64,000 bases of DNA from Mogibacterium sp. (GTDB lineage: Bacteria > Bacillota > Clostridia > Peptostreptococcales > Anaerovoracaceae). The notes below the pieces were generated by a model, which did no database searches, was not told the DNA's origin, and worked only from the letters and a program-made list of their open reading frames with translations. This document shows positions 1-64,000 of this stretch, piece by piece (the first letter of the stretch is position 1; each line of letters starts with the position of its first letter). The stretch covers positions 62,001 to 126,000 of the forward strand of contig JAFWGQ010000004.1 in the NCBI GenBank assembly GCA_017512365.1, written 5' to 3'. A program made the position numbers and the translations under genes.

Positions 1-111
1 TTCGAGCTGTTCCTCGGTTATGAGACCTGCCGCGATAAGGATATCGCCAAGTCTTTTCGGCCTCTTGCTGCCGCTGTTCCCGTTTCCGCCGGAAGTTTCT
101 ATGACTGCCAT
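1..111 (-). CDS. Type IV pilus/type II secretion assembly ATPase, N-terminus only (partial)
   Basis: The gene runs off the left edge, so only 37 codons are seen. After a Gly/Ser/Asn-rich lead of about 16 residues the protein reads RLGDILIAAGLITEEQLE, the typical opening of the MshEN/T2SSE N-terminal domain of PilB/GspE ATPases (RLGelLveaGlIteeQLe). In the family this domain precedes a hexameric ATPase that powers pilus or pseudopilus assembly, but the ATPase domain lies outside the window. The ATG at 109-111 follows a purine-rich AGAGG/GAGAG stretch, and a good promoter lies about 50 bp upstream. Another protein with only this domain cannot be excluded. Confidence 0.6.
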   Translation of the reverse strand, partial: MAVIETSGGNGNSGSKRPKRLGDILIAAGLITEEQLE

Positions 112-164
112 TCTCTCAAACCTCTATATATTCAAACACTTCTTCACATTTTTATACATCAAAT

Positions 165-193
165 ATTATATGTGTGTTTTGCACATTTTTCAA
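165..193 (-). promoter_or_regulatory. Promoter for the PilB/GspE-like gene
   Basis: On the minus strand TTGAAA (188-193) and TATAAT (165-170) are separated by exactly 17 bp. Transcription would begin near 158, giving a leader of about 45 nt before the ATG at 111. Confidence 0.6.
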
Positions 194-234
194 CAAATAT
201 GCCTGTACACAATTGTATACCTTAACACATTTTA

Positions 235-264
235 CAAGAAAAGAGACTGCATCGCTGCAGTCTC
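235..264 (-). terminator. Intrinsic terminator of the tRNA operon
   Basis: A perfect 9-bp stem (GAGACTGCA/TGCAGTCTC, 243-251 and 256-264, loop TCGC) lies 3 nt beyond the CCA end of tRNA-Cys. On the minus strand it is followed by TTTTCTTGTAAAA. Confidence 0.75.
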
Positions 265-267
265 AGT

Positions 268-341
268 TGGAGGCGACACCCGGATTTGAACCGGGGATAG
301 AGGTTTTGCAGACCTTTGCCTTACCACTTGGCTATGTCGCC
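268..341 (-). tRNA. tRNA-Cys (GCA)
   Basis: 74-nt cloverleaf with a 7-bp acceptor stem (GGCGACA/TGTCGCC), anticodon GCA in the loop CTGCAAA, T-arm GGTTCAAATCC, discriminator U and an encoded CCA. It is the last tRNA of the six-gene operon. Confidence 0.95.
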
Positions 342-349
342 ATATCGTG

Positions 350-371
350 AAGGGACTCATCTGAGTCCCTT
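350..371. other. Perfect hairpin between tRNA-Gln and tRNA-Cys
   Basis: AAGGGACTCA and TGAGTCCCTT form a 10-bp near-perfect palindrome in the tRNA spacer. A T-rich run follows only on the plus strand (372-378), where no gene needs terminating. On the transcribed minus strand it may instead be a precursor-processing or spacing structure. No other function can be read from the sequence. Confidence 0.4.
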
Positions 372-378
372 CTTTTCT

Positions 379-453
379 TGGCTAGGGTAGCAGGATTCGA
401 ACCTGCGAATGACGGAATCAGAATCCGTTGCCTTACCGCTTGGCTATACCCCA
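379..453 (-). tRNA. tRNA-Gln (CTG)
   Basis: 75-nt cloverleaf beginning TGGGGTATAGCCAAG, as in bacterial tRNA-Gln, with the U1-A72 acceptor pair. The anticodon loop TTCTGAT gives anticodon CTG. Discriminator G and CCA are encoded. Confidence 0.93.
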
Positions 454-502
454 TCAGCATGGATATTGTAACACAAATACGCAGCTTGTTAAAGAGAAAA
501 AT

Positions 503-579
503 TGGGGTGGATGGTGGGATTCGAACCCACGAATACTGGAGCCACAACCCAGGGTCTTAACCACTTGACGACACCCACC
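503..579 (-). tRNA. tRNA-His (GTG)
   Basis: The anticodon loop TTGTGGC gives GTG. The acceptor stem has 8 bp, with an extra 5' G (position -1) opposite C73, the identity feature of tRNA-His. CCA is encoded. Confidence 0.94.
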
Positions 580-596
580 ACATTTTTCAAAAAAGG

Positions 597-673
597 TGGC
601 GACCGGGAACGGGCTCGAACCGTCGACCTCCAGCGTGACAGGCTGGCATTCTAACCAGCTGAACTACCCGGCC
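597..673 (-). tRNA. tRNA-Asp (GTC)
   Basis: 77-nt cloverleaf. The acceptor GGCCGGG pairs with CCCGGTC, the anticodon loop CTGTCAC gives GTC, and the discriminator is G with an encoded CCA. Confidence 0.94.
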
Positions 674-678
674 GCATA

Positions 679-754
679 TGGTGGGACCAATAGGGCTCGA
701 ACCTATGACCCCCTGCTTGTAAGGCAGGTGCTCTCCCAGCTGAGCTATGATCCC
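679..754 (-). tRNA. tRNA-Val (TAC)
   Basis: 76-nt cloverleaf. The acceptor GGGATCA pairs with TGGTCCC (one G-U pair), the anticodon loop CTTACAA gives TAC, and the discriminator is A with an encoded CCA. Confidence 0.94.
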
Positions 755-759
755 ATATC

Positions 760-836
760 TGGTAGCGGCGACTGGACTTGAACCAGTGACCTTCCGGGTA
801 TGAACCGGACGCTCTAGCCAGCTAAGCTACGCCGCC
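760..836 (-). tRNA. tRNA-Met (CAT), elongator type
   Basis: 77-nt cloverleaf with anticodon CAT in loop TTCATAC. Positions 1 and 72 pair as G-U and the anticodon stem lacks the three consecutive G-C pairs of initiators, so it is not tRNA-fMet. Its body resembles clostridial elongator tRNA-Met. A lysidine-modified tRNA-Ile(CAT) is the alternative. First gene of the operon. Confidence 0.9.
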
Positions 837-868
837 ACAGTCGCGCATTTCGTTTTACGCGCTTGATT

Positions 869-897
869 ATAGTAACAAAAGCAGACAGCCTTGTCAA
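869..897 (-). promoter_or_regulatory. Promoter of the tRNA operon
   Basis: Consensus TTGACA (892-897) and TACTAT (869-874) with 17-bp spacing sit about 33 bp before tRNA-Met on the minus strand. Confidence 0.75.
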
Positions 898-915
898 CAA
901 AAATCAATCTATTTA

Positions 916-943
916 TTGTGGAATAATGGAATTATGATATACT
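916..943 (+). promoter_or_regulatory. Probable lgt promoter
   Basis: TTGTGG (916-921), a 16-bp spacer and TATACT (938-943), divergent from the tRNA promoter. A strong AGGAGG ribosome site (967-972) follows, 7 nt before the lgt start. Confidence 0.5.
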
Positions 944-979
944 CTTTCTCAGTTTGAACTGTAACAGGAGGCTTCTTAC

Positions 980-1726
980 ATGGGTCACCCGGATCCTATT
1001 GCTTTTACGATATTCGGCATAGACATAAGATGGTACGGCATACTCATAGCATGCGGCATGCTGCTTGCCGTTCTTATCTCGTGCAAAAGGGCGCATACCC
1101 ACGGCATGACTGAGGAGGACGTGCTCGATCTTGCGATCTGTATGCTGCCGGTCGGTGTCATAGGAGCAAGGCTCTACTATGTGCTTTTCAACTCATCGTA
1201 CTATCACAGCCTGTCCGACGTGCTGGATATACGCAGCGGAGGTCTTGCCATACACGGCGGTCTCATATTCGGAGCCATCGTCGTATTTGCGGTATCCGCA
1301 CACAAGAAGATCAATCCTCTCAACATGCTCGATCTCATCATACCGAGCGTGGCCCTTGCCCAGGCCATCGGCAGATGGGGCAACTACTTCAACGGAGAGG
1401 CTCACGGGGGCCCGACCGATCTGCCATGGGCGATACTCGTCGACGGACAGCTCGTCCATCCTACTTTCCTCTATGAATCGGTCTGGTGCCTCATGCTGTT
1501 CTTCTTCCTCAGCTGGTTCGACCAAAAAAAACGCACTGCCATGGGGCAGACGTTTTCTCTTTATCTCATACTCTATTCCATCGAAAGATTTCTGGTCGAA
1601 GGTCTGCGCACAGATTCTCTTATGATCGGCCCTTTCAGACAGGCCCAGGTCATCAGCGTCTGCGCCATCATCTTCGGAATATTCCTGTACAGATACTCCA
1701 CAAAGAGATTCCCCCTCAAATCATAG
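980..1726 (+). CDS. lgt: Phosphatidylglycerol--prolipoprotein diacylglyceryl transferase
   Basis: Lgt transfers diacylglycerol from phosphatidylglycerol to the lipobox cysteine of prelipoproteins, the first step of lipoprotein maturation, in the cytoplasmic membrane. The 248-residue protein has several hydrophobic spans and the signature IGRWGNYFNGEAHGG near residues 130-145, plus the YGILIACG motif near the N-terminus and a C-terminal Arg-containing segment (ERFLVEGLRTDSL). Length is at the short end of the family. The ATG is fixed by AGGAGG 7 nt upstream. It stands alone between a divergent tRNA operon and a terminator. A likely substrate in this window is the lipoprotein at 19991-20563. 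Confidence 0.93.
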   Translation: MGHPDPIAFTIFGIDIRWYGILIACGMLLAVLISCKRAHTHGMTEEDVLDLAICMLPVGVIGARLYYVLFNSSYYHSLSDVLDIRSGGLAIHGGLIFGAIVVFAVSAHKKINPLNMLDLIIPSVALAQAIGRWGNYFNGEAHGGPTDLPWAILVDGQLVHPTFLYESVWCLMLFFFLSWFDQKKRTAMGQTFSLYLILYSIERFLVEGLRTDSLMIGPFRQAQVISVCAIIFGIFLYRYSTKRFPLKS

Positions 1727-1809
1727 ATAACGCTGTATCAGCTCATTATCTTCCAGAGCGCTTTCCAGTATCCTGCTCAGTACGCTTGTATGATCCCTTA
1801 AAATGAAAA

Positions 1810-1835
1810 AGACTGCAAGGGGCGCAGTCTCTTTC
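1810..1835 (+). terminator. Terminator after lgt
   Basis: A 7-bp stem (AGACTGC/GCAGTCT, 1810-1816 and 1824-1830) followed by CTTTC. A run of A precedes the stem, so it could also act on the minus strand. Confidence 0.55.
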
Positions 1836-1962
1836 GAAAAAGGGTATTGGGACTAGAGATAGGATTGTCTAGCAATCCTTAATTGCATTATAGATGCTCT
1901 GATTTTTTTTGCAATCGCAAATACACAAAAAAACAAGATTAGCGATTTTAATACAATTTAGA

Positions 1963-1995
1963 GCCTGAAACCCTTGAATTGTAAACCTTTCAGGC
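1963..1995. terminator. Hairpin at the 3' end of ychF
   Basis: GCCTGAAA (1963-1970) pairs with TTTCAGGC (1988-1995) around a 17-nt loop, immediately beyond the ychF stop codon. The U-run is better on the plus strand (ATTTTTAC) than on the minus strand, so its direction is uncertain. Confidence 0.4.
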
Positions 1996-1999
1996 ATTT

Positions 2000-3094
2000 T
2001 TACACATTGAACAGGAAGTGCATGACATCCCCGTCCCTGACCTCGTATTCCTTTCCTTCCGACCTGAGCCAGCCCTTTTCTTTGGCGGCGGATATCTTTC
2101 CTCCAACCTCCATCAGCTTGTCGTAGGATATGGTCTCGGCTCTTATGAAGCCCTTTTCGAAGTCTGTGTGTATCCTCCCGGCTGCCTGCGGAGCCAGCGT
2201 TCCCCTTTTGATGGTCCACGCTCTCGTCTCATCTTCTCCCGTTGTAAGGAAGCTGATCAGATCGAGCAGCGAATATGACGACTTTATCAGCTTGTCAAGA
2301 CCCGGCTCGTCTATGCCCATGTCCTCGAGGAACATCGCCCTCTCTTCGTCTTCGAGCTCAGCCAGTTCCGATTCTATCTTCGCGCATATCACAACGACCT
2401 CCGAGCCTTCTTTGGCCGCATATTCCCTGACTGCCTTTACATATTCGTTGTCGCCGCCGGCCGCGTCGTCTTCGGACACATTGGCGGCGTAGATCACCGG
2501 CTTGTATGTCAGAAGATCGAGAGACTTCACGAAAGCGGCCTCTTCAGGGCTGAGGTCTTCGATCTCCCTGGCATTCCTGCCCTCCGCGAGCAGGTCGTAT
2601 ATCCTCTTCAGAAGATCGAGTTCGCCCTTTGCCGACTTATCGGCCTTTGCCTGCTTTTCGGTCTTCTGTATCCTTCTTTCGAGCACTTCCATGTCCGCGA
2701 TTATCAGCTCGGTGTTTATGGTCTCTATATCGCTGACAGGATCTATCTTTCCGTCGACATGCACGACGTTCGCATCGTCAAAGCATCTCACGACGTGGAC
2801 TATAGCCTCTACCTCGCGGATGTGTCCGAGGAACTTGTTGCCGAGACCCTCGCCCTTCGACGCGCCCTTTACAAGGCCCGCAATGTCGCAGAATTCTATG
2901 GTCGTGTATATGGTCTTTCTGGAATCATACACATCAGAAAGAGTCGTTACGCGCTCATCCGGCACCGTAACAACTCCTACATTTGGTTCTATCGTGCAGA
3001 AGGGGTAATTCGCCGCTTCCGCACCTGCTTTTGTTATCGCGTTGAAAAGAGTACTCTTGCCTACATTGGGAAGTCCTACTATTCCAAGTTTCAT
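2000..3094 (-). CDS. ychF: Redox-regulated ATPase of the YchF/OLA1 family
   Basis: YchF is an Obg-related P-loop NTPase that binds ribosomes and preferentially hydrolyses ATP. The 364-residue protein opens with the Walker A loop GLPNVGKST (about residues 7-15), has the G3 motif DIAGL, and carries NVSE in place of the GTP-specifying NKxD, which in this family goes with ATP use. The C-terminal TGS domain is present (RIHTDFEKGFIRAE... VMHFLFNV). Full family length. It lies 21 nt downstream of the STAS-kinase-HATPase gene and may be co-transcribed with it, though I see no functional link. Confidence 0.95.
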   Translation of the reverse strand: MKLGIVGLPNVGKSTLFNAITKAGAEAANYPFCTIEPNVGVVTVPDERVTTLSDVYDSRKTIYTTIEFCDIAGLVKGASKGEGLGNKFLGHIREVEAIVHVVRCFDDANVVHVDGKIDPVSDIETINTELIIADMEVLERRIQKTEKQAKADKSAKGELDLLKRIYDLLAEGRNAREIEDLSPEEAAFVKSLDLLTYKPVIYAANVSEDDAAGGDNEYVKAVREYAAKEGSEVVVICAKIESELAELEDEERAMFLEDMGIDEPGLDKLIKSSYSLLDLISFLTTGEDETRAWTIKRGTLAPQAAGRIHTDFEKGFIRAETISYDKLMEVGGKISAAKEKGWLRSEGKEYEVRDGDVMHFLFNV

Positions 3095-3115
3095 ATATTC
3101 ATCTGTCTCCTGTGA

Positions 3116-4732
3116 TCAGAAGTTCTTCTTCAGCGTCAGGATATTCTTTCCGTCCTCGTAATTATAAGTGATATCGTCCATGGTGTTCTTGACAAGGAAC
3201 ACTCCAAGACCTCCGATTTTCCTCTCTTCTGCCGAGAGAGTGACATCAGGATCTTCCTTTGCGAGCGGATCGTAATGCATGCCCCAGTCTATGAATGTGA
3301 TAACCACACCAGGCGGGTCTCCTCCGAGCTCGACTCTTATGATCGCCTTGCCCTTGTCCGGTGCGTATGCGTAGTTGGCGATATTGACGAATATCTCCTC
3401 CGCCGCCACATCGATCTGCATCATGGCTTTGAGAGGACAACCCGCTGCCTCGAGATGGCCGTCTATGAAGCCGAGGACTTCAGGCAGTTTGTCTACGGAA
3501 GCTTCTACTTCGATCTCTTCTGCTGCCCCGGCCGGCGCGTCCGGTTTTGCAAAAACCTGTCCTAACATCAGACTGTCTGTCCTTTCCAGTGCTTCAGCGA
3601 GCTTCGCCTTCCAGCACTCATATTCCTTTCTGTGATCCGGCTCGTCCTGGATCCCCTTATTGATAAGCATACCGACAAGTCTCGTATAGCCCACGACACG
3701 GGCCATGTCTTCGACCTTTCTGATATACTCCTCATCATCAGTTTCAAGATACTTAGGCAGAAATTCCTTCCAGAACCTTATGGTCGTTTCATAGTCATAT
3801 CCCTGGAATTCCAGCACGCTGTCCGGGTCCACATCATAAAATCCCACATAGGCATTGTATATGAAGCCCAGCTCAAATATCGGATCGCCGACACTGAGGG
3901 TATCCATATCAATGAGCAGCACCTCATCGCCTGCAAGCTCGAGGTTCTTCGAGTGATAGTCTCCGTGGACCATGTGATTGTTGAACGGGATCTCGTCGAA
4001 GAGCCTGCGAAGCTTCACGGCCTGCTCATGCGGCAGATCGCGGCTTGTGAGCATGGCTCTTTCGCACATCATCTCACGCATATCCGGGAGCTTGCCTTCA
4101 GGCACCTCAGTCCCGTGTATAATCTTCAGCATCTTGGTGAATTCTTCGAGACACCACTCGAACTTATCCGGTTTCTCGGCGAGTATCTTTGCGAAGGATT
4201 CGGCGTTCAGAAGCTCGAACACGGAGCCGTAGCCCTCGCCTACCCTGACGATCTCGTAGGATATGGCTGTCGGGACGCCGAGTATGAGGGCGAGTCTTGC
4301 GACCTCGCGCTCGTTCTGAATGTCGTCGAATGCATCGGGATCGTAATAGACCTTTACGACAGTGTCGTTGTCGATCCTGTAGACAGCGCCGTTGGCGCCT
4401 CGCCCTATCATTTCACATCCTTCTATGGATACCTTTCTGAAAGCCTTTTCGATATCGATCATCTGGCTGAAGCCTGTCATCTCGAACACTTCGTATACAT
4501 CGTTTCTGACATTGATGATCTTCAGGCTCGGATTGCCCTTGCGGACATGAAGCAGTACACGAAGACCGGCCGAAGAAATGTACTCAAGGTCTTCGGCGTC
4601 GAACACGACCTTTGCGCCGGGATGCGCTGCGATCAGTTCATTTATTTCCTTTTCTGTTTCAGCGGAATTGCCCGAGTCGATACGACCGGCAAGTTCCACC
4701 ATAAGAAACCCGTTCTCTTCTTTTGCCTTCAT
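3116..4732 (-). CDS. Three-domain regulator: STAS - aminoglycoside-phosphotransferase-like kinase - HATPase anti-sigma kinase
   Basis: The 538-residue protein joins three modules. Residues 1-97 are a STAS domain like SpoIIAA/RsbV, with the phosphoacceptor context YISSAGLR (51-58). Residues 105-390 resemble an APH/choline-kinase fold, with a Gly-rich loop and VVK (110-128), the catalytic HGDYHSKN (256-263) and metal-binding IDMD (274-277). Residues 405-538 are a GHKL ATPase of RsbW/SpoIIAB type, with N-box ...E445...N450, DWGMHYDP (482-489) and GGLGVFLVK (507-515). All catalytic motifs look intact. It lies 20 nt after a free STAS protein, so partner-switching control is likely. The GHKL domain could phosphorylate its own or the neighbouring STAS. 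The APH substrate is unknown. Confidence 0.85.
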   Translation of the reverse strand: MKAKEENGFLMVELAGRIDSGNSAETEKEINELIAAHPGAKVVFDAEDLEYISSAGLRVLLHVRKGNPSLKIINVRNDVYEVFEMTGFSQMIDIEKAFRKVSIEGCEMIGRGANGAVYRIDNDTVVKVYYDPDAFDDIQNEREVARLALILGVPTAISYEIVRVGEGYGSVFELLNAESFAKILAEKPDKFEWCLEEFTKMLKIIHGTEVPEGKLPDMREMMCERAMLTSRDLPHEQAVKLRRLFDEIPFNNHMVHGDYHSKNLELAGDEVLLIDMDTLSVGDPIFELGFIYNAYVGFYDVDPDSVLEFQGYDYETTIRFWKEFLPKYLETDDEEYIRKVEDMARVVGYTRLVGMLINKGIQDEPDHRKEYECWKAKLAEALERTDSLMLGQVFAKPDAPAGAAEEIEVEASVDKLPEVLGFIDGHLEAAGCPLKAMMQIDVAAEEIFVNIANYAYAPDKGKAIIRVELGGDPPGVVITFIDWGMHYDPLAKEDPDVTLSAEERKIGGLGVFLVKNTMDDITYNYEDGKNILTLKKNF

Positions 4733-4752
4733 GCCTGCTTTTTCGGGGACTC

Positions 4753-5052
4753 CTATTCGATCGTAAGGATATCTACGAAACCTGTTACGTCAAAGATCTC
4801 CATGACCGTCTCATTGACATTGATCAGCTTCATGCTGCCCTTCTGGTTCATGGTCTTCTGTGCCGTCAGCAGTACTCTGAGGCCTGCGGATGAGATATAC
4901 TCGAGGTCTGTCATGTCGATCACGAGATTTTCAACGTCATCGAGCGATGAAGCGAGTTCGCTCTCAAGCTCAGGAGCAGTTACGGTATCAAGTCTTCCTG
5001 TAAGAGCAACTGTGAGGTCCTTGCCATCCTGTTTCTTTTCGATATTAAGCAT
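4753..5052 (-). CDS. STAS-domain anti-anti-sigma factor homologue
   Basis: A 99-residue single STAS domain in the RsbV/SpoIIAA class, which in the family binds an anti-sigma kinase when unphosphorylated. The acceptor region reads YISSAGLR, the same sequence as in the STAS domain of the downstream fusion. A GGAGG site 8 nt before ATGCTTAAT decides the start; a longer frame from 5067 would put the initiator inside the ribosome site. It is the first gene of the operon with the fusion protein and probably ychF. No sigma factor gene is nearby, so the final target is unknown. Confidence 0.88.
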   Translation of the reverse strand: MLNIEKKQDGKDLTVALTGRLDTVTAPELESELASSLDDVENLVIDMTDLEYISSAGLRVLLTAQKTMNQKGSMKLINVNETVMEIFDVTGFVDILTIE

Positions 5053-5117
5053 TGATAATTCCTCCATTGATTATGATAAAAATTGTGAATGCAAATCTGC
5101 ATTAATTTCCAATTGCC

Positions 5118-5146
5118 ATTGTAACACAAATGATATCAATTGCCAA
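5118..5146 (-). promoter_or_regulatory. Promoter of the STAS operon
   Basis: TTGGCA (5141-5146), 17-bp spacer, TACAAT (5118-5123) on the minus strand. The octamer AATTGCCA occurs twice here (near 5111 and 5138), once at the -35 box, and could be a regulator site. Confidence 0.6.
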
Positions 5147-5195
5147 ACCAAATCATCTGTGTTAATTTTGATGCAATCGAAAGGAACGTTTTTTT

Positions 5196-6176
5196 GTGAA
5201 GGTATTTACACGGGATCACAGGATCACAGGCGAGTATCACCCTTTATGGAACGAGTATTTCGGCGGCATGAAGCCGTGCGTTCTCGACATAGAGACCACC
5301 GGTCTCTCCGGTTCGCGCGGCCGCGTCATACTTATCGGCCTTCTTACATATACCGGCAGCGGCGTTAGGATCACCCAATTCCTCGCGGAAAACCACTACG
5401 AAGAATGCAGGGTGCTCGACGCGGCGATGGATTTCATCGAGTCTGAAAACACAGGCTATCTCATAACGTTCAACGGCCAGTCCTTTGACGTGCCGTTCAT
5501 CAACGCGAGGCTGGATGCGAATTTCACGGGAAGATCCCTTTGCCTGTACGATCTGGATCTGTACCGCTTTCTCAGGCTCACGACCGATCTGAGATCAAGG
5601 ATCGGCTCACTCAGCCAGAAATCCGTAGAGAACTACTACGGCATCCTTGACGACAGGGGCGATACCATTACAGGCCGCGAGAGCGTCATCATGTTCGAGG
5701 AGTATGCTCTTACGGGCAACAGCACTCTCGAGAAGATCATACTCACCCACAACCGCGAGGACGTCCTCCACCTCAACCGGCTGATGTACCTCGCACTGGC
5801 GGATATAGACAATATGCATGCCGCACTCGCGAAATACGGCTTTCCCGCTGACGGAGGCAGACTCAGCGTCAGGCCGAAGATCATGAAGCAGAAAAACATG
5901 CTCCGCATCACCGGGAGCCAGAATTACGCCGCCTCATCCTGCGCGTTTTTTCCGGACACCGGCTGCGCTGTCACCGCGGAATTCAACGCGCTTTCTTCGT
6001 CATATCAAATAGACGCCCCTCTGGGACGCCTTGATGATGATTTCTATATCGACGCGCAGTCTCTGGGTTTCGACCTTTCGGAAGACCCGATGTGCGTCAA
6101 CGGCTGGCTCATACTGGACAGCCGCACCGTCAATCTTATCTCACGGCTGCTGACCGAAAAGTACGCGGATCTCTAA
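5196..6176 (+). CDS. YprB-like ribonuclease H-fold 3'-5' exonuclease
   Basis: The first about 215 residues match the RNase_H_2/YprB exonuclease domain: motif I LDIETTGL (D and E, about residues 30-37), motif II TFNGQSFDVPFI, and the final acidic motif HNREDVLHL. These are the metal-binding DEDD positions. The C-terminal about 100 residues show no recognised domain. The likely start is GTG, with AAGGA 10 nt upstream; an ATG at codon 25 lies too close to motif I to be attractive. Substrate unknown. Its stop overlaps the convergent yitT stop by 4 bp. Confidence 0.8.
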   Translation: MKVFTRDHRITGEYHPLWNEYFGGMKPCVLDIETTGLSGSRGRVILIGLLTYTGSGVRITQFLAENHYEECRVLDAAMDFIESENTGYLITFNGQSFDVPFINARLDANFTGRSLCLYDLDLYRFLRLTTDLRSRIGSLSQKSVENYYGILDDRGDTITGRESVIMFEEYALTGNSTLEKIILTHNREDVLHLNRLMYLALADIDNMHAALAKYGFPADGGRLSVRPKIMKQKNMLRITGSQNYAASSCAFFPDTGCAVTAEFNALSSSYQIDAPLGRLDDDFYIDAQSLGFDLSEDPMCVNGWLILDSRTVNLISRLLTEKYADL

Positions 6177-7213
6177 TTGTCGAGATCGCGTATGTCCGAG
6201 AAGCCTCTTCCCCTGCCCCATACCGACTTGATCGACGTGACCGATACGAAAGACCTGGGGTCCTCCTTCGCGAGGTACCTTTTTATTATGAAGCTCTCTC
6301 GCGGAGAGCAGAGTATCTTGAGTTGCTTTCTTTTGTCGCCGGTGTATTCGCCCGTGACCTCTATGCTTGACACGCCTCTTCCGAGCTCGTTCATGATGAA
6401 TGCAGTCAGGGCATCCGCGTCGCCCGGGATTATGGCCAGTTCCACTATCCTGTCGCTGAATCCGTACATTACGGCGTCGCCCACTCGCATGGAGATGTAA
6501 ATGATCACGACAGCGTACAGCGCTATGTTGATGCCGAATACAAAGGCGCTGATTATCACTATGACGGAGTTGATCGCAAAGGTGATATTGTTGATCCCGA
6601 GGTGCGGCAGCCAGCGGTACTTTATGACTTTGGCAAGAGAGTCCGTTCCGCCCGAGGAAAAGCCCGCCTTGAACGTCAGGCCGTTCGATACTCCGATTAT
6701 CACGCCGGTGAACACCGCCACCAGAAACAGGTCTTCACTCGTTATCAGGACCACGTTATAGGTCTGCAGCACCAGCATGGCCAGAGGATATGTCAGCGAC
6801 ATGAATATGATCTTCCTGACCTCCCTGAGTCCGAGGAATATCCATACGATGATCAGCACGGTTATCGAGCACGCGTAGTAGATCAGGGAATAGTTCCAGC
6901 CGGTATACTGCTGGACGATCCTCGATATGCCCGTGATGCCCCCGAAGGTCAGTCCGTTCGGCAGCATTACGGACACCGTTCCCAGGGATCCGATGATCAC
7001 CGCCGCCGCGGCGCAGACGATCTCTGTCGCTCTCATCCTGAGCCTGGAATGTCCGTGATACTTCGGATCGCTCGCGTATCTCTCGTTTGCCTCCTTGTTG
7101 GCCGGCATCTCGCTGAACAGTTTTCTGTCGAGACTGTCCAGAGGGTCTTCATGCTTTTTGAGGGCCTTGGTCACCGGATTCAGTTTTTTCTTTTCGTCTT
7201 TTTTCTCACTCAT
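6173..7213 (-). CDS. YitT family membrane protein (DUF161 + DUF2179)
   Basis: A 346-residue integral membrane protein. About 60 charged, hydrophilic residues lead into five or six hydrophobic segments (roughly 62-240) holding the repeated DUF161 signatures LTFGGITGISRI and LTFKAGFSSGGTDSLAKV. A soluble C-terminal DUF2179 domain follows (about 260-335). The family is widespread in Firmicutes; its transport role, if any, is unproven. The long charged N-terminal extension is unusual for the family. The start has no strong ribosome site. The upstream region carries the 37-bp inverted units. Confidence 0.85.
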   Translation of the reverse strand: MSEKKDEKKKLNPVTKALKKHEDPLDSLDRKLFSEMPANKEANERYASDPKYHGHSRLRMRATEIVCAAAAVIIGSLGTVSVMLPNGLTFGGITGISRIVQQYTGWNYSLIYYACSITVLIIVWIFLGLREVRKIIFMSLTYPLAMLVLQTYNVVLITSEDLFLVAVFTGVIIGVSNGLTFKAGFSSGGTDSLAKVIKYRWLPHLGINNITFAINSVIVIISAFVFGINIALYAVVIIYISMRVGDAVMYGFSDRIVELAIIPGDADALTAFIMNELGRGVSSIEVTGEYTGDKRKQLKILCSPRESFIIKRYLAKEDPRSFVSVTSIKSVWGRGRGFSDIRDLDN

Positions 7214-7230
7214 CTGCTTTTCTTTTATAT

Positions 7231-7403
7231 GGTGTAATCTCCGGCAGCTGCAGCCGTCCGATACACCATTTCTTCGATAATGTATATGTAAAACACTGTA
7301 TTTACTGCCTGCCGGTGTAACATGACGGTCGTCTCCGCAGATAATACACCCTGAATTCGAAAAAACGGTGTATGAAATAACAGTTTCCGTACTATTTTAC
7401 ACC
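7231..7403. repeat. Three 37-bp units of form GGTGTA-N25-TACACC
   Basis: The hexamer GGTGTA and its inverse complement TACACC alternate at 7231/7262, 7314/7345 and 7367/7398. Within each pair the offset is exactly 31 bp, so each unit spans 37 bp (7231-7267, 7314-7350, 7367-7403). The interiors are not clearly conserved, apart from TCCG near the right arm of each unit. Unit 3 overlaps the methyltransferase stop codon and unit 1 ends 18 bp before yitT. A further imperfect palindrome (GTAAA...TTTAC) lies at 7288-7305. They could be operators or recombination or transposition ends. Confidence 0.6.
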
Positions 7404-8693
7404 GGTCAGCTCTGCTTCGTATTCCCTGCCGAATATATCGACCGCTACAGCGGTGAATTCCGGCCCCGCGATGAAGCTCATCTCCTCAGGCTCATCGCAG
7501 AACGCCATGCTGCTGCCTATGAGCTCGGACATGTCGCCGGAATATATCATTATGTGGTCCGCGAACTGCAGCCTGTCAGCCGTCAGAGCGTTGTCGACAT
7601 GCGTTCTGTCCTTCATCTGGATCGAGCCTGTATCGATATCGGGCACGAAGTCCGTGAGGCGGCACCTGTAAATGAACCTGCCGTCCTCCAGCTCGTCCCT
7701 GCCTGTTATCTGTATGTCAGCTCTGCCTGAAAGGGGCCTGGCCTCGTCCTGCCTGGTGAAGCGGAACTCAGCTCCGGCCTTCGCGAGCCTGCGCCTTGTC
7801 ATGGCGGCAGCGAGCTCTTCGCTGTCGCAGCCTGCCCAGGCCCTGCCTGTCAGGTGCGCAGCCTCCATGAGGCTGCCGCTGCCGCAGAAAAAATCACCCA
7901 CAAGGCCTCCCTCCGCGGTCGACGCCTCGATTATGCGCTTCATCAGCTCGAGCGGCTTCTGGGTCGCGTAGCCTGTCCTCTCTGCCGATGTGCGCCCCAC
8001 CATGTCGATGTTCCAGACATCCTTCATGTTGACCATGGTGTACCAGCCGTTCTCGTCCCTGTATTCCGATACGCCCCTGAACCTGTACGGCTTTCTGTCC
8101 CTGTTGTAGGATTTCTCCTTGGGCACATCAATATAGTAATCGCCCGTTTTTGAGTATACGAGTATCGTGTCGTGCTTTCTGGCGAAGTGCCTCCTGCCCG
8201 AGCCCCCGGATTTATAGCACCAGATTATCTCGTTGACGAAGTTCTTCTCTCCCATCAGCTCGTCGAGCACCATCTTGATGTAATGCGACGAGTGCCAGTC
8301 GAGATGGACCCACATGAGCCCGTCGTCCGCCAGAAGGTCTCTCATCAGAAGGAGCCTTACCGTCATGTTCGCGATATAGTACGCGAGGTCGCGGTCGAAT
8401 TTGTCATCGTAAGCGAGATGGTGGACCTTATGGCTCGACCCGGCGCTGTCCTTTACGTTCAGCGACGCATTGAAGCTCGAGCGGGTGAAAAACGGAGGGT
8501 CGATGTAGATCATGCCGAACTTTCCGGCACAGCCTCGGGCGAGGAGTTCCTTCATGTAGTCCAGGTTGTCTCCGAGCCTTATCTCGTTCGTCCATTCTTC
8601 CTTTCCGCTGTCCGTGACAAAAGAGCCCGGCACTTCTTCGTACAGGGCTCTTCCATTTTTGATTCCTTCAAGTATCTGTTCGATAACAGTCAT
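7392..8693 (-). CDS. Beta-class site-specific DNA methyltransferase, apparently orphan
   Basis: A 433-residue SAM-dependent amino-methyltransferase. The catalytic motif IV DPPF (65-68) precedes the SAM-binding motif I DFFCGSGS (267-274), the beta order used by type III Mod and similar N6-adenine or N4-cytosine enzymes. GDNL (41-44), YDDKF (95-99), ATQKP (243-247) and an aromatic DVWNID segment fit that class. About 130 C-terminal residues are unassigned and may read the target sequence. No restriction subunit lies nearby. It starts 1 nt after the P-loop protein, so it is translationally coupled. Methylated base and site cannot be read from the sequence. Confidence 0.85.
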   Translation of the reverse strand: MTVIEQILEGIKNGRALYEEVPGSFVTDSGKEEWTNEIRLGDNLDYMKELLARGCAGKFGMIYIDPPFFTRSSFNASLNVKDSAGSSHKVHHLAYDDKFDRDLAYYIANMTVRLLLMRDLLADDGLMWVHLDWHSSHYIKMVLDELMGEKNFVNEIIWCYKSGGSGRRHFARKHDTILVYSKTGDYYIDVPKEKSYNRDRKPYRFRGVSEYRDENGWYTMVNMKDVWNIDMVGRTSAERTGYATQKPLELMKRIIEASTAEGGLVGDFFCGSGSLMEAAHLTGRAWAGCDSEELAAAMTRRRLAKAGAEFRFTRQDEARPLSGRADIQITGRDELEDGRFIYRCRLTDFVPDIDTGSIQMKDRTHVDNALTADRLQFADHIMIYSGDMSELIGSSMAFCDEPEEMSFIAGPEFTAVAVDIFGREYEAELTGVK

Positions 8694-8694
8694 T

Positions 8695-9117
8695 CTAATT
8701 CAGTACTTCCATATCGTCGAAATTGACACCGATCATCTCCTCGAGTTCGGCGCTCACGCTGAGCACGAAGTCGATGCCGAATTCCTTGGAAATCACCTTG
8801 ATCTTCTCGATAAAGCTCGGCAGCACCTCGAGAGCGAAGTCTCTGTGTCTCATGATACCGTCAAGGAAGATCGTCTCGATGTCATTGTCCGAGCTCATGA
8901 TGCCGAACAGGAAACCGATGTACTCATCCTCATTCGTGATGTGCGGGAAATCCTCCATGCACACTACCCTGATCTTGTAGTCAAGATCGTAAATGAGTCT
9001 GGAATTCTTATTGATGAACACGATGCTTCCTCTGGCTGTCTGGACAGTGTCGTTGGCGAGTTCGATCATTCTCTTGGTTTTGCCGCTTCCCTTATGCCCG
9101 ATCAAGAGTTTCACCAT
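8695..9117 (-). CDS. Small P-loop ATPase of unknown function, coupled to the methyltransferase
   Basis: A 140-residue protein starting with a Walker A loop at once (GHKGSGKTK, residues 7-15). A Walker B-like strand IETIFLDGI lies near residues 80-88, and a strand ending in Ser (FVLSVSAE) may be sensor 1. It lacks helicase or transporter signatures and looks like a minimal ASCE NTPase domain. GGAGG 9 nt upstream fixes the ATG. One nucleotide separates its stop from the methyltransferase start, suggesting a shared transcript and perhaps a shared task, but no function is known to me. Confidence 0.7.
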   Translation of the reverse strand: MVKLLIGHKGSGKTKRMIELANDTVQTARGSIVFINKNSRLIYDLDYKIRVVCMEDFPHITNEDEYIGFLFGIMSSDNDIETIFLDGIMRHRDFALEVLPSFIEKIKVISKEFGIDFVLSVSAELEEMIGVNFDDMEVLN

Positions 9118-9206
9118 GGCGATGTACCTCCTTAATATTCTGAATAGTAGTTACCAATCAGTATACATCAACATATTGTGTCTTTCAAGGAAGAAACATC
9201 AATATG

Positions 9207-10475
9207 TCAGTTAGTTTCTGCTGCTTTCTCAGCGTCGAGCTTCTTGACTACCTCGTCGATCCTGTGAGCTACCTTGCGGAAGTCGTCCTCAAGATATCCT
9301 CTGGTCGTCATCGGAGCTGTTCCGATACGTACGCCGGATGTCTGCATAGGCGATCTCTTCTCGTTCGGCACGCAGTTCTTGTTGAGCGTGATGCCGACCT
9401 CGTCGCACGCCGCCTGCAGATCCTTGCCTGTGAACTCGTGATCCGAAAGGTCGAGCAGGAATACGTGGTTGTCCGTTCCGCCTGTCACTACCTTGTAGCC
9501 CATCTTCGTGAACTCGTCAGCGAGAGCTGCGCAGTTCAGTCTTACCTGATGCTGATATGTCTTGAACTCAGGCTTCAGAGCTTCCTCGGCGCATACTGCC
9601 TTGCCTGCGATGATGTGGCAGAGAGGGCCGCCCTGAGCGTAAGGGAATACAGCCGAGTCCACCTTCTTGGCGAGGTCAGGTCTTGCAAAGATCATGCCGC
9701 CGCGAGGTCCTCTCAGAGTCTTGTGTGTCGTTGTCGTTACGATGTCGGCGTAGCCGAACGGCGTCGGATGCTCGCCTGCCGCGACAAGACCCGCGATGTG
9801 AGCCATGTCTACCATGAAATATGCTCCGACGCTCTTTGCGATCTCGGCGAAGGCAGGGAAATCGATGATTCTGGAGTAAGCCGACGCGCCTGTCAGGATC
9901 AGCTTAGGCTTGAGTTCTTCGGCCTTTTTCCTTACATCCTCCATATCGATGCGGCCGTTGTCGTCCACATCATAGAAGTGCATGTCATAGAGCTTGCCGC
10001 TGAAGTTCACGGCAGAGCCGTGTGTGAGGTGGCCTCCGTTGTCGAGGTTGAGACCGAGTATCGTATCGCCCGGCTCAAGGATAGCCTTGTATGCGGCGAA
10101 GTTCGCCTGTGATCCCGAATGCGGCTGTACATTTACGTGGTAGTCGGTGTTGAATACCTTTCTCCACAGATCGCAGCAGTACTCTTCGAGTTCGTCCACG
10201 ATGATCGTTCCGCCGTAGTATCTGCCCTTGTTGCCGGATGTCCTTTTGATAGGAGCCTGAGGATAGCCCTCAGCGTACTTCCATGAGAGGCAGCTTCCGC
10301 ATGCAGCCATTACGGCCTCGGAGCAGTAGTTTTCGGATGCGATGAGCTCTACATTGTTCTTCTGTCTCAGATACTCTTTGTTTACGAGGTCTGCGACTTT
10401 TTCAGAACTCTTGCGGATCTCTTCAACTATCATCTGGTTATAGTTGCTGTTGTCGTTTCCGTTTCTGTCAAACAT
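9207..10475 (-). CDS. glyA: Serine hydroxymethyltransferase
   Basis: GlyA interconverts serine and glycine with tetrahydrofolate, supplying 5,10-methylene-THF in the cytoplasm. The 422-residue protein is full length, with the PLP lysine K252 in TTTTHKTLRGPRGG, the ELIASENY motif near residue 44, and PHSGSQAN near 119. It lies downstream of folC, valS and folD on the same strand, which fits a folate/one-carbon neighbourhood. AAGGA precedes the ATG by 8 nt. Confidence 0.96.
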   Translation of the reverse strand: MFDRNGNDNSNYNQMIVEEIRKSSEKVADLVNKEYLRQKNNVELIASENYCSEAVMAACGSCLSWKYAEGYPQAPIKRTSGNKGRYYGGTIIVDELEEYCCDLWRKVFNTDYHVNVQPHSGSQANFAAYKAILEPGDTILGLNLDNGGHLTHGSAVNFSGKLYDMHFYDVDDNGRIDMEDVRKKAEELKPKLILTGASAYSRIIDFPAFAEIAKSVGAYFMVDMAHIAGLVAAGEHPTPFGYADIVTTTTHKTLRGPRGGMIFARPDLAKKVDSAVFPYAQGGPLCHIIAGKAVCAEEALKPEFKTYQHQVRLNCAALADEFTKMGYKVVTGGTDNHVFLLDLSDHEFTGKDLQAACDEVGITLNKNCVPNEKRSPMQTSGVRIGTAPMTTRGYLEDDFRKVAHRIDEVVKKLDAEKAAETN

Positions 10476-10525
10476 AGTGCCGGTCCTTTCTCCACGATAT
10501 TGATCTGGAATATATGAATAACGTA

Positions 10526-11764
10526 TTAATTATGATCACTGTTGTACAGTTCACGCATCTCGCCGGCCAGATATATCGAGCCGCATGTGAGAACGCACTC
10601 GAAGGAGGAATCCCTCGCATATTCGTATGCCTCGCGTACGCTGCCGAACGCGTCGCAGCTGCGTCCGCACTCCGCTATCAGTTCGCCTATGCGCAAAGGA
10701 TCTTCCGCTCTTTCATTATCCACGGCTGTCGCCGCGTAGGAGCAGCCTTTCAGTCCTCCCGTCATTAATTGTATCATACGGACGGAATTCTTGTCTTTCA
10801 TACAGCCAAAAATTACGAGAGTTCTTTTTATTTTATACGCGCGGGCAAATACGGTATGGGTCCTTGTCATCGCTTCTATGGCGTCGGGATTATGAGCTCC
10901 GTCTATTATGAAGAGCGGGCCCTTGTCCCCTTCTTTATTGAGTATCTCGAAGCGCCCCGGAAGGAACGCTTTTGCAAGGCCTTTTTCCACGGCCTCATCG
11001 GATACCTCTATGCCCGCCGCCCTGATCGCTTCTGCAGCTGTCGCGGCGTTGCGCAGCTGATGGGCCCCGTGCATCGCAAGAAACGGTATGTGCCTGGCCT
11101 CCATGCTTCTTTTGTCGGAATATATCCGGGAAACATCTATGAACTCCGCGCCCTTTTCTGCCGCGATCCTTCTGATGACGTTCTTTATCATCATTACATC
11201 GGTCTGCGATACCACAGGAACTCCCGGCTTGATGATGCCCGCCTTCTCCCGTGCGATCTTTGTCACGGTATCGCCGAGTTCGGATGTATGGTCGAGTCCG
11301 ATCTGGGTGATGACGGTGACAAGCGGTCTCTCCAGCGTGTTGGTCGAATCGAGCCTGCCGCCGAGCCCCGTCTCCAGGACCACATAGTCCGGGGCCTGCT
11401 CTCTGAACCACAGGTATGCCGCTGCTGTGTACACCTCGAAAAAAGTCGGTTCGACGATGTTCAGAGCTTTTTTTACTTCTTCTCCCGCGGCCATGACCTT
11501 CTCCCTGAGGGCATCCAGCACTTCCTGCTCTATCATGCGGTGGGTCCCGTCCCATATCTGCATGCGCTCGCACTCCGTCTCGAGATATGGCGAGGTGAAC
11601 AGGCCCACGCTATAGCCGGCCTCCTCGAGAACGGAGGCTGTCATCACCGCGGTCGAGCCTTTTCCGTTCGTTCCCGCGATATGTATCGCCTTAAAGTCTT
11701 TTTCCGGATTTCCGAGCTCCTTCAGAAGAGCCTCCATCCTGTCCAGTCCGTCTGAAATCGCCAT
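10526..11764 (-). CDS. folC: Dihydrofolate/folylpolyglutamate synthase
   Basis: FolC adds glutamate to dihydropteroate and/or folates using ATP. The 412-residue protein has the Mur-ligase P-loop AGTNGKGST (about 30-38), the FTSPYL motif, ETGLGGRLDSTN, LDHTSELGDT and the C-terminal DGAHNPD motif. The N-terminus is a little shorter than usual, but an in-frame TAG lies just upstream, so the ATG at 11764 is secure. It follows valS by 26 nt in the same direction. Confidence 0.94.
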   Translation of the reverse strand: MAISDGLDRMEALLKELGNPEKDFKAIHIAGTNGKGSTAVMTASVLEEAGYSVGLFTSPYLETECERMQIWDGTHRMIEQEVLDALREKVMAAGEEVKKALNIVEPTFFEVYTAAAYLWFREQAPDYVVLETGLGGRLDSTNTLERPLVTVITQIGLDHTSELGDTVTKIAREKAGIIKPGVPVVSQTDVMMIKNVIRRIAAEKGAEFIDVSRIYSDKRSMEARHIPFLAMHGAHQLRNAATAAEAIRAAGIEVSDEAVEKGLAKAFLPGRFEILNKEGDKGPLFIIDGAHNPDAIEAMTRTHTVFARAYKIKRTLVIFGCMKDKNSVRMIQLMTGGLKGCSYAATAVDNERAEDPLRIGELIAECGRSCDAFGSVREAYEYARDSSFECVLTCGSIYLAGEMRELYNSDHN

Positions 11765-11790
11765 TTTCTATGATGATCCTGCCTGTGCTG

Positions 11791-14457
11791 CTATTTCTGA
11801 AGCGCTTCGAGGCGCGCTGTGACCGTCTCGAGCATGCCGCGGTATTTCTCTCCCTTGGCCTTCTCTTCGTCGATCAGGTGCTGAGGCGCCTTCGACACGA
11901 ATCCCTGGTTGGCGAGCTTCTTCTCGACGCGCTCCACCTCGGATTCGAGTCTCTTCTTCTCCTTTTTGAGTCTTTCGATCTCCGCGTCTATGTCGACCAG
12001 ATCGCCTATTTTTACAGCGATCTCCGCACCGTCTATCACGGCAGTCATGACATCCTCAGGCATCTCATAATCGCCGCTCCTGATATCTATGTTCACGACG
12101 TTGGCGAGCTTGCGTATACGCTCCTCTACGGTCGCGATCTCATCAGCAAGCCTGTCTGTCTTTATTATCAGGTTGAGCTTTTTGCCCGGTGTGGCGTCGG
12201 CCTCTGCCCTGATGTTGCGGACAGCCTTGGTGACGGCCATCGTGGCGTTTATCCTCCTGACGGACTTCGCGTAGTCCATGTCAGGGTCGTACTCAGGCCA
12301 TTCGGCGCGGATCAGCATCGCGTCTCTTCCGGTCTTTCCCTCTTCATGAGGAAGGTATCCCCAGATCTCCTCCGTGATGAACGGCATGAACGGATGCAGG
12401 AACCTGAGAAGATCCTTGAGCACCTTCGTGAGCACCCATCTGGCGATCTTCTTGTCCTCTTCATCATCGCCGTAAAGCCTGCTCTTGGTCATCTCGATGT
12501 ACCAGTCGCAGAAAACGTCCCAGATGAGCTCGTACACCTTCTGACCGGCAAGGCCGAGTTCGAATTTGTCGAGCATCTCGGTGATGTACCTGGCTCCCTC
12601 GTTCACCATCTGGAGTATCCATCTGTCCTCGTGTCTGAGCTTTGACTCGTCGTACTCCATAGGCAGCCAGCCGCCGTCCTCATCCTGAAGGTTCATGATG
12701 ACGAACCTCGAAGCGTTCCAGAGCTTGTTGGCGAAGTTCCTGGCAGCCTCTATCCTCTTAGGGATGTATCTGGTGTCGTTGCCCGGCGATATGCCCGTGC
12801 AGAGCATGAAGCGGAGAGCGTCTGCTCCGTACTGGTCGATGGATTCGAGCGGATCGACTCCGTTCCCGAGCGACTTGCTCATCTTGCGTCCCTGCTCGTC
12901 TCTCACGAGGCCGTGAACGAACACGTAGTCGTACGGCGCGTCGCCCATGCACTCGTAGCCCGAGAACACCATCCTGACGACCCAGAAGAATATGATGTCG
13001 TAGCCCGTGACAAGCACGCTGTTCGGATAGAAGTAATCGAGGTCAGGCGTCTTGTCCGGCCAGCCGAGCGTCGAAAACGGCCACAGAGCCGAGCTGAACC
13101 AGGTATCCAGCACGTCCTCATCCTGCGTGAAGTGCCTGCATCCGCACTTCGGGCAGACCTCAGGCATGTGATCCGCTACGACGATCTCGCCGCACTCATC
13201 GCAGTAATAGGCCGGGATCCTGTGCCCCCACCAGAGCTGGCGGCTGATGCACCAGTCTCTTATCTCGTACAGCCATCTCAGATATACCTTGCCGAACCTC
13301 TCAGGCACGAACTTCATGCGTCCCGTCTCGACAGCGGCGATGGCAGGCTTTGCCAGCTCGTCCATCTTTACGAACCACTGATCAGACATCATAGGCTCGA
13401 CGGCGCTGTGGCATCTGTAGCACTTCCCGACAGGGATCTCCATGTCCTCTGTCTTCACGAGGAAGCCGCCCTCTTCGAGGTCCCTGACCCATGCCTTTCT
13501 GCACTCGTATCTGTCCATGCCCTCGTACTTGCCGGCCCACTCGTTCATGGTAGCGTCGTCGTTCATGCACGAGATGATCTCAAGGCCGTGCCTCTGCCCG
13601 ACCTCGAAGTCGTTAGGGTCGTGTGCAGGTGTGATCTTGACGGCGCCTGTTCCCTTTTCAGGATCAGGATATTCGTCCGCGATGACAGGGATCTCCCTGC
13701 CTACTACAGGCAGGATGACCTTCTTGCCCACGAGGTCCTTATATCTTTCATCGCTCGGATGGACCGCGATCGCGATATCTCCGAACATGGTCTCAGGTCT
13801 AGAAGTCGCGACGGTGATGCCCTCTCCTCCGTCGACAGCCGGATATCTGAAATACCAGTACTTGCCGTGCTCGTCCTCGTGCTCGACCTCAGCGTCCGAA
13901 AGCGATGTCTTGCAGTCCGGGCACCAGTTGATCAGGCGGTTGCCCTTGTATATCCAGCCTTTTTCGTATAAGTCGATGAAGAATCTTACGACAGCCCTGT
14001 TGCACTGTTCGTCCATGGTAAAGCGCTCGCGCTTCCAGTCGCAGGAGTCACCGAGCTTGCGGCACTGCTTCGTGATGCGCCCGCCGTATTCCTCCTTCCA
14101 CGCCCATGCGTGTTCCAGGAATTCCTCTCTGGTAAAGTCTCTCTTGTCGCGTCCCGTCTTTTCGCGGAGCTCGTTCGCCACCTTTACCTCGGTCGCGATA
14201 CTCGCATGGTCGGAGCCCGGAAGCCACAGCGCGCTGTATCCCTGCATCCTCTTCCATCTCGTAAGCACGTCCTGCAGTGTCTGGTCGAGGGCGTGTCCCA
14301 TGTGCAGCTGCCCCGTGATGTTCGGAGGAGGCATCACGATGGTGAAAGGTTTCCTGTCCGGATCGATTTCCGCGTCAAAAGCTCCCTCGGACTCCCACAT
14401 CCCGTAGATGCGGTCCTCAAAGTCCTTCGGATTGTAAGTCTTGGCCAGATTCTTCAT
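11791..14457 (-). CDS. valS: Valyl-tRNA synthetase
   Basis: Class I synthetase charging tRNA-Val (one such tRNA is at 679-754). The 888-residue protein has PPPNITGQLHMGHALD (HIGH variant HMGH, residues 52-55), KMSKSLGN for ATP binding, an editing domain with the typical TSRPETMFGD, and a C-terminal coiled-coil (about 820-888). AAAGGAG precedes the ATG. The 39-nt gap to the upstream alarmone synthetase gene leaves no room for a T-box leader, which often controls aminoacyl-tRNA synthetase genes in Firmicutes. Confidence 0.97.
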   Translation of the reverse strand: MKNLAKTYNPKDFEDRIYGMWESEGAFDAEIDPDRKPFTIVMPPPNITGQLHMGHALDQTLQDVLTRWKRMQGYSALWLPGSDHASIATEVKVANELREKTGRDKRDFTREEFLEHAWAWKEEYGGRITKQCRKLGDSCDWKRERFTMDEQCNRAVVRFFIDLYEKGWIYKGNRLINWCPDCKTSLSDAEVEHEDEHGKYWYFRYPAVDGGEGITVATSRPETMFGDIAIAVHPSDERYKDLVGKKVILPVVGREIPVIADEYPDPEKGTGAVKITPAHDPNDFEVGQRHGLEIISCMNDDATMNEWAGKYEGMDRYECRKAWVRDLEEGGFLVKTEDMEIPVGKCYRCHSAVEPMMSDQWFVKMDELAKPAIAAVETGRMKFVPERFGKVYLRWLYEIRDWCISRQLWWGHRIPAYYCDECGEIVVADHMPEVCPKCGCRHFTQDEDVLDTWFSSALWPFSTLGWPDKTPDLDYFYPNSVLVTGYDIIFFWVVRMVFSGYECMGDAPYDYVFVHGLVRDEQGRKMSKSLGNGVDPLESIDQYGADALRFMLCTGISPGNDTRYIPKRIEAARNFANKLWNASRFVIMNLQDEDGGWLPMEYDESKLRHEDRWILQMVNEGARYITEMLDKFELGLAGQKVYELIWDVFCDWYIEMTKSRLYGDDEEDKKIARWVLTKVLKDLLRFLHPFMPFITEEIWGYLPHEEGKTGRDAMLIRAEWPEYDPDMDYAKSVRRINATMAVTKAVRNIRAEADATPGKKLNLIIKTDRLADEIATVEERIRKLANVVNIDIRSGDYEMPEDVMTAVIDGAEIAVKIGDLVDIDAEIERLKKEKKRLESEVERVEKKLANQGFVSKAPQHLIDEEKAKGEKYRGMLETVTARLEALQK

Positions 14458-14496
14458 GTTTACTCCTTTATCTTCATCCGCGCCTGCGCGCGTCTT

Positions 14497-15198
14497 TTAT
14501 ATCTCGCTGTATTCGTTGCCGTCGTCGAGCACCTCGTGGCGCACCCGCGACATCTCCTCGTCTATGCGGTGCAGATCCTCGGCGCAGGCCTTCAGCGTGT
14601 CCACGATCTCCTGCGACAGCTCGCCCTTGTTTTTGTAGCGGAGCTCGTGCTCGAGGCTTGCCCACGCGTTCATCACGATGCTCTGGAACTGTATCTCGAC
14701 AGGCACCATCTTTTTTCTGTTGACGAGGTATACGGGTACGGCGACGACCACGTGCAGGCTGCGGTATCCGCTCTCCTTAGGCTTGTCGCAGTAGTCCTTT
14801 ACCCTGATCATCTCGATGTCCTCCTGCGACAGCAGCAGCTTTGACATCGTGCTTATGTCTTCCTCATAATTGCAGACCACCCTTATGCCGGCGATGTCCA
14901 GTATCTCGCGCTTTACGGTGTCAAGGTTGTTTATAGGGTCCTCGATCCCGTACCTGAACGCCTTTTCCATCAGGCTGTCAAAGCTCTTGAGCCTCGACTG
15001 CACATGGTGTATCGGCATGTATGAATGCTGCTTGTCAAAGTCGTCCGAGATGTTCCCGAGCCTCGTCTCGAGCTCCCTTATCGCCGAATTGTATGAAAGG
15101 CTTATATCGTCTATCGACTTCTGAAGTTCTTCGTCAGTGCCCTTGAATTCGGGCATCTTCTCGCGGATCCTGTCCGCGTAATAATATCTGAATGACAT
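14497..15198 (-). CDS. relQ: Small alarmone synthetase (RelQ/YjbM type)
   Basis: A 233-residue protein holding only the (p)ppGpp synthetase domain: DIAGIRVVC near residue 100, YRSLHVVV near 145, and the VEIQFQSIVMNAWASLEHE block around 168-186. The HD hydrolase, TGS and ACT regions of long RSH enzymes are missing. In the family such enzymes transfer pyrophosphate from ATP to GTP/GDP. The ATG lies directly after the folD stop, with AGGAG 9 nt upstream. Sitting between folD and valS, it links stringent signalling genetically with translation and folate genes. The relQ/relP subtype is not certain. Confidence 0.88.
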   Translation of the reverse strand: MSFRYYYADRIREKMPEFKGTDEELQKSIDDISLSYNSAIRELETRLGNISDDFDKQHSYMPIHHVQSRLKSFDSLMEKAFRYGIEDPINNLDTVKREILDIAGIRVVCNYEEDISTMSKLLLSQEDIEMIRVKDYCDKPKESGYRSLHVVVAVPVYLVNRKKMVPVEIQFQSIVMNAWASLEHELRYKNKGELSQEIVDTLKACAEDLHRIDEEMSRVRHEVLDDGNEYSEI

Positions 15199-16107
15199 CT
15201 ACATCATCTCCTGTAAGCTTATTATCCCTGTCCACCTGCCCTGCTGTTCTCTCTTTGCGGCCTTTATGATATTGCGAAGCAGTATCGAAGTCGTGACTCT
15301 TCCTATCCCGCCCGGTACAGGCGTGTAATAAAGGTCTTTGATCTCTCCGCTCGCCATGATCTCTTCTGTGTCGAGATCGCCGTGCATCTTTCCGTCCCGG
15401 CCCATGCCTGTCCCCACGTCGAGCACTATCTGCCCGTCGCGGAAGTATCTGCTGCCGAAATGCTGGGTGAGTCCCGTCGCCAGCACCACTATGTCGGCCT
15501 CGCGGCAGTACTTTACAGTATCTTCTGCAGGGGTTCCCGAATGGCATATGGTCACCGTCGCGTTTTCCCTGAGCATCATCATGGCGACAGGCTTTCCGAC
15601 CGTGATGCTGCGTCCGAGCACGGCTACTTTACGACCCTCGAGCTTTATGCGATGATGATGGAGTATCTCCATCACTGCCTCAGCCGTACAGGGTTGTATC
15701 GTGTCTTCGACTCCGACGAAGAGCTCGGCCATGGACTTGTCAGTGATAGCGTCCACGTCCTTTGCCGGGTTCAGCATCGTCCTGAGCTTCTCGCCGTCCA
15801 CACCCTCCGGGAACGGCCTCAGCAGGATGATGCCGTGCACGCTCTCGTCCTCGTTGACAGCCTGCAGCGAAACCTCCAGAAGCGCCTGACTGGTGTCAGC
15901 CGAGAAATTGATGGCCTGTGTCTCGATGCCGTATATCCTGCTCTGGCGGAGTATGGCGTTCTCATAATACTTCTGTCCGTCGTTGTCTCCGACTCTGATC
16001 ACGGCAAGCTTCGGGACTATGTCCTGCTCCGCGAACTGCCTGACAGATTCCCTGATGTATGTCTCTATTTCCTTTTTTACTCCGTCTCCGTGGATCTTAC
16101 GGATCAT
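15199..16107 (-). CDS. folD: FolD-like methylene-THF dehydrogenase/cyclohydrolase with altered active site
   Basis: FolD normally oxidises 5,10-methylene-THF with NAD(P)+ and hydrolyses methenyl-THF. The overall fold is clear: VGDND near 39, AKDVD (D119), IQPCTAEA, VLGRSITVGKP for the dinucleotide, and TPVPGGIGRVT. However, aligned to E. coli FolD, the catalytic Lys (YVxxK) is Ile52 and the partner Gln (VQLPLP) is Leu96; only Asp119 remains of the Lys-Gln-Asp set. Cyclohydrolase activity should therefore be weak or lost, or use other residues. 302 residues, about family length. AGGAAGGG lies 11 nt before the ATG. Confidence 0.85.
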   Translation of the reverse strand: MIRKIHGDGVKKEIETYIRESVRQFAEQDIVPKLAVIRVGDNDGQKYYENAILRQSRIYGIETQAINFSADTSQALLEVSLQAVNEDESVHGIILLRPFPEGVDGEKLRTMLNPAKDVDAITDKSMAELFVGVEDTIQPCTAEAVMEILHHHRIKLEGRKVAVLGRSITVGKPVAMMMLRENATVTICHSGTPAEDTVKYCREADIVVLATGLTQHFGSRYFRDGQIVLDVGTGMGRDGKMHGDLDTEEIMASGEIKDLYYTPVPGGIGRVTTSILLRNIIKAAKREQQGRWTGIISLQEMM

Positions 16108-16124
16108 CCGGTGTTTTTCCCTTC

Positions 16125-16919
16125 CTAAAAAGCTGCTTCGACCGCATTCAGCCTGTCAGCGCGGTCCTGCCTGATGTTTACGATAAGCAGCACCACCAGC
16201 GCCACGACGAATATGATCGTCGAGAGCGCAAAAAGGCTCGGCCTTATGCCGATCTTCACTTCGCTGTATATGAGCGTCGATATGGTGTTGATGCCGGCCC
16301 CTCTCGTGAAATACGTGATGATGAAATCATCGACCGACATCGTGAAGCTCAGCAGAAAGCCCGACATGATGCCCGGCTTCAGCTCAGGCAGCACGATCTT
16401 CCTGAAGGCATATTTTTCAGAAGCTCCGAGGTCGAGCGCCGCCTCGAAGAGCCTCTCGGTGTTCTTGTTCACGCGCGGTCTTACCGACAGTATAACGTAC
16501 GGTATGCAGAATGTCGCGTGGCTGAAGAGTATCGTCATGTAGCCTCGCGGCGCTCCTATCATCAGGAAGAATAGCATCAGCGCGATTCCTGTGACTATAT
16601 CCGCATTCAGCATCGGTATGTTGTTCAGGCCGAGCAGCACGTTCTGGGTCCTCGGCTTCATCGCCGCCATGCCGAGCACTGCGAGCGTGCCCACGACAGT
16701 CGCGATCAGGGCCGCGAGTATGGCTATCGAAAACGTATTTACGATCGCTCCCATCATGAGCCTGCTGTGGAAGAGCTCGTCATACCAGTGCAGGCTGAAC
16801 CCGCCCCATACCGACATCGATTTCGTTTCGTTGAACGAAAGCACGATAAGCGTCAGTATCGGCAGATACAGAAAGAGCATCACTATTACGATGTAGATAC
16901 GTCCTAAAGTTTTTTTCAT
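16125..16919 (-). CDS. potC: Spermidine/putrescine ABC transporter permease PotC
   Basis: A 264-residue inner-membrane permease (MKKTLGRIYI...) with six hydrophobic segments and the EAA loop EAALDLGASEKYAFRKIVLPELKPGI that contacts the ATPase. PotB and PotA are encoded just upstream. A longer frame reaches 17024, but its first 35 residues are Arg-rich, come from a structured intergenic element and do not resemble a PotC start; the ATG at 16919 gives the usual length. Its ribosome site is weak (CCGGAAAAAACTG). folD follows after 17 nt, where potD would be expected. Confidence 0.9.
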   Translation of the reverse strand: MKKTLGRIYIVIVMLFLYLPILTLIVLSFNETKSMSVWGGFSLHWYDELFHSRLMMGAIVNTFSIAILAALIATVVGTLAVLGMAAMKPRTQNVLLGLNNIPMLNADIVTGIALMLFFLMIGAPRGYMTILFSHATFCIPYVILSVRPRVNKNTERLFEAALDLGASEKYAFRKIVLPELKPGIMSGFLLSFTMSVDDFIITYFTRGAGINTISTLIYSEVKIGIRPSLFALSTIIFVVALVVLLIVNIRQDRADRLNAVEAAF

Positions 16920-16928
16920 CAGTTTTTT

Positions 16929-17082
16929 CCGGCGGTACTCGGGCTTCCGACGCGAACGTTGCGGAGAAGCCGCCGGAATGTCCGAGAGAGACCGCAGGCG
17001 ATTGGCCCGGAACGAGTCTCGCAAGCGAAGCGTCAGAGCCGTTCCCCAAGAGGCAAGGTTGAACGAGCAGACATTCCCGGCG
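16929..17082. other. Structured GC-rich element A in the potB-potC gap
   Basis: The 208-bp gap inside the pot operon holds nested inverted repeats: CCGGCGG/CCGCCGG (16929-16935, 16970-16976), GGAATGTC/GACATTCC (16975-16982, 17070-17077) and GGAACG/CGTTCC (17009-17014, 17040-17045). Read on the minus strand it shares CTCTGAC, TTCGC and CTCGGxCAT with the element before hom (33935-34093). In both cases it ends close to the downstream start codon, which suggests a structured leader RNA or a small dispersed element. Confidence 0.5.
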
Positions 17083-17127
17083 ACGGAGCACAGTGAGCAG
17101 AGGAACTCCGAGCACCGCTCTGATAAT

Positions 17128-17955
17128 TTATATGAGGTTGGCGCCTCCCGTTTTGTCGAATCTCTGCAGAAGCAGCATGCTGAATATTATGAATACCATC
17201 ATTACCAGCGAAAGCCCCGACCCGAGGTACCAGTTCGAGTTTATGGTGAACTCCTGCTCGATGATGTTTCCGATCAGGTTTATCTTGCCGCCGCCCAGCA
17301 TGTTCGAGATAACGAAGGTGGTAAGAGCCGGTATGAAGACCATCGTGATGCCCGATACGATGCCCGGCACCGAAAGAGGCAGTATGACCTTCGAATATAC
17401 CATGCTCTTCTTCGCTCCGAGGTCGTACGCCGCCTCGATGAGGTGGTTGTCGATCTTGGAGACAGTGTTGTATATAGGGAGTATCATGAACGGCAGGAAG
17501 TCGTACACCATGCCGAGCACGATGGCTCCGGGGGTGTTCATCATCTCCTGTCTCGGCAGGCCGAATGCCGCGATGACGGCGTTGATCACGCCCTGTCTTT
17601 CCAGCAGCACCTGCCACGCCATGGTGCGCAGCAGGAAGTTCATCCACATCGGAAGTATGATCACGAAGATGAGGAATCCCTGCTTTCCGTACCTGCTCTC
17701 CCTCAGTATCATCGCCATGGGGAAGGCGATGATCAGGCATATTACCGTGCTAATGAGCGCGAGCAGAAGCGAAAGCAGCAGGGCCTGTATGTGATCGTGG
17801 CGGAATATGGCCAGGACGTTGTCAAGCGTGAAGCCCCCTTCCCTGCTCGTGAAGCCGTAATACGCGATCGAAGCGAGCGGGATAACGGTGCCCGCTATGA
17901 TCCATATGATGAACGGTATGCTGTATTCTTTTTTCGCTATGAGATTGCTGCTCAT
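17128..17955 (-). CDS. potB: Spermidine/putrescine ABC transporter permease PotB
   Basis: A 275-residue permease with six membrane spans and the EAA loop EAAYDLGAKKSMVYSKVILPLSVPGI. It pairs with PotC to form the membrane channel of a polyamine (PotABCD-type) importer. The ATG follows the potA stop directly, with no clear ribosome site, so translation is probably coupled. The substrate class is inferred from similarity; related ABC systems for other cationic compounds cannot be excluded. Confidence 0.9.
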   Translation of the reverse strand: MSSNLIAKKEYSIPFIIWIIAGTVIPLASIAYYGFTSREGGFTLDNVLAIFRHDHIQALLLSLLLALISTVICLIIAFPMAMILRESRYGKQGFLIFVIILPMWMNFLLRTMAWQVLLERQGVINAVIAAFGLPRQEMMNTPGAIVLGMVYDFLPFMILPIYNTVSKIDNHLIEAAYDLGAKKSMVYSKVILPLSVPGIVSGITMVFIPALTTFVISNMLGGGKINLIGNIIEQEFTINSNWYLGSGLSLVMMVFIIFSMLLLQRFDKTGGANLI

Positions 17956-19041
17956 CTATATGTCGAGTTCTATCGATTTCTCCGCTTCGCTCTTCGGCTT
18001 GTGCATTATCTGTATGTTCTCCGGATCGACCTTCATGCCGATCTTTTCCCCGACATCGTGCTGGTCGTAGTTCTGGAGCAGCCACTCCACCTTGCCGTGC
18101 TCGCTCTGGACCAGCATCTCGTAATGGACGCCGATGAAGAGCTTGGATGTGATGGTGCCGTTCCACTGGCCCTTTCCGTACGGCACGATATCGATATCCT
18201 CGGGCCGTATGACCACATCGACCCTGCGGCGCGGCGGGAAGCCTTCGTCTGTACCGTCGATGCACGGGAAATCCGTGCCGTCTATCCTGACGACCTTCTC
18301 ATCCGTCATCTGTCCCGAGAGTATGTTGCTGTCTCCTATGAAGTCCGCGACGAATGCGTTGACCGGCTCGTCGTAGATCTCCTGAGGAGTCCCCTCCTGC
18401 TGGATATAGCCCTCGTTCATTACGACGACCTTGTCGGACATCGTCAGAGCCTCCTCCTGATCGTGCGTGATGTATATGAAGGTGATGCCGAGCTCCTTCT
18501 TGAGCCTGACGAGCTCGTACTCCATTTCCTGCCTGAGCTTGAGATCGAGCGCGCCGAGCGGCTCGTCAAGCAGCAGTACCCTTGGCTCGTTCACTATGGC
18601 CCTTGCCATGGCTATCCTCTGCTGCTGGCCGCCGGAGAGCTGGTCGATCCTTCTGTTCTCAAAGCCACTGAGGTTCACCAGTTTAAGTGCCTCCGCGACC
18701 TTTTTGCTTATCTCCTTTTCGCTTTTGTTCTTCACCCTGAGGCTGAAGGCGATATTCTCGCCCACGCTCATGTGCGGGAAGAGCGCGTAGTTCTGGAATA
18801 CCGTGTTGACCGGACGCTGATTGGCCGGCATGCCGGTGATATCCTTTCCCTCGAAGAGGACCCTGCCCTCATCAGGCTTCTCAAAGCCGGCGATAATGCG
18901 CAGTGTCGTCGTTTTGCCGCAGCCCGAAGGACCCAGCAGAGTCACGAATTCGTTCTCGTCCACGCTGAGGTCGATGCCGTTCAGAACGATGGTATCGTCA
19001 AAGCTCTTGACTATTCCCTCAAGTCTTATAAGTTCGCTCAA
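17956..19041 (-). CDS. potA: Spermidine/putrescine ABC transporter ATPase PotA
   Basis: A 361-residue ATPase: Walker A GPSGCGKTT (about 38-46), Q-loop NTVFQNYALFPHM, signature LSGGQQQR (about 139), Walker B LLLDEP, switch His in YITHDQEEA, and a C-terminal TOBE/OB regulatory domain (about 240-345). The start codon is TTG (19039-19041), with AAAGGG 8 nt upstream; no better start exists near it. First pot gene. mrp lies 15 nt upstream on the same strand. No substrate-binding PotD gene is in the window. Confidence 0.93.
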   Translation of the reverse strand: MSELIRLEGIVKSFDDTIVLNGIDLSVDENEFVTLLGPSGCGKTTTLRIIAGFEKPDEGRVLFEGKDITGMPANQRPVNTVFQNYALFPHMSVGENIAFSLRVKNKSEKEISKKVAEALKLVNLSGFENRRIDQLSGGQQQRIAMARAIVNEPRVLLLDEPLGALDLKLRQEMEYELVRLKKELGITFIYITHDQEEALTMSDKVVVMNEGYIQQEGTPQEIYDEPVNAFVADFIGDSNILSGQMTDEKVVRIDGTDFPCIDGTDEGFPPRRRVDVVIRPEDIDIVPYGKGQWNGTITSKLFIGVHYEMLVQSEHGKVEWLLQNYDQHDVGEKIGMKVDPENIQIMHKPKSEAEKSIELDI

Positions 19042-19056
19042 TAGAGTATCCCTTTC

Positions 19057-19953
19057 CTACTTTTTCTTTAGTCCCAGATCGTCGAGCACTCCGAGTATGG
19101 ATTCCATCTGCGTGCCCTCGTTGAATTCGATCTTTCCTGCGTCCGCCTCCTGCGAAAGCACAGGGTCGATCGGCAGCTGCTCGAGCAGCTTTATGCCGTA
19201 AGCCGCTGCTACTGCCTCGGCTGAGCTCTCGCCGAACATGTGGATCTTTTCTCCGCAGTGCGGGCATGTCATGTAGCTCATGTTCTCCACAAGACCGAGC
19301 ACAGGGATGTTCAGAAGCTCCGCCATCTTTACAGCCTTGGCGACTATCATGGAGACGAGGTCCTGAGGCGAGGTCACCACGATGATCCCGTCCACAGGCA
19401 GCGACTGGAATACGGTCAGAGGCACATCGCCCGTCCCCGGAGGCATGTCGATGAAGAGGACATCGAGATCTCCCCAGCATACATCCGTCCAGAACTGCTC
19501 TACCACTCCGCCGATGACCGGACCTCTCCATACTACAGGGTCGGTCTCGTTCTCGACGAGAAGGTTGATGGACATCAGCTTTATCTCGGTAGGAGTCACC
19601 TCAGGCATGATGCCGAACTCGCTTCCGTACGCCTTTGTGTGAACGCCGAACATCTTCGGGATCGAAGGACCGGTGATGTCCGCATCCATGATGCCCGTCT
19701 TATATCCGTTCCTTGTTGCCGCGAGAGCCGAAAGAGCCGTCACCATCGACTTTCCGACTCCGCCCTTTCCGGATACGATGCCGATGACTTTCTTTATGGA
19801 GCTGTTCTCGTTGAGAACGGCTTTAGGGATGCCTCCCTCTCTGGACGGGCAGTCGCTCCCGCATGTGCTGCAGTCATGAGTGCAGTCCTCAGGCGCCTGG
19901 CCGCCTTCGTGGCCTCCCTGATGCATCATTACGTGCTTGAGATTGTAGATCAT
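19057..19953 (-). CDS. mrp: Mrp/NBP35-family iron-sulfur cluster carrier ATPase
   Basis: Mrp/ApbC proteins bind and pass on Fe-S clusters. The 298-residue protein has a Cys-rich N-terminus (CTHDCSTCGSDC), the deviant Walker A GKGGVGKS, a Walker B-like DMPPGTGD, and CPHC near residue 235, the cluster-binding pair. GGAGG 7 nt before ATGATCTAC sets the start at 19953; an upstream ATG at 19998 lies in the end of the previous gene and lacks a ribosome site. Located between a lipoprotein gene and potA. Confidence 0.9.
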   Translation of the reverse strand: MIYNLKHVMMHQGGHEGGQAPEDCTHDCSTCGSDCPSREGGIPKAVLNENSSIKKVIGIVSGKGGVGKSMVTALSALAATRNGYKTGIMDADITGPSIPKMFGVHTKAYGSEFGIMPEVTPTEIKLMSINLLVENETDPVVWRGPVIGGVVEQFWTDVCWGDLDVLFIDMPPGTGDVPLTVFQSLPVDGIIVVTSPQDLVSMIVAKAVKMAELLNIPVLGLVENMSYMTCPHCGEKIHMFGESSAEAVAAAYGIKLLEQLPIDPVLSQEADAGKIEFNEGTQMESILGVLDDLGLKKK

Positions 19954-19990
19954 TTCATTTCCTCCGTGTATATATGTGTTGGTTATTGTC

Positions 19991-20563
19991 TTATTCATCC
20001 GCGAGAGCCTTCATCTCGCTTATCATGCCTCCGAAAAGAGCGTCCTGCAGCTTTTCGTTGGTCTGGATGTATGTGGTCCAGCTGCCGTCTTCAGCCTCCG
20101 TCGCCTTTACATCCACATAGCTGACATGGCTCCTTTTTTTGAGCCCGGCCAGCCTTGAGAAAAGCTCTTTATAGAATTCGCCGCCTTCTGCGTCCTCTGC
20201 AGATGCGTCCTTATGCGTCTTCAGATAATCCTTCCACGTCGCGAGGTACTCCCTGCCGAAGTCATAGCTGGTGATCTTTACGGTCACGAGAGTGTATGCT
20301 CCGTCCCCGTCATTTTTGACCTCGCTTCCGAGTATCTTGTAATCGAAGTCCCTCACCTTTGCGAGGAAGGCGTCGAAGTCCTTTCCCGAGTCCTCAGGAA
20401 GATCCTCCTTTACCTCAGCAAGGCTGGAGGCCGCGGTCGCAGAAGTCCTCAGCGCGTCAAGCTCATCCTCTACCTGGCTCTTCGCGCCGCCTCCCGAGCA
20501 GGCCGCGAGCATCACCGCGAGGATCGCAGCGCATATTGTCATGATCGCAGTTTTCCCTGTCAC
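19991..20563 (-). CDS. Predicted lipoprotein of unknown function
   Basis: A 190-residue protein with a lipoprotein signal (positive start, hydrophobic run, lipobox LAAC, Cys about residue 22). The mature part is acidic and begins with a Gly/Ser linker. It has no motif I recognise; the alternating pattern (DFDYKILGSEVKNDGD... TLVTVKITSYDFG) suggests a small beta-sandwich like several DUF-type Firmicute lipoproteins. Its ATG overlaps the selB stop as ATGA, so it is in the sel operon, and its stop is close to mrp. No role in selenium use can be inferred from position alone. Confidence 0.75.
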   Translation of the reverse strand: MTGKTAIMTICAAILAVMLAACSGGGAKSQVEDELDALRTSATAASSLAEVKEDLPEDSGKDFDAFLAKVRDFDYKILGSEVKNDGDGAYTLVTVKITSYDFGREYLATWKDYLKTHKDASAEDAEGGEFYKELFSRLAGLKKRSHVSYVDVKATEAEDGSWTTYIQTNEKLQDALFGGMISEMKALADE

Positions 20564-22455
20564 CTGATGACCTTTCTAGATTCCTTATCGAATATGGTTA
20601 TGCCCGCCTTGTCCATCGCAGGCAGCAGTTCCGAGGCATACTTTCTGGAAGTGCCGAGCCTGTCCCTGTACTCGGCAAGCGTGAAGCTGCCTTCGAACGA
20701 CCTCGCGACCCCGACGGCCTGATCCCAGGCGTCCGACGCGATGTAGTAGGACGGGCTTACCTTGACGATCCTTCCTTCTTCTTCGAGGTCGTCCTGGATC
20801 GCTCTTACTATCCTTCCGTCCCCGGAAAGCGCGAGGATCTCGTCGTTCCTTATCATCTCTATGCCGGCAGCATCGTACTTCGAGGCGATCTCATCCTTCA
20901 GCGCGAGCTGTTCGTCCGTGTATTCGATGGCAAATCCGCTCAGTGCGATCGACTTGCCCCTGTCTTCGATGACTCCGGCATCGAGCATGTGCTTCACGAC
21001 GGCCTGGACGAGCCTGCTGTCTTCGGTGAACCAGATCTTCCCGAGCCTGGACATGAGTTCCTGACGCGGGATGCCGTCCGCAAGCGTATTGTCCCTGTGA
21101 TAGGCGTCTATCATCTGAGCGATGTCCGATCTCAGTCTCTCGAGTTTTGCATCGCTGACAAGCGTATCATCCGTCAGTCTGACGACTGAGCCTTCAGCAG
21201 ACAGTTTCCGGATCAGTTCATCCATCTCGGAGTGGAGAAGTCCCAGCTCATCCGCCAGCTCATGCTGCCTGACGAATCTCCTCTCGCCCGCCTTGGCGTG
21301 TACGATCTCTTCGATGCTGCCGTTTGCGAGTATGTCCATGCCCGCGAGGACCTCCCCGCGGTTCCTCTTGTGCTTTGCCGGCAGCGCGTCGATTATCTGC
21401 CCGCCTCCTATGGTTATGACCGGCGAATAGAACCTTATGATGAACCTGTCGCCCCTTCTTACGGCCGCAGGCTCCTCGAGCCTGAGCTGGGCATAGCATT
21501 CCTCGCCCGCCCCGAGCGCATCCCTGTCAAGGAGTATGACCTTGCAGAGGACCTCATCGGATCCGCAGTAGAAGTGGACCCTGCTGTTGTTCATCACGAC
21601 CCTGTCCGACGAGCTGAACACGGAAAGCTTCACGTCCAGCATGTTCGTGACAGTCACCGCACCCGGATATGAGAGCACATCGCCTCTGTCGATATCGTCC
21701 TTTGTCACTCCGGAGAGGTTGATCGCGGTCCTCTGACCCGCGATCGCTGTCTCTGTCTCTTTGCCGTAGGTCTGTATTCCCCTGACCTTTGCTTTCTTTC
21801 CTTCCGGATTTATCACTATATCCTGTCCGGTCTTCACAGTGCCGTCCATCAGCGTGCCGGTTATGACGGTGCCGAAGCCCTGCATCGAGAATACTCTGTC
21901 GACCGGGAGCCTGAAGAGTTCCTTCTCTTCTCTCCTCTTGTTCTCCCTGTCGCACTTTTCGATTATCGCTTCTTTCAGGACATCGATATTCTCTCCCGTC
22001 GCTGCGCTGACCGGTATCACCGGCTTTCCATCAAGGAATGAGCCTCTGAAGTACTCATCGACTTCCTCGAGCAGCATCTCGAGCCAGTCCTCCTCTACCA
22101 TGTCGGTCTTGGTGACTGCGATTATGCCGTCGTCGATGCCGAGCGCCTGCAGTATCTCGAAGTGCTCTCTCGTCTGCGGCATTATGCCCTCATCGGCGGC
22201 AACTACAAAAAGTACGAAGTCTATGCCTCCGATGCCTGCGAGCATGTGCTTGATGAATTTCTCATGTCCCGGCACATCGATGACCCCGATGTTGTATCCG
22301 GCATCGTTCGGGATATGAGCAAATCCGAGTTCTATCGTGATGCCGCGCTTTTTCTCTTCTTCAAGCCTGTCTGTATCGATCCCGGAAAGAGCTTTTATGA
22401 GCGTGGTCTTTCCGTGGTCTACATGACCGGCCGTACCTATAATGATGTTTTTCAT
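20560..22455 (-). CDS. selB: Selenocysteine-specific elongation factor
   Basis: SelB delivers Sec-tRNA to UGA codons followed by a SECIS hairpin. The 631-residue protein starts MKNIIIGTAGHVDHGKTTL (EF-Tu-like G domain), with DVPGHEKFI and TKTDM (G3 and G4), beta-barrel domains to about residue 360, and winged-helix repeats at the C-terminus that bind SECIS RNA. An upstream in-frame ATG (22503) lies inside selA; the start used here gives the normal N-terminus 13 nt after the selA stop. A predicted client, selD, is at 37657. Confidence 0.95.
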   Translation of the reverse strand: MKNIIIGTAGHVDHGKTTLIKALSGIDTDRLEEEKKRGITIELGFAHIPNDAGYNIGVIDVPGHEKFIKHMLAGIGGIDFVLFVVAADEGIMPQTREHFEILQALGIDDGIIAVTKTDMVEEDWLEMLLEEVDEYFRGSFLDGKPVIPVSAATGENIDVLKEAIIEKCDRENKRREEKELFRLPVDRVFSMQGFGTVITGTLMDGTVKTGQDIVINPEGKKAKVRGIQTYGKETETAIAGQRTAINLSGVTKDDIDRGDVLSYPGAVTVTNMLDVKLSVFSSSDRVVMNNSRVHFYCGSDEVLCKVILLDRDALGAGEECYAQLRLEEPAAVRRGDRFIIRFYSPVITIGGGQIIDALPAKHKRNRGEVLAGMDILANGSIEEIVHAKAGERRFVRQHELADELGLLHSEMDELIRKLSAEGSVVRLTDDTLVSDAKLERLRSDIAQMIDAYHRDNTLADGIPRQELMSRLGKIWFTEDSRLVQAVVKHMLDAGVIEDRGKSIALSGFAIEYTDEQLALKDEIASKYDAAGIEMIRNDEILALSGDGRIVRAIQDDLEEEGRIVKVSPSYYIASDAWDQAVGVARSFEGSFTLAEYRDRLGTSRKYASELLPAMDKAGITIFDKESRKVIR

Positions 22456-22468
22456 ATTATTACACTTA

Positions 22469-23926
22469 TCAGATGAATGCGCGGGCGACGGTATCCAGTT
22501 CATTGTCCGCTATCGTCCGTACGCACAGAAGAAGTCTGTCCTCGTTGATGCGCGCGATCACAGGGACATCTGCCTTTCTGAGTTTTCTTTCCGTCCTGTC
22601 AGCCGACTTCATGCCGTCCTTTACGGATACGGCCCAGCCGGGAAGCCTCACCATCGGAGCCGAGCCGCCTCCGATCTGATCCTCTACCGGGACGATCTCC
22701 AGCTTCAGATCAGGCGCGACTCTCGTTATGGCGGTCGCGAGTTCTTCGGCTTTCTGTCTCAGATCATCCGGTGATGTCGAGATCATTCTGAGTACAGGTA
22801 TGTCTCTGAGAGCCAGCTTCGGATCCCTGTATTTCATGAGCGTTGCCTCGAGCGCGGCGAAGGTCATCTTGTCGACCCTCATCGCCCTCGCGAGCGGATG
22901 CTTCTTCATGGCCTTGATATATTTCTTTTTGCCCACGATTATGCCGGCCTGAGGTCCGCCGAGCAGCTTGTCTCCCGAAAAGAGCATGACGTCTATTCCC
23001 GTCGCGAGCGACGCCGGGACGTTAGGCTCTCTGAGGCCGTATTCCGACATGTCCAGCATGAGGCCGTTTCCCATATCGAAGATGACCGGAAGATCATGCT
23101 TTTTGCCTATCTCCACCAGTTCTTCGAGTGAAGCTTCTTCGGTGAATCCGACTATGTCGTAGTTGGACTTGTGGACCTTCATCAGAGCGCCGGTCTCGAA
23201 TCTCTCGCCGTGGCGCGGATCCTTGTCGTACCAGTCACCCTCTTCGATATCTTCTTCAGTCATGATGGCGTTTTCATAGTCAGACGCCTTGGTCTTGTTG
23301 CTGGTGCCGACCTCGGTCAGGTAGGCGCCCGACTGCATCATGATGTCAGGGATGCGGAAAGCCCCTCCGATCTCGACCAGCTCTCCTCTTGAGACTATTA
23401 TCTCTTTGCCGGCTCCGAGGGTCGCCAGGACTATCATGGTCGCGGCGGCGTTGTTGTTCACCACCATCGCATCCTCCGCGCCCGTGAGCTCTGCTATGAG
23501 ATCTCCCACGATGTCATGTCTAGAGCCCCTCTTGCCCTTCGGCACGTTATATTCAAGGTCGGAATAGCCTATGGAAACCCTGCTCACATTGGTCACGGCA
23601 TCATCGCACAGCGGCGCTCTTCCGAGATTTGTGTGCAGTATCGTGCCGGTAGCGTTGATCAGCGGGAAGAGCTTGAGTTCCTCATCCTCGGCCAGCCTTG
23701 CGATCGCAGCCTCCGCTACAGCCGAGATCTCAAGAGCGGACGCGTCGAACCTGTCCGCCTCTTTTTCTTTGAGATCCAGTATCGACTGCCTGAGATCCGC
23801 GATGACGGCGCGCACCGCTTCGGTCACGAGCAGGTCTCCCTTCTCTTCTGACAAAACAACAAGAGACTCCTGCCTCATCACTTCATCGATCTTAGGGAGT
23901 CCTCTCAGCAATTCTTTCTTTTCCAT
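22469..23926 (-). CDS. selA: L-seryl-tRNA(Sec) selenium transferase
   Basis: SelA converts Ser-tRNA(Sec) to Sec-tRNA(Sec) using selenophosphate and PLP. The 485-residue protein has the expected N-terminal helical domain (LLRGLPKIDEVM), the GTILHTNLGRAPL motif, and the PLP-binding lysine in FSGDKLLGGPQAGI. It begins 23 nt downstream of tRNA-Sec and 13 nt before selB, in the order selC-selA-selB. Full family length. Confidence 0.96.
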   Translation of the reverse strand: MEKKELLRGLPKIDEVMRQESLVVLSEEKGDLLVTEAVRAVIADLRQSILDLKEKEADRFDASALEISAVAEAAIARLAEDEELKLFPLINATGTILHTNLGRAPLCDDAVTNVSRVSIGYSDLEYNVPKGKRGSRHDIVGDLIAELTGAEDAMVVNNNAAATMIVLATLGAGKEIIVSRGELVEIGGAFRIPDIMMQSGAYLTEVGTSNKTKASDYENAIMTEEDIEEGDWYDKDPRHGERFETGALMKVHKSNYDIVGFTEEASLEELVEIGKKHDLPVIFDMGNGLMLDMSEYGLREPNVPASLATGIDVMLFSGDKLLGGPQAGIIVGKKKYIKAMKKHPLARAMRVDKMTFAALEATLMKYRDPKLALRDIPVLRMISTSPDDLRQKAEELATAITRVAPDLKLEIVPVEDQIGGGSAPMVRLPGWAVSVKDGMKSADRTERKLRKADVPVIARINEDRLLLCVRTIADNELDTVARAFI

Positions 23927-23949
23927 GGCATCGACCTCCGTTTACAAAG

Positions 23950-24046
23950 TGGCGGGAGTACGTGGGAATCGAACCCACCCGAGAGGCTCTTAACCCCTTA
24001 CAACGGTTTTGAAGACCGCGAGGCACACCAGCACCTGTCTACTCCC
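23950..24046 (-). tRNA. selC: tRNA-Sec (TCA)
   Basis: A 97-nt tRNA with anticodon TCA in the loop CTTCAAA, a long variable arm (about 20 nt), a long D-stem and an extended acceptor (GGGAGTA pairs with TACTCCC; the eighth pair would be G-G), discriminator G, and an encoded CCA. These are the hallmarks of bacterial selenocysteine tRNA. It is the first gene of the selC-selA-selB unit. Confidence 0.96.
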
Positions 24047-24095
24047 AGGTCGTAGCGTCAGGCACACAAAGAACCGCGCTTGACGCACTTAGGAG

Positions 24096-24124
24096 ATTTT
24101 ATCAAAAATGCCATTAAGTATCAA
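24096..24124 (-). promoter_or_regulatory. Promoter of selC-selA-selB
   Basis: TTGATA (24119-24124), 17-bp spacer, TAAAAT (24096-24101). Transcription would start near 24089, about 43 nt before tRNA-Sec. The leader can form a small GCGTCA/TGACGC hairpin. Confidence 0.6.
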
Positions 24125-24136
24125 CAATTACATGCA

Positions 24137-24169
24137 CATAAAAACAGGCAGCCGGTCAGACTGCCTGTT
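24137..24169 (-). terminator. Terminator after cysE
   Basis: A perfect 9-bp stem AACAGGCAG/CTGCCTGTT (24143-24151, 24161-24169). On the minus strand it is followed by TTTTATG. It separates cysE from the sel operon. Confidence 0.8.
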
Positions 24170-24195
24170 CGCATCGTCAGGTATCACTCTGTCTG

Positions 24196-25098
24196 CTATA
24201 TGTACCACTCGATCTTTCCTTCGAGTTCTTCCCTGTTTGTGGAAAGCTCCTGGCCGCACGGCTTTGTGGTGATGGTCTCGCCGTCGTTTAGGGAGTGGGT
24301 AAGCCATACGTTTCCTCCGACCACGCAGCCATCTCCTATGCGCGTATCTCCTCCGAGTATCGTCGCTCCGGCATATATCACCACGTTGTCTCCGATGTCA
24401 GGATGACGCTTAATGCCCTTGACAGGGGTGCCGTCCTCCGAGAGGGCAAAGCTCTTTGCTCCGAGCGTCACATGCTGATACAGCTTTACATGATCGCCTA
24501 TCGTGGTCGTCTCTCCTATTACCACGCCCGTACCGTGGTCGATGAAGAAGTAGCTGCCGATCTTTGCACCGGGGTGTATGTCTATGCCGGTGTACTGATG
24601 CGCCTGCTCGGTCATGACCCGGGGTATCATCGGAACGTCCATTTCGTAAAGCTTGTGGGCTATCCTGTATATCGCTATCGCGTAAAAGGCCGGATATGTG
24701 ATGATCACTTCGTCCGTGCTCTTCGCCGCCGGGTCTCCCTCATAGCCCGCCTGTATGTCGGTCTTGAGGATCTCGAGTATGTCAGGCAGAGAGTTGATCA
24801 GCTCATCCGCTTTTTCGGCCGCCTCAAGAGGATCCCTGAACACGAGCTCGAGAGTCTGCACCAGTGCGTCGTAGGCTCTCATCAGCTCATATGTCCTTTT
24901 TTCCGTCTCGACGAATCTCGCCCTGGACTTGCCGAAATGATACGGGAACATGGCTCTGAGAAGATAATCGATCGCTTCATCCACCTTTTCCTTCATTCCG
25001 AGCATGTGCCCGTCGTTAGGCCTCGTATCTATCTCGGTCATCCTGACCGCAAGGGATTCGAGATGCCCCGCTCCCGCGCCTTTGTTCTGTATCGTCAT
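24196..25098 (-). CDS. cysE: Serine O-acetyltransferase (EpsC/CysE type)
   Basis: CysE makes O-acetylserine from serine and acetyl-CoA, the first step of cysteine synthesis. The 300-residue protein has an N-terminal helical region and a left-handed beta-helix with GIDIHPGAKIGSYFFIDHGTGVVIGE; the His/Asp of IDHGTG are catalytic in the family. Its length and N-terminal extension match the EpsC group of anaerobes. GGAGG lies 6 nt before the ATG, and a strong terminator follows. No cysK in the window. Confidence 0.92.
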   Translation of the reverse strand: MTIQNKGAGAGHLESLAVRMTEIDTRPNDGHMLGMKEKVDEAIDYLLRAMFPYHFGKSRARFVETEKRTYELMRAYDALVQTLELVFRDPLEAAEKADELINSLPDILEILKTDIQAGYEGDPAAKSTDEVIITYPAFYAIAIYRIAHKLYEMDVPMIPRVMTEQAHQYTGIDIHPGAKIGSYFFIDHGTGVVIGETTTIGDHVKLYQHVTLGAKSFALSEDGTPVKGIKRHPDIGDNVVIYAGATILGGDTRIGDGCVVGGNVWLTHSLNDGETITTKPCGQELSTNREELEGKIEWYI

Positions 25099-25118
25099 TT
25101 ATACCCTCCGGTTGTTTC

Positions 25119-25418
25119 TTACTGGTCCAGTCTTATGCGTCCCGTCTGAAGTCTTTCTTCAGGCTTTGCCTCCGAAAGTGCCTGCCTCAGAGCCCTGCTC
25201 AGCTGGTCGGGACAGGATGTGGGATTAGGCCCGCACGTCGTGCCTTCGAGTCTTTCTATCACATCTTCGGCCTGCATTCCCCTGATCAGTTTTGAGATGC
25301 CGCTCAGGTTGCCGTTGCAGCCGCCGGTGAATGCGACGTCCTCTATGACGTCCCCGTCAAGCTCTATCTCGATCATCACAGAGCATGTGCCCTGCGGATA
25401 GTATGTAAACTTTCTCAC
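25119..25418 (-). CDS. TSCPD domain-containing protein
   Basis: A 99-residue protein with the conserved PTSCPDQLSRAL motif and a Cys/Gly-rich GGCNGNLSGISKL segment, matching the free-standing TSCPD family (TIGR03905-like), whose domain also ends some anaerobic/adenosylcobalamin ribonucleotide reductases. Four Cys suggest metal binding; function is unknown. The start is GTG (25416-25418), 8 nt after the stop of the HD-domain gene, giving a compact HD-TSCPD-cysE run. Confidence 0.8.
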   Translation of the reverse strand: MRKFTYYPQGTCSVMIEIELDGDVIEDVAFTGGCNGNLSGISKLIRGMQAEDVIERLEGTTCGPNPTSCPDQLSRALRQALSEAKPEERLQTGRIRLDQ

Positions 25419-25426
25419 GGCGACAC

Positions 25427-26002
25427 CTACAGTCCGATCTGATCGGCGATCTCAGTCATGGACTCGAGCGCGATGTCGATGAACTCGTCCCAGGAGATGC
25501 CCGTCTTTTCGATGAGGCTCATGTACTGCCTGTTTGCTCCGGCAGCGAATCTGGTCTCCTTGAATCTCTTGTTGACGGATTTGTGCTTTACGCTGGCTAC
25601 CTTCTTGTCCGGGTATATCTGGGCGATGGCCTTTATGAAACCGGACATCGGATCCGCCGCGATCAGGGCATATTCGAGGGTCGTCTCAGGCTGCTTGCCG
25701 CAGGCTGGGTTGTGAGCCATGATTGCGTTTTCCATGACAGGATCGCCGTAGCCCTCTTCCTGAAGGATTTTTGCGGAAGTAGGCCCGTGAGTCCCGAAGT
25801 CGTCTCTCCAAGGAGCCGTCTCCTCATCGAGGTCATGCAGGAGTCCGCAGATGCCCCAGTATTCGACATCGTCCGGGGCGAGCCTCTTCGCGAGGCCTCT
25901 CATGATGGCCTCGACCGCGTAACTGTGAGTGATGTAGTTCTCCCCCTTCACATACTTGTGAAGAAGATCATTTGCCTGTTCTCTTGTAAGTTTTGCTTCC
26001 AT
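25427..26002 (-). CDS. HD-domain phosphohydrolase family protein
   Basis: A 191-residue protein with HSYAVEAIMRGL, then the metal-binding HDLDEE doublet (about residues 56-61) and a later His (AHNPACG), the pattern of small HD hydrolases annotated only by domain. In the family these cleave phosphoesters or nucleotides; the substrate here cannot be assigned. Transcribed from downstream of punA toward cysE, 8 nt before the TSCPD gene. Confidence 0.85.
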   Translation of the reverse strand: MEAKLTREQANDLLHKYVKGENYITHSYAVEAIMRGLAKRLAPDDVEYWGICGLLHDLDEETAPWRDDFGTHGPTSAKILQEEGYGDPVMENAIMAHNPACGKQPETTLEYALIAADPMSGFIKAIAQIYPDKKVASVKHKSVNKRFKETRFAAGANRQYMSLIEKTGISWDEFIDIALESMTEIADQIGL

Positions 26003-26062
26003 TTGTTTTAAGTACTCCGATTTCTTTATATATTTGATTTCAACCGCTATATTCTATATTTT

Positions 26063-26884
26063 CTATATCCCGATTGCAAGGTCGAGGACCTTCGCGAACG
26101 TATCCTTTATCTCTTCGGCGGCCTCCGTCACCTCTTCGCCTGTGACAGCCTGGTCAAGCATTCCCGCCGCCATGTTCGACAGGAACGATATCCCGATGAT
26201 CTCGCGTCCCGCGTGGTTTGCTATTATCGCTTCAGGCACCGTAGACATCCCGACAGCGTCGGCGCCAATGACCCTTGCGAATCTTATCTCTGCAGGCGTC
26301 TCGAAGGACGGCCCGGTGAACATCATGTATACGCCCTCGCAGAGCTCTATTCCCTCAGCCGCCGCTTTCTCCTTCAGGGCGTTCCTGAGCTCCCTGTTGT
26401 ATGTGTACGTCATGTCAGGGAACCTCGGTCCGTATTCGTCCAGATTCGGCCCCAACAGCGGGTTGTCTCCGGAGTAATTGATGTGATCGCTTATGAGCAT
26501 GAGCTTTCCCTTGCCGAAATCAGTGTTGACGCAGCCGGCGGCGTTTGTGAGTATGAACCTCTTCACGCCGAGCGCCACCATGACCCTGGCAGGATAAGAT
26601 GCCTTTTCCATGTCCCGGCTCTCATAGTAGTGGAAACGTCCCGCCATGATGAGGACTTTCTTTCCGAGATATGTGCCGAAGACCATCTGTCCCCTGTGGT
26701 CGGACACCTTGCCCGCCTGCATGTTCGGGATGTCGTCGTAGCTGAATACCACAGGGTCCTCTATCCTGTCGGCGTAATCGTTGAGGCCCGAGCCGAGTAT
26801 TATGCCGACATCAGGGTCCTTTATGCCTTTTCCGTTGAGAAATGCTGCAGTCTCACTGATCCTTGAGAGCATGTCCTCTGCCAT
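26063..26884 (-). CDS. punA: Purine-nucleoside phosphorylase (class I, trimeric type)
   Basis: It splits (deoxy)guanosine/inosine with phosphate into base and pentose-1-phosphate. The 273-residue protein has GIILGSGL at the phosphate loop, MAGRFHYYE, LTNAAG, MFTGPSFETPAEIR, VGMSTVPEAI, and SNMAAG with the base-contacting Asn. This matches the mammalian-like class I enzymes rather than hexameric DeoD. AAGGAG before the ATG. Located downstream of the lar genes. Confidence 0.93.
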   Translation of the reverse strand: MAEDMLSRISETAAFLNGKGIKDPDVGIILGSGLNDYADRIEDPVVFSYDDIPNMQAGKVSDHRGQMVFGTYLGKKVLIMAGRFHYYESRDMEKASYPARVMVALGVKRFILTNAAGCVNTDFGKGKLMLISDHINYSGDNPLLGPNLDEYGPRFPDMTYTYNRELRNALKEKAAAEGIELCEGVYMMFTGPSFETPAEIRFARVIGADAVGMSTVPEAIIANHAGREIIGISFLSNMAAGMLDQAVTGEEVTEAAEEIKDTFAKVLDLAIGI

Positions 26885-26946
26885 TTTTTGCTTCTCCTTT
26901 TCTTTCCAGATATAGAATTATCGTTAAGTGTATCGGCCGTTCGGCA

Positions 26947-27390
26947 TCAGTCCCCGATCAGCCCTTCAAGCTCGTTTCTGACATCTGAGATGCCCGTCCC
27001 GCGCTCTTTTGCTATCCTCGCGAGGTCCTCGTATTCGAACTTATGCCTCTTTGTCCCGTAGCCGCTCACGAACTTGCAGCGCACTTTTCCGTATGGTGTA
27101 TCGATGAGCTTCTCTTCCCTTTCCAGTATGTATCTTTCGGATATGATCTCGCGAATCCCTATGGTCGTCGTGTATCTGAAGATGAGTCCGGCCATGCGCT
27201 CCTTTTCGTCTTCCTCATCCGGGAGCATGACCGTCATCATCGTCGCCGGCCTGCCCTTCTTCATCACGACCGGAGTCAGAGTCACGTCCTTCACTCCTTC
27301 TTCCATCAGGCGCTCCGCTGCAAAAGCCAGCTCCTCCGCCGTCATGTCGTCTATATTGCATTCGAATTCACATACTCTGTCTTTCATCAT
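26947..27390 (-). CDS. larC2: LarC C-terminal half (LarC2), nickel-pincer cofactor nickel insertase
   Basis: LarC inserts nickel into the pyridinium dithiocarboxylate mononucleotide made by LarB and LarE. This 147-residue piece carries the C-terminal LarC signature CNIDDMTAEE and a GLIFRYTTTIGIRE segment. It lies in the +1 frame relative to larC1; its frame is open for nine codons upstream of its ATG and overlaps the larC1 stop. AGAGGG lies 3 and 6 nt before the tandem ATGATG, so it can be started separately; the second ATG is the better-spaced one. Confidence 0.85.
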   Translation of the reverse strand: MMKDRVCEFECNIDDMTAEELAFAAERLMEEGVKDVTLTPVVMKKGRPATMMTVMLPDEEDEKERMAGLIFRYTTTIGIREIISERYILEREEKLIDTPYGKVRCKFVSGYGTKRHKFEYEDLARIAKERGTGISDVRNELEGLIGD

Positions 27391-27409
27391 GATCCCTCTT
27401 ATGACCGTA

Positions 27410-28225
27410 TCAGTCTGTCACAAGGTATACAGTCACGCAGTTCGGCCTGTCGAAATCCTTGCGTCCCATCCCGCGTCCGATACTGATGTTCTGTTTCTCC
27501 CCGGTCTCTTTATAAGCCGTGCCGAACTCGGTGCCGAAGTATTTGAGGAGCGCTGCGCCCGTCGGTGTGCAGAGCTCTCCCTGTACTTCCCCTCCGTACA
27601 CCGGAAGGCCCGCCAGTATGTTCGCAGTGGCAGGCGCCGGCACAGGAAGCACTCCGTGTGCGCATTTCACAAAGCCCGCACCGACATGGATGTCCGAAAC
27701 GATGACGGCATCCGGAGCGATCTCATCCATCAGCATGCAGACGGCAGCTGCATCGGCGACCGCATCCATGCTTCCGACCTCGTGGAAGTGCACCTCATGT
27801 ACGGGCTCATCGTGTGCCGTGCTCTCGGCTTCGGCTATGATCTCGTACACGCCGGTCACATCCTCTTTTATGCTTTCGGGGATCTTCAGGGAATGGATGA
27901 TATCCTCGATATCTCCGAGAGTGTGATGTGCGTGGCTGCGGTCGTGGTCATGGACGTGGTCGTGAGTGTGCCCGTGTCCGTGAGCATATGCCTCTTCGCC
28001 GCTCACATCTTCGGTCACCTCCTCTTCACCGTTATATGTCACCGTGACATGCGTGCCACTGACGCCGCACTTCACGCTGTCTTCGGCCTCATATCTTATG
28101 CCGGGTATGCCTGCAGCGTTCAGCATCGCAAGCGCCTTTTCCCTGTCAGGCATGAGCTCGAGCAGAGCTCCGGTCAGCATGTCGCCGGCGGCTCCCATGC
28201 TGCAGTCGATATACAGTCTCTTCAT
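27410..28225 (-). CDS. larC1: LarC N-terminal half (LarC1)
   Basis: A 271-residue protein with the LarC opening MKRLYIDCSMGAAGDMLTGALLEL, a His-rich nickel-binding stretch (residues about 78-98, HGHGHTHDHVHDH), HFHEVGS..DA and the GRGMGRKDFDRPN end. In Lactobacillus plantarum larC is likewise two ORFs joined by ribosomal frameshifting. Here the stop TGA follows GAC, and reading +1 at that point (GAC-T-GAT) would continue into larC2 for a product of about 425 residues, the usual LarC length. Confidence 0.9.
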   Translation of the reverse strand: MKRLYIDCSMGAAGDMLTGALLELMPDREKALAMLNAAGIPGIRYEAEDSVKCGVSGTHVTVTYNGEEEVTEDVSGEEAYAHGHGHTHDHVHDHDRSHAHHTLGDIEDIIHSLKIPESIKEDVTGVYEIIAEAESTAHDEPVHEVHFHEVGSMDAVADAAAVCMLMDEIAPDAVIVSDIHVGAGFVKCAHGVLPVPAPATANILAGLPVYGGEVQGELCTPTGAALLKYFGTEFGTAYKETGEKQNISIGRGMGRKDFDRPNCVTVYLVTD

Positions 28226-28248
28226 TTCTGTGATCCCTCTTTAAGTCC

Positions 28249-29028
28249 TCAGTCCCTCTTTTTCATATGGTTGATCTGATGTGCCAGATAGCCGGCGCCG
28301 AATCCGTTGTCTATGTTGACTACGGCCACTCCGCTCGCGCATGAATTGAGCATGGAAAGAAGCGCCGCAAGGCCGTCGAACGCAGCACCGTATCCGACGC
28401 TCGTAGGCACTGCGATGACCGGGCAGTCCGCCATACCGCCGACCACGCTCGCAAGAGCGCCTTCCATGCCGGCGATCGCTATGATCACGCTGGCCTTCAT
28501 TATCTCTTCCCTGCTGTCCATCAGCCTGTGTATGCCGGCCACTCCCACATCGTAGAGCCTCACGACCTCGTTGCCGAGGGCTTCGCATGTGATGGCCGCC
28601 TCTTCGGCTACCGGTATATCGCTCGTGCCTCCCGTTGCGATGACGACGCGGCCGAGCCCCGATGGCTCAGGCACATCGCCGGTCACGGCTATCCTCGCCT
28701 TTTCATGGTAGCTGTACTTCAGGCCGAGGTCGCTGATGCCGGCCTCCACCCCGGCGCTCTTGTCAGCGCTGAGCCTGGTGATGAGTATGCAGCTCTGTCC
28801 GGCGGCCGCCATGGATCGTACGATGCCTTCGATCTGCTCTGCAGTCTTGCTCTCGCCGTATATGACCTCAGCAACGCCCTGGCGCAGCTTTCTGTGCAGA
28901 TCGACCTTCGCGTAGCCTATGTCTTCATACGGCTTGAGTCTCAGATGCGTCACGGCATCATCGGCGCTCATCGCACCGCTCTCGACAGCTTTGAGTATCT
29001 CATGTATGTCCATGTCTTTTGTCTTCAT
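28249..29028 (-). CDS. larB: LarB, pyridinium-3,5-biscarboxylate mononucleotide synthase
   Basis: LarB carboxylates and hydrolyses nicotinate adenine dinucleotide in the first step of nickel-pincer cofactor synthesis. The 259-residue protein has a PurE (AIR carboxylase)-like C-terminal domain: TGGTSDIPVAEEAA, YDVGVAGIHR, AGMEGALASVVGG, VPTSVGYGAAFDG. Full length. Sits between larE and larC1 with short gaps. Confidence 0.93.
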   Translation of the reverse strand: MKTKDMDIHEILKAVESGAMSADDAVTHLRLKPYEDIGYAKVDLHRKLRQGVAEVIYGESKTAEQIEGIVRSMAAAGQSCILITRLSADKSAGVEAGISDLGLKYSYHEKARIAVTGDVPEPSGLGRVVIATGGTSDIPVAEEAAITCEALGNEVVRLYDVGVAGIHRLMDSREEIMKASVIIAIAGMEGALASVVGGMADCPVIAVPTSVGYGAAFDGLAALLSMLNSCASGVAVVNIDNGFGAGYLAHQINHMKKRD

Positions 29029-29054
29029 TTTCCGTATCCGTTACTGCTCATGTA

Positions 29055-29798
29055 TCATCTTGGCGCCGGATCGATCCTGACATCTCCGTACAGGTCTCCG
29101 ATCGCCGCCCTAAGCTCTTCGCTCCGCCTCACCGCATCAGCGTGCTGGTCAGCCGCGATCTGGACCAGAGCGTCATTCCCTCTCATCCTTACGCGGAAGT
29201 CCCTGAAGCCCATATCAAAGAGCCTCGACTCAGCCTCTTCGGTGATCCTCAGTTTTTCAGCTGTGATGCGTTCTCCTGCGCCTATCCTCGTGGCAAGGCA
29301 GGCATAGGCCGGCTTGTCCCAGACATCGAGCCCGAGTTCCCTGGCTCTCAGCCTTATCTCATCCTTGGTGATGCCGCACTCCCGAAGCGGCGATCTGACG
29401 CCCAGCTCTCCGAGAGCCCTGAATCCCGGCCTGTCGGATACATCATCCGAAGCGTTCGTTCCGTCACAGACTGTCTCATATCCGTCAGCTTTCGCGACCC
29501 TGAGTATCTCACCCATTATCAGCTGCTTGCAGTGATAGCATCTGTCAGGAGGATTCGAAGCGACCTTCTCACAGGAGAGCACATCGGCTTCGATCTCTGT
29601 AAGATCCGCTCCCACGGCCTTTGCAAGCCTCCGCGCGTCCTCCCTCTCGAACTCAGGCTGGAACTGCGACTTCACATAGTATGCTTTAACATCAGCTCCG
29701 CTTCCGACCGCCTCGGCCAGAAGATACGCCGAATCGACTCCGCCTGAGAAAGCTATGGCGATCTTACTTTTCTTTTCAAAGAAGTCCTTTGTTCCCAT
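29055..29798 (-). CDS. larE: LarE, ATP-dependent sulfur transferase for nickel-pincer cofactor
   Basis: LarE replaces the two carboxylate oxygens of the LarB product with sulfur. The 247-residue protein has the PP-loop AFSGGVDSAYLL (about 16-27), CYHCK near 87-91, and KPAYACLATRIG, where the Cys lies near the position of the sacrificial Cys of the Lactobacillus enzyme. First of the lar genes. No ribosome site precedes the ATG, and a TATAAT box ends 10 bp upstream of it, so the mRNA may be leaderless. larA (lactate racemase) is not in the window, so the client enzyme is unknown. Confidence 0.9.
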   Translation of the reverse strand: MGTKDFFEKKSKIAIAFSGGVDSAYLLAEAVGSGADVKAYYVKSQFQPEFEREDARRLAKAVGADLTEIEADVLSCEKVASNPPDRCYHCKQLIMGEILRVAKADGYETVCDGTNASDDVSDRPGFRALGELGVRSPLRECGITKDEIRLRARELGLDVWDKPAYACLATRIGAGERITAEKLRITEEAESRLFDMGFRDFRVRMRGNDALVQIAADQHADAVRRSEELRAAIGDLYGDVRIDPAPR

Positions 29799-29807
29799 GA
29801 AGAGATA

Positions 29808-29813
29808 TTATAC
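29808..29813 (-). promoter_or_regulatory. Putative -10 box of the lar operon
   Basis: Perfect TATAAT on the minus strand with only 9 bp between it and the larE ATG; the -35 region is poor. If used, the transcript would start at or within a few nt of the initiation codon. Confidence 0.4.
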
Positions 29814-29998
29814 TTTTTGCATCTTCTTTTCTACAGTATGCTCCATTTATGTTTCTATTGCCTCTTCCGGAAGACCGGAATACAAGCGGACATCACTTAA
29901 AACAGCCTGAAAAAGGAATGTGTCAGTATTGTGAACAAAAACAAAAAATCAAGAACTATTTTGTTTTCTTTTAATACATTAAGATTGCCCCAAAACTA

Positions 29999-30027
29999 TT
30001 GCATTATTGTTTTTGTCGAAGTACAAT
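29999..30027 (+). promoter_or_regulatory. Promoter of candidate ncRNA
   Basis: TTGCAT (29999-30004), 17-bp spacer, TACAAT (30022-30027) on the plus strand. Start predicted near 30034. No plus-strand protein gene follows, only the structured region and its terminator. The 200 bp upstream of it (29814-29998) is AT-rich, and I see only a short TTCCGG hairpin near 29868. Confidence 0.65.
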
Positions 30028-30068
30028 GTGTACAACAAGAAAGCAAACCAAGAACGGAGGACAGACCA

Positions 30069-30104
30069 ATGGGAACATTTGAGAAAGGGGCTGTCTCGGT
30101 ATAG
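30069..30104 (+). CDS. Eleven-residue ORF inside the candidate ncRNA
   Basis: ATG at 30069 opens MGTFEKGAVSV followed by TAG. GGAGG (30056-30060) lies 8 nt upstream, ideal spacing. The last codons cover the 5' strands of both pseudoknot helices, so translation would compete with folding. Too short to judge by composition; it may be a leader peptide, a small protein, or chance. Confidence 0.35.
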   Translation: MGTFEKGAVSV

Positions 30105-30255
30105 AAGCACTGCAAAGGCTGGCCTGCTTACAGGCACCCGGAGGTGAAGAAATACGGGACACCAGATAAAGATCAGCAGTTAGCTGACCGGTGACAGCCT
30201 CGAAACACACAGACAAAAGCAAATCTTCTATACAACTTAATAAAAGAAGTAACGA

Positions 30256-30289
30256 GGGACGGGCGCAAGGCCCGTCCCCATTTTGTTAT
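30256..30289 (+). terminator. Intrinsic terminator of the candidate ncRNA
   Basis: A perfect 8-bp GC stem GGGACGGG/CCCGTCCC (30256-30263, 30271-30278), loop CGCAAGG, then CATTTTGTTATTTT. It may also slow minus-strand transcription leaving asd, though the minus-strand T-run is weaker. Confidence 0.85.
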
Positions 30290-30346
30290 TTTCATATGTG
30301 TCCCGCTTCCGGACGCCTGAACACCGCGCACGGCTTTGCAGACGTT

Positions 30347-31381
30347 TTATTTTATAAGAAGTTCCGCGATCTGGACCGCGTTGGTCGCCGCGCCCTTGCG
30401 CACCTGGTCGCCGCAGCACCAGAGATTGATGCCGTTGTCGTTCACGAGGTCGCGTCTTATCCTTCCGACAAATACGATGTCCTGATTTGAGGTCAGAAGA
30501 GGCATAGGATAGATCTTTTCGTCCGGTTCGTCATAAAGTCTTGCGCCGGGTGCCTCCGAGACCGCCTTCCTCACATCGTCCAGGCTGAGCCTTTCCTTCG
30601 TGATGACGTTTATCGACACCGCGTGCGATCTTTCGACAGGGACTCTTACACACGTGCAGCTCACCCTGAGTTCAGGCTGGTGCATTATCTTGCGTCCCTC
30701 GTTCTGCAGCTTCATCTCTTCTGATGAATAAAGGTTTTCGCCGAAGCCTCCGATCTGAGGGATCACGTTGTACGCGATCTGGTACTGGAAGACCTTCGGG
30801 TCGATGTCCGCTCCGTATGAGTTGCCCTTGCCGCCTTCTTCTCTTGCTTTCAGTATGGCCGCGGACTGATCGTACATCTCCTTCGGGCCGGCTGCTCCCG
30901 CGCCGCTTGTCGCCTGATATGACGAAGCGTAGATCCCTTCTATCTCAGACAGTCTGTTGATGGCATTGATCGCGACCAGTGAGATTATGGTAGTGCAGTT
31001 CGGGTTGCTGATGATGCCGCTGTTCCACTCCACATCCTCAGGATTGATCTCCGGCACCACGAGAGGCACCTCGGGATCGAGCCTGAATGCGGACGAGTTG
31101 TCCACGAAAACGGCTCCGGCTGCCTTGATGTGAGGAGCCATCGCTTCCGCTATGTCGTTTTCGGAAGCGCCGAGCACTATGTCGAGCCCGTCGAAAGCAG
31201 TCTCGCATGTCCTTGCCACTTTTACATCTCCGAACGGTGTCGAAAGGACTTTGCCCTCCGATCTTTCGCTCGCAAGGCATCTGAGTTCGCCTACAGGGAA
31301 CTCCCTCTCGCCCAGCACCTTTATCATTTCCTGTCCGACCGCTCCGGTCGCGCCCATCACACCTATGTTATACTTTTTCAT
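30347..31381 (-). CDS. asd: Aspartate-semialdehyde dehydrogenase
   Basis: It reduces aspartyl phosphate to aspartate semialdehyde with NADPH, the branch to lysine, threonine and methionine. The 344-residue protein has the NADP loop GATGAVGQEM and catalytic Cys129 in SNPNCTTI, a C-terminal His region, and full length. GAAGGGA precedes the ATG. Last gene of hom-lysC-asd. Confidence 0.96.
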   Translation of the reverse strand: MKKYNIGVMGATGAVGQEMIKVLGEREFPVGELRCLASERSEGKVLSTPFGDVKVARTCETAFDGLDIVLGASENDIAEAMAPHIKAAGAVFVDNSSAFRLDPEVPLVVPEINPEDVEWNSGIISNPNCTTIISLVAINAINRLSEIEGIYASSYQATSGAGAAGPKEMYDQSAAILKAREEGGKGNSYGADIDPKVFQYQIAYNVIPQIGGFGENLYSSEEMKLQNEGRKIMHQPELRVSCTCVRVPVERSHAVSINVITKERLSLDDVRKAVSEAPGARLYDEPDEKIYPMPLLTSNQDIVFVGRIRRDLVNDNGINLWCCGDQVRKGAATNAVQIAELLIK

Positions 31382-31404
31382 CGTTCTTCCCTTCTGTCAT
31401 GTTC

Positions 31405-32730
31405 CTACTTCGCGAAGCTCTCATAGAGCACCCTCACTGCTCTTTCGAAGTCCTCGTTATACACTCCTATCATGATGTTGATCTCGTCAGCGCCCTGCTC
31501 TATCGTCCTGATATTGATCCTGTTGTCTCCAAGCGCCTTGAATATCTTGCCGGAAATGCCCGTCCTGTACGCCATCTGGCGCCCGACTATGGCTATCAGG
31601 CTGATCCCCTCGGTCAGGTCGCAGCTGTCGATCTCTTCGAATTCCTCAAGCTCGTGCATGAGCTCGTGCTTTCTCGTCTTTATGCTCTCGCTCGGGAACA
31701 CCACTGAGAAGCTGTCCACGCCGCTCGGGATCTGCTCCACCGGTATGCCGTAGCGGTCAAAGAGCTCGAGCACCTGTCTCAGGAGTCCGATCTTGGCCTC
31801 CCCTATCCTGCTCTTATATACGTTTATGATCGAGAAGTTCCTCTTGCCGGCGATACCGGTAATGAACCTTTCGTTCTCCTCTTCGAGCTCGTCCTCAAAA
31901 TTCTCCCTGATGATGGTTCCCGGATCCTCAGGATCGTTGGTGTTGCGGATATTGACAGGTATGTCCTTTCGCCTCACCGGGAACACGGTGTCCTCGTGGA
32001 GCACCGAGGCTCCCATGTAGCTGAGTTCCCTCAGTTCGTCATAAGTAACTCTTGCGATCGTCTTCGGGTCCTTTACTATCCTCGGATCGACCATGAGTAT
32101 TCCCGACACGTCCGTCCAGTTCTCGTAAACATCGGCATCAAGATACGCCGCCGCGAGAGCTCCCGTGATGTCAGAGCCGCCTCTCGGGAACACGTGGACC
32201 TCGCCGTTCGGGAAGGTCCCGTAGAAGCCGGGCGTAACTATATGCCTGTAGATCCCCTTGAGTTCTTTCAGCTTTGCCTCGGATGCTTCGGCATCGACCC
32301 TTCCGTCATATCCGAAGCGGAGCCAGTCCGCAGCGTCAACGAATTCGTACCCGAGGTATTCGGCCATCAGCATCGCGCTGAAGCACTCTCCCCTCGATAC
32401 GATGAAGTCGACAGAAGTGTTTTTATCGACCTTCGTGAAAGTCTCGTCTATGACCTTTGCTATGTCCGTACTGAGGCCGCACTCCTTCTGTATCTCCGTG
32501 AACCTGTCCCTGACCATTGTCAGTACAGTGTCATATGCCACTCCATAGCGTATGTGGGCGTGTATGAGATAGAGAAGGTCCGTGATCTTGTTGTCATCGC
32601 TCTTCCTCTTGCCGGGAGCAGACACCACGACCACTTCGCGGGCCCTGTCGTATTCGACTATCTCCTTTACCTTTGCGAACTGCGAACTGTCAGACAGGCT
32701 CGATCCGCCGAATTTCAAAACTTTAAGCAT
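31405..32730 (-). CDS. lysC: Aspartate kinase
   Basis: It phosphorylates aspartate at the head of the lysine/threonine pathway. The 441-residue protein starts MLKVLKFGGSSLSD, has the catalytic KFGGSS and RGGSDITGAL motifs, and two C-terminal ACT domains (about 300-441) that normally bind feedback amino acids. A longer frame from 32904 adds 58 Arg/His-rich residues encoded within the end of hom; the start with AAGGA upstream is preferred. 17 nt after hom. Confidence 0.94.
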   Translation of the reverse strand: MLKVLKFGGSSLSDSSQFAKVKEIVEYDRAREVVVVSAPGKRKSDDNKITDLLYLIHAHIRYGVAYDTVLTMVRDRFTEIQKECGLSTDIAKVIDETFTKVDKNTSVDFIVSRGECFSAMLMAEYLGYEFVDAADWLRFGYDGRVDAEASEAKLKELKGIYRHIVTPGFYGTFPNGEVHVFPRGGSDITGALAAAYLDADVYENWTDVSGILMVDPRIVKDPKTIARVTYDELRELSYMGASVLHEDTVFPVRRKDIPVNIRNTNDPEDPGTIIRENFEDELEEENERFITGIAGKRNFSIINVYKSRIGEAKIGLLRQVLELFDRYGIPVEQIPSGVDSFSVVFPSESIKTRKHELMHELEEFEEIDSCDLTEGISLIAIVGRQMAYRTGISGKIFKALGDNRINIRTIEQGADEINIMIGVYNEDFERAVRVLYESFAK

Positions 32731-32747
32731 TGGTTTTTCCTTTTCTT

Positions 32748-33911
32748 TTATTCTGCAAGCGCCGCGAAGAACATGTCTTTGCCCTTCTCCTTGCGGTGAT
32801 GTCCCATGGCGTGCATGTCTCCGACCTTTATCGGCTTCGAGATGCAGTAGTATATCCCGTCTCTTTCTTCGAATGTGTCGATCAGCGGCTCGATGTGTTC
32901 GCACATCCTGTCGTGCCTGATATAGTACCTTCTGACCGCTTCGCTGTTGTCGGCTCTCAGGCCGGAAGCCGCTGCCGGGATCTCCATCTCCTTTCCGTCG
33001 CGTATATCCAGCACATCCTGTATCACGGACTGTCCCGTCGGATACATGCCTGCGCCCTGTCCGTAGAAGCTCTGTGTGCCGATATTTTCAGCCGTCAGCG
33101 TGATCAGGTTGTTGTTGGTCTTTACATTGGCCTCAAGGGAATCCTTCCCGAACGCCGCGGGCTCGACGCTGACCTCGATCGCATCTCCCTTCTTCACGGC
33201 ACTCATCATGAGCCTGCATACCAGGCCTTTCTCCTTAAGGTACGCGATATCGCAGGCCTTGATGGTATCTATGCCATAGCACGGGACTTCCTCCTCCGTG
33301 ACAGCGGCATCGAATGCGAGGTTCGTGCTGATCACGGTCTTTCTCAGAGTGTCGGTGCCTTCGATATCCGATGAAGGATCGGCCTCGGCATAACCGAGCT
33401 CCTGCGCGTTCCTGAGCATATCTCCGAAATCCGCTCCCTTGTCATGCATCGCGTCGAGTATGTAATTGCATGTGCCGTTCACTATGCCCCTGACCGATGT
33501 GATGCTGTCAGCTCTCTTCGTCCTGAGGAGGTTGAACAGCCACGGTATGCCGCCTCCGACAGCCGATGTGAATCTCAGCCTGACTCCGTTTTTTTCGGCC
33601 TCTTCCATAAGCTCCTTATAGCATGCGCTTATGAGATTCTTGTTGGGAGTCACGACGTGCTTGCCGGCCCTGAGACATTTTAGGACATATTCTCTTGCAG
33701 GCTCGATGCCGCCCATCGACTCGATGACGAGTTCGATCTCGGGATCGCCTGTGATGTCATCGATATCCGCTGTGATGATATCGTTCAGATATTCATAGCC
33801 TTCCCTGCCGTGCCTTGCGAGTATCCTCTTTACTTCGATGCCGCCCGCTGTCTTCGCTTCTTCGCAGGCACCGCTCCCAACAGTGCCGAATCCCATTATT
33901 GCTATCTTCAT
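32748..33911 (-). CDS. hom: Homoserine dehydrogenase (no ACT domain)
   Basis: It reduces aspartate semialdehyde to homoserine. The 387-residue protein has the nucleotide loop GFGTVGSG, TPNKNLIS, SAVGGGIPW, the NGTCNYIL motif and EADPSSDIEGTD. It ends without the C-terminal ACT domain present in many Firmicute enzymes of about 430 residues, so feedback control may come from the separate ACT protein at 35720 or be absent. AAAAAGGAAA precedes the ATG. It heads hom-lysC-asd, behind a structured leader. Confidence 0.94.
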   Translation of the reverse strand: MKIAIMGFGTVGSGACEEAKTAGGIEVKRILARHGREGYEYLNDIITADIDDITGDPEIELVIESMGGIEPAREYVLKCLRAGKHVVTPNKNLISACYKELMEEAEKNGVRLRFTSAVGGGIPWLFNLLRTKRADSITSVRGIVNGTCNYILDAMHDKGADFGDMLRNAQELGYAEADPSSDIEGTDTLRKTVISTNLAFDAAVTEEEVPCYGIDTIKACDIAYLKEKGLVCRLMMSAVKKGDAIEVSVEPAAFGKDSLEANVKTNNNLITLTAENIGTQSFYGQGAGMYPTGQSVIQDVLDIRDGKEMEIPAAASGLRADNSEAVRRYYIRHDRMCEHIEPLIDTFEERDGIYYCISKPIKVGDMHAMGHHRKEKGKDMFFAALAE

Positions 33912-33934
33912 TTTCCTTTTTCCTTTTTTCAGTT

Positions 33935-34093
33935 GGCATGCAGTTATATATGCCCGAGCTGGACTCTGCGGCAGCCGGTGCTTAACGATTGACGAGCGGG
34001 ATCGTCAGAATTCCGCGAAGTCAGAGTTTAGCACCGCTGCGTTAAGCCGCAGGAGGCGCGAGCCGTGCCCGAGGGCAGATATAACTGCATGCC
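33935..34093. other. Structured element B in the hom leader/hom-thrC intergenic region
   Basis: The 323-bp hom-thrC gap carries a 159-bp element with 21-bp terminal inverted repeats that differ at one position (33935-33955, 34073-34093). Inside are CTGCGGC/GCCGCAG (33966-33972, 34046-34052), CGGTGCTTAA/TTTAGCACCG (33976-33985, 34027-34036) and TGACGA/TCGTCA (33990-33995, 34002-34007). CTTAACG (33981-33987) can alternatively pair perfectly with CGTTAAG (34040-34046). It would lie in the hom mRNA leader, ending 24 nt before the start codon, and shares blocks with element A before potC. Confidence 0.6.
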
Positions 34094-34187
34094 TCTTTGT
34101 GCGCGATATAAAAACACTTGTCTTTCAAACGCGATTAATGTATCATACAAAAGGCGTTTTTTCAACACTTAGCGCCAATTACGGGAA

Positions 34188-34196
34188 ATTATAGCA
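34188..34196 (-). promoter_or_regulatory. Extended -10 promoter for hom-lysC-asd
   Basis: TGCTATAAT on the minus strand is a perfect extended -10 (TGn plus TATAAT); the -35 region is poor. Start near 34181 gives a leader of about 270 nt that contains all of element B. Confidence 0.5.
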
Positions 34197-34234
34197 CAAT
34201 AAAGGGCCATCAGAGGAACACAAAAGGAATAATT

Positions 34235-35707
34235 ATGATCGACTATGTAAGCACCAGAAACACGGATATCAGAGTAAGATCGGGCAGGGCCGTCCTCGAC
34301 GGACAGGCGTCCGGCGGGGGCCTGTATGTGCCTGAGAAGCTCGATGATATAAAGACAGATTACCACGATGCGATAAAGGGCGGCTTCCGCGACATGGCAA
34401 AGGCCGTGTGGAAGGTCTTCTTCGACGACTACGGCCCGGACAACATAGACAGGCTTGTCGAAAACAGTTACAGAGACAAGTTCTCGGCTCCGGAGATCAC
34501 GCCGCTTGTAAAGGTAAAAGCCGCATCGGACGACGCTTACGTTCTCGAGCTTTACCACGGACCTACATCCGCATTCAAGGATGTGGCTCTCTCCGCCCTT
34601 CCCAATCTGCTTTCGGCGGCAAGGGAGATGAACGGCTTCACCGACGACATCATGATACTCACCGCCACATCCGGAGATACCGGCAGCGCAGCCATCGCCG
34701 GCTTTTCTGACGTGCCGGGAACGGGCATCACAGTATTCTACCCTCACGGCGGAGTGTCCGACACACAGAGACTCCAGATGGTCACAGCCGCGGGAGCCAA
34801 TGTGACAGCCTGCGCTGTAAGAGGCAACTTCGACGACGCCCAGACCGGAGTCAAGAAGCTCTTCAGGGAGATACCGCGACCGGTCGAAGGCGTATCGCTT
34901 TCGAGCGCCAACTCCATAAATATCGGAAGGCTCGTGCCGCAGATCGTTTACTACTTCTCGGCGTACGCGCAGCTGCTCGAAAAGGGAGCGATAAAGGACG
35001 GTGACAAGGTTGATTTCGTGGTGCCTACCGGCAACTTCGGAGACATCATGGCCGGTTACTTCGCTCTTAAGATGGGCCTTCCTGTCGGCAGGCTCATATG
35101 CGCGTCGAACAAAAATGATGTGCTGACAGAGTTCCTGCAGACAGGGCATTATGACAGGAAGCGCGAGTTCTACAAGACGACATCGCCTTCCATGGACATA
35201 CTCGTTTCGAGCAATCTCGAGAGGCTTCTCTACTATGTCTGCGGACCTGAGCATACACTCTCTTACATGAAACAGCTCGAGGAAAGCGGCGAATACAGCA
35301 TCACCTCCTCAGAGCTCGATGAGATAAAAAGTATATTCGAGGGAGTCTGCGCTGACGATGACGAGGGGGCCGCGGCCATAAAGAGCGTGTTCGAAAGGGA
35401 TCATTACCTCATGGACACCCATACATCCATCGCCTGGGCCTGCATGGAAAAGGCCGGCAGACCGGACGCTGCTGCGACTGTCGTTCTGTCGACAGCTTCG
35501 CCGTACAAGTTCTCTGCCGCAGTGCTCGATGCTCTTGGAGAGAAACTCACAGGCTCGGATGAAGGCAACATGAGCAAGGTCAGAGAGCTCACGGGCGCTG
35601 CTTTACCTGCAGGTCTTGCGGGCATTTTCAAAAAGCCTGTTATCCACAACGATGTCATCGACATCGCGGACATGAAGCCGTACGTTATTGAAAAATGCAC
35701 CAAATGA
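34235..35707 (+). CDS. thrC: Threonine synthase
   Basis: It converts O-phosphohomoserine to threonine with PLP. The 490-residue protein has the N-terminal extension of the fungal/E. coli-type enzyme (STRN...), PLP lysine K115 in HGPTSAFKDVAL, ATSGDTGSAA, and PTGNFGDIMAGY. Divergent from hom, and followed after 12 nt by an ACT regulator. No thrB (homoserine kinase) is in the window. Confidence 0.95.
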   Translation: MIDYVSTRNTDIRVRSGRAVLDGQASGGGLYVPEKLDDIKTDYHDAIKGGFRDMAKAVWKVFFDDYGPDNIDRLVENSYRDKFSAPEITPLVKVKAASDDAYVLELYHGPTSAFKDVALSALPNLLSAAREMNGFTDDIMILTATSGDTGSAAIAGFSDVPGTGITVFYPHGGVSDTQRLQMVTAAGANVTACAVRGNFDDAQTGVKKLFREIPRPVEGVSLSSANSINIGRLVPQIVYYFSAYAQLLEKGAIKDGDKVDFVVPTGNFGDIMAGYFALKMGLPVGRLICASNKNDVLTEFLQTGHYDRKREFYKTTSPSMDILVSSNLERLLYYVCGPEHTLSYMKQLEESGEYSITSSELDEIKSIFEGVCADDDEGAAAIKSVFERDHYLMDTHTSIAWACMEKAGRPDAAATVVLSTASPYKFSAAVLDALGEKLTGSDEGNMSKVRELTGAALPAGLAGIFKKPVIHNDVIDIADMKPYVIEKCTK

Positions 35708-35719
35708 AGGTAGAATCAC

Positions 35720-36157
35720 ATGGAAGGCAAATACCTGATCGTAGACAAGGCACTTCTGCCGTCATATTGTGAGAAGGTCTCCCTCGCCAAAGAACTGCTG
35801 GATGAGGGCAAGGCCGCCGATGTAAGCGAAGCCGTCAGGATGGTCGGCATATCCCGCAGTACTTTCTATAAGTACAGGGACATGGTGAGAGACATAAGCA
35901 CAGTCTCGATGGGCCGCCACGCCATCATCTCCATGATGATGAGGCACAGCGTCGGTACCCTTTCTTCTGTACTGAGCATCATCTCGCGCTACGGATTCAG
36001 TGTATGGACCATAACCCAGAATCCTCCCGTAGACTCCAGGGCCAACGTGGTCATCACGCTTGAGCTTGGAGAGGATCCTAAAAAGCTTGACCAGATGCTT
36101 AGAGAAATAACAGACGCGCCGGGACTGTCCAGAGTGCAGCTTCTCGGCATGGATTAG
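35720..36157 (+). CDS. ACT domain-containing regulator with N-terminal HTH-like segment
   Basis: A 145-residue protein. Residues 1-60 form a small helical part (AVRMVGISRSTFYKYRDMV, an HTH-like pattern), and residues about 68-145 an ACT domain (SVGTLSSVLSIISRYGFSVWTI...). This matches the UPF0735/PheB-like family that accompanies hom and thrC in Firmicutes, presumably sensing an amino acid. It may supply the ACT function missing from hom. Co-directional with thrC. Confidence 0.85.
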   Translation: MEGKYLIVDKALLPSYCEKVSLAKELLDEGKAADVSEAVRMVGISRSTFYKYRDMVRDISTVSMGRHAIISMMMRHSVGTLSSVLSIISRYGFSVWTITQNPPVDSRANVVITLELGEDPKKLDQMLREITDAPGLSRVQLLGMD

Positions 36158-36165
36158 GAGGATCA

Positions 36166-37056
36166 ATGGATTTCAAACAGATAGAGGCTTTTGTAAATGT
36201 GGTAAGGTACAAGAGTTTCAGCAAGGCCGCTGACGCGACCTTTTTCACGCAGCCCACCATCAGCACCCACATCAGAAATCTCGAAAAGGAAATGGGCGTC
36301 AGACTTCTCGACAGAAAGAGAAGGGTCGTTGAAATGACTCCGCAGGGCGCCAAGTTCTATAAATACGCCGTCGAGATGATAAATGCCAGGGCCCAGGCCT
36401 TTGAGGCGCTGAGCGAGATGGATGAGAACATCGGCGGTATCCTGGAGATCCAGACCTCATCCATCCCGGGCGTCACCTTCCTTCCTGATCTTCTTGCAGG
36501 TTTCAGGAGCGAACATCCGGGCATACAGTACTACGTGTCGATGTCCGACACCCAGACCGTCGTGGACAATATTTCCGACCGCATAGGCGAGATCGGTTTC
36601 ACAGGCGAAGATGTCTCGAGCGGATCGATAGAATGCGTGAAAGTCGCGACGGACAGCTCGGTCATGATAGCTCCGGCGTCATTCAGCGTAAAAGGCAGCA
36701 TAAGCCTTTCAGACGCCATCTCATATCCTTTCATCTGGAGGGAGACCGGGTCGGCCACAAGGAAGACCTTCGAAGCGGCAGCTCTCGCGTGCGGATTCGA
36801 AAAGGATGAGTTCGAGGTCGCAGCGCTCGTCGACGACATGGACGCGATAATCCGCTCTGTAGAAGCAGGACTCGGTGTATCGATAATATCCGAAAAGATA
36901 GCGTCCACCCTGGGCGGCAGAGTCAGTGTCGTGGACATAAAGGACTTCAACGAGGACCGGAGCTTCTACATGATAAAGCTCAAGAGCATCTCGCTTTCTC
37001 CTGCCGCGGAGGCATTCTCGCAGTACGTAAAAGAAAAACTGGATCGGGATCAATAG
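36166..37056 (+). CDS. LysR-family regulator, selenium-metabolism-associated type
   Basis: A 296-residue LysR protein. The N-terminal winged HTH (MDFKQIEAFVNVVRYKSFSKAAD... QPTISTHIRNLEKE) is followed by a periplasmic-binding-like effector domain (about 90-290). The opening closely resembles the LysR group that sits beside selD/selA genes in clostridia, and selD-yfcE is the next block (37100-38871, opposite strand). AGGAGG overlaps the previous stop, so it is co-translated with the ACT gene. The ligand is unknown. Confidence 0.85.
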   Translation: MDFKQIEAFVNVVRYKSFSKAADATFFTQPTISTHIRNLEKEMGVRLLDRKRRVVEMTPQGAKFYKYAVEMINARAQAFEALSEMDENIGGILEIQTSSIPGVTFLPDLLAGFRSEHPGIQYYVSMSDTQTVVDNISDRIGEIGFTGEDVSSGSIECVKVATDSSVMIAPASFSVKGSISLSDAISYPFIWRETGSATRKTFEAAALACGFEKDEFEVAALVDDMDAIIRSVEAGLGVSIISEKIASTLGGRVSVVDIKDFNEDRSFYMIKLKSISLSPAAEAFSQYVKEKLDRDQ

Positions 37057-37099
37057 GCCCCGATCCGGTCGATCAGATCTCATATCCGCAGCTTTCGTC

Positions 37100-37645
37100 T
37101 CACAGACTGAAGCTGTTTTTTATTTCACCTGTTTCGAGATCCTTCCAGAGGAAGGTTCCGTCCTCAAACAGCATGTATCCGTGCCACGACTCCTCTTTCG
37201 GTATTGACACCGAGCCCGGGTTCATGTACATGAAGCTGCCGTGGTCCTCGCAGGCAGGCACATGGGTATGTCCGTAAAGCAGGATGTCGCCCTCGTGCAG
37301 CGCCGGCGGATTCCCGGTGTTGAATACATGGCCGTGCGTCGCGAATATCATGCGGCCTCCGAGATCGACGAAGGCATTGTCCGCTTCTATCGAAAAATCG
37401 AGCATCATCCGGTCCACGTCCGCCTCGCAGTTGCCGCGGACGCACAAAATATCGCCCTTGTACGCGTTCAGGAGCTCTGCGGTCTTCTTCGTATCGTAAT
37501 CTTTCGGCAGATCGTTTCTCGGTCCGTGATAGAGCAGATCTCCGAGCAGGAGCAGCCGGTCCGCCCCTTCCTTCTCAAATGCTTCCAGCAGCCTTGCGCA
37601 CCAGTGCGCCGAGCCGTGTATGTCAGATGCGATCATGTACTTCAT
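37100..37645 (-). CDS. yfcE: YfcE/MJ0936-family metallophosphodiesterase
   Basis: A 181-residue calcineurin-like phosphoesterase: SDIHGS (metal ligands D and H), GDLLYHGPRND, GNCE, THGH and GHTH motifs in order, all intact. In the family it hydrolyses phosphodiesters in vitro; the physiological substrate is unsettled. GAGGA 7 nt upstream sets the ATG at 37645, with the selD stop inside the ribosome site; upstream codons in the frame belong to selD. Confidence 0.9.
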   Translation of the reverse strand: MKYMIASDIHGSAHWCARLLEAFEKEGADRLLLLGDLLYHGPRNDLPKDYDTKKTAELLNAYKGDILCVRGNCEADVDRMMLDFSIEADNAFVDLGGRMIFATHGHVFNTGNPPALHEGDILLYGHTHVPACEDHGSFMYMNPGSVSIPKEESWHGYMLFEDGTFLWKDLETGEIKNSFSL

Positions 37646-37656
37646 GCTGTCGTTCC

Positions 37657-38871
37657 TCAGTCGTGTATCTCTATGGTGAATCTCCCCTTTTTCGGCTTGA
37701 AGCATCCTATGACGGCTGTCTCGCAGCCCTTTTCTCCGAGCTGTTCGGTCAGCCTCGGCAGTTCTCCTTCCTTTACCGCGATCAGCAGGCCTCCCGACGA
37801 CTGAGGATCGTAGAGGCAGTCTGTCAGAGCCATCGTATCAGGATCGCGTACAGGATCCTTCGACAGGAATTCCATTACTTCGCTTCCAGTGTACTCTCTG
37901 TTGCGGTATGCTCCGGCGGGTATGATACCCATCTTTGCCATCTCCAGCGCTTTAGGGAAGACCGGCACCTTGTGGCTGTACAGCTCGAGCGTGACTCCTC
38001 CGGCCCTCGCCATCTCGGCAGCATGACCGATCAGCCCGAACCCGGTGATGTCCGTGCATCCGTCCACTTTCACTCCCTGCATCGCCTCCCAGGCGTATCT
38101 GTTGAGGAATGCCATGGCCGCCTCGATCTCGTCGTTCTCCTCTTTTGTGAGAAGATCCACCTTGGCTGCTGTCGTGAGTATGCCCGTTCCGATCTTTTTG
38201 GTGATCACGAGCATGTCTCCGGCTTCGGCGCTGTTGCTGAGTATATCATCAGGATGAGCGAATCCCGTGACGGAAAGCCCGTACTTGGGCTCGACGTCAT
38301 CTATGCTGTGACCTCCCACTATCGTGGCTCCCGCCTCGCAGACCTTGTCGTTTCCGCCCTCGAGTATGCCCTTTACGGCATCGAGAGGAAGTGTCGGGTT
38401 AGGGAAAGTGAGCAGGTTCATCGCAAGCTTGGGCTGGCCGCCCATCGCGAACACGTCGCTCAGAGCGTTGGCTGCCGCGATCTGCCCGAACATGTACGGA
38501 TCATCAACGATCGGCGGGAAGAAGTCAACTGTATTGATGAGAGCGATGTCGTCAGTGACCCTGAAGACGCAGGCGTCATCGCTGCTCTCGAATCCGACCA
38601 TTATGCGCGGATCGCTTATCTTAGGCAGGCCGGATAAAATGTCAGACAGGACTCCCGGTCCTATTTTGGCGCCTCATCCGCCCGCGCTCGTCATCCTTGT
38701 CAGCAGCACGTTGCCGTTCTCGTCGATGAAATCCGCCTGCGCTCCGGGACCGCCGCACGATGAGGCGGCCTGCGGGCCACTGCTCTCAGCATTTTTCTTT
38801 GGAGGCTCGATATGGCACGCGAGCTTTTCTTTCGCTTCTTTCAGTTTTTTTTCATCTATCTCGTTATTCAT
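37657..38871 (-). CDS. selD: Selenophosphate synthase, selenoprotein with in-frame UGA
   Basis: SelD makes selenophosphate from selenide and ATP. The reading frame is interrupted only by TGA at 38674-38676: residues 1-65 end ...LTRMTSAGG, then Sec66, then GAKIGPGVLSDILSGLP and the rest of SelD, in the same frame, for 404 residues. The UGA sits where other SelD proteins carry Cys or Sec, and a SECIS-like hairpin follows. An N-terminal extension of about 50 residues (Lys/Glu-rich, with SSCGGPG) precedes the usual start. Automatic callers would split or truncate it. AAGGA precedes the ATG. Confidence 0.93.
38646..38664 (-). promoter_or_regulatory. Bacterial SECIS hairpin in selD
   Basis: Within the coding mRNA, ATAGGAC pairs with GTCCTGT (7 bp, one U-G) around the loop CGGGA. 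The stem begins 10 nt and the loop 17 nt after the UGA, within the 16-37 nt window of bacterial SECIS elements, and a G occurs in the first two loop bases as required by the consensus. Confidence 0.75.
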
Positions 38872-38982
38872 AATATCCTTAACTTCCCTTCTTTCGGAAT
38901 CATTCTATCATATCGATGCTACATTATCAGCAATTTCTCCCTGCACAGCTCCCCGCAGCGGTTCCGCTCAGATTTGACAGTA

Positions 38983-39010
38983 TTGTATGGATAACTTTTT
39001 TTAATACAAT
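38983..39010 (+). promoter_or_regulatory. Upstream uraA promoter
   Basis: TTGTAT (38983-38988), 16-bp spacer, TACAAT (39005-39010). Upstream of a second promoter. Confidence 0.45.
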
Positions 39011-39027
39011 ATATGGTGCTTTTTCTA

Positions 39028-39056
39028 TTGTTATGATCTTCCTCCATCAGTATAAT
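39028..39056 (+). promoter_or_regulatory. Proximal uraA promoter
   Basis: TTGTTA (39028-39033), 17-bp spacer, perfect TATAAT (39051-39056). Start near 39063 gives a leader of only about 55 nt, filled by the terminator hairpin. Confidence 0.6.
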
Positions 39057-39077
39057 ATCCACAATGATTTTGAAGAG

Positions 39078-39100
39078 GCCCGGTATGTCCGGGCATTTTT
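39078..39100 (+). terminator. Leader terminator/attenuator before uraA
   Basis: GCCCGG/CCGGGC (loop TATGT) followed by ATTTTTG, ending 17 nt before the uraA ATG. Transcription from either promoter must cross it, so readthrough must be controlled. No purine-riboswitch core or PyrR-type antiterminator is evident. Confidence 0.7.
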
Positions 39101-39116
39101 GAGAAAGAAGGTAAAC

Positions 39117-40448
39117 ATGGCAAAACAGCGACAGATCATTCAGATCCAGGAGAAGGTGCCTCTGGCTAAAGGGATACCTCTCTCCATCCAGCACACATTC
39201 GCAATGTTCAGCGCTTCGGTACTCGTACCGTACATTCTCGGGATAAGTCCTTCCATAGCCCTACTTATGAACGGCATCGGAACACTTATCTTTATTTTTG
39301 TCACCAAAGGCAAGGCTCCGGCCTACCTCGGCTCGTCATTCGCGTTCATCTCGCCGGCTCTTCTGGTAATATCCCAGCCGGGTCTCGGCTACAGATACGC
39401 TCTGGGCGGATTCGTGGTCACCGGACTTCTGATGTGCTGTGTCGCGCTGCTGATAAAATTCGTCGGCACCAGCTGGATTGATGCCGTCCTGCCGCCTGCC
39501 GCGATGGGGCCTGTAGTAGCCCTGATCGGACTTGAGCTCGCCGGGAGCGCGGCCCAGACAGCGGGCATACTCGATGATACCGGCGCCATGGCGCATGACC
39601 TCGATCCGAAAGTAGTCATCGTCTTCCTCGTAACGCTGCTGCTCGCGGTGTTCGGAGGAGTTCTCTACAGGGGCTTCGCCAGCGCTATCGCCATTCTGAT
39701 ATCTATCATCGCAGGTTATGTTCTGGCTCTCGTGTTCGGGCTCGTCGACTTCTCGTCGCTGTCGTCCGCAAGCGTATTCGAGCTTCCGGCGTTCCAGTCT
39801 CCTAAGTTCAACATCCAGGCCATACTCATCATAATCCCGGCCACGCTGGTAGTCGTATCCGAGCACATCGGACATCAGGTCGTGACATCCGAGGTAGTCG
39901 GCAAGGATCTTCTGAAGGATCCGGGACTCCACAGGTCGATGTTCGCCGACGGCTTCTCGACGGCCCTCTCAGGCTTCTGCGGCTCATGCCCTACCACGAC
40001 ATACGGCGAGAACATCGGCGTAATGGCCATCACAAAGGTATACAGCGTATGGGTCATCGGCGGAGCTGCGGTCTTCTCGATCTGCCTCTCCTTCATCGGC
40101 AAGGCTTCCGCCCTCATCCAGACCATCCCGGGACCTGTAATGGGCGGCGTGAGCTTCCTTCTCTACGGAATGATCGGAGCATCCGGCATACGCCTGATGG
40201 TCGACTCCAGGATCGACTACTCCAAGGCGCGCAACCTCGCTCTTACATCGGTAGTATTCGTTGTAGGTCTTTCGGGCATCGCAATCAACCTTGGCGATGT
40301 GCAGCTCAAGGGAATGAGCCTCGCAGCCGTTGTCGGCATGCTGCTCGGACTCGTAATGTACCTGCTCGACAAGTACAGACTCACCAACGAATACGAGGAT
40401 TCAGACAACAACGATGAGGTGCTGAAGAGCTTCTCCTCTTCCAGATAA
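39117..40448 (+). CDS. uraA: Uracil permease (NCS2 family)
   Basis: A 443-residue uracil:proton symporter with about 14 hydrophobic segments. It follows E. coli UraA closely in family-specific motifs: IPLSIQHTFAMF, GKAPAYLGSSFAFISP, PPAAMGPVVALIGLELAG, SEHIGHQVVTSE (substrate Glu) and TTYGENIGVMAIT (second Glu). The ATG at 39117 has AGAAGG 5 nt upstream; the frame extends further upstream only through the terminator hairpin. A pyrimidine salvage role under leader control is likely. Confidence 0.93.
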   Translation: MAKQRQIIQIQEKVPLAKGIPLSIQHTFAMFSASVLVPYILGISPSIALLMNGIGTLIFIFVTKGKAPAYLGSSFAFISPALLVISQPGLGYRYALGGFVVTGLLMCCVALLIKFVGTSWIDAVLPPAAMGPVVALIGLELAGSAAQTAGILDDTGAMAHDLDPKVVIVFLVTLLLAVFGGVLYRGFASAIAILISIIAGYVLALVFGLVDFSSLSSASVFELPAFQSPKFNIQAILIIIPATLVVVSEHIGHQVVTSEVVGKDLLKDPGLHRSMFADGFSTALSGFCGSCPTTTYGENIGVMAITKVYSVWVIGGAAVFSICLSFIGKASALIQTIPGPVMGGVSFLLYGMIGASGIRLMVDSRIDYSKARNLALTSVVFVVGLSGIAINLGDVQLKGMSLAAVVGMLLGLVMYLLDKYRLTNEYEDSDNNDEVLKSFSSSR

Positions 40449-40466
40449 AGAATTGCAAAACTGCAG

Positions 40467-40505
40467 GTGAGCGCTTGGGTTCTTCTCAAAGTGCTCACTT
40501 TTTTT
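40467..40505 (+). terminator. Terminator after uraA
   Basis: GTGAGC/GCTCAC stem extended by CTT/AAG, then seven T (40499-40505). Confidence 0.8.
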
Positions 40506-40515
40506 CATTTCATTA

Positions 40516-40524
40516 TGTTAGAAT
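40516..40524 (+). promoter_or_regulatory. Extended -10 promoter for buk
   Basis: TGTTAGAAT is an extended -10 element just beyond the uraA terminator; no good -35 is visible. buk starts 41 bp downstream behind a strong GGAGG. Confidence 0.4.
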
Positions 40525-40564
40525 TTATAGGTAAACAAAAAATCAAAAGCGGAGGTAAACAGAA

Positions 40565-41710
40565 ATGGGAAAAGAAAGGATACTCGTCATGAACCTCGGC
40601 TCGACTTCGAGCAAGATCGCGGTATATGACGATGAAAAGGAATTATTCAACGACACTCTGCGCCACAGCACCGAAGAGCTCGCGCCGTTCGGAGACGTGG
40701 TGGAGCAGTTCGGTTTCAGAAAGGAAAAGATATTCGAGTCTCTTGAGAGGAACGGCGTATCGGTCGATTCACTGACCGCCGCAGTTTCGAGGGGCGGCAA
40801 TATCATCGCCTGCCCTCACGGAGCTATAAGTATCGATCAGGCCATGATCGACTATCTGACAAGGCCTGAGGACCTGGCAAAGCATCCGTCGATCATCGGA
40901 AGCATGATAGCGTTCGATCTCCATAAGGAGAAAGGCATCCCTGTATGCATCTACGATGCCATCGGCACCGATGAGAAGATCCCTCTCTGCAGGGTCAGCG
41001 GCGTGCCTGAGCTCCCGCACTTCACTGTCGGCCACACACTCAACACAAGAGCCATGGCGATCAGGTGCGCAGAAGAAAAGCTCGGAAAGAAGTTCGATGA
41101 ATGCACGTTCATCGTGGCCCACCTCGGAGGAGGAAGCTCGATCAGGCTGTATAAGGACGGGATCAACATCGACAGCGTGAATGACGACGAGGGCAACTTC
41201 ACGCCTGAGAGAGGCGGCGGAGTGAGCAGCAAAGGTCTTGTGGATCTCTGCTACAGCGGCAAGTACTCTCACAAAGAGGCCATGAAGCTCTTCCATGGCA
41301 AGGGAGGTCTCATCGCCCATCTCGGGACCGCTGACGCGCTCGAGGTCGAGAAGATGATCGACGGCGGCGACGGCTACGCGAAGATCGTGTATGAAGCCAT
41401 GTGCCTCAACGTTGCCAAGGATATCGCAAAACTCGCCGCCACCGTATGCGGAAAGGTGGACCGTATCATCCTGACAGGAGGCATCTCCTACTCGAAATAC
41501 GTTTCGGATTACATCACGGAACATGTAGGCTTCATCTGCCCTGTCGAGGTCATGCCGGGCGAATACGAGATGGAAGCGCTGGCAGCGGGATGTCTGAGGG
41601 TCCTCAGAGGCGAAGAGAAGCTCCAGGATTTCGGAGAGATCGCGGCGGCGGCAAAAGACCGCATCCGCATATATCCGGGCGTCGAACCGTATACTGCGCC
41701 TGAATACTAA
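40565..41710 (+). CDS. buk: Butyrate kinase
   Basis: It interconverts butyryl phosphate and butyrate with ADP/ATP, the last energy-conserving step of one butyrate route. The 381-residue protein has the acetokinase-family start VMNLGSTSSKIAVY, FTVGHTLNTRAMAIR, VAHLGGGSSI, and LTGGISYS. A phosphotransbutyrylase gene (ptb) usually sits next to buk but is not seen here. Branched-chain or isobutyrate kinase activity is possible. GGAGG 9 nt before ATG; its own terminator follows. Confidence 0.93.
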   Translation: MGKERILVMNLGSTSSKIAVYDDEKELFNDTLRHSTEELAPFGDVVEQFGFRKEKIFESLERNGVSVDSLTAAVSRGGNIIACPHGAISIDQAMIDYLTRPEDLAKHPSIIGSMIAFDLHKEKGIPVCIYDAIGTDEKIPLCRVSGVPELPHFTVGHTLNTRAMAIRCAEEKLGKKFDECTFIVAHLGGGSSIRLYKDGINIDSVNDDEGNFTPERGGGVSSKGLVDLCYSGKYSHKEAMKLFHGKGGLIAHLGTADALEVEKMIDGGDGYAKIVYEAMCLNVAKDIAKLAATVCGKVDRIILTGGISYSKYVSDYITEHVGFICPVEVMPGEYEMEALAAGCLRVLRGEEKLQDFGEIAAAAKDRIRIYPGVEPYTAPEY

Positions 41711-41741
41711 ACAATCACATGTAAGTCATGCATAAGAGTAA

Positions 41742-41774
41742 AACCTGCCGATGTCATATAACGGCAGGTTTTTT
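41742..41774 (+). terminator. Terminator after buk
   Basis: Perfect AACCTGCCG/CGGCAGGTT stem (41742-41750, 41762-41770) then TTTT. It lies between convergent buk and the adhesin gene, and A residues before the stem allow bidirectional use. Confidence 0.85.
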
Positions 41775-41810
41775 AAGTCCTTAACTTCTGATCAATGACC
41801 CGGTATCATA

Positions 41811-44800
41811 TCATCTTTCTCTTATGCGTTTTCCGACGATCATCATGATGCCCGCTGCAGAAAGAACGGCAAACATCACCCACAGCCCGAGCCGGCCTTC
41901 GTCGCCCGTTTTCGCAGAATGATTCCTGTCATTTTCTGATCTGTTGCTGTCATTCCTTTTATTCTGTCTATATGAATTGATTATTGTATAGCCTGTGACT
42001 GCATCTCCTGCTACTGTTTTTTCATATCCTGCAGCATCTGTGATCTCTTCCACCGTATAGTTCACTGTATTCCCTGAGTTCATCTCAGGCAGCTCATCCC
42101 ATATATAGACCCACGAGTTATCATCGCTGAGAGTTACAGGCTCACCGTATTTTTCTCCATCTGCCAGAAGCTGCACTTCAATGGATTTCGGTCTTGAACC
42201 TGCCGAATCGTGATCATCCTTCCATACCTTCGAAACAGTCAGGCTTGTCTTGCCCGGAGTGTAGTAGTTTTTTACTTCAAAGCTTTTTTCATCGATTATC
42301 GTTGAATACTCAGGGACTGCATCTTCCGTAACTGTATACAGGATCTCTTCATCTGATTCATATTTTGGCAGGTCATCAAATGAATACGCCCACTCTTCTG
42401 ATTCGGATATGATCCTGCTGTCTATTTCCGTACCATTGGCATGCAGTCTGATCGTAACGTTCTCAGGCCTTTTGCCGTCTTTATTATCGTTGTCATCCCA
42501 GGTTTTCTTTCCTTTTATCGTGACTGTTTCAGGTTCTGTTTTTTTATAGTCATTCGTTATTTCCAGATATGAGACGCTGCCGTTGATGACATCGACCGCT
42601 GCATCTTTTGGATCGGCATGTTCTGTGCCGTCATCTCCGGCCTTATAAGCAGCAGTAAGAGCAGAGCCGGTGACCTGAGCACCGTTTTCTTCTACATAGT
42701 ATTCACCGGGTACAAGATCATCAAATGCCATCACCCCGTCTTTCATGTCATCATATGTAAAACTGCACTCCGCTTTCCATATGCCAAGGACCCTGCGATA
42801 CAAAGTGTACGTGATATCTTGCTGCTTTGCCGTACTCACGACTTCTTTGTCACCGCTCCATTCTTTGCGGACTATCAGAGAAGCCTTCATTTTGTTAGTG
42901 ACGGTCACTCCTCCGAACTCTGCAGCTGTTGTTGTCTGATAAGCATCATTGAAAGCTCCGCTTTCGATCCAGTCTGATGCCCTGGCAGGATTGCCGCCCT
43001 GCTTCAATTCTTTGACTGTATATGAGACTTCCTGTCCGCCCTTCCACTTGCGCAGACCGGTGATTTTGCCTTTCCAGGAAGATGCGGTGCTTCCGCCGGT
43101 CAGCACCGTGTAACCGGCCAGCTTGCCGTCTTCTCCAAACGCTCCGACAGTTACGCTGCCGGGACGGATGGTTCCGCTGTTGCCGTTGTCCTCCCATTTC
43201 TTGGTCACATTCATTTCTGTTGTGAATAACTGTACGACCGGTCTGTCGTAGTCTTCCCTGATATTTGGAGTGTCATCGTACGTAAAGGTGACATACGCCT
43301 TGTCATTCCGGTTTGACCAGAAGCCTTTTTCCCCCGCACTAGTCGGGCCGGTTCCGTCATCACCGGTCGCAGGATATCCATTCGCTTTGTAATCGGCATA
43401 CGCCTGCCCGGTCGGTTCGATGCGCATCGTCGCTTCTATTCTGTAATCCGGGTTCAGGCAGTATGTTGGATCGCTGAACGTGACCAGTATATTATTCCCG
43501 GTCCTCGTAAGCAGTGCGGTAACACTCTTTCCCTGATCTGGAAACGTACAGCTTACCTCGTTCGCGTCTGCCGCTGCATTGCTCTTTGCGATCAGTTGAT
43601 TTGTGCTTATCTTCATGAGCCGCAGGCGCAGCTCGGTCAGCTCGTTGCCGTCCTTGTCCGTGACAAATTCCACGCGGGAATTCAGTGTATCGTGGATCTT
43701 CAGGTCTAAAACATTAGAGACGGAGACGATCGACTTTTCGATAGTACTAAAGCAGTCATTCAATGCGTCTTCCGATGGCGCCCGATAATTTCTTTTGCTC
43801 TCCGCATTGACCGCGTCCGAGACCGCCTTCAGATTATTCAGGGTTTCATACATTGTCCCTTCGTACTGAGGTCCGACTGCGATCGTATGGAACTGGTTGA
43901 CACTTATGCCCTGCGCCATTAACACAGCATAATACAGACAGACCTTGACATTGTTGTTTTCGTAACGGCCGTTTCCGCCGGCTCCGTATACTTTTCCGTT
44001 TCTGTAGACTGTATACCTTGTCGGCGCGCCATCGGAAAGGAAGATCACGACTGTCGGTGCTTCGGCACGCGCTTTTTCCAGCTGCCTTGCCGCTACGAAC
44101 AGACCATGAGTATAATTTGTCCCATGAAGATCATCATTTGCGACGGCCGATGTCGTAAAGCCGTTTTTTGCTGTATCCGCACTGGAGGTCCAGTCCACCC
44201 AGACTTTTGCATCCTGATAGGTCTGGTCATAATAATATGAGTCAAATGAAACGATGCTGTACCTGGGGTCCAGTTCGGGGTGTCTGCTGATATGATCCAC
44301 CAGCGTATTCTTTGCATTGACCAGATGGTAAATCCGGCTTTGGGGGCTGGTGGGATCTACGGCAGTCTCATCGGTCATTCTATTGCGCATGGAACTGGAC
44401 GTGTCCACGACAAACAGAACATCCACCGGCTCCCTGCCGGTATCGTTAACGTCCTGCACTGTCAGCGTCAGGTCGTAAGTACCATCCTTCCGGTACGTGA
44501 CATACTTATGCTTTGTACATATGTCGTGTATATCGTCATCGTCATCTTCCGGCTGGTACGGCTCGTCCAGTCGGTTCGTGATCACAAAGCCGTTACCGGT
44601 TTCTTCGATCCCGGGAGTATAACCGGGAAGCTCTTCCTCTTCCACAGTAACCCCGGTCCTGTTTTCGTCTGTATCCTGCTCCGGAAGACCGGTAAATGTA
44701 TGCTCCCATCCTTCAGAAGCTTTCAGATCATATTCTGCAAGCACTTCGTCGCTTCCCGTCTTCGGCTTTACCCTTACAGTAACTTCCGAGGAGCGGAAGC

Positions 44801-45119
44801 CGTATGCATCATCATCATCATCCCAGTCTATCTTCACATGGATATCGGTGCTGTTCTTTTCTGCACCGGTGTTATCACCGCCCGCATCTTTTTCTGCACG
44901 GTCACCTGAAGCGGAAGTTCCTTTGTCTTTGAATATCTCAGTTCCGTTAGCGGGATCAGAAGCAGGCTGCTCTTCATTTGCGAGTACCACAGCGGGCAAT
45001 GGTACTGCCAGCATCATGCTGATCATCATTATCAGAGCCATTCGTGCCATTTTTATCCATTTCCGCCGGCTTCTGTTCCGTCTTCCTTTTCTCTTGTTGT
45101 TCATACGGATAAAACTCAT
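41811..45119 (-). CDS. Large surface adhesin: VWA domain and Cna-B repeats, sortase-type C-terminus
   Basis: A 1102-residue secreted protein. A basic N-terminus and hydrophobic signal (about 24-48) are followed by an acidic region and a Cna-B-like module (about 90-185). A von Willebrand A domain follows with the MIDAS DTSSSM (about 240-500), then at least four Cna-B modules (about 640-1050; xVTKxW...D...RP...V), and a tail SAKTGDEG, hydrophobic span and RKR-type charges, a variant sortase signal. GAGGGG 6 nt upstream supports MSFIRM as start. The coding region is more AT-rich than its neighbours, and the gene may be of foreign origin. Likely host or matrix binding. Confidence 0.88.
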   Translation of the reverse strand: MSFIRMNNKRKGRRNRSRRKWIKMARMALIMMISMMLAVPLPAVVLANEEQPASDPANGTEIFKDKGTSASGDRAEKDAGGDNTGAEKNSTDIHVKIDWDDDDDAYGFRSSEVTVRVKPKTGSDEVLAEYDLKASEGWEHTFTGLPEQDTDENRTGVTVEEEELPGYTPGIEETGNGFVITNRLDEPYQPEDDDDDIHDICTKHKYVTYRKDGTYDLTLTVQDVNDTGREPVDVLFVVDTSSSMRNRMTDETAVDPTSPQSRIYHLVNAKNTLVDHISRHPELDPRYSIVSFDSYYYDQTYQDAKVWVDWTSSADTAKNGFTTSAVANDDLHGTNYTHGLFVAARQLEKARAEAPTVVIFLSDGAPTRYTVYRNGKVYGAGGNGRYENNNVKVCLYYAVLMAQGISVNQFHTIAVGPQYEGTMYETLNNLKAVSDAVNAESKRNYRAPSEDALNDCFSTIEKSIVSVSNVLDLKIHDTLNSRVEFVTDKDGNELTELRLRLMKISTNQLIAKSNAAADANEVSCTFPDQGKSVTALLTRTGNNILVTFSDPTYCLNPDYRIEATMRIEPTGQAYADYKANGYPATGDDGTGPTSAGEKGFWSNRNDKAYVTFTYDDTPNIREDYDRPVVQLFTTEMNVTKKWEDNGNSGTIRPGSVTVGAFGEDGKLAGYTVLTGGSTASSWKGKITGLRKWKGGQEVSYTVKELKQGGNPARASDWIESGAFNDAYQTTTAAEFGGVTVTNKMKASLIVRKEWSGDKEVVSTAKQQDITYTLYRRVLGIWKAECSFTYDDMKDGVMAFDDLVPGEYYVEENGAQVTGSALTAAYKAGDDGTEHADPKDAAVDVINGSVSYLEITNDYKKTEPETVTIKGKKTWDDNDNKDGKRPENVTIRLHANGTEIDSRIISESEEWAYSFDDLPKYESDEEILYTVTEDAVPEYSTIIDEKSFEVKNYYTPGKTSLTVSKVWKDDHDSAGSRPKSIEVQLLADGEKYGEPVTLSDDNSWVYIWDELPEMNSGNTVNYTVEEITDAAGYEKTVAGDAVTGYTIINSYRQNKRNDSNRSENDRNHSAKTGDEGRLGLWVMFAVLSAAGIMMIVGKRIRER

Positions 45120-45184
45120 CTCACACCCCTCGTTGTATAGCGACACCGTGAGAATGCTCTATAATTGCAACTTCTCTATAACCA

Positions 45185-45213
45185 ACTATAGCTGTTTTGT
45201 AACGGTTTGTAAA
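45185..45213 (-). promoter_or_regulatory. Promoter of the adhesin gene
   Basis: TTTACA (45208-45213), 17-bp spacer, TATAGT (45185-45190). Three TATAG motifs follow at about 11-bp intervals in the leader, which may affect start selection. Confidence 0.5.
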
Positions 45214-45237
45214 TGCCGTTTCCTTTCAAACCCATAA

Positions 45238-45276
45238 AACACAAGCCTGTCATTCCGACCGGCTTGTGTTTTTTTG
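45238..45276. terminator. Bidirectional terminator beyond the aminotransferase gene
   Basis: Perfect 10-bp stem AACACAAGCC/GGCTTGTGTT (45238-45247, 45261-45270) with T-runs on both sides. It should end the minus-strand aminotransferase transcript (stop at 45302) before the adhesin promoter. Confidence 0.75.
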
Positions 45277-45301
45277 TTCAGTCTTTTAAGGCTTGTTTGT
45301 A

Positions 45302-46489
45302 TTATTTATATTTAGCTCCGAGTCTCTTGAAGGCTTCTTCCGACCTGAGGATCATCTTGTGCGATCCGCAGAACGAAGCTCTTACCCAGCCGGGGCTTGC
45401 GAACGAAGATCCCGGCACGATGAGTATGCCCTCTTCCTTGGCGGCCTGCACGAATTCCTTTTCGTCAGGCACAGGTGACTTGAACCAGAGATAGAAAGCT
45501 CCCTGTGGCACGATGGCCTCGAATCCGGCCTCTGTCACAATCCTGTAGAGGTCCTTGGCGTTTCTGTAGTAGAAGCTGAGATCGATGGTCGAGTGGAGCG
45601 ACCTTTCGACTATGAGCTCCGCGATCGTCGAAGCGTTGTTGGCTCCGAGCACTCTCTGAGCGATCTCGAGGGCGTGGGCAAGCTCGTCGGCTCCGTCCGC
45701 GCATTTCGGAACAGCCGCGTAACCGATTCGCACTCCCGGCATCGAAAGAGACTTCGACCACGAATAAGCGATGATCGTGTCGGCATAGATCTCAGGCAGG
45801 AATTCCACCTTCTTGTCTACGTATACGAGTTCTCTGTAAGGTTCGTCGGAAATGATATAGATAGGATGACCGTATTCCTTCTCTGCCTCTCTCAGTACTT
45901 CTGCGACTGCTTCGAGAGACTCTCTTGAATAGATAGCTCCGGTCGGGTTGTTAGGATTGTTTATGATGATGGCTTTTACGCCCGGTTCGAGGATCTCTTT
46001 GAGCTTCTTTGCGTCAGGCTCGAAACCTCCTGCGTAGTTAGGCGGGACTACCAGCGTGTCTGCAAAGAAGTTTTTTGCCCAGTTGGCGTATTCTACAAAG
46101 TACGGTGCGAACGCCACGACCTTGTCTCCCGGATCGAGTATGCACTTCATGATGATGTTGATGGCATAGCCCGCGCCGGCCGTCATGATGATGTTCTCCA
46201 TCTTGAAGTAATCGCCGAATCTCTCGTTGAGATTGTCTGCTACAGCCTGACGCGTCGATTCAAAGCCGGCGTTGGACGGATACGAATAGACCAGATGAGG
46301 GTCCACTTTCGAATTGATATAGTCCAGAGCCTTATATACTTCGACAGGCGGATGCGGTGACGGATTGCCGACGCTGTAGTCGTATACGTTCTCAGCTCCG
46401 CGCTCCTTGGCCATTCTCTTACCTTCCTCAAACATTGCTCTGATAGCCGAGCTTCCCGCGAGGAAAGGTTCCATGCTTTTTGATAACAT
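45302..46489 (-). CDS. PLP-dependent class I aminotransferase
   Basis: A 395-residue fold-type I aminotransferase: YDYSVGNPSPHPP, TAGAGYAINII, NNPNNPTGAIYS, SDEPYRELVY, PLP lysine in SWSKSLSMPGVRIGY, and a C-terminal Arg in WVRASFCGS. It is of the AspC/aromatic type used by anaerobes; substrate cannot be fixed from sequence. AGGAGG precedes the ATG by 7 nt. Monocistronic, with its own terminator. Confidence 0.9.
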   Translation of the reverse strand: MLSKSMEPFLAGSSAIRAMFEEGKRMAKERGAENVYDYSVGNPSPHPPVEVYKALDYINSKVDPHLVYSYPSNAGFESTRQAVADNLNERFGDYFKMENIIMTAGAGYAINIIMKCILDPGDKVVAFAPYFVEYANWAKNFFADTLVVPPNYAGGFEPDAKKLKEILEPGVKAIIINNPNNPTGAIYSRESLEAVAEVLREAEKEYGHPIYIISDEPYRELVYVDKKVEFLPEIYADTIIAYSWSKSLSMPGVRIGYAAVPKCADGADELAHALEIAQRVLGANNASTIAELIVERSLHSTIDLSFYYRNAKDLYRIVTEAGFEAIVPQGAFYLWFKSPVPDEKEFVQAAKEEGILIVPGSSFASPGWVRASFCGSHKMILRSEEAFKRLGAKYK

Positions 46490-46638
46490 TCTTTTACCTC
46501 CTGAAGTAAAAAAATCATAAAAAAAGGTTTTGAGTGATAACGTTCTCTCAAGTCGGGAATATATACCCCCTTTTGAGATGATTGTATCACATTCAGCCTT
46601 GCATTATCTCGCTTTTTCGCCGATAATTATCACAGCGA

Positions 46639-46666
46639 TTGTATGCTTTTAGTACAAGAGTAAAAT
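46639..46666 (+). promoter_or_regulatory. Promoter of the DUF1015-LRR unit
   Basis: TTGTAT (46639-46644), 16-bp spacer, TAAAAT (46661-46666). The octamer ATAACGTT occurs just after the -10 box and again near 46540 in the divergent region. Confidence 0.5.
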
Positions 46667-46713
46667 AACGTTATAAGCAGGTTTTATCTTCTTACTTTTA
46701 CGGAGGAATTAAA

Positions 46714-48024
46714 ATGTCAACATACGACTGGGAAAAATTCGGATTCCATATTCCGGAGATCATGCTTCCAAAGGAAGGCACAGACTATTTCAAGTGGGCT
46801 GTAGTCGCATGCGACCAGTTCACTTCCGAGCCGGAATACTGGGAAAAAGTCGAAGAGATCGTCGGTGACGCGCCGTCGACTCTGAGACTCATGCTCCCTG
46901 AGCTTTATCTCGACAAGCCGGGCGAGGCCGAGAGGATCAAAGACGTACGCGCAACCATGGACAAGTACCTCGCAGACGGCACTCTGCGCAAGATGGAGCC
47001 GGGCTGCATGCTCGTTCAGAGAACAGCCGAGGGGCGTACGCGTCTTGGACTTGTGATCGCGACGGATCTTGAGGCTTACGACTTCAGCAAGGGCTCGAAT
47101 TCGCTCACGAGAGCTACTGAGGGAACAGTAGTCGAGCGCATACCGCCTCGTCTGAGGATCAGAGGAGACGCTCCTATCGAGATGCCTCACATCCTCATCC
47201 TTATAGATGATCCTGACAAGACGGTCATCGAGCCTCTCGTCGATCAGCAGAGAGAAGTCATCTACGATACTGATCTCATGATGGACGGCGGCCACATCAC
47301 AGGTTCCTTTATCAGAGAGAAAGATCTCGAGGGCGCAAAGGAAGCACTTTCGAAGCTTTACGACAAGGCCGAAGAGAAGTACGGCGCCGGACATGTCATC
47401 TTCCAGGCAATGGGTGACGGCAACCACTCGCTTGCTACCGCCAAGACCGCATGGGAGAACATCAAAAAGACACTCTCTCCTGAAGAGATCAAAAACCATC
47501 CTGCAAGATACGCTCTCTGCGAGATCGAGAACATCCACGATGAGGGCATCGTATTCGAACCGATCCACAGAGTCATCTTCGCAAGCAAGGGCCAGACCGG
47601 GATGCAGCTCGTTGAAAAGGTCGTCGATCTGCTCGGCAAGGCCAACGGCAAGGCATATCTGGCTGAGGAAGGCGCTGCTGTGCCTGCAGGTGCGTTCGGC
47701 ATACCTTATGTAACAGGCGCGGGCAGAGGTCTGATCATAGTCGAGGATCCGTCAAACAAGCTCGAGGTCGGCTGCCTCCAGCACGTGCTCGACATCATGG
47801 TCATGGAAGACAAGGATTGCGACATCGACTACATCCACGGCACAGCCGCGGTCGAGAAGCTCTCCGCAAGAGACGGCAATGCAGGCTTCTTCCTTCCTCC
47901 TATGGACAAGTTCATGCTCTTCCCTGCCGTGGCGGCGGACGGAGCGCTCCCGAGGAAGACATTCTCGATGGGAGAAGCTAACGAGAAAAGATACTATATT
48001 GAATCAAGGTATATCGCAAAATAA
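46714..48024 (+). CDS. DUF1015 (COG4198) family protein
   Basis: A 436-residue cytoplasmic protein. It matches DUF1015 by its ...KWAVVACDQFTSEPEYW start, length, and the conserved MGDGNHSLATAK motif near residue 230. The domain is distantly ParB/sulfiredoxin-like and function is unproven for this group. GGAGG 8 nt before ATG. Its TAA overlaps the next ATG (TAATG), coupling it to the LRR protein. Confidence 0.85.
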   Translation: MSTYDWEKFGFHIPEIMLPKEGTDYFKWAVVACDQFTSEPEYWEKVEEIVGDAPSTLRLMLPELYLDKPGEAERIKDVRATMDKYLADGTLRKMEPGCMLVQRTAEGRTRLGLVIATDLEAYDFSKGSNSLTRATEGTVVERIPPRLRIRGDAPIEMPHILILIDDPDKTVIEPLVDQQREVIYDTDLMMDGGHITGSFIREKDLEGAKEALSKLYDKAEEKYGAGHVIFQAMGDGNHSLATAKTAWENIKKTLSPEEIKNHPARYALCEIENIHDEGIVFEPIHRVIFASKGQTGMQLVEKVVDLLGKANGKAYLAEEGAAVPAGAFGIPYVTGAGRGLIIVEDPSNKLEVGCLQHVLDIMVMEDKDCDIDYIHGTAAVEKLSARDGNAGFFLPPMDKFMLFPAVAADGALPRKTFSMGEANEKRYYIESRYIAK

Positions 48025-49625
48025 TGGATCAGCTTTCTGGACTCAACATTTCCAACGGCATACTCAGGGAATATACCGGGCAGGCCAGTGACATAATAAT
48101 ACCGGAAAAAGTGAAGGGCATATCAAGTGCTGTTTTCAAGGACTATCATGCCCTTCGCTCCATTATGCTGCCTGCCGGTCTTGAGGAGATAGATTCGCGC
48201 TGCTTTGAGGGATGTACCGGTCTCAAGACCGTAATGTTCCCGGCCAGTCTGTCCAGGATCGGCAAGTACGCATTCGCCGGATGCAGCAGTCTGGTCTTTT
48301 TCAGGATGCCCGCAGGTCTCAGCGTCATCGGTTCATATGCCTTCAGGGACTGTATATCACTTTCATCAATAGAGCTGCCTGAAGGCGTAGAAGAGATAGG
48401 CGTCGGCGCATTCATGGGATGCAGCGGACTCAGGACCATCCGGATCACGGGCAGACATACTACCATCAAGTCCGCATTCGGTACTCATCCGTTTGTGGGA
48501 TGCGACAAACTGAAGATCTACACTCCTTCGGGAAGCGAGGCCGAGAGATTCGGACTCGACAACGGCATCCCTGTCATAAACATACACGCTGCGCAAAAAG
48601 ACACAATGCCGGAGATTGAGAAGTCTGCAAAGACTTCGCATGTCAGCTCCGGGGCGGGCGAGAAGGCCGCGTTCACTTTCGCCGATACTCACCCTGCTGC
48701 TCCTGCTGCTTCTTCTCCTGCTCCTTCTGCAGCTGCAATTCCTGCAGCTGTTGCTGAAAAGCATGATACGGAGCCTGAGGATCACGATGCCGAAAAGAAC
48801 CAGCAGATATATGATGAAGCAGTTTCCCTTTACAACAGCGGCACAGAAAGCGGCATGCAGAAGGCCATAGAAATGATGCGCAGCATCGGATCCTTCAGCG
48901 ACGCGCGGCACAAAGCCAGAGAATTCGCCAAAGATCTGAAGAGGCAGCAAAAGGAATCCGCCAGAAGTCTGAAGGAACAGCAGAAGGAATCCGCCAGAAA
49001 TCTGAAAATGAAGCAGAAGGAATCCGCCAGAAGTCTGAAGGAACAACAGAAGGAGTCCAGAAAGGAAGAAGCCGAAAAAGAAAGGCTGGCGCGAAAAAAA
49101 GCTGCCGGGCAGGAAAAGACCGCAAAGCCCGGACGTTCTGTCAGTCTAAAGGCCGCAGTGATCGTGCTGGCGCTGGTGCTGGCGGCCGGAGCCGGAGCAG
49201 CGGGAATATATTACGCAAAGACTCACCCCCTCTCCTCCGGGGACAGCAAAACAAGCAATACAAGCAATACGACAGATGACTACACTCTCACTCTGGAAGA
49301 TTATATAAATAGCAACGATGCCGCAAAGAAACAGCTGATACAGTCTGTCGAAGATACTGACGTGATCATATCCGTTTCGAAGAACACACTTATCTACACC
49401 TACGACCTCAGCTCTTCCAACAGCGTAACGCCTGAACTGGCACAGAGTGAAGAACTGAAGGAATCTCTCGGTGAAACACTCGATTCCAGCGATGAGAAGT
49501 TCACGGAATTATGCACGGGCCTCGAAAAAGACACCGGCATAAGCGGTGTCTCTGTAGAAGTCATATTCAGATATGGGGATGAGGAGCTGCTCACAAGAAC
49601 ATACACCTCTGAGGGCCGGCAGTAA
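48024..49625 (+). CDS. LRR_5 - repeat linker - transmembrane - DUF4854 protein
   Basis: A 533-residue protein without signal peptide. Residues 20-185 are BspA-type leucine-rich repeats (cAFxGCxxLxxIxLPxgvxxIg). Residues 220-245 are Ala/Pro-rich. Residues 262-300 resemble a small TPR-like helical module (YDEAVSLYNSGTE... AIEMMRSIGSFSDA). Residues 308-344 are three 11-residue repeats (KESARSLKEQQ), probably helical and strongly charged. A membrane span lies at 374-397, and residues 420-533 match DUF4854 (TLEDYINS... LIYTYDL). Positive charges before the span predict LRRs in the cytoplasm and DUF4854 outside. Function unknown. Confidence 0.8.
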   Translation: MDQLSGLNISNGILREYTGQASDIIIPEKVKGISSAVFKDYHALRSIMLPAGLEEIDSRCFEGCTGLKTVMFPASLSRIGKYAFAGCSSLVFFRMPAGLSVIGSYAFRDCISLSSIELPEGVEEIGVGAFMGCSGLRTIRITGRHTTIKSAFGTHPFVGCDKLKIYTPSGSEAERFGLDNGIPVINIHAAQKDTMPEIEKSAKTSHVSSGAGEKAAFTFADTHPAAPAASSPAPSAAAIPAAVAEKHDTEPEDHDAEKNQQIYDEAVSLYNSGTESGMQKAIEMMRSIGSFSDARHKAREFAKDLKRQQKESARSLKEQQKESARNLKMKQKESARSLKEQQKESRKEEAEKERLARKKAAGQEKTAKPGRSVSLKAAVIVLALVLAAGAGAAGIYYAKTHPLSSGDSKTSNTSNTTDDYTLTLEDYINSNDAAKKQLIQSVEDTDVIISVSKNTLIYTYDLSSSNSVTPELAQSEELKESLGETLDSSDEKFTELCTGLEKDTGISGVSVEVIFRYGDEELLTRTYTSEGRQ

Positions 49626-49639
49626 GCCAGCCCTTTTTT
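49613..49639 (+). terminator. Terminator after the LRR/DUF4854 gene
   Basis: GGGCCGGC/GCCAGCCC (one mismatch) then TTTTTT, overlapping the stop codon. It separates the plus-strand unit from the convergent acyl-conjugate operon. Confidence 0.75.
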
Positions 49640-52304
49640 ATTGCTCTTCGTCATCCACACTTACAGCGCCGGTCTTGAAAATGATCTTTGACTGACCTGT
49701 CGAGCCGGAGACCCTGCCGCCATAGAACACATCCACACGGTCCGCGGCACACAGCATATTGAACTTCTTTACCATTTCCGTGATTCCGCTTCCTTCAAGC
49801 GCTCCGACAAAGGCCTGTATGCCCTCCCTGTTGAATCTGCTCATGCCGTTCGCAAGCTGCCATGCTCCGACCTCGGCCTGAGCCGCACCGTCTGCAAGCT
49901 GATTCACTCCGGTCAGAAGATCTTTCGTTCCGTCGCTGAGCTTAGCAGTGCCGTCTGCAAGCTGCCCTGCACCGCCCTTCAGCTGGCCGGCGCCATCTCT
50001 GACAGCGCTCGCGCCTTTTGATAATTCGACCGTCCCGGCCTTCAGCTGATCAAGTCCTTCGCTGAGCCTGGCGGCTCCGTCATCGATCGCAGCAGCGCCG
50101 TCATCAAGTTCTGAAGCAGCCTGTGCCATTGTGGCTGTTCCTTCCTTGAACTGGTCTGTTCCATCCTTAAGCTCTCCTGCATAATAATCGACAGTCAGAG
50201 CACCTTCCCTGATCGCTTTTCCGCCTTCATCAAGAGCTTCCGTGCCTTCCTTGAGCTCGCCGACTCCTGTATCCAGCTTTGCTGCGCCAGCATCGATCTC
50301 TGCAACACCGTCATCTATCGCGTGTGCGAGGACAGCCATCACTCCCGTCGATATGAGCATCGCAGTCGCGGTCGCGTCTGCTGCCTCAGCCTGTTTCTTA
50401 ACTGTCCCGGCTGTGCTGTTTGCCCTGTCTGCCTTATCCGCTATATCACTGACAGAACTCTTTCCTGAAGATTCCTTCTTTCCTGCGGCTGACAGCGACC
50501 CTTTAAGAGCATCCAGGTTGCTGCTGACCTCATCAGCGCTTGACGAGGCTGAATCGACACTGTCCACATAAGACTCCACTCCGGCAAGATACGAATCAAG
50601 TCCGTTCAGTTCGGAGATCGCGCTGTCGATCAGAGCCCTTTTGCCTTCATCTTTGACGAGTCCTCTTGCAGCCTGGAGCTGACCGCGGTATGAAGAGATA
50701 GCGCTTCTGTATCCGGATGCGCCACCGCTTATTCCCGTTCCCTCCGCCGAGAGGCCGTTGAGTATGCTGTTCATCTCATCAGCTGCGTCTACAGCAGAAT
50801 CTGCACCTCTTTCTGCAGTTCCGATCTTCGATCTGACGCTCTGGTCTCCGGCAAGATCATGTATATCGTCAGCTACTTCCTGAGTCTGACCTTTGAGCTT
50901 TTTTGCGTTCTTTTCGAGCAGGAGAGTCTCTGCCTTCATCACAGCCGATTCCGCAAGCACCGCATCTGCAGCAACATGGAGCAGACCCGACGCAGAAGAC
51001 AGTTTTCCTGTACCGTCCCTGAGCGCTATGGTGCCATCCCTGAGGGTACCGACGCCGTCATCCAGAACAGACAGCTGTTTGCTGAATTCTATCGTTCCTT
51101 CTCCCAGCACAGAGGTCCCGTCCTTCAGACTTGTTGCTCCTTCATTCAGTAATCCTGCGTTCTCATCAAGAGTCTCTGCGCCTTTCCTGAATTCGCCAGT
51201 CCCGGAATGCAGCTGACTGCTGCCTTCTGAAAGCTCCTTCGCTCCGTCCGCGAGCTGTCCGGCGCCTTCATCAAGAGTGTCGGTGCCTTTTTTGAGTTCA
51301 TCAGTCCCGTCATACAGCTGCGCACTGCCTTTATACAGATCCGATGCTCCTTTTTTGAGAGTTTTCAATGCTCCCGCAAGCGTGCCGGATCCGTCCCTTA
51401 GCTGCTCAGTTCCGTCTGCGAGCTGTGTAACGCCGCTCGCGAGACTGCTGCTTCCGCTCACCAGCTGGTTTGCGGCTGACGAAAGCTGCGACAGACCTGC
51501 TTCAAGCTGATCCATCATTCCGGCGGCGTCATCGACCATTCCTTCTATGCCGCTCTCAGCCAGCATCCCCGTTGTTGCGATGCTGTATGTACCATCTATC
51601 CTGAACGAATCTGTATCGGCTTTGATCACGATATTTTCAGGTATCGCGAGAGAATCGTCTTTTATGCCGAGATTCTCTTTCATTCCTGGCAGTGCATAAC
51701 CCATGCATACTGTAGAATCACCGTTGTGCAGGACCTTTCCGTTCTCCACGCTGATATTGCTGAAATGCTCGTTGCTGAGCATAAGGCCGCTCGCCACCAT
51801 GTACGGATGTGTCATGACGCCGTCGCCGACGCTGACCGTGCTGCTTATATCATAGTCAAAGTGTATCTCGACCTTGCCAGACTTTCCGGCTATCTTATCT
51901 GCAGAGACCTTTTTGCCGTTGAGATAATACGATATGCTCATCTCGATCGGCAGGGCTCTGTCCGATGTCCCCTGATACCTTATGCTGTTGCCTTTGGCAT
52001 CCCATACGAGATTCGCTCCGTCTCTTTTGAATTTCTCCGATCCGGATATGTTTTCTATATCGCTCAGATACGATACGTCTTCGATCTTTTCTTCGCCGTA
52101 GCTGTGCAGCAGCTCGTCTACCAGCACCTTTTCGGTAGATCCATCTGCAGACTTGATGACATATACAGTCTCTTCCTTGTCTATTTTTTCGAGGGTCGTC
52201 TCAGCGTATGAAGGGACACACAAAGACATTCCCGCCGTGGTGAATACCAGCACGAACGAGAGTGCGAGAGCGATCGTTCTTTTTGTAATGTCTGTTCCTG
52301 TCAT
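49638..52304 (-). CDS. Secreted heptad-repeat protein of YhgE/MMPL-partner type
   Basis: An 888-residue protein with a signal sequence (hydrophobic 10-34, PSYAE). Residues 40-245 form a beta-rich domain (LPIEMSISYYLNGKKV...). Then come two long arrays of LxdGtxqLxxGaxxL heptads (about 255-440 and 690-830), flanking a helical region. These repeats mark YhgE/Pip and MMPL-associated proteins and should form long coiled coils. Unlike YhgE it lacks the ABC-2-like membrane domain and has no C-terminal anchor. It follows the MMPL gene by 87 nt and probably assists export or spans the envelope. It has its own promoter. Confidence 0.75.
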   Translation of the reverse strand: MTGTDITKRTIALALSFVLVFTTAGMSLCVPSYAETTLEKIDKEETVYVIKSADGSTEKVLVDELLHSYGEEKIEDVSYLSDIENISGSEKFKRDGANLVWDAKGNSIRYQGTSDRALPIEMSISYYLNGKKVSADKIAGKSGKVEIHFDYDISSTVSVGDGVMTHPYMVASGLMLSNEHFSNISVENGKVLHNGDSTVCMGYALPGMKENLGIKDDSLAIPENIVIKADTDSFRIDGTYSIATTGMLAESGIEGMVDDAAGMMDQLEAGLSQLSSAANQLVSGSSSLASGVTQLADGTEQLRDGSGTLAGALKTLKKGASDLYKGSAQLYDGTDELKKGTDTLDEGAGQLADGAKELSEGSSQLHSGTGEFRKGAETLDENAGLLNEGATSLKDGTSVLGEGTIEFSKQLSVLDDGVGTLRDGTIALRDGTGKLSSASGLLHVAADAVLAESAVMKAETLLLEKNAKKLKGQTQEVADDIHDLAGDQSVRSKIGTAERGADSAVDAADEMNSILNGLSAEGTGISGGASGYRSAISSYRGQLQAARGLVKDEGKRALIDSAISELNGLDSYLAGVESYVDSVDSASSSADEVSSNLDALKGSLSAAGKKESSGKSSVSDIADKADRANSTAGTVKKQAEAADATATAMLISTGVMAVLAHAIDDGVAEIDAGAAKLDTGVGELKEGTEALDEGGKAIREGALTVDYYAGELKDGTDQFKEGTATMAQAASELDDGAAAIDDGAARLSEGLDQLKAGTVELSKGASAVRDGAGQLKGGAGQLADGTAKLSDGTKDLLTGVNQLADGAAQAEVGAWQLANGMSRFNREGIQAFVGALEGSGITEMVKKFNMLCAADRVDVFYGGRVSGSTGQSKIIFKTGAVSVDDEEQ

Positions 52305-52349
52305 GCGCTTTACTGAAACGGGCCTTATATCTGCCCATATACGGTATAT

Positions 52350-52378
52350 ATTATATCACAAAAACCACATGTGGTATA
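52350..52378 (-). promoter_or_regulatory. Internal promoter with 12-bp perfect palindrome
   Basis: On the minus strand TGATATAAT is an extended -10 (box at 52350-52355). The spacer/-35 region holds the perfect palindrome ACCACATGTGGT (52364-52375), well placed for a repressor. It would drive the heptad-repeat gene apart from the rest of the operon. Confidence 0.5.
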
Positions 52379-52391
52379 GAAGCGGGTTGTA

Positions 52392-54470
52392 TTAAATAGC
52401 GTTCTTTTTTTCGCTTTTTTCAGATGGTCTGAGGCTGAACGAGCCCATGATGAACCTGTCGGACAGCATCAGGAATCCCGGGAGCACGAACAGCACCATA
52501 AAGAGCGAACAGATCGTTCCCCTTCCGAGCAGCAGTCCCACCTGAGCTATGATCCTCTGTGTCGAGAACAGCGACAGGAGAAACCCCATCACGGCTACCG
52601 CAGTCGCAGATGTCATTATGGATACAGCCGTATCCGATATCGTCTGAACGATGCACTCCTTCGGTTCCATTCCGGATGTCTTGCGGTTCTCCCTGTATCT
52701 CTGTGTGAACAGGATCGCATAATCGACAGTGGCTCCAAGCTGGACCGAGCTTACTATCAGATACGCTATATAGAACAGCGGGGACCCCGTGATCAGGGAG
52801 ATGCTCATGTTCACCCAGATCGCCGTCTCTATGGTCAGTACTAGTATCACCGGGAGCAGAAGGTTCTTCATGGTCAGCAGCAGCACGATGAACACCGAAA
52901 GTATGGCAACGGTATTTACCCTGAGCATGTCGGAAGTGACCACATTCTTCAGGTCATATACGTTGACGCCCTGGCCGGCCATGTAATACCCGTCCGGATA
53001 GTACTTGTCCGCAGTGTCATATACCTTCTTTACAAAGTCAAAGGTCTCTTTGCTTTCCACCGGAAGGTCGACAGATATCAGTATCCTGTCGTAATTATCG
53101 GATCTGAGCTGTGTTGTCAGGCTTTCCGGAAGCATTTCGAACGGAATGGATTCTCCTATTACTCCGACCGGTGAAGTCACCGACAACACCTCAGGAAAGT
53201 CCTTGAGTTCTCTGATCAGAGCATGCTCCTCGGATACCTTTCCCGTCGGCACCATCATCACATAGGAGTCATTATAGCCGAATATCTCTGTAATGCTTTT
53301 GGAATCCCTGCCGACCCGCGTATCAGTTCCGTATATCTGCGATGCACCGTAGAGATAGCTGTTTCTTGTGCTGCCGATGAAAGAAGGTATCACGATCAGT
53401 ACGAACACTATCATCAGCGGGACGGTAACTCTTGTGACAAAGCTTCCGAATCTGCGGAAAGACGGCATGAAGTTCCTGTGTTCTGTCCTCACCAGCCATT
53501 TATATGTTTCGAGTATGAGACCAGGCATGAACACGAGCGAAGTGATCAGACTGATCGCAACGCCCTTCGACAGCGCGAGTCCGAGATCCGCGCCGAGAAG
53601 GAACCTCATCGTCGCAAGTGCAATGAAGCCTATGACCGTTGTAAGACCGCTCGACAGTATCGACGAGGTGGAAAGCACCAGCGCATCCTTCATGGCTTCT
53701 TCAGGCTCGGCGTCCTGACTGCATTCTCTGAACCGGTGTATGAGGAACACTGAATAGTCAAGCGAGACAGCCATCTGCAGAATGATGCCGGCCGAATTTG
53801 TAACAAACGATATCTTGCCGAACACCAGGTTCGTTCCGGCGTTGATCACTACCGCTATACCCAGGCCGATCATGACTATGGCAGGCTCGATCCATGACGT
53901 GGTCGTAATGGCAAGGATAAAGATCAGGAAGAGGATGGATATCACAGTTATGAGAGCCACTTCTTTTTCCGTATTGAGCGTAGCCACCACAGTCAGAACT
54001 GCAGTACCGGAAAACATATTGTCCTCGCCTATCAGATCATATATCGCAGGGACGGTCCTGAGCTGCTTTGCTTCATCTATCGTGACGATGAACATAGCGT
54101 TTCCGTCCTTGTAATATGTATTTCTTATACTTTCCGGGAACATATCCAGAGGCATGTCAAGCGGGATCATGCTGTCGAGCCAGTTCACTGCAAGCACGCC
54201 GTCTGTTTCTTCAAGTTTCCTCTTATACTCCAGCGCTTCTTTTCTGTCCACGTCCCTCACGACGACAAAGGCATTCGGCACATTTCCTCCGAACTCCTCT
54301 GCCATCACTTCAAGAGAGGTCGTCGACGGCGAATCCTGCGGCAGATAATGGAGTATATCATAGTCAACATACACCCTTGTCGCGAGAAATGCGCAGATGA
54401 CGGCAGCGGCAATAAATGCCAGCATCACCGCTTTTCTGTATTTGATCACTTCGCTGTAGAATCGTTCCAT
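52392..54470 (-). CDS. MMPL/RND-superfamily exporter
   Basis: A 692-residue membrane protein with the two-fold RND layout: TM1, extracytoplasmic loop (about 35-165), five or six TMs, a linker, TM7, second loop (about 375-520), and five more TMs. Each half has the Asp-Tyr proton-relay pair typical of MMPL proteins (SLDYSVFL at 236-243, TVDYAILF near 590). It is shorter than mycobacterial MmpL proteins and lacks their C-terminal domain. Lipid or acyl-conjugate export is expected from the family and from the ACP, ligase and GH3 neighbours. 23 nt downstream of the ACP gene. Confidence 0.9.
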   Translation of the reverse strand: MERFYSEVIKYRKAVMLAFIAAAVICAFLATRVYVDYDILHYLPQDSPSTTSLEVMAEEFGGNVPNAFVVVRDVDRKEALEYKRKLEETDGVLAVNWLDSMIPLDMPLDMFPESIRNTYYKDGNAMFIVTIDEAKQLRTVPAIYDLIGEDNMFSGTAVLTVVATLNTEKEVALITVISILFLIFILAITTTSWIEPAIVMIGLGIAVVINAGTNLVFGKISFVTNSAGIILQMAVSLDYSVFLIHRFRECSQDAEPEEAMKDALVLSTSSILSSGLTTVIGFIALATMRFLLGADLGLALSKGVAISLITSLVFMPGLILETYKWLVRTEHRNFMPSFRRFGSFVTRVTVPLMIVFVLIVIPSFIGSTRNSYLYGASQIYGTDTRVGRDSKSITEIFGYNDSYVMMVPTGKVSEEHALIRELKDFPEVLSVTSPVGVIGESIPFEMLPESLTTQLRSDNYDRILISVDLPVESKETFDFVKKVYDTADKYYPDGYYMAGQGVNVYDLKNVVTSDMLRVNTVAILSVFIVLLLTMKNLLLPVILVLTIETAIWVNMSISLITGSPLFYIAYLIVSSVQLGATVDYAILFTQRYRENRKTSGMEPKECIVQTISDTAVSIMTSATAVAVMGFLLSLFSTQRIIAQVGLLLGRGTICSLFMVLFVLPGFLMLSDRFIMGSFSLRPSEKSEKKNAI

Positions 54471-54493
54471 TCCGTTCCCTGTTCAGCACTGCG

Positions 54494-54712
54494 CTAACGG
54501 CGTGCGCTGATATATTCAACTATATCGCTCACCGTGACAAACTTCATCAGATCTTCGTCCGGGACTTCGATGTCAAAAGCTTCCTCGAAATCCCCGACCA
54601 TGGATACCACATCAAGAGATGTCAGTTCAAGATCATCGACGAGCAATGATTCCGGCCTGATCTCCTCAGCCGGCGAATATTTTCTGATTATCTCTTCTAC
54701 CTGTTCAAACAT
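54494..54712 (-). CDS. Acyl carrier protein
   Basis: A 72-residue acidic helical protein. The phosphopantetheine serine is S32 in LELTSLDVVSMV; DSL of fatty-acid ACPs is TSL here, but the Ser-Leu-Asp core is kept. It is distinct in context from fatty-acid synthase ACP, lying 2 nt after the condensation-domain gene and 23 nt before the MMPL exporter, so it is presumably a dedicated carrier of this pathway. GGGGGAG precedes the ATG. Confidence 0.88.
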   Translation of the reverse strand: MFEQVEEIIRKYSPAEEIRPESLLVDDLELTSLDVVSMVGDFEEAFDIEVPDEDLMKFVTVSDIVEYISARR

Positions 54713-54714
54713 CG

Positions 54715-55947
54715 TTACTCCCCCATCGCTCTGATTATGATATCTTCAAAACTGCAGCTGTCGTTCCTGATCCCTTCGGCCAGGATGTCCGGTATCTGTC
54801 TGATCATCTCAGCAGCCGCTTTATCAGGATATTTCACATTGTGTTCGAGCTGCAGCGTCAGTCTCTCGCTTCCCGTATCCGTGATGGACAGGGTCATTAC
54901 GTTTCCGACTTCGGCGCAAGGATACCACATCGCCCTTGCTGACGGATCCGAAGATATCTTTGCAGTCTGATAGCTGAGCCACAGATCGTACGGAGCCTCT
55001 CCGAACGGGTACACGCCTGCCGCCGACTTGTGGTATCTGTATCCGCCGACGAGTTTCTCTCCCATCCTGCCGATGTTCTCCGCAAAGGATGCATCTTTAT
55101 CGCATTCAAGCAAAAGCGGGATAGTAGTGGCAAACAGACCGGCAGTATTCTTCTCTCTTATCCCGGCGCGGTTCATCACCACTGATCCGACAAAGAAATC
55201 GTCCCTGCCAAGCTTTCTGCTCATCCAGGCGGCGACGGCTGTCACAAACAGGCTGTATACCGAAACGTTATGTAACGCTGCATAGGCCTTTATCTCATCG
55301 CTCAGCCCCTCTGACATTTCAGCAGTCGCCCAGTGTTTTGCCGGGCGCAGCGGTCTCCCGGGAGAAAGATATGTCTTTTCAGGCAGACGTTTTTTCTGCT
55401 CCTCAAAGAATTCCCTTCCTCTGGCAAATCTTTTGCTTTCCCTGAATCTCTTCTCGCTTTCCGTGAATTCTTCATACCTGAAGGCTTCCGGATGTCCGCC
55501 GTTGACGATGCTCAGGAACTGATCCGCCAGGAGCATGCAGGTCCAGCCATCGGATATTATGTGATGTATCCTTACAAGCGCTCCGTAGGCATCCGGCATC
55601 TGGACGATCTGCATCTCGACCAGCTCTTGATCCTCTCCCATGCGGAACGGCTTCTGGGCCCACTTCCCGCCCTTTTTGTCCAGTTCCCTGAGATCCCTGA
55701 ATTTTACCACCTTGAATTCCCGCGGTTCAAATCCAGCGATAAACTGAGCAGGCTGCCCGTTTTCGTCAGTCACCACGCGGGTCCTCAGGACATCGTTGAT
55801 GCGCAGCACTTCATTGGCAGCGTGCTGAAGCTTTTCGATATCGCACGTTCCCTTTACGATCAGGCTCCCTCCGAGCACACACGCCCTTCCAAAGCCCGCC
55901 TCCTGAGCTTTATATAAATAGTATTGCGGTCCTGTCAGTCCTGTCAT
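54715..55947 (-). CDS. Stand-alone condensation-domain acyltransferase
   Basis: A 410-residue protein covering a full condensation (C) fold like NRPS C domains, VibH and Pap acyltransferases. The active-site motif is HHIISDG (128-134), intact, with a second-half DFFVGSVVMNR segment in place of the usual latch/floor motif. No adenylation or carrier domain is fused. The ATG at 55947 gives a natural C-domain start; a longer frame to 56013 overlaps the previous gene. Adjacent to ACP, so an acyl or aminoacyl thioester on that ACP is a likely donor, forming an ester or amide. Confidence 0.87.
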   Translation of the reverse strand: MTGLTGPQYYLYKAQEAGFGRACVLGGSLIVKGTCDIEKLQHAANEVLRINDVLRTRVVTDENGQPAQFIAGFEPREFKVVKFRDLRELDKKGGKWAQKPFRMGEDQELVEMQIVQMPDAYGALVRIHHIISDGWTCMLLADQFLSIVNGGHPEAFRYEEFTESEKRFRESKRFARGREFFEEQKKRLPEKTYLSPGRPLRPAKHWATAEMSEGLSDEIKAYAALHNVSVYSLFVTAVAAWMSRKLGRDDFFVGSVVMNRAGIREKNTAGLFATTIPLLLECDKDASFAENIGRMGEKLVGGYRYHKSAAGVYPFGEAPYDLWLSYQTAKISSDPSARAMWYPCAEVGNVMTLSITDTGSERLTLQLEHNVKYPDKAAAEMIRQIPDILAEGIRNDSCSFEDIIIRAMGE

Positions 55948-55972
55948 TCTCTGTATACCCCCATTCCCCCTT

Positions 55973-57709
55973 TTATTGATCTGATGCGATGATATGCGAG
56001 CTGAAATACTCATGGACGTCCTGTGTATCGATGACTCGCAGGGCCTTCAGCTGGTTCGGAGATGTTCCGCCTGCTATCTGCATATCTCTGTATTTTCTGA
56101 AGGTCCCCTGTCCGACCCTGTAGATCACAGCCTTATCGACCACTCCGTTTTCTCTGAAATAGGCGTAGTCCCATCCGTATTTACGCAGGGCGGCGTCGAA
56201 CACCTCTGAATAAACGCCGCAGTCTTCAGCCAGACCGGTGTCATCCGCTGCACTCATCTCCATGAAAAGCTCTATCCTGGGCTTGTTGTGGCCGGCGTCA
56301 GCATAGATGCAGTGATCGGCGATATGTATGCCGATATGTTTTTCAAGGTCGTTCACAGCCGCTGCAAGCTGTGCTCCGGTAAGGTGCACCGAACACATAT
56401 TGGTGATTTTGTCTGCGCGATATGCAAATTCCAGATAAGGTATCTGTCCCTCGAATCCCGTCACCCTTACAACGTCGCGTATCTGGTAACGGTACAGACC
56501 CGCCTTGCTTGTCAGGATGATCTCGTAAAGCTTGCCTTCCTCAAGTTCATGCATGAACAGAGGCCTGTCCGACTCTTCCTCTACCGGAATGAATTCGAAG
56601 AAGCCAGCGTCAGGGAACAGAAGGACGCTTTCGTCCTCGAGTCCCATTACATTTCCGAAAAAGCATTCTGAAGAAGCATACTGCAGATTACAGAAGGAAA
56701 CACCGTCATCACACATCGAGCGCATAGTATCGGAAAAAGGCTTGAAATCCTCGACCCCGATCGCAGCCACGACAGACAGATCCTTCCATATCCGGCTGAG
56801 CAGGTTGCCCCCTTCAGGATCAGCAAAGATCTCTCTCAGTTCAGCGGCCCGCTCAGGGTCAGGACTGATATCCCTTTCGATTATGCTGCGTACGCGGTCT
56901 GAGATATCCACTGAAGGATCTACAGTCCCCGTTTCTATGTCATGTATGAGCATATCCTGCTTTTCAATAATGAATGCAACGATGTCGGTGAGGCCGGTCA
57001 TATAAACGCTGCCGAGGCATGTCAGATACCGGTCCTTAAGAGCGTACATAGCCCTGACATATCTGTTATCCCTGATCTCGCTGCTTCCTATGATCGCCCC
57101 CGGCTGATTGACCAGCGCCGGGATAAACGGTTTTATCCCGTTCGCCGAGAACCTTGATATCATGCCGGACTTCATACCGCCTCCGACATTTTCCTCACCC
57201 ATTTCCGTGGTGATGAAACTCTTGCCATATCTCCTGTTCAGGCCTCTCCGCCTCATAGCTTCGTACATATCGTCTGCAGTCATGATGAGCGCCTTGAAAT
57301 ACGGCATGTATGAACGGAGGACCTGCGGCATCAGCTTTTTTTCGCTTATCGTACCTGTAGTCGTGGCAAAGAACAGAACCTTCTCTCCGGTGATCAGTCC
57401 CTGCTCGCCGTTATCGATCATCCGTCTGATATACGGCTTGTAATCCTCATACGTCGAAAGCGGCACCGCCTTCTGGTATTCAAGCGGCGTTTTTATATCC
57501 GAAAATCCGTACTTTCTGCCAAGTTCTGTATTTCGGCTCCTGCGGAGTATCCCTTTGAGAGTCCGTTCGCTTATGCGCTGCCCCCTCGGTCCTGCTGCGA
57601 TATAATATTTCCTGCACAGCTTTCCGAGGATATGTCCCGACCAGAGAACAGCCGCGTTGAATGCAGCTTCCGCAGGTTTGTATGTTGTTTTTCTCAGCCT
57701 TTTTTTCAT
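55973..57709 (-). CDS. GH3-family acyl-acid amido synthetase, copy 1
   Basis: A 578-residue protein of the GH3 family, members of the adenylating superfamily that in plants couple acids such as jasmonate or auxin to amino acids. Motif I is TTTGTISEKKL (116-126), motif II YASSE (344-348), motif III YQIRD (408-412), where the usual Gly of YRxGD is Arg but the Asp remains. A C-terminal lid domain follows (about 430-578). Its ATG overlaps the ligase stop as ATGA, so the two are translated together. Substrates unknown. Confidence 0.87.
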   Translation of the reverse strand: MKKRLRKTTYKPAEAAFNAAVLWSGHILGKLCRKYYIAAGPRGQRISERTLKGILRRSRNTELGRKYGFSDIKTPLEYQKAVPLSTYEDYKPYIRRMIDNGEQGLITGEKVLFFATTTGTISEKKLMPQVLRSYMPYFKALIMTADDMYEAMRRRGLNRRYGKSFITTEMGEENVGGGMKSGMISRFSANGIKPFIPALVNQPGAIIGSSEIRDNRYVRAMYALKDRYLTCLGSVYMTGLTDIVAFIIEKQDMLIHDIETGTVDPSVDISDRVRSIIERDISPDPERAAELREIFADPEGGNLLSRIWKDLSVVAAIGVEDFKPFSDTMRSMCDDGVSFCNLQYASSECFFGNVMGLEDESVLLFPDAGFFEFIPVEEESDRPLFMHELEEGKLYEIILTSKAGLYRYQIRDVVRVTGFEGQIPYLEFAYRADKITNMCSVHLTGAQLAAAVNDLEKHIGIHIADHCIYADAGHNKPRIELFMEMSAADDTGLAEDCGVYSEVFDAALRKYGWDYAYFRENGVVDKAVIYRVGQGTFRKYRDMQIAGGTSPNQLKALRVIDTQDVHEYFSSHIIASDQ

Positions 57710-59370
57710 CGCTTGCTTTCACTTTCCTGTTTATTCAGCAGATACCTCTTGATCTTCATCGTAGTGGTCTTGTCGAACGGGATATCTCTGACTTTGATCC
57801 TTGCAATGTTCCTGCTCTTCGGAACACTGCTGTTGAACTTCCTTATATCGCCGTCTATCCTGTCACGAGCATCAGGGAACCTTTTCTCATCCATGTAGAA
57901 TTCTGCCGTGATCTTTTTATCTTCCTCGTATACAGCCACATCTTCGACATATTCGATCCTCGAGAGTTTCTGCTCGAGCTCCTCCGGAGAAATATTTTCT
58001 CCATTCGCGAGGATTATCAGATTCTTTTTGCGGCCGGTGATATACAGAAACCCGTCTTCATCCAGCCTGCCGTAGTCGCCTGTCCTGAACCACTCACCGT
58101 CGAACGCTTCAGCAGTAGCCTCCGGATCCTTGTAATAACCCAGCATCACGTTCGAGCCCGAAACGAGTATCTCGCCGATGCCTTTCTCATCCGGCTCATC
58201 GATCCTCACACGGTTGCACGGCAGCGGCTTTCCGACACTTCCGTACCTGTGGTCATGGTTGCGGTTTACCGCCACAACAGGCGAACACTCGGTGATACCG
58301 TAGCCGCACAGCACCTCTATGCCCAGATCGCGCAGTCCTTTTTCGACCTCTTCGTCAAGATGAGCGCCTCCGCAGATTATGAGCTCAAGCTCTCCTCCGA
58401 AATTGTCATGCACGCTTCTGAAGATGCTCCTTCGCATGTCTATCCCGATCTTCATGAGAGCTCTGCTCAGGGCAAGGCCCCTTCTGAGCCTGTCTTCCTG
58501 CCCGCTGCTTCTGGCAGTGTTCCATATGCCTTTGTACAGCATCTCTGCCATCATCGGAACGGCAGCCACGTTCTGAGGATGATTGGTCTGAAAGTCCTTT
58601 ACGATATGCCTGAGATTGCCGCTTATGTGAAGGTCCTTTATGTACAGGAATGCCGCCAGCATGGCGGACGCCCACGAGAAGGTGTGATGGAGAGGCAGCA
58701 GAAGCTGTGCGTGGTCTGCCTGTGCGCACATACAGGTAGCCACCACATCGCTGGTGATATTGCCGTGCGACAGCATGACTCCCTTCATTTTGCCCGATGT
58801 GCCCGATGTATAGACAATGCTTGCCGGAGTGTCCCTGTCTATTCTTTCCCCGGCCTCGCTGAAAGCTCTGTTCCCGTCATCTATGAGTTCTCTTCCCTCG
58901 TCCGCATATTCGTATACTTTCGAAAGCGGATAGTATGATATGTCGGAGTACCTGCCGCCGAGGCTCTTCAGATGGTCGATGACCGGTACGCTCCCGTCGG
59001 AATAAAAAACGGCCGAACATTCACTGTGCTCCGCAAGCTCAGCGATATCCTGAAGAGGGAGTGCTCTGTCAAAAGGTACCGCCACATTTCCGCTGCACGT
59101 AACAGCAAGAAAGCTGAGGACCCATTCAGTGGAGTTCTCACCTATGATAGCTAAATGGGCGGCTTCATGCCCCTGTGACAGAAGGAATGTCCCCAGCTGC
59201 TCGGTCAGGCTGCTGCATTCACCGAAAGTTACAGGTATATCATTATGACGGCCTCTGTAAAACACAGTAACATCGCGGCCCTTTTCTCTGCCGTTGTCCG
59301 TCAGTTCTCTGATCGTCCATAATTCAGGAATATCGTAATAAGGATATGGAGCATTCCTTACGCGTTTCAT
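57706..59370 (-). CDS. AMP-dependent acyl-CoA/acyl-ACP ligase-like enzyme
   Basis: A 554-residue ANL-superfamily enzyme. P-loop TSGTSGKMKG (188-197), the LPLHHTFSW segment of long-chain ligases, CGYGITECSP near 345, FRTGDYGRLDEDGFLYITGRKK, and a C-terminal catalytic Lys in TTTMKIKR. It should activate a fatty or other carboxylic acid as an acyl-adenylate and load CoA or the downstream ACP. FAAL-type insertion is not obvious. Overlaps GH3 copy 1 by 4 nt. Confidence 0.88.
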   Translation of the reverse strand: MKRVRNAPYPYYDIPELWTIRELTDNGREKGRDVTVFYRGRHNDIPVTFGECSSLTEQLGTFLLSQGHEAAHLAIIGENSTEWVLSFLAVTCSGNVAVPFDRALPLQDIAELAEHSECSAVFYSDGSVPVIDHLKSLGGRYSDISYYPLSKVYEYADEGRELIDDGNRAFSEAGERIDRDTPASIVYTSGTSGKMKGVMLSHGNITSDVVATCMCAQADHAQLLLPLHHTFSWASAMLAAFLYIKDLHISGNLRHIVKDFQTNHPQNVAAVPMMAEMLYKGIWNTARSSGQEDRLRRGLALSRALMKIGIDMRRSIFRSVHDNFGGELELIICGGAHLDEEVEKGLRDLGIEVLCGYGITECSPVVAVNRNHDHRYGSVGKPLPCNRVRIDEPDEKGIGEILVSGSNVMLGYYKDPEATAEAFDGEWFRTGDYGRLDEDGFLYITGRKKNLIILANGENISPEELEQKLSRIEYVEDVAVYEEDKKITAEFYMDEKRFPDARDRIDGDIRKFNSSVPKSRNIARIKVRDIPFDKTTTMKIKRYLLNKQESESKR

Positions 59371-59411
59371 TCTGCTAAATATTCATCCTCTTCTGTTTAT
59401 TTATACTGCTG

Positions 59412-61106
59412 TTATTCTTCAATGATCCTGGCCTGGAAAAACTGTTTTTTTTCAGCTGTATCCAGTATCCTTACAGGTTTTACCGTGGACTCAGGCGTCC
59501 CGTTTTTTACCTTCATGTCAGCCCATGCCTTCTGTGTGCCGCACTCAAGATTCCTGATCTGTATCTTTCCGACAGCATCCATATTGTAAAAGTAGTCATA
59601 TCTAGGATTGACGGCCTTCAGTATCTCATGCGCATTGTCCGCATACCCGCTGAGGTCCTTGCCCTCTTTGTTCTCGAGCAGCAGCTCGTAATAATACGGA
59701 TGTTCCTCGAGCCTGCTGACTACGGCCCAGTCTGTCACTGTGCACCCGCTTGCCTTGCCTATCTCCTTTACAACAGCGGCCATATGCTCCTCAGTCGTCT
59801 TTTCACCGCAGATATTCAGCAGCTGTCCCTTCCTGTATGAAAACTGTATGTACGGACAGTCATTCAAATGCCCGACGACTTTTATCACATCGCCGCATCT
59901 GTATCTGTACAGCCCCGACTGGTTGGTAATCACGATCTCATATTCCCTTCCTTCTTCGAGTTCATCGATCTCAAGCATCCTGTCTTCGGATCCGCCGTCT
60001 TCGTTCTGGGGGATGAACTCATAATAACAGCTGTCGACAAGCATCAGCTGAGCCGCAGTATCGAGCTCATCGACAGCAGCAAAGAGGCCCTCGCTTGCGC
60101 CGTATATCGAATAATCGAAAGGGACTCCGTCCGCATACCTGCGCACCTTCTTTGAGAACGGAGTGAATGTTGATGTCCCTATACCGCAGATGACCGACAT
60201 GTTCGGCCACAGGCGTTGTATCAGAGTGCTGTCAAAGCCCTTTTCGAATTCCGTTCTCAGCTCAGCCGCCCTCTCAGGGTTTGGCTTAAGAACGCTCTTC
60301 AGCCTATCCATCGCTTCCGGAGTGGCCTTGGCGAGTTCACTGATACTGCCCTCTTCTATATCCTTCACTATGACCGGCCAGTTTTTTTCAAGAAAGTCGA
60401 ATATACTGGATATCTCTCTGAAAAACACACTGAACATATAAATAATGTCTCTGTCTTCCAGAGCGAATCTTGAGATTATGTATTTGGTTTCGATCTCCTG
60501 GTCAGTCAAACGATTTTTGAGCGGATCGCTAAGTATATACGGATAAATGAAGCCAAGCTGTCTGGCAGCTACATCGGCTATATTGCTGCATATCGTTCCG
60601 TCCGGAAGGATATCGTTAAATGCCGGGCACGTAAACATGCCTCTCGCAGCTTTTAGCCCTCTACCGCGGTATTTCCGGCTGTAACGGTCCGCCAGTGCGA
60701 GCATCCTCGTTACCGTATACCTGGTATAGATATCCACCTCAGGCTGTGTCAGAGGAACGAATTTCCTTTTTCCTACGCTGCCTGAACTCTGTGCATATCC
60801 CACAAGAGGAAGTGAGGTCAGAAGGTTCTCTTCGCCTCCGTCCACCATCCTGACTATATACTCTTCGTAGTCGGAAAATTCCGAAACGGGTACCATACGT
60901 CTGAAGTCTTCGATGGTCTTTATCTCGTCAAAGTGGTATCTGCGTCCATATTCACTGTTTTTATTGACCTCAAGTATCCTGAAGAGCAGCTTCCTATTCT
61001 TCTCTCCCGCATCAACGGTGTTCCTGTGCATCATTTTCAGGTCATGATACCCTTTTTTTATCATCCCCTTTATTATGATCCTGGTAAGTATATCTCTTTT
61101 TTCCAT
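59412..61106 (-). CDS. GH3-family acyl-acid amido synthetase, copy 2
   Basis: A 564-residue GH3 protein, clearly paralogous to copy 1 but strongly diverged. Motif I SSGSVGKRKF (107-116), motif II YGASE (335-339), motif III YRCGD (402-406), all consistent with ATP use. The C-terminal domain (about 420-564) is present. Keeping two diverged copies in one operon suggests different acid or amine substrates. 32 nt after the secreted hydrolase gene; AGGGA precedes the ATG. Confidence 0.87.
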   Translation of the reverse strand: MEKRDILTRIIIKGMIKKGYHDLKMMHRNTVDAGEKNRKLLFRILEVNKNSEYGRRYHFDEIKTIEDFRRMVPVSEFSDYEEYIVRMVDGGEENLLTSLPLVGYAQSSGSVGKRKFVPLTQPEVDIYTRYTVTRMLALADRYSRKYRGRGLKAARGMFTCPAFNDILPDGTICSNIADVAARQLGFIYPYILSDPLKNRLTDQEIETKYIISRFALEDRDIIYMFSVFFREISSIFDFLEKNWPVIVKDIEEGSISELAKATPEAMDRLKSVLKPNPERAAELRTEFEKGFDSTLIQRLWPNMSVICGIGTSTFTPFSKKVRRYADGVPFDYSIYGASEGLFAAVDELDTAAQLMLVDSCYYEFIPQNEDGGSEDRMLEIDELEEGREYEIVITNQSGLYRYRCGDVIKVVGHLNDCPYIQFSYRKGQLLNICGEKTTEEHMAAVVKEIGKASGCTVTDWAVVSRLEEHPYYYELLLENKEGKDLSGYADNAHEILKAVNPRYDYFYNMDAVGKIQIRNLECGTQKAWADMKVKNGTPESTVKPVRILDTAEKKQFFQARIIEE

Positions 61107-61138
61107 TCTCTGTCCCTTCTGTTAATTATCTTCGTTTA

Positions 61139-63859
61139 TCATTTGACTGTGACCTTCATTTTTTTGGACCATGACGATACATATGCCGTCGATCCGCTGC
61201 TCCTCACGTTTCGTACTCTTATATAATATGTGCTGCCTTTTTTCAGTCCCTTGAGTCTGTACGACCTCCTGGTCTTCTTAAGGGTTACTGTCTTAGCATT
61301 TTTGAAATTCCTGTATTTACTGTACTGCAGCTGTATACCGCTGATTTTTTTGAGCTTCTTTGCCGGCAGCTTTTTCCAGCTGACAGTAAAGTTCCTCCTG
61401 CCGCTCTTCGCTTTCACGCTATCCGCGGCCGGGACGGTCTTGCTGTATACCGTCGTTGTTTTTGCAGCTGCAGAGCCGGCCGTGCTGTTCTTTGTCGCAG
61501 GTGCTGTTTTGCCAGCCGTGTCATTCGATCCGGCGGAGCTTCCCTTTTCTTTTCTGCTCAGCGTATACACAGCGCTTGTCAGGTCGTATTTGCCGTCTCT
61601 GTATTCGGCTGCAGGCATATCGATCGTAAGAGTCTCTCCCCTCTTCGCATCAAGTCCTTTCCAGCTGCCGCTGTCATCGCCTGTGACAGCACGTTTGACG
61701 CTGCCGTCTGTAATGGAGTAATCATCCACTTCGAGGCTGACTGCCGCGTCTTTGCTGAACTGTATGTTCACCTTGCACGGCCGGTCGATCTGCAGTCTGA
61801 GCCAGTTGCCGCTGTCAGATGTAGTCATGCCTGTCCATTCGTCGTTTCTAGATGTGATCCCGCTTTCCGTGAACGAAGCGATCTGTCTTCCGCCGCTGTC
61901 GGTAACGGTCCCGCTGACGGATACCCCTTCCGGCTGACTGATCAGCACTCTTCTGTAGCCCGTGTTCTGCGCTTCTGTGCCCTTGCTGAAATCGGCATAA
62001 TACGGAGAAGCCTCTCTGTACCAGCTGTAAACGGACATGTACATGTGCATGGATGCATATCTTGAGAAATTCCCCAAAAACGTCGCCATCTGGCAGAACT
62101 GCTCGTTGTCGAACTTCAGAGGCTCGATCTTACTGCTCTGCAGACTGTTTCCGAATATCAGACTTGCGAGGAACCACGCCACAGGTTCTCTGCTTTCTTC
62201 GGAAGTCAGCTTCTTTATGGTCTCTTCGTCCTTGCCCGCTGCTGTAAGAGCTTCTTTCATGCAGTCCGCATACAATACCCCCGTCAGTTTTTTGAGGTAC
62301 TTCAAAAGAATACTTCTCTCGGAACCGCTGAGCGATATGTTGAGCCTGTATGCTTTTTCAGAATCATCGCCGCCCTTTGTGAAATACGTATCCCTGATAT
62401 ATTCATATGCGGTAAAGCGTTTGTATTCATTCCTGATGCTGCCGTCCTCATCCTCCATCTCCGAAGCAAGGCGGTTGAAGCTCTCCTCGATGAGTTTGTT
62501 GAGCTCCGCGCTGTTCCCGCTTATGCTCTTGTCAACAAGGAACGTTGTATACATGCAAAGCACCAGAGACATCGATTTCTTCGTGCCCGTCATCGCATTT
62601 ATCATGATCTCGATGTTGCGGTAATTGATGCCGTCTTCAAAGAAGAATCCCACGAGATCCATCATCGGCTGCTGATAAACGTTATAAAAGCCCTTTCTGC
62701 TGTCGCCGTCTCCTTCCTGTGCGCATACCCTTTTGATGGTGTCCTCTAATGCACTCATGTAAACGGCCTGATCCCTCGGAATATATGAATCCGGATCAGG
62801 GACCATGACAAGTTCACCGCTTTTGAGGGCTTCCGTGTCAGGCTTCATCGGCATGAAATCATCCGGATCTTCCTCTCTTACATATGCCTCATATATCCAG
62901 GCATAGTCTTTTTTCATGAGATCGAGTACTCTGGCCTTGACCTCTTCATAGTCTTCCGACTCACGGTCTCTGATACCGTAGTCCGTTCCGTACCTGTCGA
63001 ATTCATCAGACGTCGGCAAAATCGAAAGTATATCCGCGCCGTCAAATACATTGTGTATGTTGGCGTACATATCGTTCTTCGGATCCGAATACACGGACGC
63101 CGCTCTCATAGGAGAGAAATTATAGCAATACAGATCAGCCGGTTTGAAAGTCGGATTGCATACTACATACGCCGGATATCTGAGCAGTTCGGCAGCAAAG
63201 AGATTGCATACGCCTCCGCCTCCGCTGTATCCGGTCGTCCATACCTTGAGATCGCCCTTTATACCGTGATCCTGTATATACTTCCTTACAAAGGCGACTA
63301 CCTTATCCTTGCACGCATCATAGCCGGCATGATCGCCCTTGTCACTGCCGCTGTTACTGAGTATGAGACTTCTTTCAAACTCCTTGCCGAAGGTGCCGCT
63401 CCTCGGGATCACGGCAAGCAGGGTATAGGTCTTTCCTCTGTCCGTGATGCTTTTGCGGGCGCATGCGACCGCCGATGATTCAAGAGATGCTTCCCCTTTG
63501 TAATCATCGTTGACCTCAAAATCCGTAAAACCGTTGTCAGTCAGCAATTCTCTGAGATTGCGGCTCTGTGTCTCAAGGGTCGATCGTCTTGTCTGGTAGG
63601 TGGAGTTGCATACGAAAAATGACAGTGCAGCAAGGCTGCTGTTGTACTGCATGGAATCGCCTCTGAAAAAATCGTCGCTGTAATAGACGACATCCGGCGT
63701 GTTGTACACGTGGTACGCCATTTCCTTCACAGCTGCAGTATCGCCGCTTTCTATCGCCGCATAAGACTGCGCCGGAAATGACAGCGCCGTCGGGACAACA
63801 AGAGCCGCGCTCAGTACTGCTGCAGTTACACGTCTTAATACCCTGGATCCTGATCTCAT
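61139..63859 (-). CDS. Secreted alpha/beta hydrolase (lipase-like) with C-terminal fibronectin type III domain
   Basis: A 906-residue protein. A signal peptide (about 1-35, ending SYAA) is followed by an alpha/beta hydrolase region with the nucleophile elbow TGYSGGGG (Ser212) and a lipase-3-like layout (...AVIPRSGTFG..., YNFSPMRAASV, NIHNVFDGADILSILP, where a catalytic Asp may lie). A long helical region (about 350-620) precedes a beta-rich segment and, after a Ser/Thr/Ala linker, a Lys-rich Fn3 domain (about 810-906). AGGAG 7 nt before the ATG at 63859 decides the start. First gene of the GH3/ACP/MMPL operon; it may process or release the exported lipid, or act on host lipids. Confidence 0.8.
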   Translation of the reverse strand: MRSGSRVLRRVTAAVLSAALVVPTALSFPAQSYAAIESGDTAAVKEMAYHVYNTPDVVYYSDDFFRGDSMQYNSSLAALSFFVCNSTYQTRRSTLETQSRNLRELLTDNGFTDFEVNDDYKGEASLESSAVACARKSITDRGKTYTLLAVIPRSGTFGKEFERSLILSNSGSDKGDHAGYDACKDKVVAFVRKYIQDHGIKGDLKVWTTGYSGGGGVCNLFAAELLRYPAYVVCNPTFKPADLYCYNFSPMRAASVYSDPKNDMYANIHNVFDGADILSILPTSDEFDRYGTDYGIRDRESEDYEEVKARVLDLMKKDYAWIYEAYVREEDPDDFMPMKPDTEALKSGELVMVPDPDSYIPRDQAVYMSALEDTIKRVCAQEGDGDSRKGFYNVYQQPMMDLVGFFFEDGINYRNIEIMINAMTGTKKSMSLVLCMYTTFLVDKSISGNSAELNKLIEESFNRLASEMEDEDGSIRNEYKRFTAYEYIRDTYFTKGGDDSEKAYRLNISLSGSERSILLKYLKKLTGVLYADCMKEALTAAGKDEETIKKLTSEESREPVAWFLASLIFGNSLQSSKIEPLKFDNEQFCQMATFLGNFSRYASMHMYMSVYSWYREASPYYADFSKGTEAQNTGYRRVLISQPEGVSVSGTVTDSGGRQIASFTESGITSRNDEWTGMTTSDSGNWLRLQIDRPCKVNIQFSKDAAVSLEVDDYSITDGSVKRAVTGDDSGSWKGLDAKRGETLTIDMPAAEYRDGKYDLTSAVYTLSRKEKGSSAGSNDTAGKTAPATKNSTAGSAAAKTTTVYSKTVPAADSVKAKSGRRNFTVSWKKLPAKKLKKISGIQLQYSKYRNFKNAKTVTLKKTRRSYRLKGLKKGSTYYIRVRNVRSSGSTAYVSSWSKKMKVTVK

Positions 63860-63875
63860 TTCATTTCTCCTATGC

Positions 63876-63894
63876 ATCTGCCGCACCGGCAGAT
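63876..63894 (-). promoter_or_regulatory. Perfect hairpin in the operon leader
   Basis: ATCTGCCG/CGGCAGAT with a 3-nt loop lies about 5 nt upstream of the ribosome site of the hydrolase gene. It could influence mRNA stability or translation start. Confidence 0.4.
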
Positions 63895-63921
63895 ATATTC
63901 CGAGCATAGCAACTCATTGTC

Positions 63922-63950
63922 ATTGTATCACTTTTCGTATCGATAATACA
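63922..63950 (-). promoter_or_regulatory. Probable promoter of the acyl-conjugate operon
   Basis: TGTATT (63945-63950), 17-bp spacer, TACAAT (63922-63927) on the minus strand; the -35 box is weak. The leader would be about 55 nt. From 63951 to the right edge the DNA is very AT-rich with no gene seen. Confidence 0.4.
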
Positions 63951-64000
63951 TTGTTGCATTTTAATTGTTTTCTTTATTTATTATTTTTTTAGATACAAGA

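What the first reader, a model, noticed from the sequence alone, without database searches (positions are those of the whole stretch)
49638..63859. Undescribed acyl-conjugate biosynthesis and export operon: two GH3 enzymes, acyl ligase, condensation domain, ACP, MMPL
Eight minus-strand genes with short gaps or overlaps (32, 41, -4, 25, 2, 23 and 87 nt) combine: secreted hydrolase, GH3, ligase, GH3, stand-alone condensation domain, ACP, MMPL exporter, heptad-repeat secreted protein. Seen directly: catalytic motifs intact in all enzymes. Established: FadD-like ligases load acyl carriers, C-fold proteins transfer acyl groups, GH3 enzymes make acyl-amino acid amides, MMPL proteins export lipids. 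Inference: the operon makes a lipo-amino acid or similar lipid conjugate and exports it, comparable in logic to mycobacterial FadD-Pap-MmpL loci but with GH3 chemistry. I know of no characterised bacterial pathway with this set.
Basis: partly seen in the sequence, partly recalled or inferred. Interest (0 to 1): 0.9.

Follow-up and report, generated by a model that had tools for sequence, protein, structure and literature searches.

The report
Rumen Clostridia lipid-amide assembly-and-export operon
An uncultured gut bacterium carries eight adjacent genes that together look able to activate a fatty acid, join it to amines or amino acids through amide bonds, and export the product, a combination of known parts that I did not find described as one pathway.

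Summary
In detail: eight intact minus-strand genes, 49,638-63,859, with exactly the gaps reported. Ligase, ACP and stand-alone C domain are the gene set of the fatty acid amide (FAA, "Oaa") systems of gut Clostridia (PMC13142362), though here they form their own lineage. The two GH3 proteins are full-length acyl-acid amido synthetases; one bacterial GH3, OlsH, is known to make N-acyl-ornithine (PMC12493201). The unusual part is the coupling. Ligase, GH3b, C, MMPL and ACP recur together in a distant congener. The window's MMPL is sister to that congener's MMPL, not to those at the same chromosomal place in two close relatives, so the exporter seems co-inherited with the enzymes. In another family, two GH3 genes sit beside a fused ligase-ACP-C protein and two ABC exporters. 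My model: the triad makes an N-acyl amino acid or amine with a free carboxylate, GH3 enzymes extend it, MMPL exports it, and two secreted proteins act outside. Substrates and reaction order are inferred. New variant of a known kind.

The parts
61139..63859 (-). hyd: secreted class-3-lipase-like alpha/beta hydrolase with C-terminal fn3 domain (ORF open from 63907)
   Evidence: hydrophobic N-terminus; S228/H285/D292/H621 invariant in 10 family members; AlphaFold model poor (pLDDT 52.6)
59412..61106 (-). GH3a: GH3 acyl-acid amido synthetase
   Evidence: Pfam GH3 N/M/C domains; match to plant GH3 structures; motif I SSGS present
57706..59370 (-). lig: ANL-superfamily acyl ligase (FadD/OaaA-like)
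   Evidence: PF00501; best solved relative FadD13; 32-37% blastp identity to the ligases of five FAA-type triads
55973..57709 (-). GH3b: second GH3 synthetase, separate clade from GH3a, next to C in the 3 of 3 genomes where this clade was seen
   Evidence: motif I TTGT (Thr for Ser)
54715..55947 (-). C: stand-alone condensation domain, HHIISDG motif (ORF open from 56013)
54494..54712 (-). ACP: 72-aa acyl carrier protein with an LTSLD attachment-site region
   Evidence: PF00550; sequence
52392..54470 (-). MMPL: RND-type exporter, apparently co-inherited with the GH3b cassette
   Evidence: PF03176; tree places it with G008:C12 MMPL, 100/99
49638..52304 (-). hept: secreted xxxLxxG heptad-repeat protein, partner of MMPL, apparently resident at the locus
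   Evidence: TIGR03057; nearest of five copies is the syntenic one in G025:C46, 64%, fork 94/96

Best explanation
A lipid-amide assembly and export operon. Step 1 (inferred from the family): the ligase adenylates a fatty or other acyl acid and loads it on the ACP. Step 2 (inferred from the FAA systems): the stand-alone C domain transfers the acyl group from the ACP to a small amine or amino acid, giving an N-acyl product that can keep a free carboxylate, as oleoyl-aminovaleric acid does. Step 3 (inferred): GH3b, and then or separately GH3a, adenylates a free carboxylate and joins it to an amino acid or amine, so the head group grows by amide bonds without ribosome or multimodular NRPS. Step 4 (tree support for co-inheritance of MMPL; transport inferred): MMPL moves the conjugate out; the heptad protein assists outside, and the secreted lipase-like protein trims or transacylates the product at the surface. 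Reaction order and substrates are not shown.
For: Domain content and intact ORFs. lig-C-ACP stands alone at another place in G063 and G019, so the triad is a unit; the same three functions are fused in one 988-aa protein (AMP-binding, PP-binding, Condensation) beside two GH3 genes and two ABC exporters in G342 and, split over two contigs, in G704: 2 of 38 genomes of that family. GH3b directly next to C in 3 of 3 genomes with this clade (window, G028, G008). MMPL tree: window + G008:C12 100/99, against species relatedness (ValS identity 73% to G008, 95% and 93% to G025 and G063). MMPL homologues of at least 58% identity in 5 of 47 genus genomes, all 5 among the 7 with GH3 over cut-off. In 44 GH3 loci checked, those with two GH3 genes have an exporter within 6 kb on the same strand in 9 of 10, the others in 8 of 34 (many rows are close kin, so the Fisher P of 3e-4 is optimistic).
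Against: No activity, transcript or product data. All eight genes together are in one genome only. hyd-GH3a-MMPL-hept occurs without the triad (G063:C22) and the triad without GH3 beside it (G019, G063:C12), and G025 has lig-ACP with a GDSL-lipase gene and no C, so GH3 and triad need not share a product. MMPL-hept stands without these enzymes in G025:C46 and G008:C11; in G028:C19 too, but that contig ends just upstream of MMPL. GH3b has Thr at the position of OlsH's essential Ser. 21 of 44 GH3 loci had none of the looked-for partners (exporters, radical-SAM genes) within 6 kb.
Confidence: 0.5

Rival explanations
1. Ornithine-lipid logic in reverse order: a GH3 makes an N-acyl (hydroxyacyl) amino acid directly from free fatty acid, as OlsH does, and ligase+ACP+C then adds a second acyl chain as an ester or amide, doing the job that OlsI does in Singulisphaera; MMPL exports the two-chain amino lipid.
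For: OlsH needs no ACP or CoA and uses free fatty acids (PMC12493201); GH3 homology over most of the length to solved amido synthetases; G008 has three ACP-like stretches in its cluster, fitting more than one acyl loading.
Against: Both GH3 proteins score 86.5 and 72.5 bits against the OlsH model with cut-off 620. In the parts of PMC13142362 that I read, FAA-type C domains form amides; I did not look for O-acylating relatives of this C domain.
Confidence: 0.2
2. Two pathways share one locus: a resident hyd-GH3a-MMPL-hept unit makes and exports one conjugate, and an acquired lig-GH3b-C-ACP unit makes another.
For: G063:C22 has hyd-GH3a-MMPL-hept at the same chromosomal place (SSF 95%, DUF1015 88%), and its triad lies elsewhere. 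hyd of the window is nearest to G063's (100/99); GH3a likewise but with weaker support (88/87).
Against: The window's MMPL belongs with G008's cassette, not with G063's resident copy; genes are packed, one pair overlapping by 4 nt.
Confidence: 0.2
3. Conjugation and disposal of small aromatic or fermentation acids: GH3 proteins and ligase tag acids with amino acids, and MMPL works as an efflux pump.
For: Closest solved GH3 relatives are plant hormone-conjugating enzymes.
Against: ACP and C domain are not needed for that; a secreted lipase-like protein and an MMPL suggest a lipophilic product (inference).
Confidence: 0.08

Closest known systems
Fatty acid amide (FAA) systems of gut Clostridia, Oaa of Coprococcus eutactus (PMC13142362: abstract, introduction, sections 9 and 19 and a term search seen; primary paper Chang et al. 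2021 not held)
   Same: Free-standing ligase, ACP and stand-alone C domain in one cluster; window HHIISDG fits the reported range, (D/H)HxxxD followed by S, A or G.
   Different: Window-genus C domains and ligases form their own clades apart from five DHxxxD-type triads found here; on the fetched stretches of 11-16 kb around those five, no GH3 or MMPL hit was seen (0 of 5); the window adds two GH3 enzymes and MMPL. The words GH3, MMPL and transporter do not occur in the paper's main text.
OlsH/OlsI ornithine-lipid pathway of Singulisphaera (PMC12493201: abstract, introduction, start of results, sections 6, 7, 8 and the first part of the discussion read)
   Same: Bacterial GH3 enzyme making an N-acyl amino acid; an alpha/beta-hydrolase gene in the operon.
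   Different: Here two GH3s far below the OlsH model cut-off; the hydrolase-like protein looks secreted; ligase, ACP, C domain and exporter are present; none of the eight genes is a methyltransferase by Pfam.
Mycobacterial FadD-PapA-MmpL-Chp lipid loci, e.g. acyltrehaloses with FadD21, MmpL10, Chp2 (PMC4183827: outline and abstract only; PapA role recalled)
   Same: Logic: acyl ligase, C-fold acyltransferase, MMPL exporter, and an acyl-transferring protein acting outside the membrane.
   Different: No polyketide synthase gene among the eight; C is an NRPS-type domain (PapA5 model 25.5 bits, cut-off 396); GH3 enzymes added.

Membership tests
FAA (Oaa-type) system | free-standing adenylation enzyme, carrier protein and 300-520-aa condensation domain encoded together | tested here: met
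   same triad in congeners
FAA (Oaa-type) system | C motif (D/H)HxxxD followed by S, A or G | tested here: met
   HHIISDG in window, HHIISDA in the four congeners of alignment A1; range from PMC13142362 section 9
FAA (Oaa-type) system | C domain inside the FAA clade | tested here: inconclusive
   Tree of 26 C domains: window genus is one clade (100/99) apart from the DHxxxD clade (100/100); the fork joining both with L061 and one NRPS C is weak, 80/85. The DHxxxD loci are called FAA by gene set and motif only; OaaC itself was not available.
FAA (Oaa-type) system | amide formation from acyl-ACP and a free amine | not testable with these tools
   needs enzymes
GH3 acyl-acid amido synthetase | GH3 N, middle and C domains over the protein | tested here: met
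GH3 acyl-acid amido synthetase | nucleotide motifs I-III | tested here: met
   GH3a SSGS, YGASE, GLYRYRCGD; GH3b TTGT, YASSE, GLYRYQIRD; Thr for Ser in GH3b motif I
OlsH lyso-ornithine lipid synthetase (NF052613) | score over the curated cut-off of 620 bits | tested here: not met
   86.5 and 72.5 bits
MMPL exporter | Pfam MMPL over cut-off, many membrane segments | tested here: met
   164.2 bits, cut-off 20.5; hydrophobicity scan
MMPL exporter | exports this operon's lipid | not testable with these tools
   tree evidence for co-inheritance only
PapA-type acyltransferase | score over the PapA5 model cut-off | tested here: not met
   25.5 bits, cut-off 396

The most novel reading that the evidence does not exclude
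A hybrid route not seen in print in my searches: an FAA-type carrier-protein triad starts an N-acyl chain, and dedicated GH3 synthetases lengthen the head group amide by amide, with a co-inherited exporter. The same logic was assembled at least twice in Clostridia, once as separate genes with MMPL and once as GH3-GH3-(ligase-ACP-C fusion)-ABC-ABC, and paired GH3s with exporters make a wider class of exported lipo-amino-acid signals of gut bacteria.
Probability: 0.35. Interest if true: 0.8.

Novelty: new variant of a known kind. Interest (0 to 1): 0.62.

Why it matters
FAA lipids of gut Clostridia act on host GPCRs (PMC13142362). A lineage that adds GH3 head-group chemistry and its own exporter would widen the set of diffusible amide lipids from gut and rumen bacteria, give bacterial GH3 proteins a second role beyond ornithine lipids, and offer a small set of enzymes for exported lipo-amino acids that can be rebuilt in the laboratory.

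Tried and rejected
Structure of hyd: model too weak (pLDDT 52.6); Foldseek's listed rows are mostly fibronectin-type receptor domains, and a PDB profile search gave mostly fn3 rows plus one lipase at E 0.39, so the lipase-like reading rests on Pfam in 5 of 10 family members and invariant residues. VIA-align listed no PapA among the 50 rows shown for C; absence there proves nothing. Composition: operon GC3 0.52-0.63 against 0.57-0.77 in 11 flanking and housekeeping genes, suggestive only. Promoter-like sites 11 against 14.9 in shuffles, terminator-like 13 against 11.7: no more than chance. Literature: nine searches of one open-access library showed nothing on the full combination (listings of 1 to 20 papers each, titles and starts of abstracts only, apart from the three papers opened). 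The hypergeometric values ignore shared descent.

Full report
Observation. The window is G000:C72:62,001-126,000 of a 2.46-Mb MAG (completeness 92.9, contamination 6.94). Eight minus-strand genes stand at the stated place with the stated gaps. Pfam and NCBIfam confirm two GH3 proteins, one ANL ligase, one condensation domain, one ACP, one MMPL and one xxxLxxG heptad protein. The first gene encodes a secreted, lipase-like protein with an fn3 tail. GH3a and GH3b are the only two GH3 matches over cut-off in this genome; a third match is below it.

Organism. So the genus is a gut Clostridia group with members in ruminants; the family name is not settled here.

How the locus was put together. Valyl-tRNA synthetase identity to the window genome is 95% in G025, 93% in G063, 73% in G008 and 74% in G028. 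At the corresponding place G025 has only MMPL-hept (aminotransferase 99% and DUF1015 95% on one side); G063 has hyd-GH3a-MMPL-hept (SSF 95% on one side, DUF1015 88% on the other); the window has hyd-GH3a-[lig-GH3b-C-ACP]-MMPL-hept. The flanks are not fully collinear: the gene I call up476 lies upstream of the operon in the window and in G025, but downstream of hept in G063. tblastn of the eight proteins on the 11.6-kb G025 stretch found MMPL and hept and nothing else at E 1e-3. The distant G008 has, in order, hyd, two ACP-like stretches, lig, GH3b, C, MMPL, a C fragment and an ACP (its ligase frame is broken in the MAG); its GH3a and an MMPL-hept pair lie on other contigs. In a tree of nine MMPLs the window's copy is sister to G008:C12 (100/99), and the copies at the corresponding place in G025 and G063 fall outside. 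The heptad protein, in contrast, is nearest to G025's (64%; fork 94/96 among five copies). The simplest reading is that MMPL came with lig-GH3b-C-ACP and replaced the resident MMPL, while hept stayed.

Distribution. Of 47 genus genomes, the window's included, 7 have GH3 over cut-off, 5 have the ligase at E <= 1e-120, 5 have MMPL at 58% identity or more, and 5 have hyd at E <= 1e-80, 11 copies in all. Of these 11 hyd copies 5 sit directly next to a GH3 gene and a sixth is in the same cluster; of the other five, one is about 15 kb from a GH3 gene, one lies upstream on a contig with GH3, two have no GH3 in the fetched stretch, and one (G008:C22) was not inspected. All 5 MMPL genomes are GH3-positive; 4 of 5 for hyd (exception G070) and 4 of 5 for ligase (exception G019). 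Many genomes are incomplete, so absences are soft. Over the GH3 cut-off are 29 of 297 genomes sampled in the order and 29 of 392 in the class; both counts include the window genome and many short partial matches.

A fused counterpart. In G342, a class-level relative, two GH3 genes are followed by a gene for a 988-aa protein with AMP-binding, PP-binding and Condensation domains and by two ABC exporter genes; G704 has the same genes over two contigs. These are the 2 of 38 family genomes with a close match; the other matches are 26-32% identical parts of longer NRPS frames. Ligase, ACP and C thus form one functional unit there, and that unit meets a GH3 pair and exporters a second time. Gene order, exporter family and sequence differ, and the fused C lies far from the window's C on a long branch, so I read this as separate assembly rather than common descent.

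GH3 context in general. I classified 44 loci that I had fetched: all 10 in the genus, the 9 strong ones of the order search, 24 of the class search and G704; eight further class loci over 80 bits and the short partial matches were not fetched. Within 6 kb on the same strand: MMPL 3, ABC exporter 12, MATE 2, radical-SAM cluster 6, none of these 21. Loci with two GH3 genes: 10, of which 9 have an exporter; the tenth, G704, is cut by its contig end and its ABC genes lie on another contig. The others: 8 of 34. G501, whose GH3 is broken by a stop, was printed as two pieces and I count it as single. The ABC genes near G426:C10's GH3 may be unrelated. Several paired loci also carry RimK-type ATP-grasp ligases, which again points to amino-acid addition. 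Contig ends hide neighbours in several loci, and many rows come from the same two genera.

Mechanism. What is shown: gene content, packing, modular history, tree support for co-inheritance of MMPL, and recurrence. What is inferred from families: acyl loading, condensation, GH3 amide synthesis, export. What is my own commitment: the triad's product keeps a carboxylate that GH3b, and perhaps GH3a, extends. I prefer this order because GH3b is beside C wherever it was seen (3 of 3) and because the known FAA product oleoyl-aminovaleric acid has a free carboxylate of the kind GH3 enzymes adenylate. The reverse order and the two-pathway reading remain open and are listed as rivals.

Judgement. The parts are known and the combination is new as far as nine literature searches in one open-access library can tell.

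Noticed in passing
L169, L171, L172, L173, L174, L288 (around the GH3 gene): In six genomes of other genera a GH3 gene sits among two to four paralogous ~445-aa proteins; the one scanned (L169:13861-15222) is a radical-SAM enzyme with a B12-binding-like domain. A different, recurring GH3 gene cluster.
   Followed up: partly
L049 7218-10419; L289 9077-14045: GH3 followed by a MATE-like transporter gene and a gene related to a SpoIIE-type phosphatase in two distant genomes (Pfam run on the L289 genes; the L049 ones matched by blastp).
   Followed up: partly
L048 8336-10468: A frame running off the contig end holds a family-2 glycosyltransferase domain followed by a GH3 domain: a GT2-GH3 fusion, in the sister species G025.
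   Followed up: partly
L280, L290: GH3 pairs with RimK and other ATP-grasp ligases and ABC exporters lie near an NRPS; the one in L290 has C, A, T and NAD-binding (reductase-like) domains.
   Followed up: partly
L057 8223-8906 and 891-1085: G008's version of the cluster has two extra ACP-like stretches between hyd and ligase and a short second C fragment after MMPL.
   Followed up: partly
window 48024-49625: Convergent neighbour: LRR_5 protein with a DUF4854 domain, fast-evolving between close species (56% and 38% identity) although its neighbour DUF1015 is 95% and 88% identical.
   Followed up: no
window 20560-24046: selB, selA and tRNA-Sec lie together: selenocysteine machinery in this lineage.
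   Followed up: no
L030 5333-14536: A 3,067-aa open frame upstream of the operon on the same contig, not examined.
   Followed up: no
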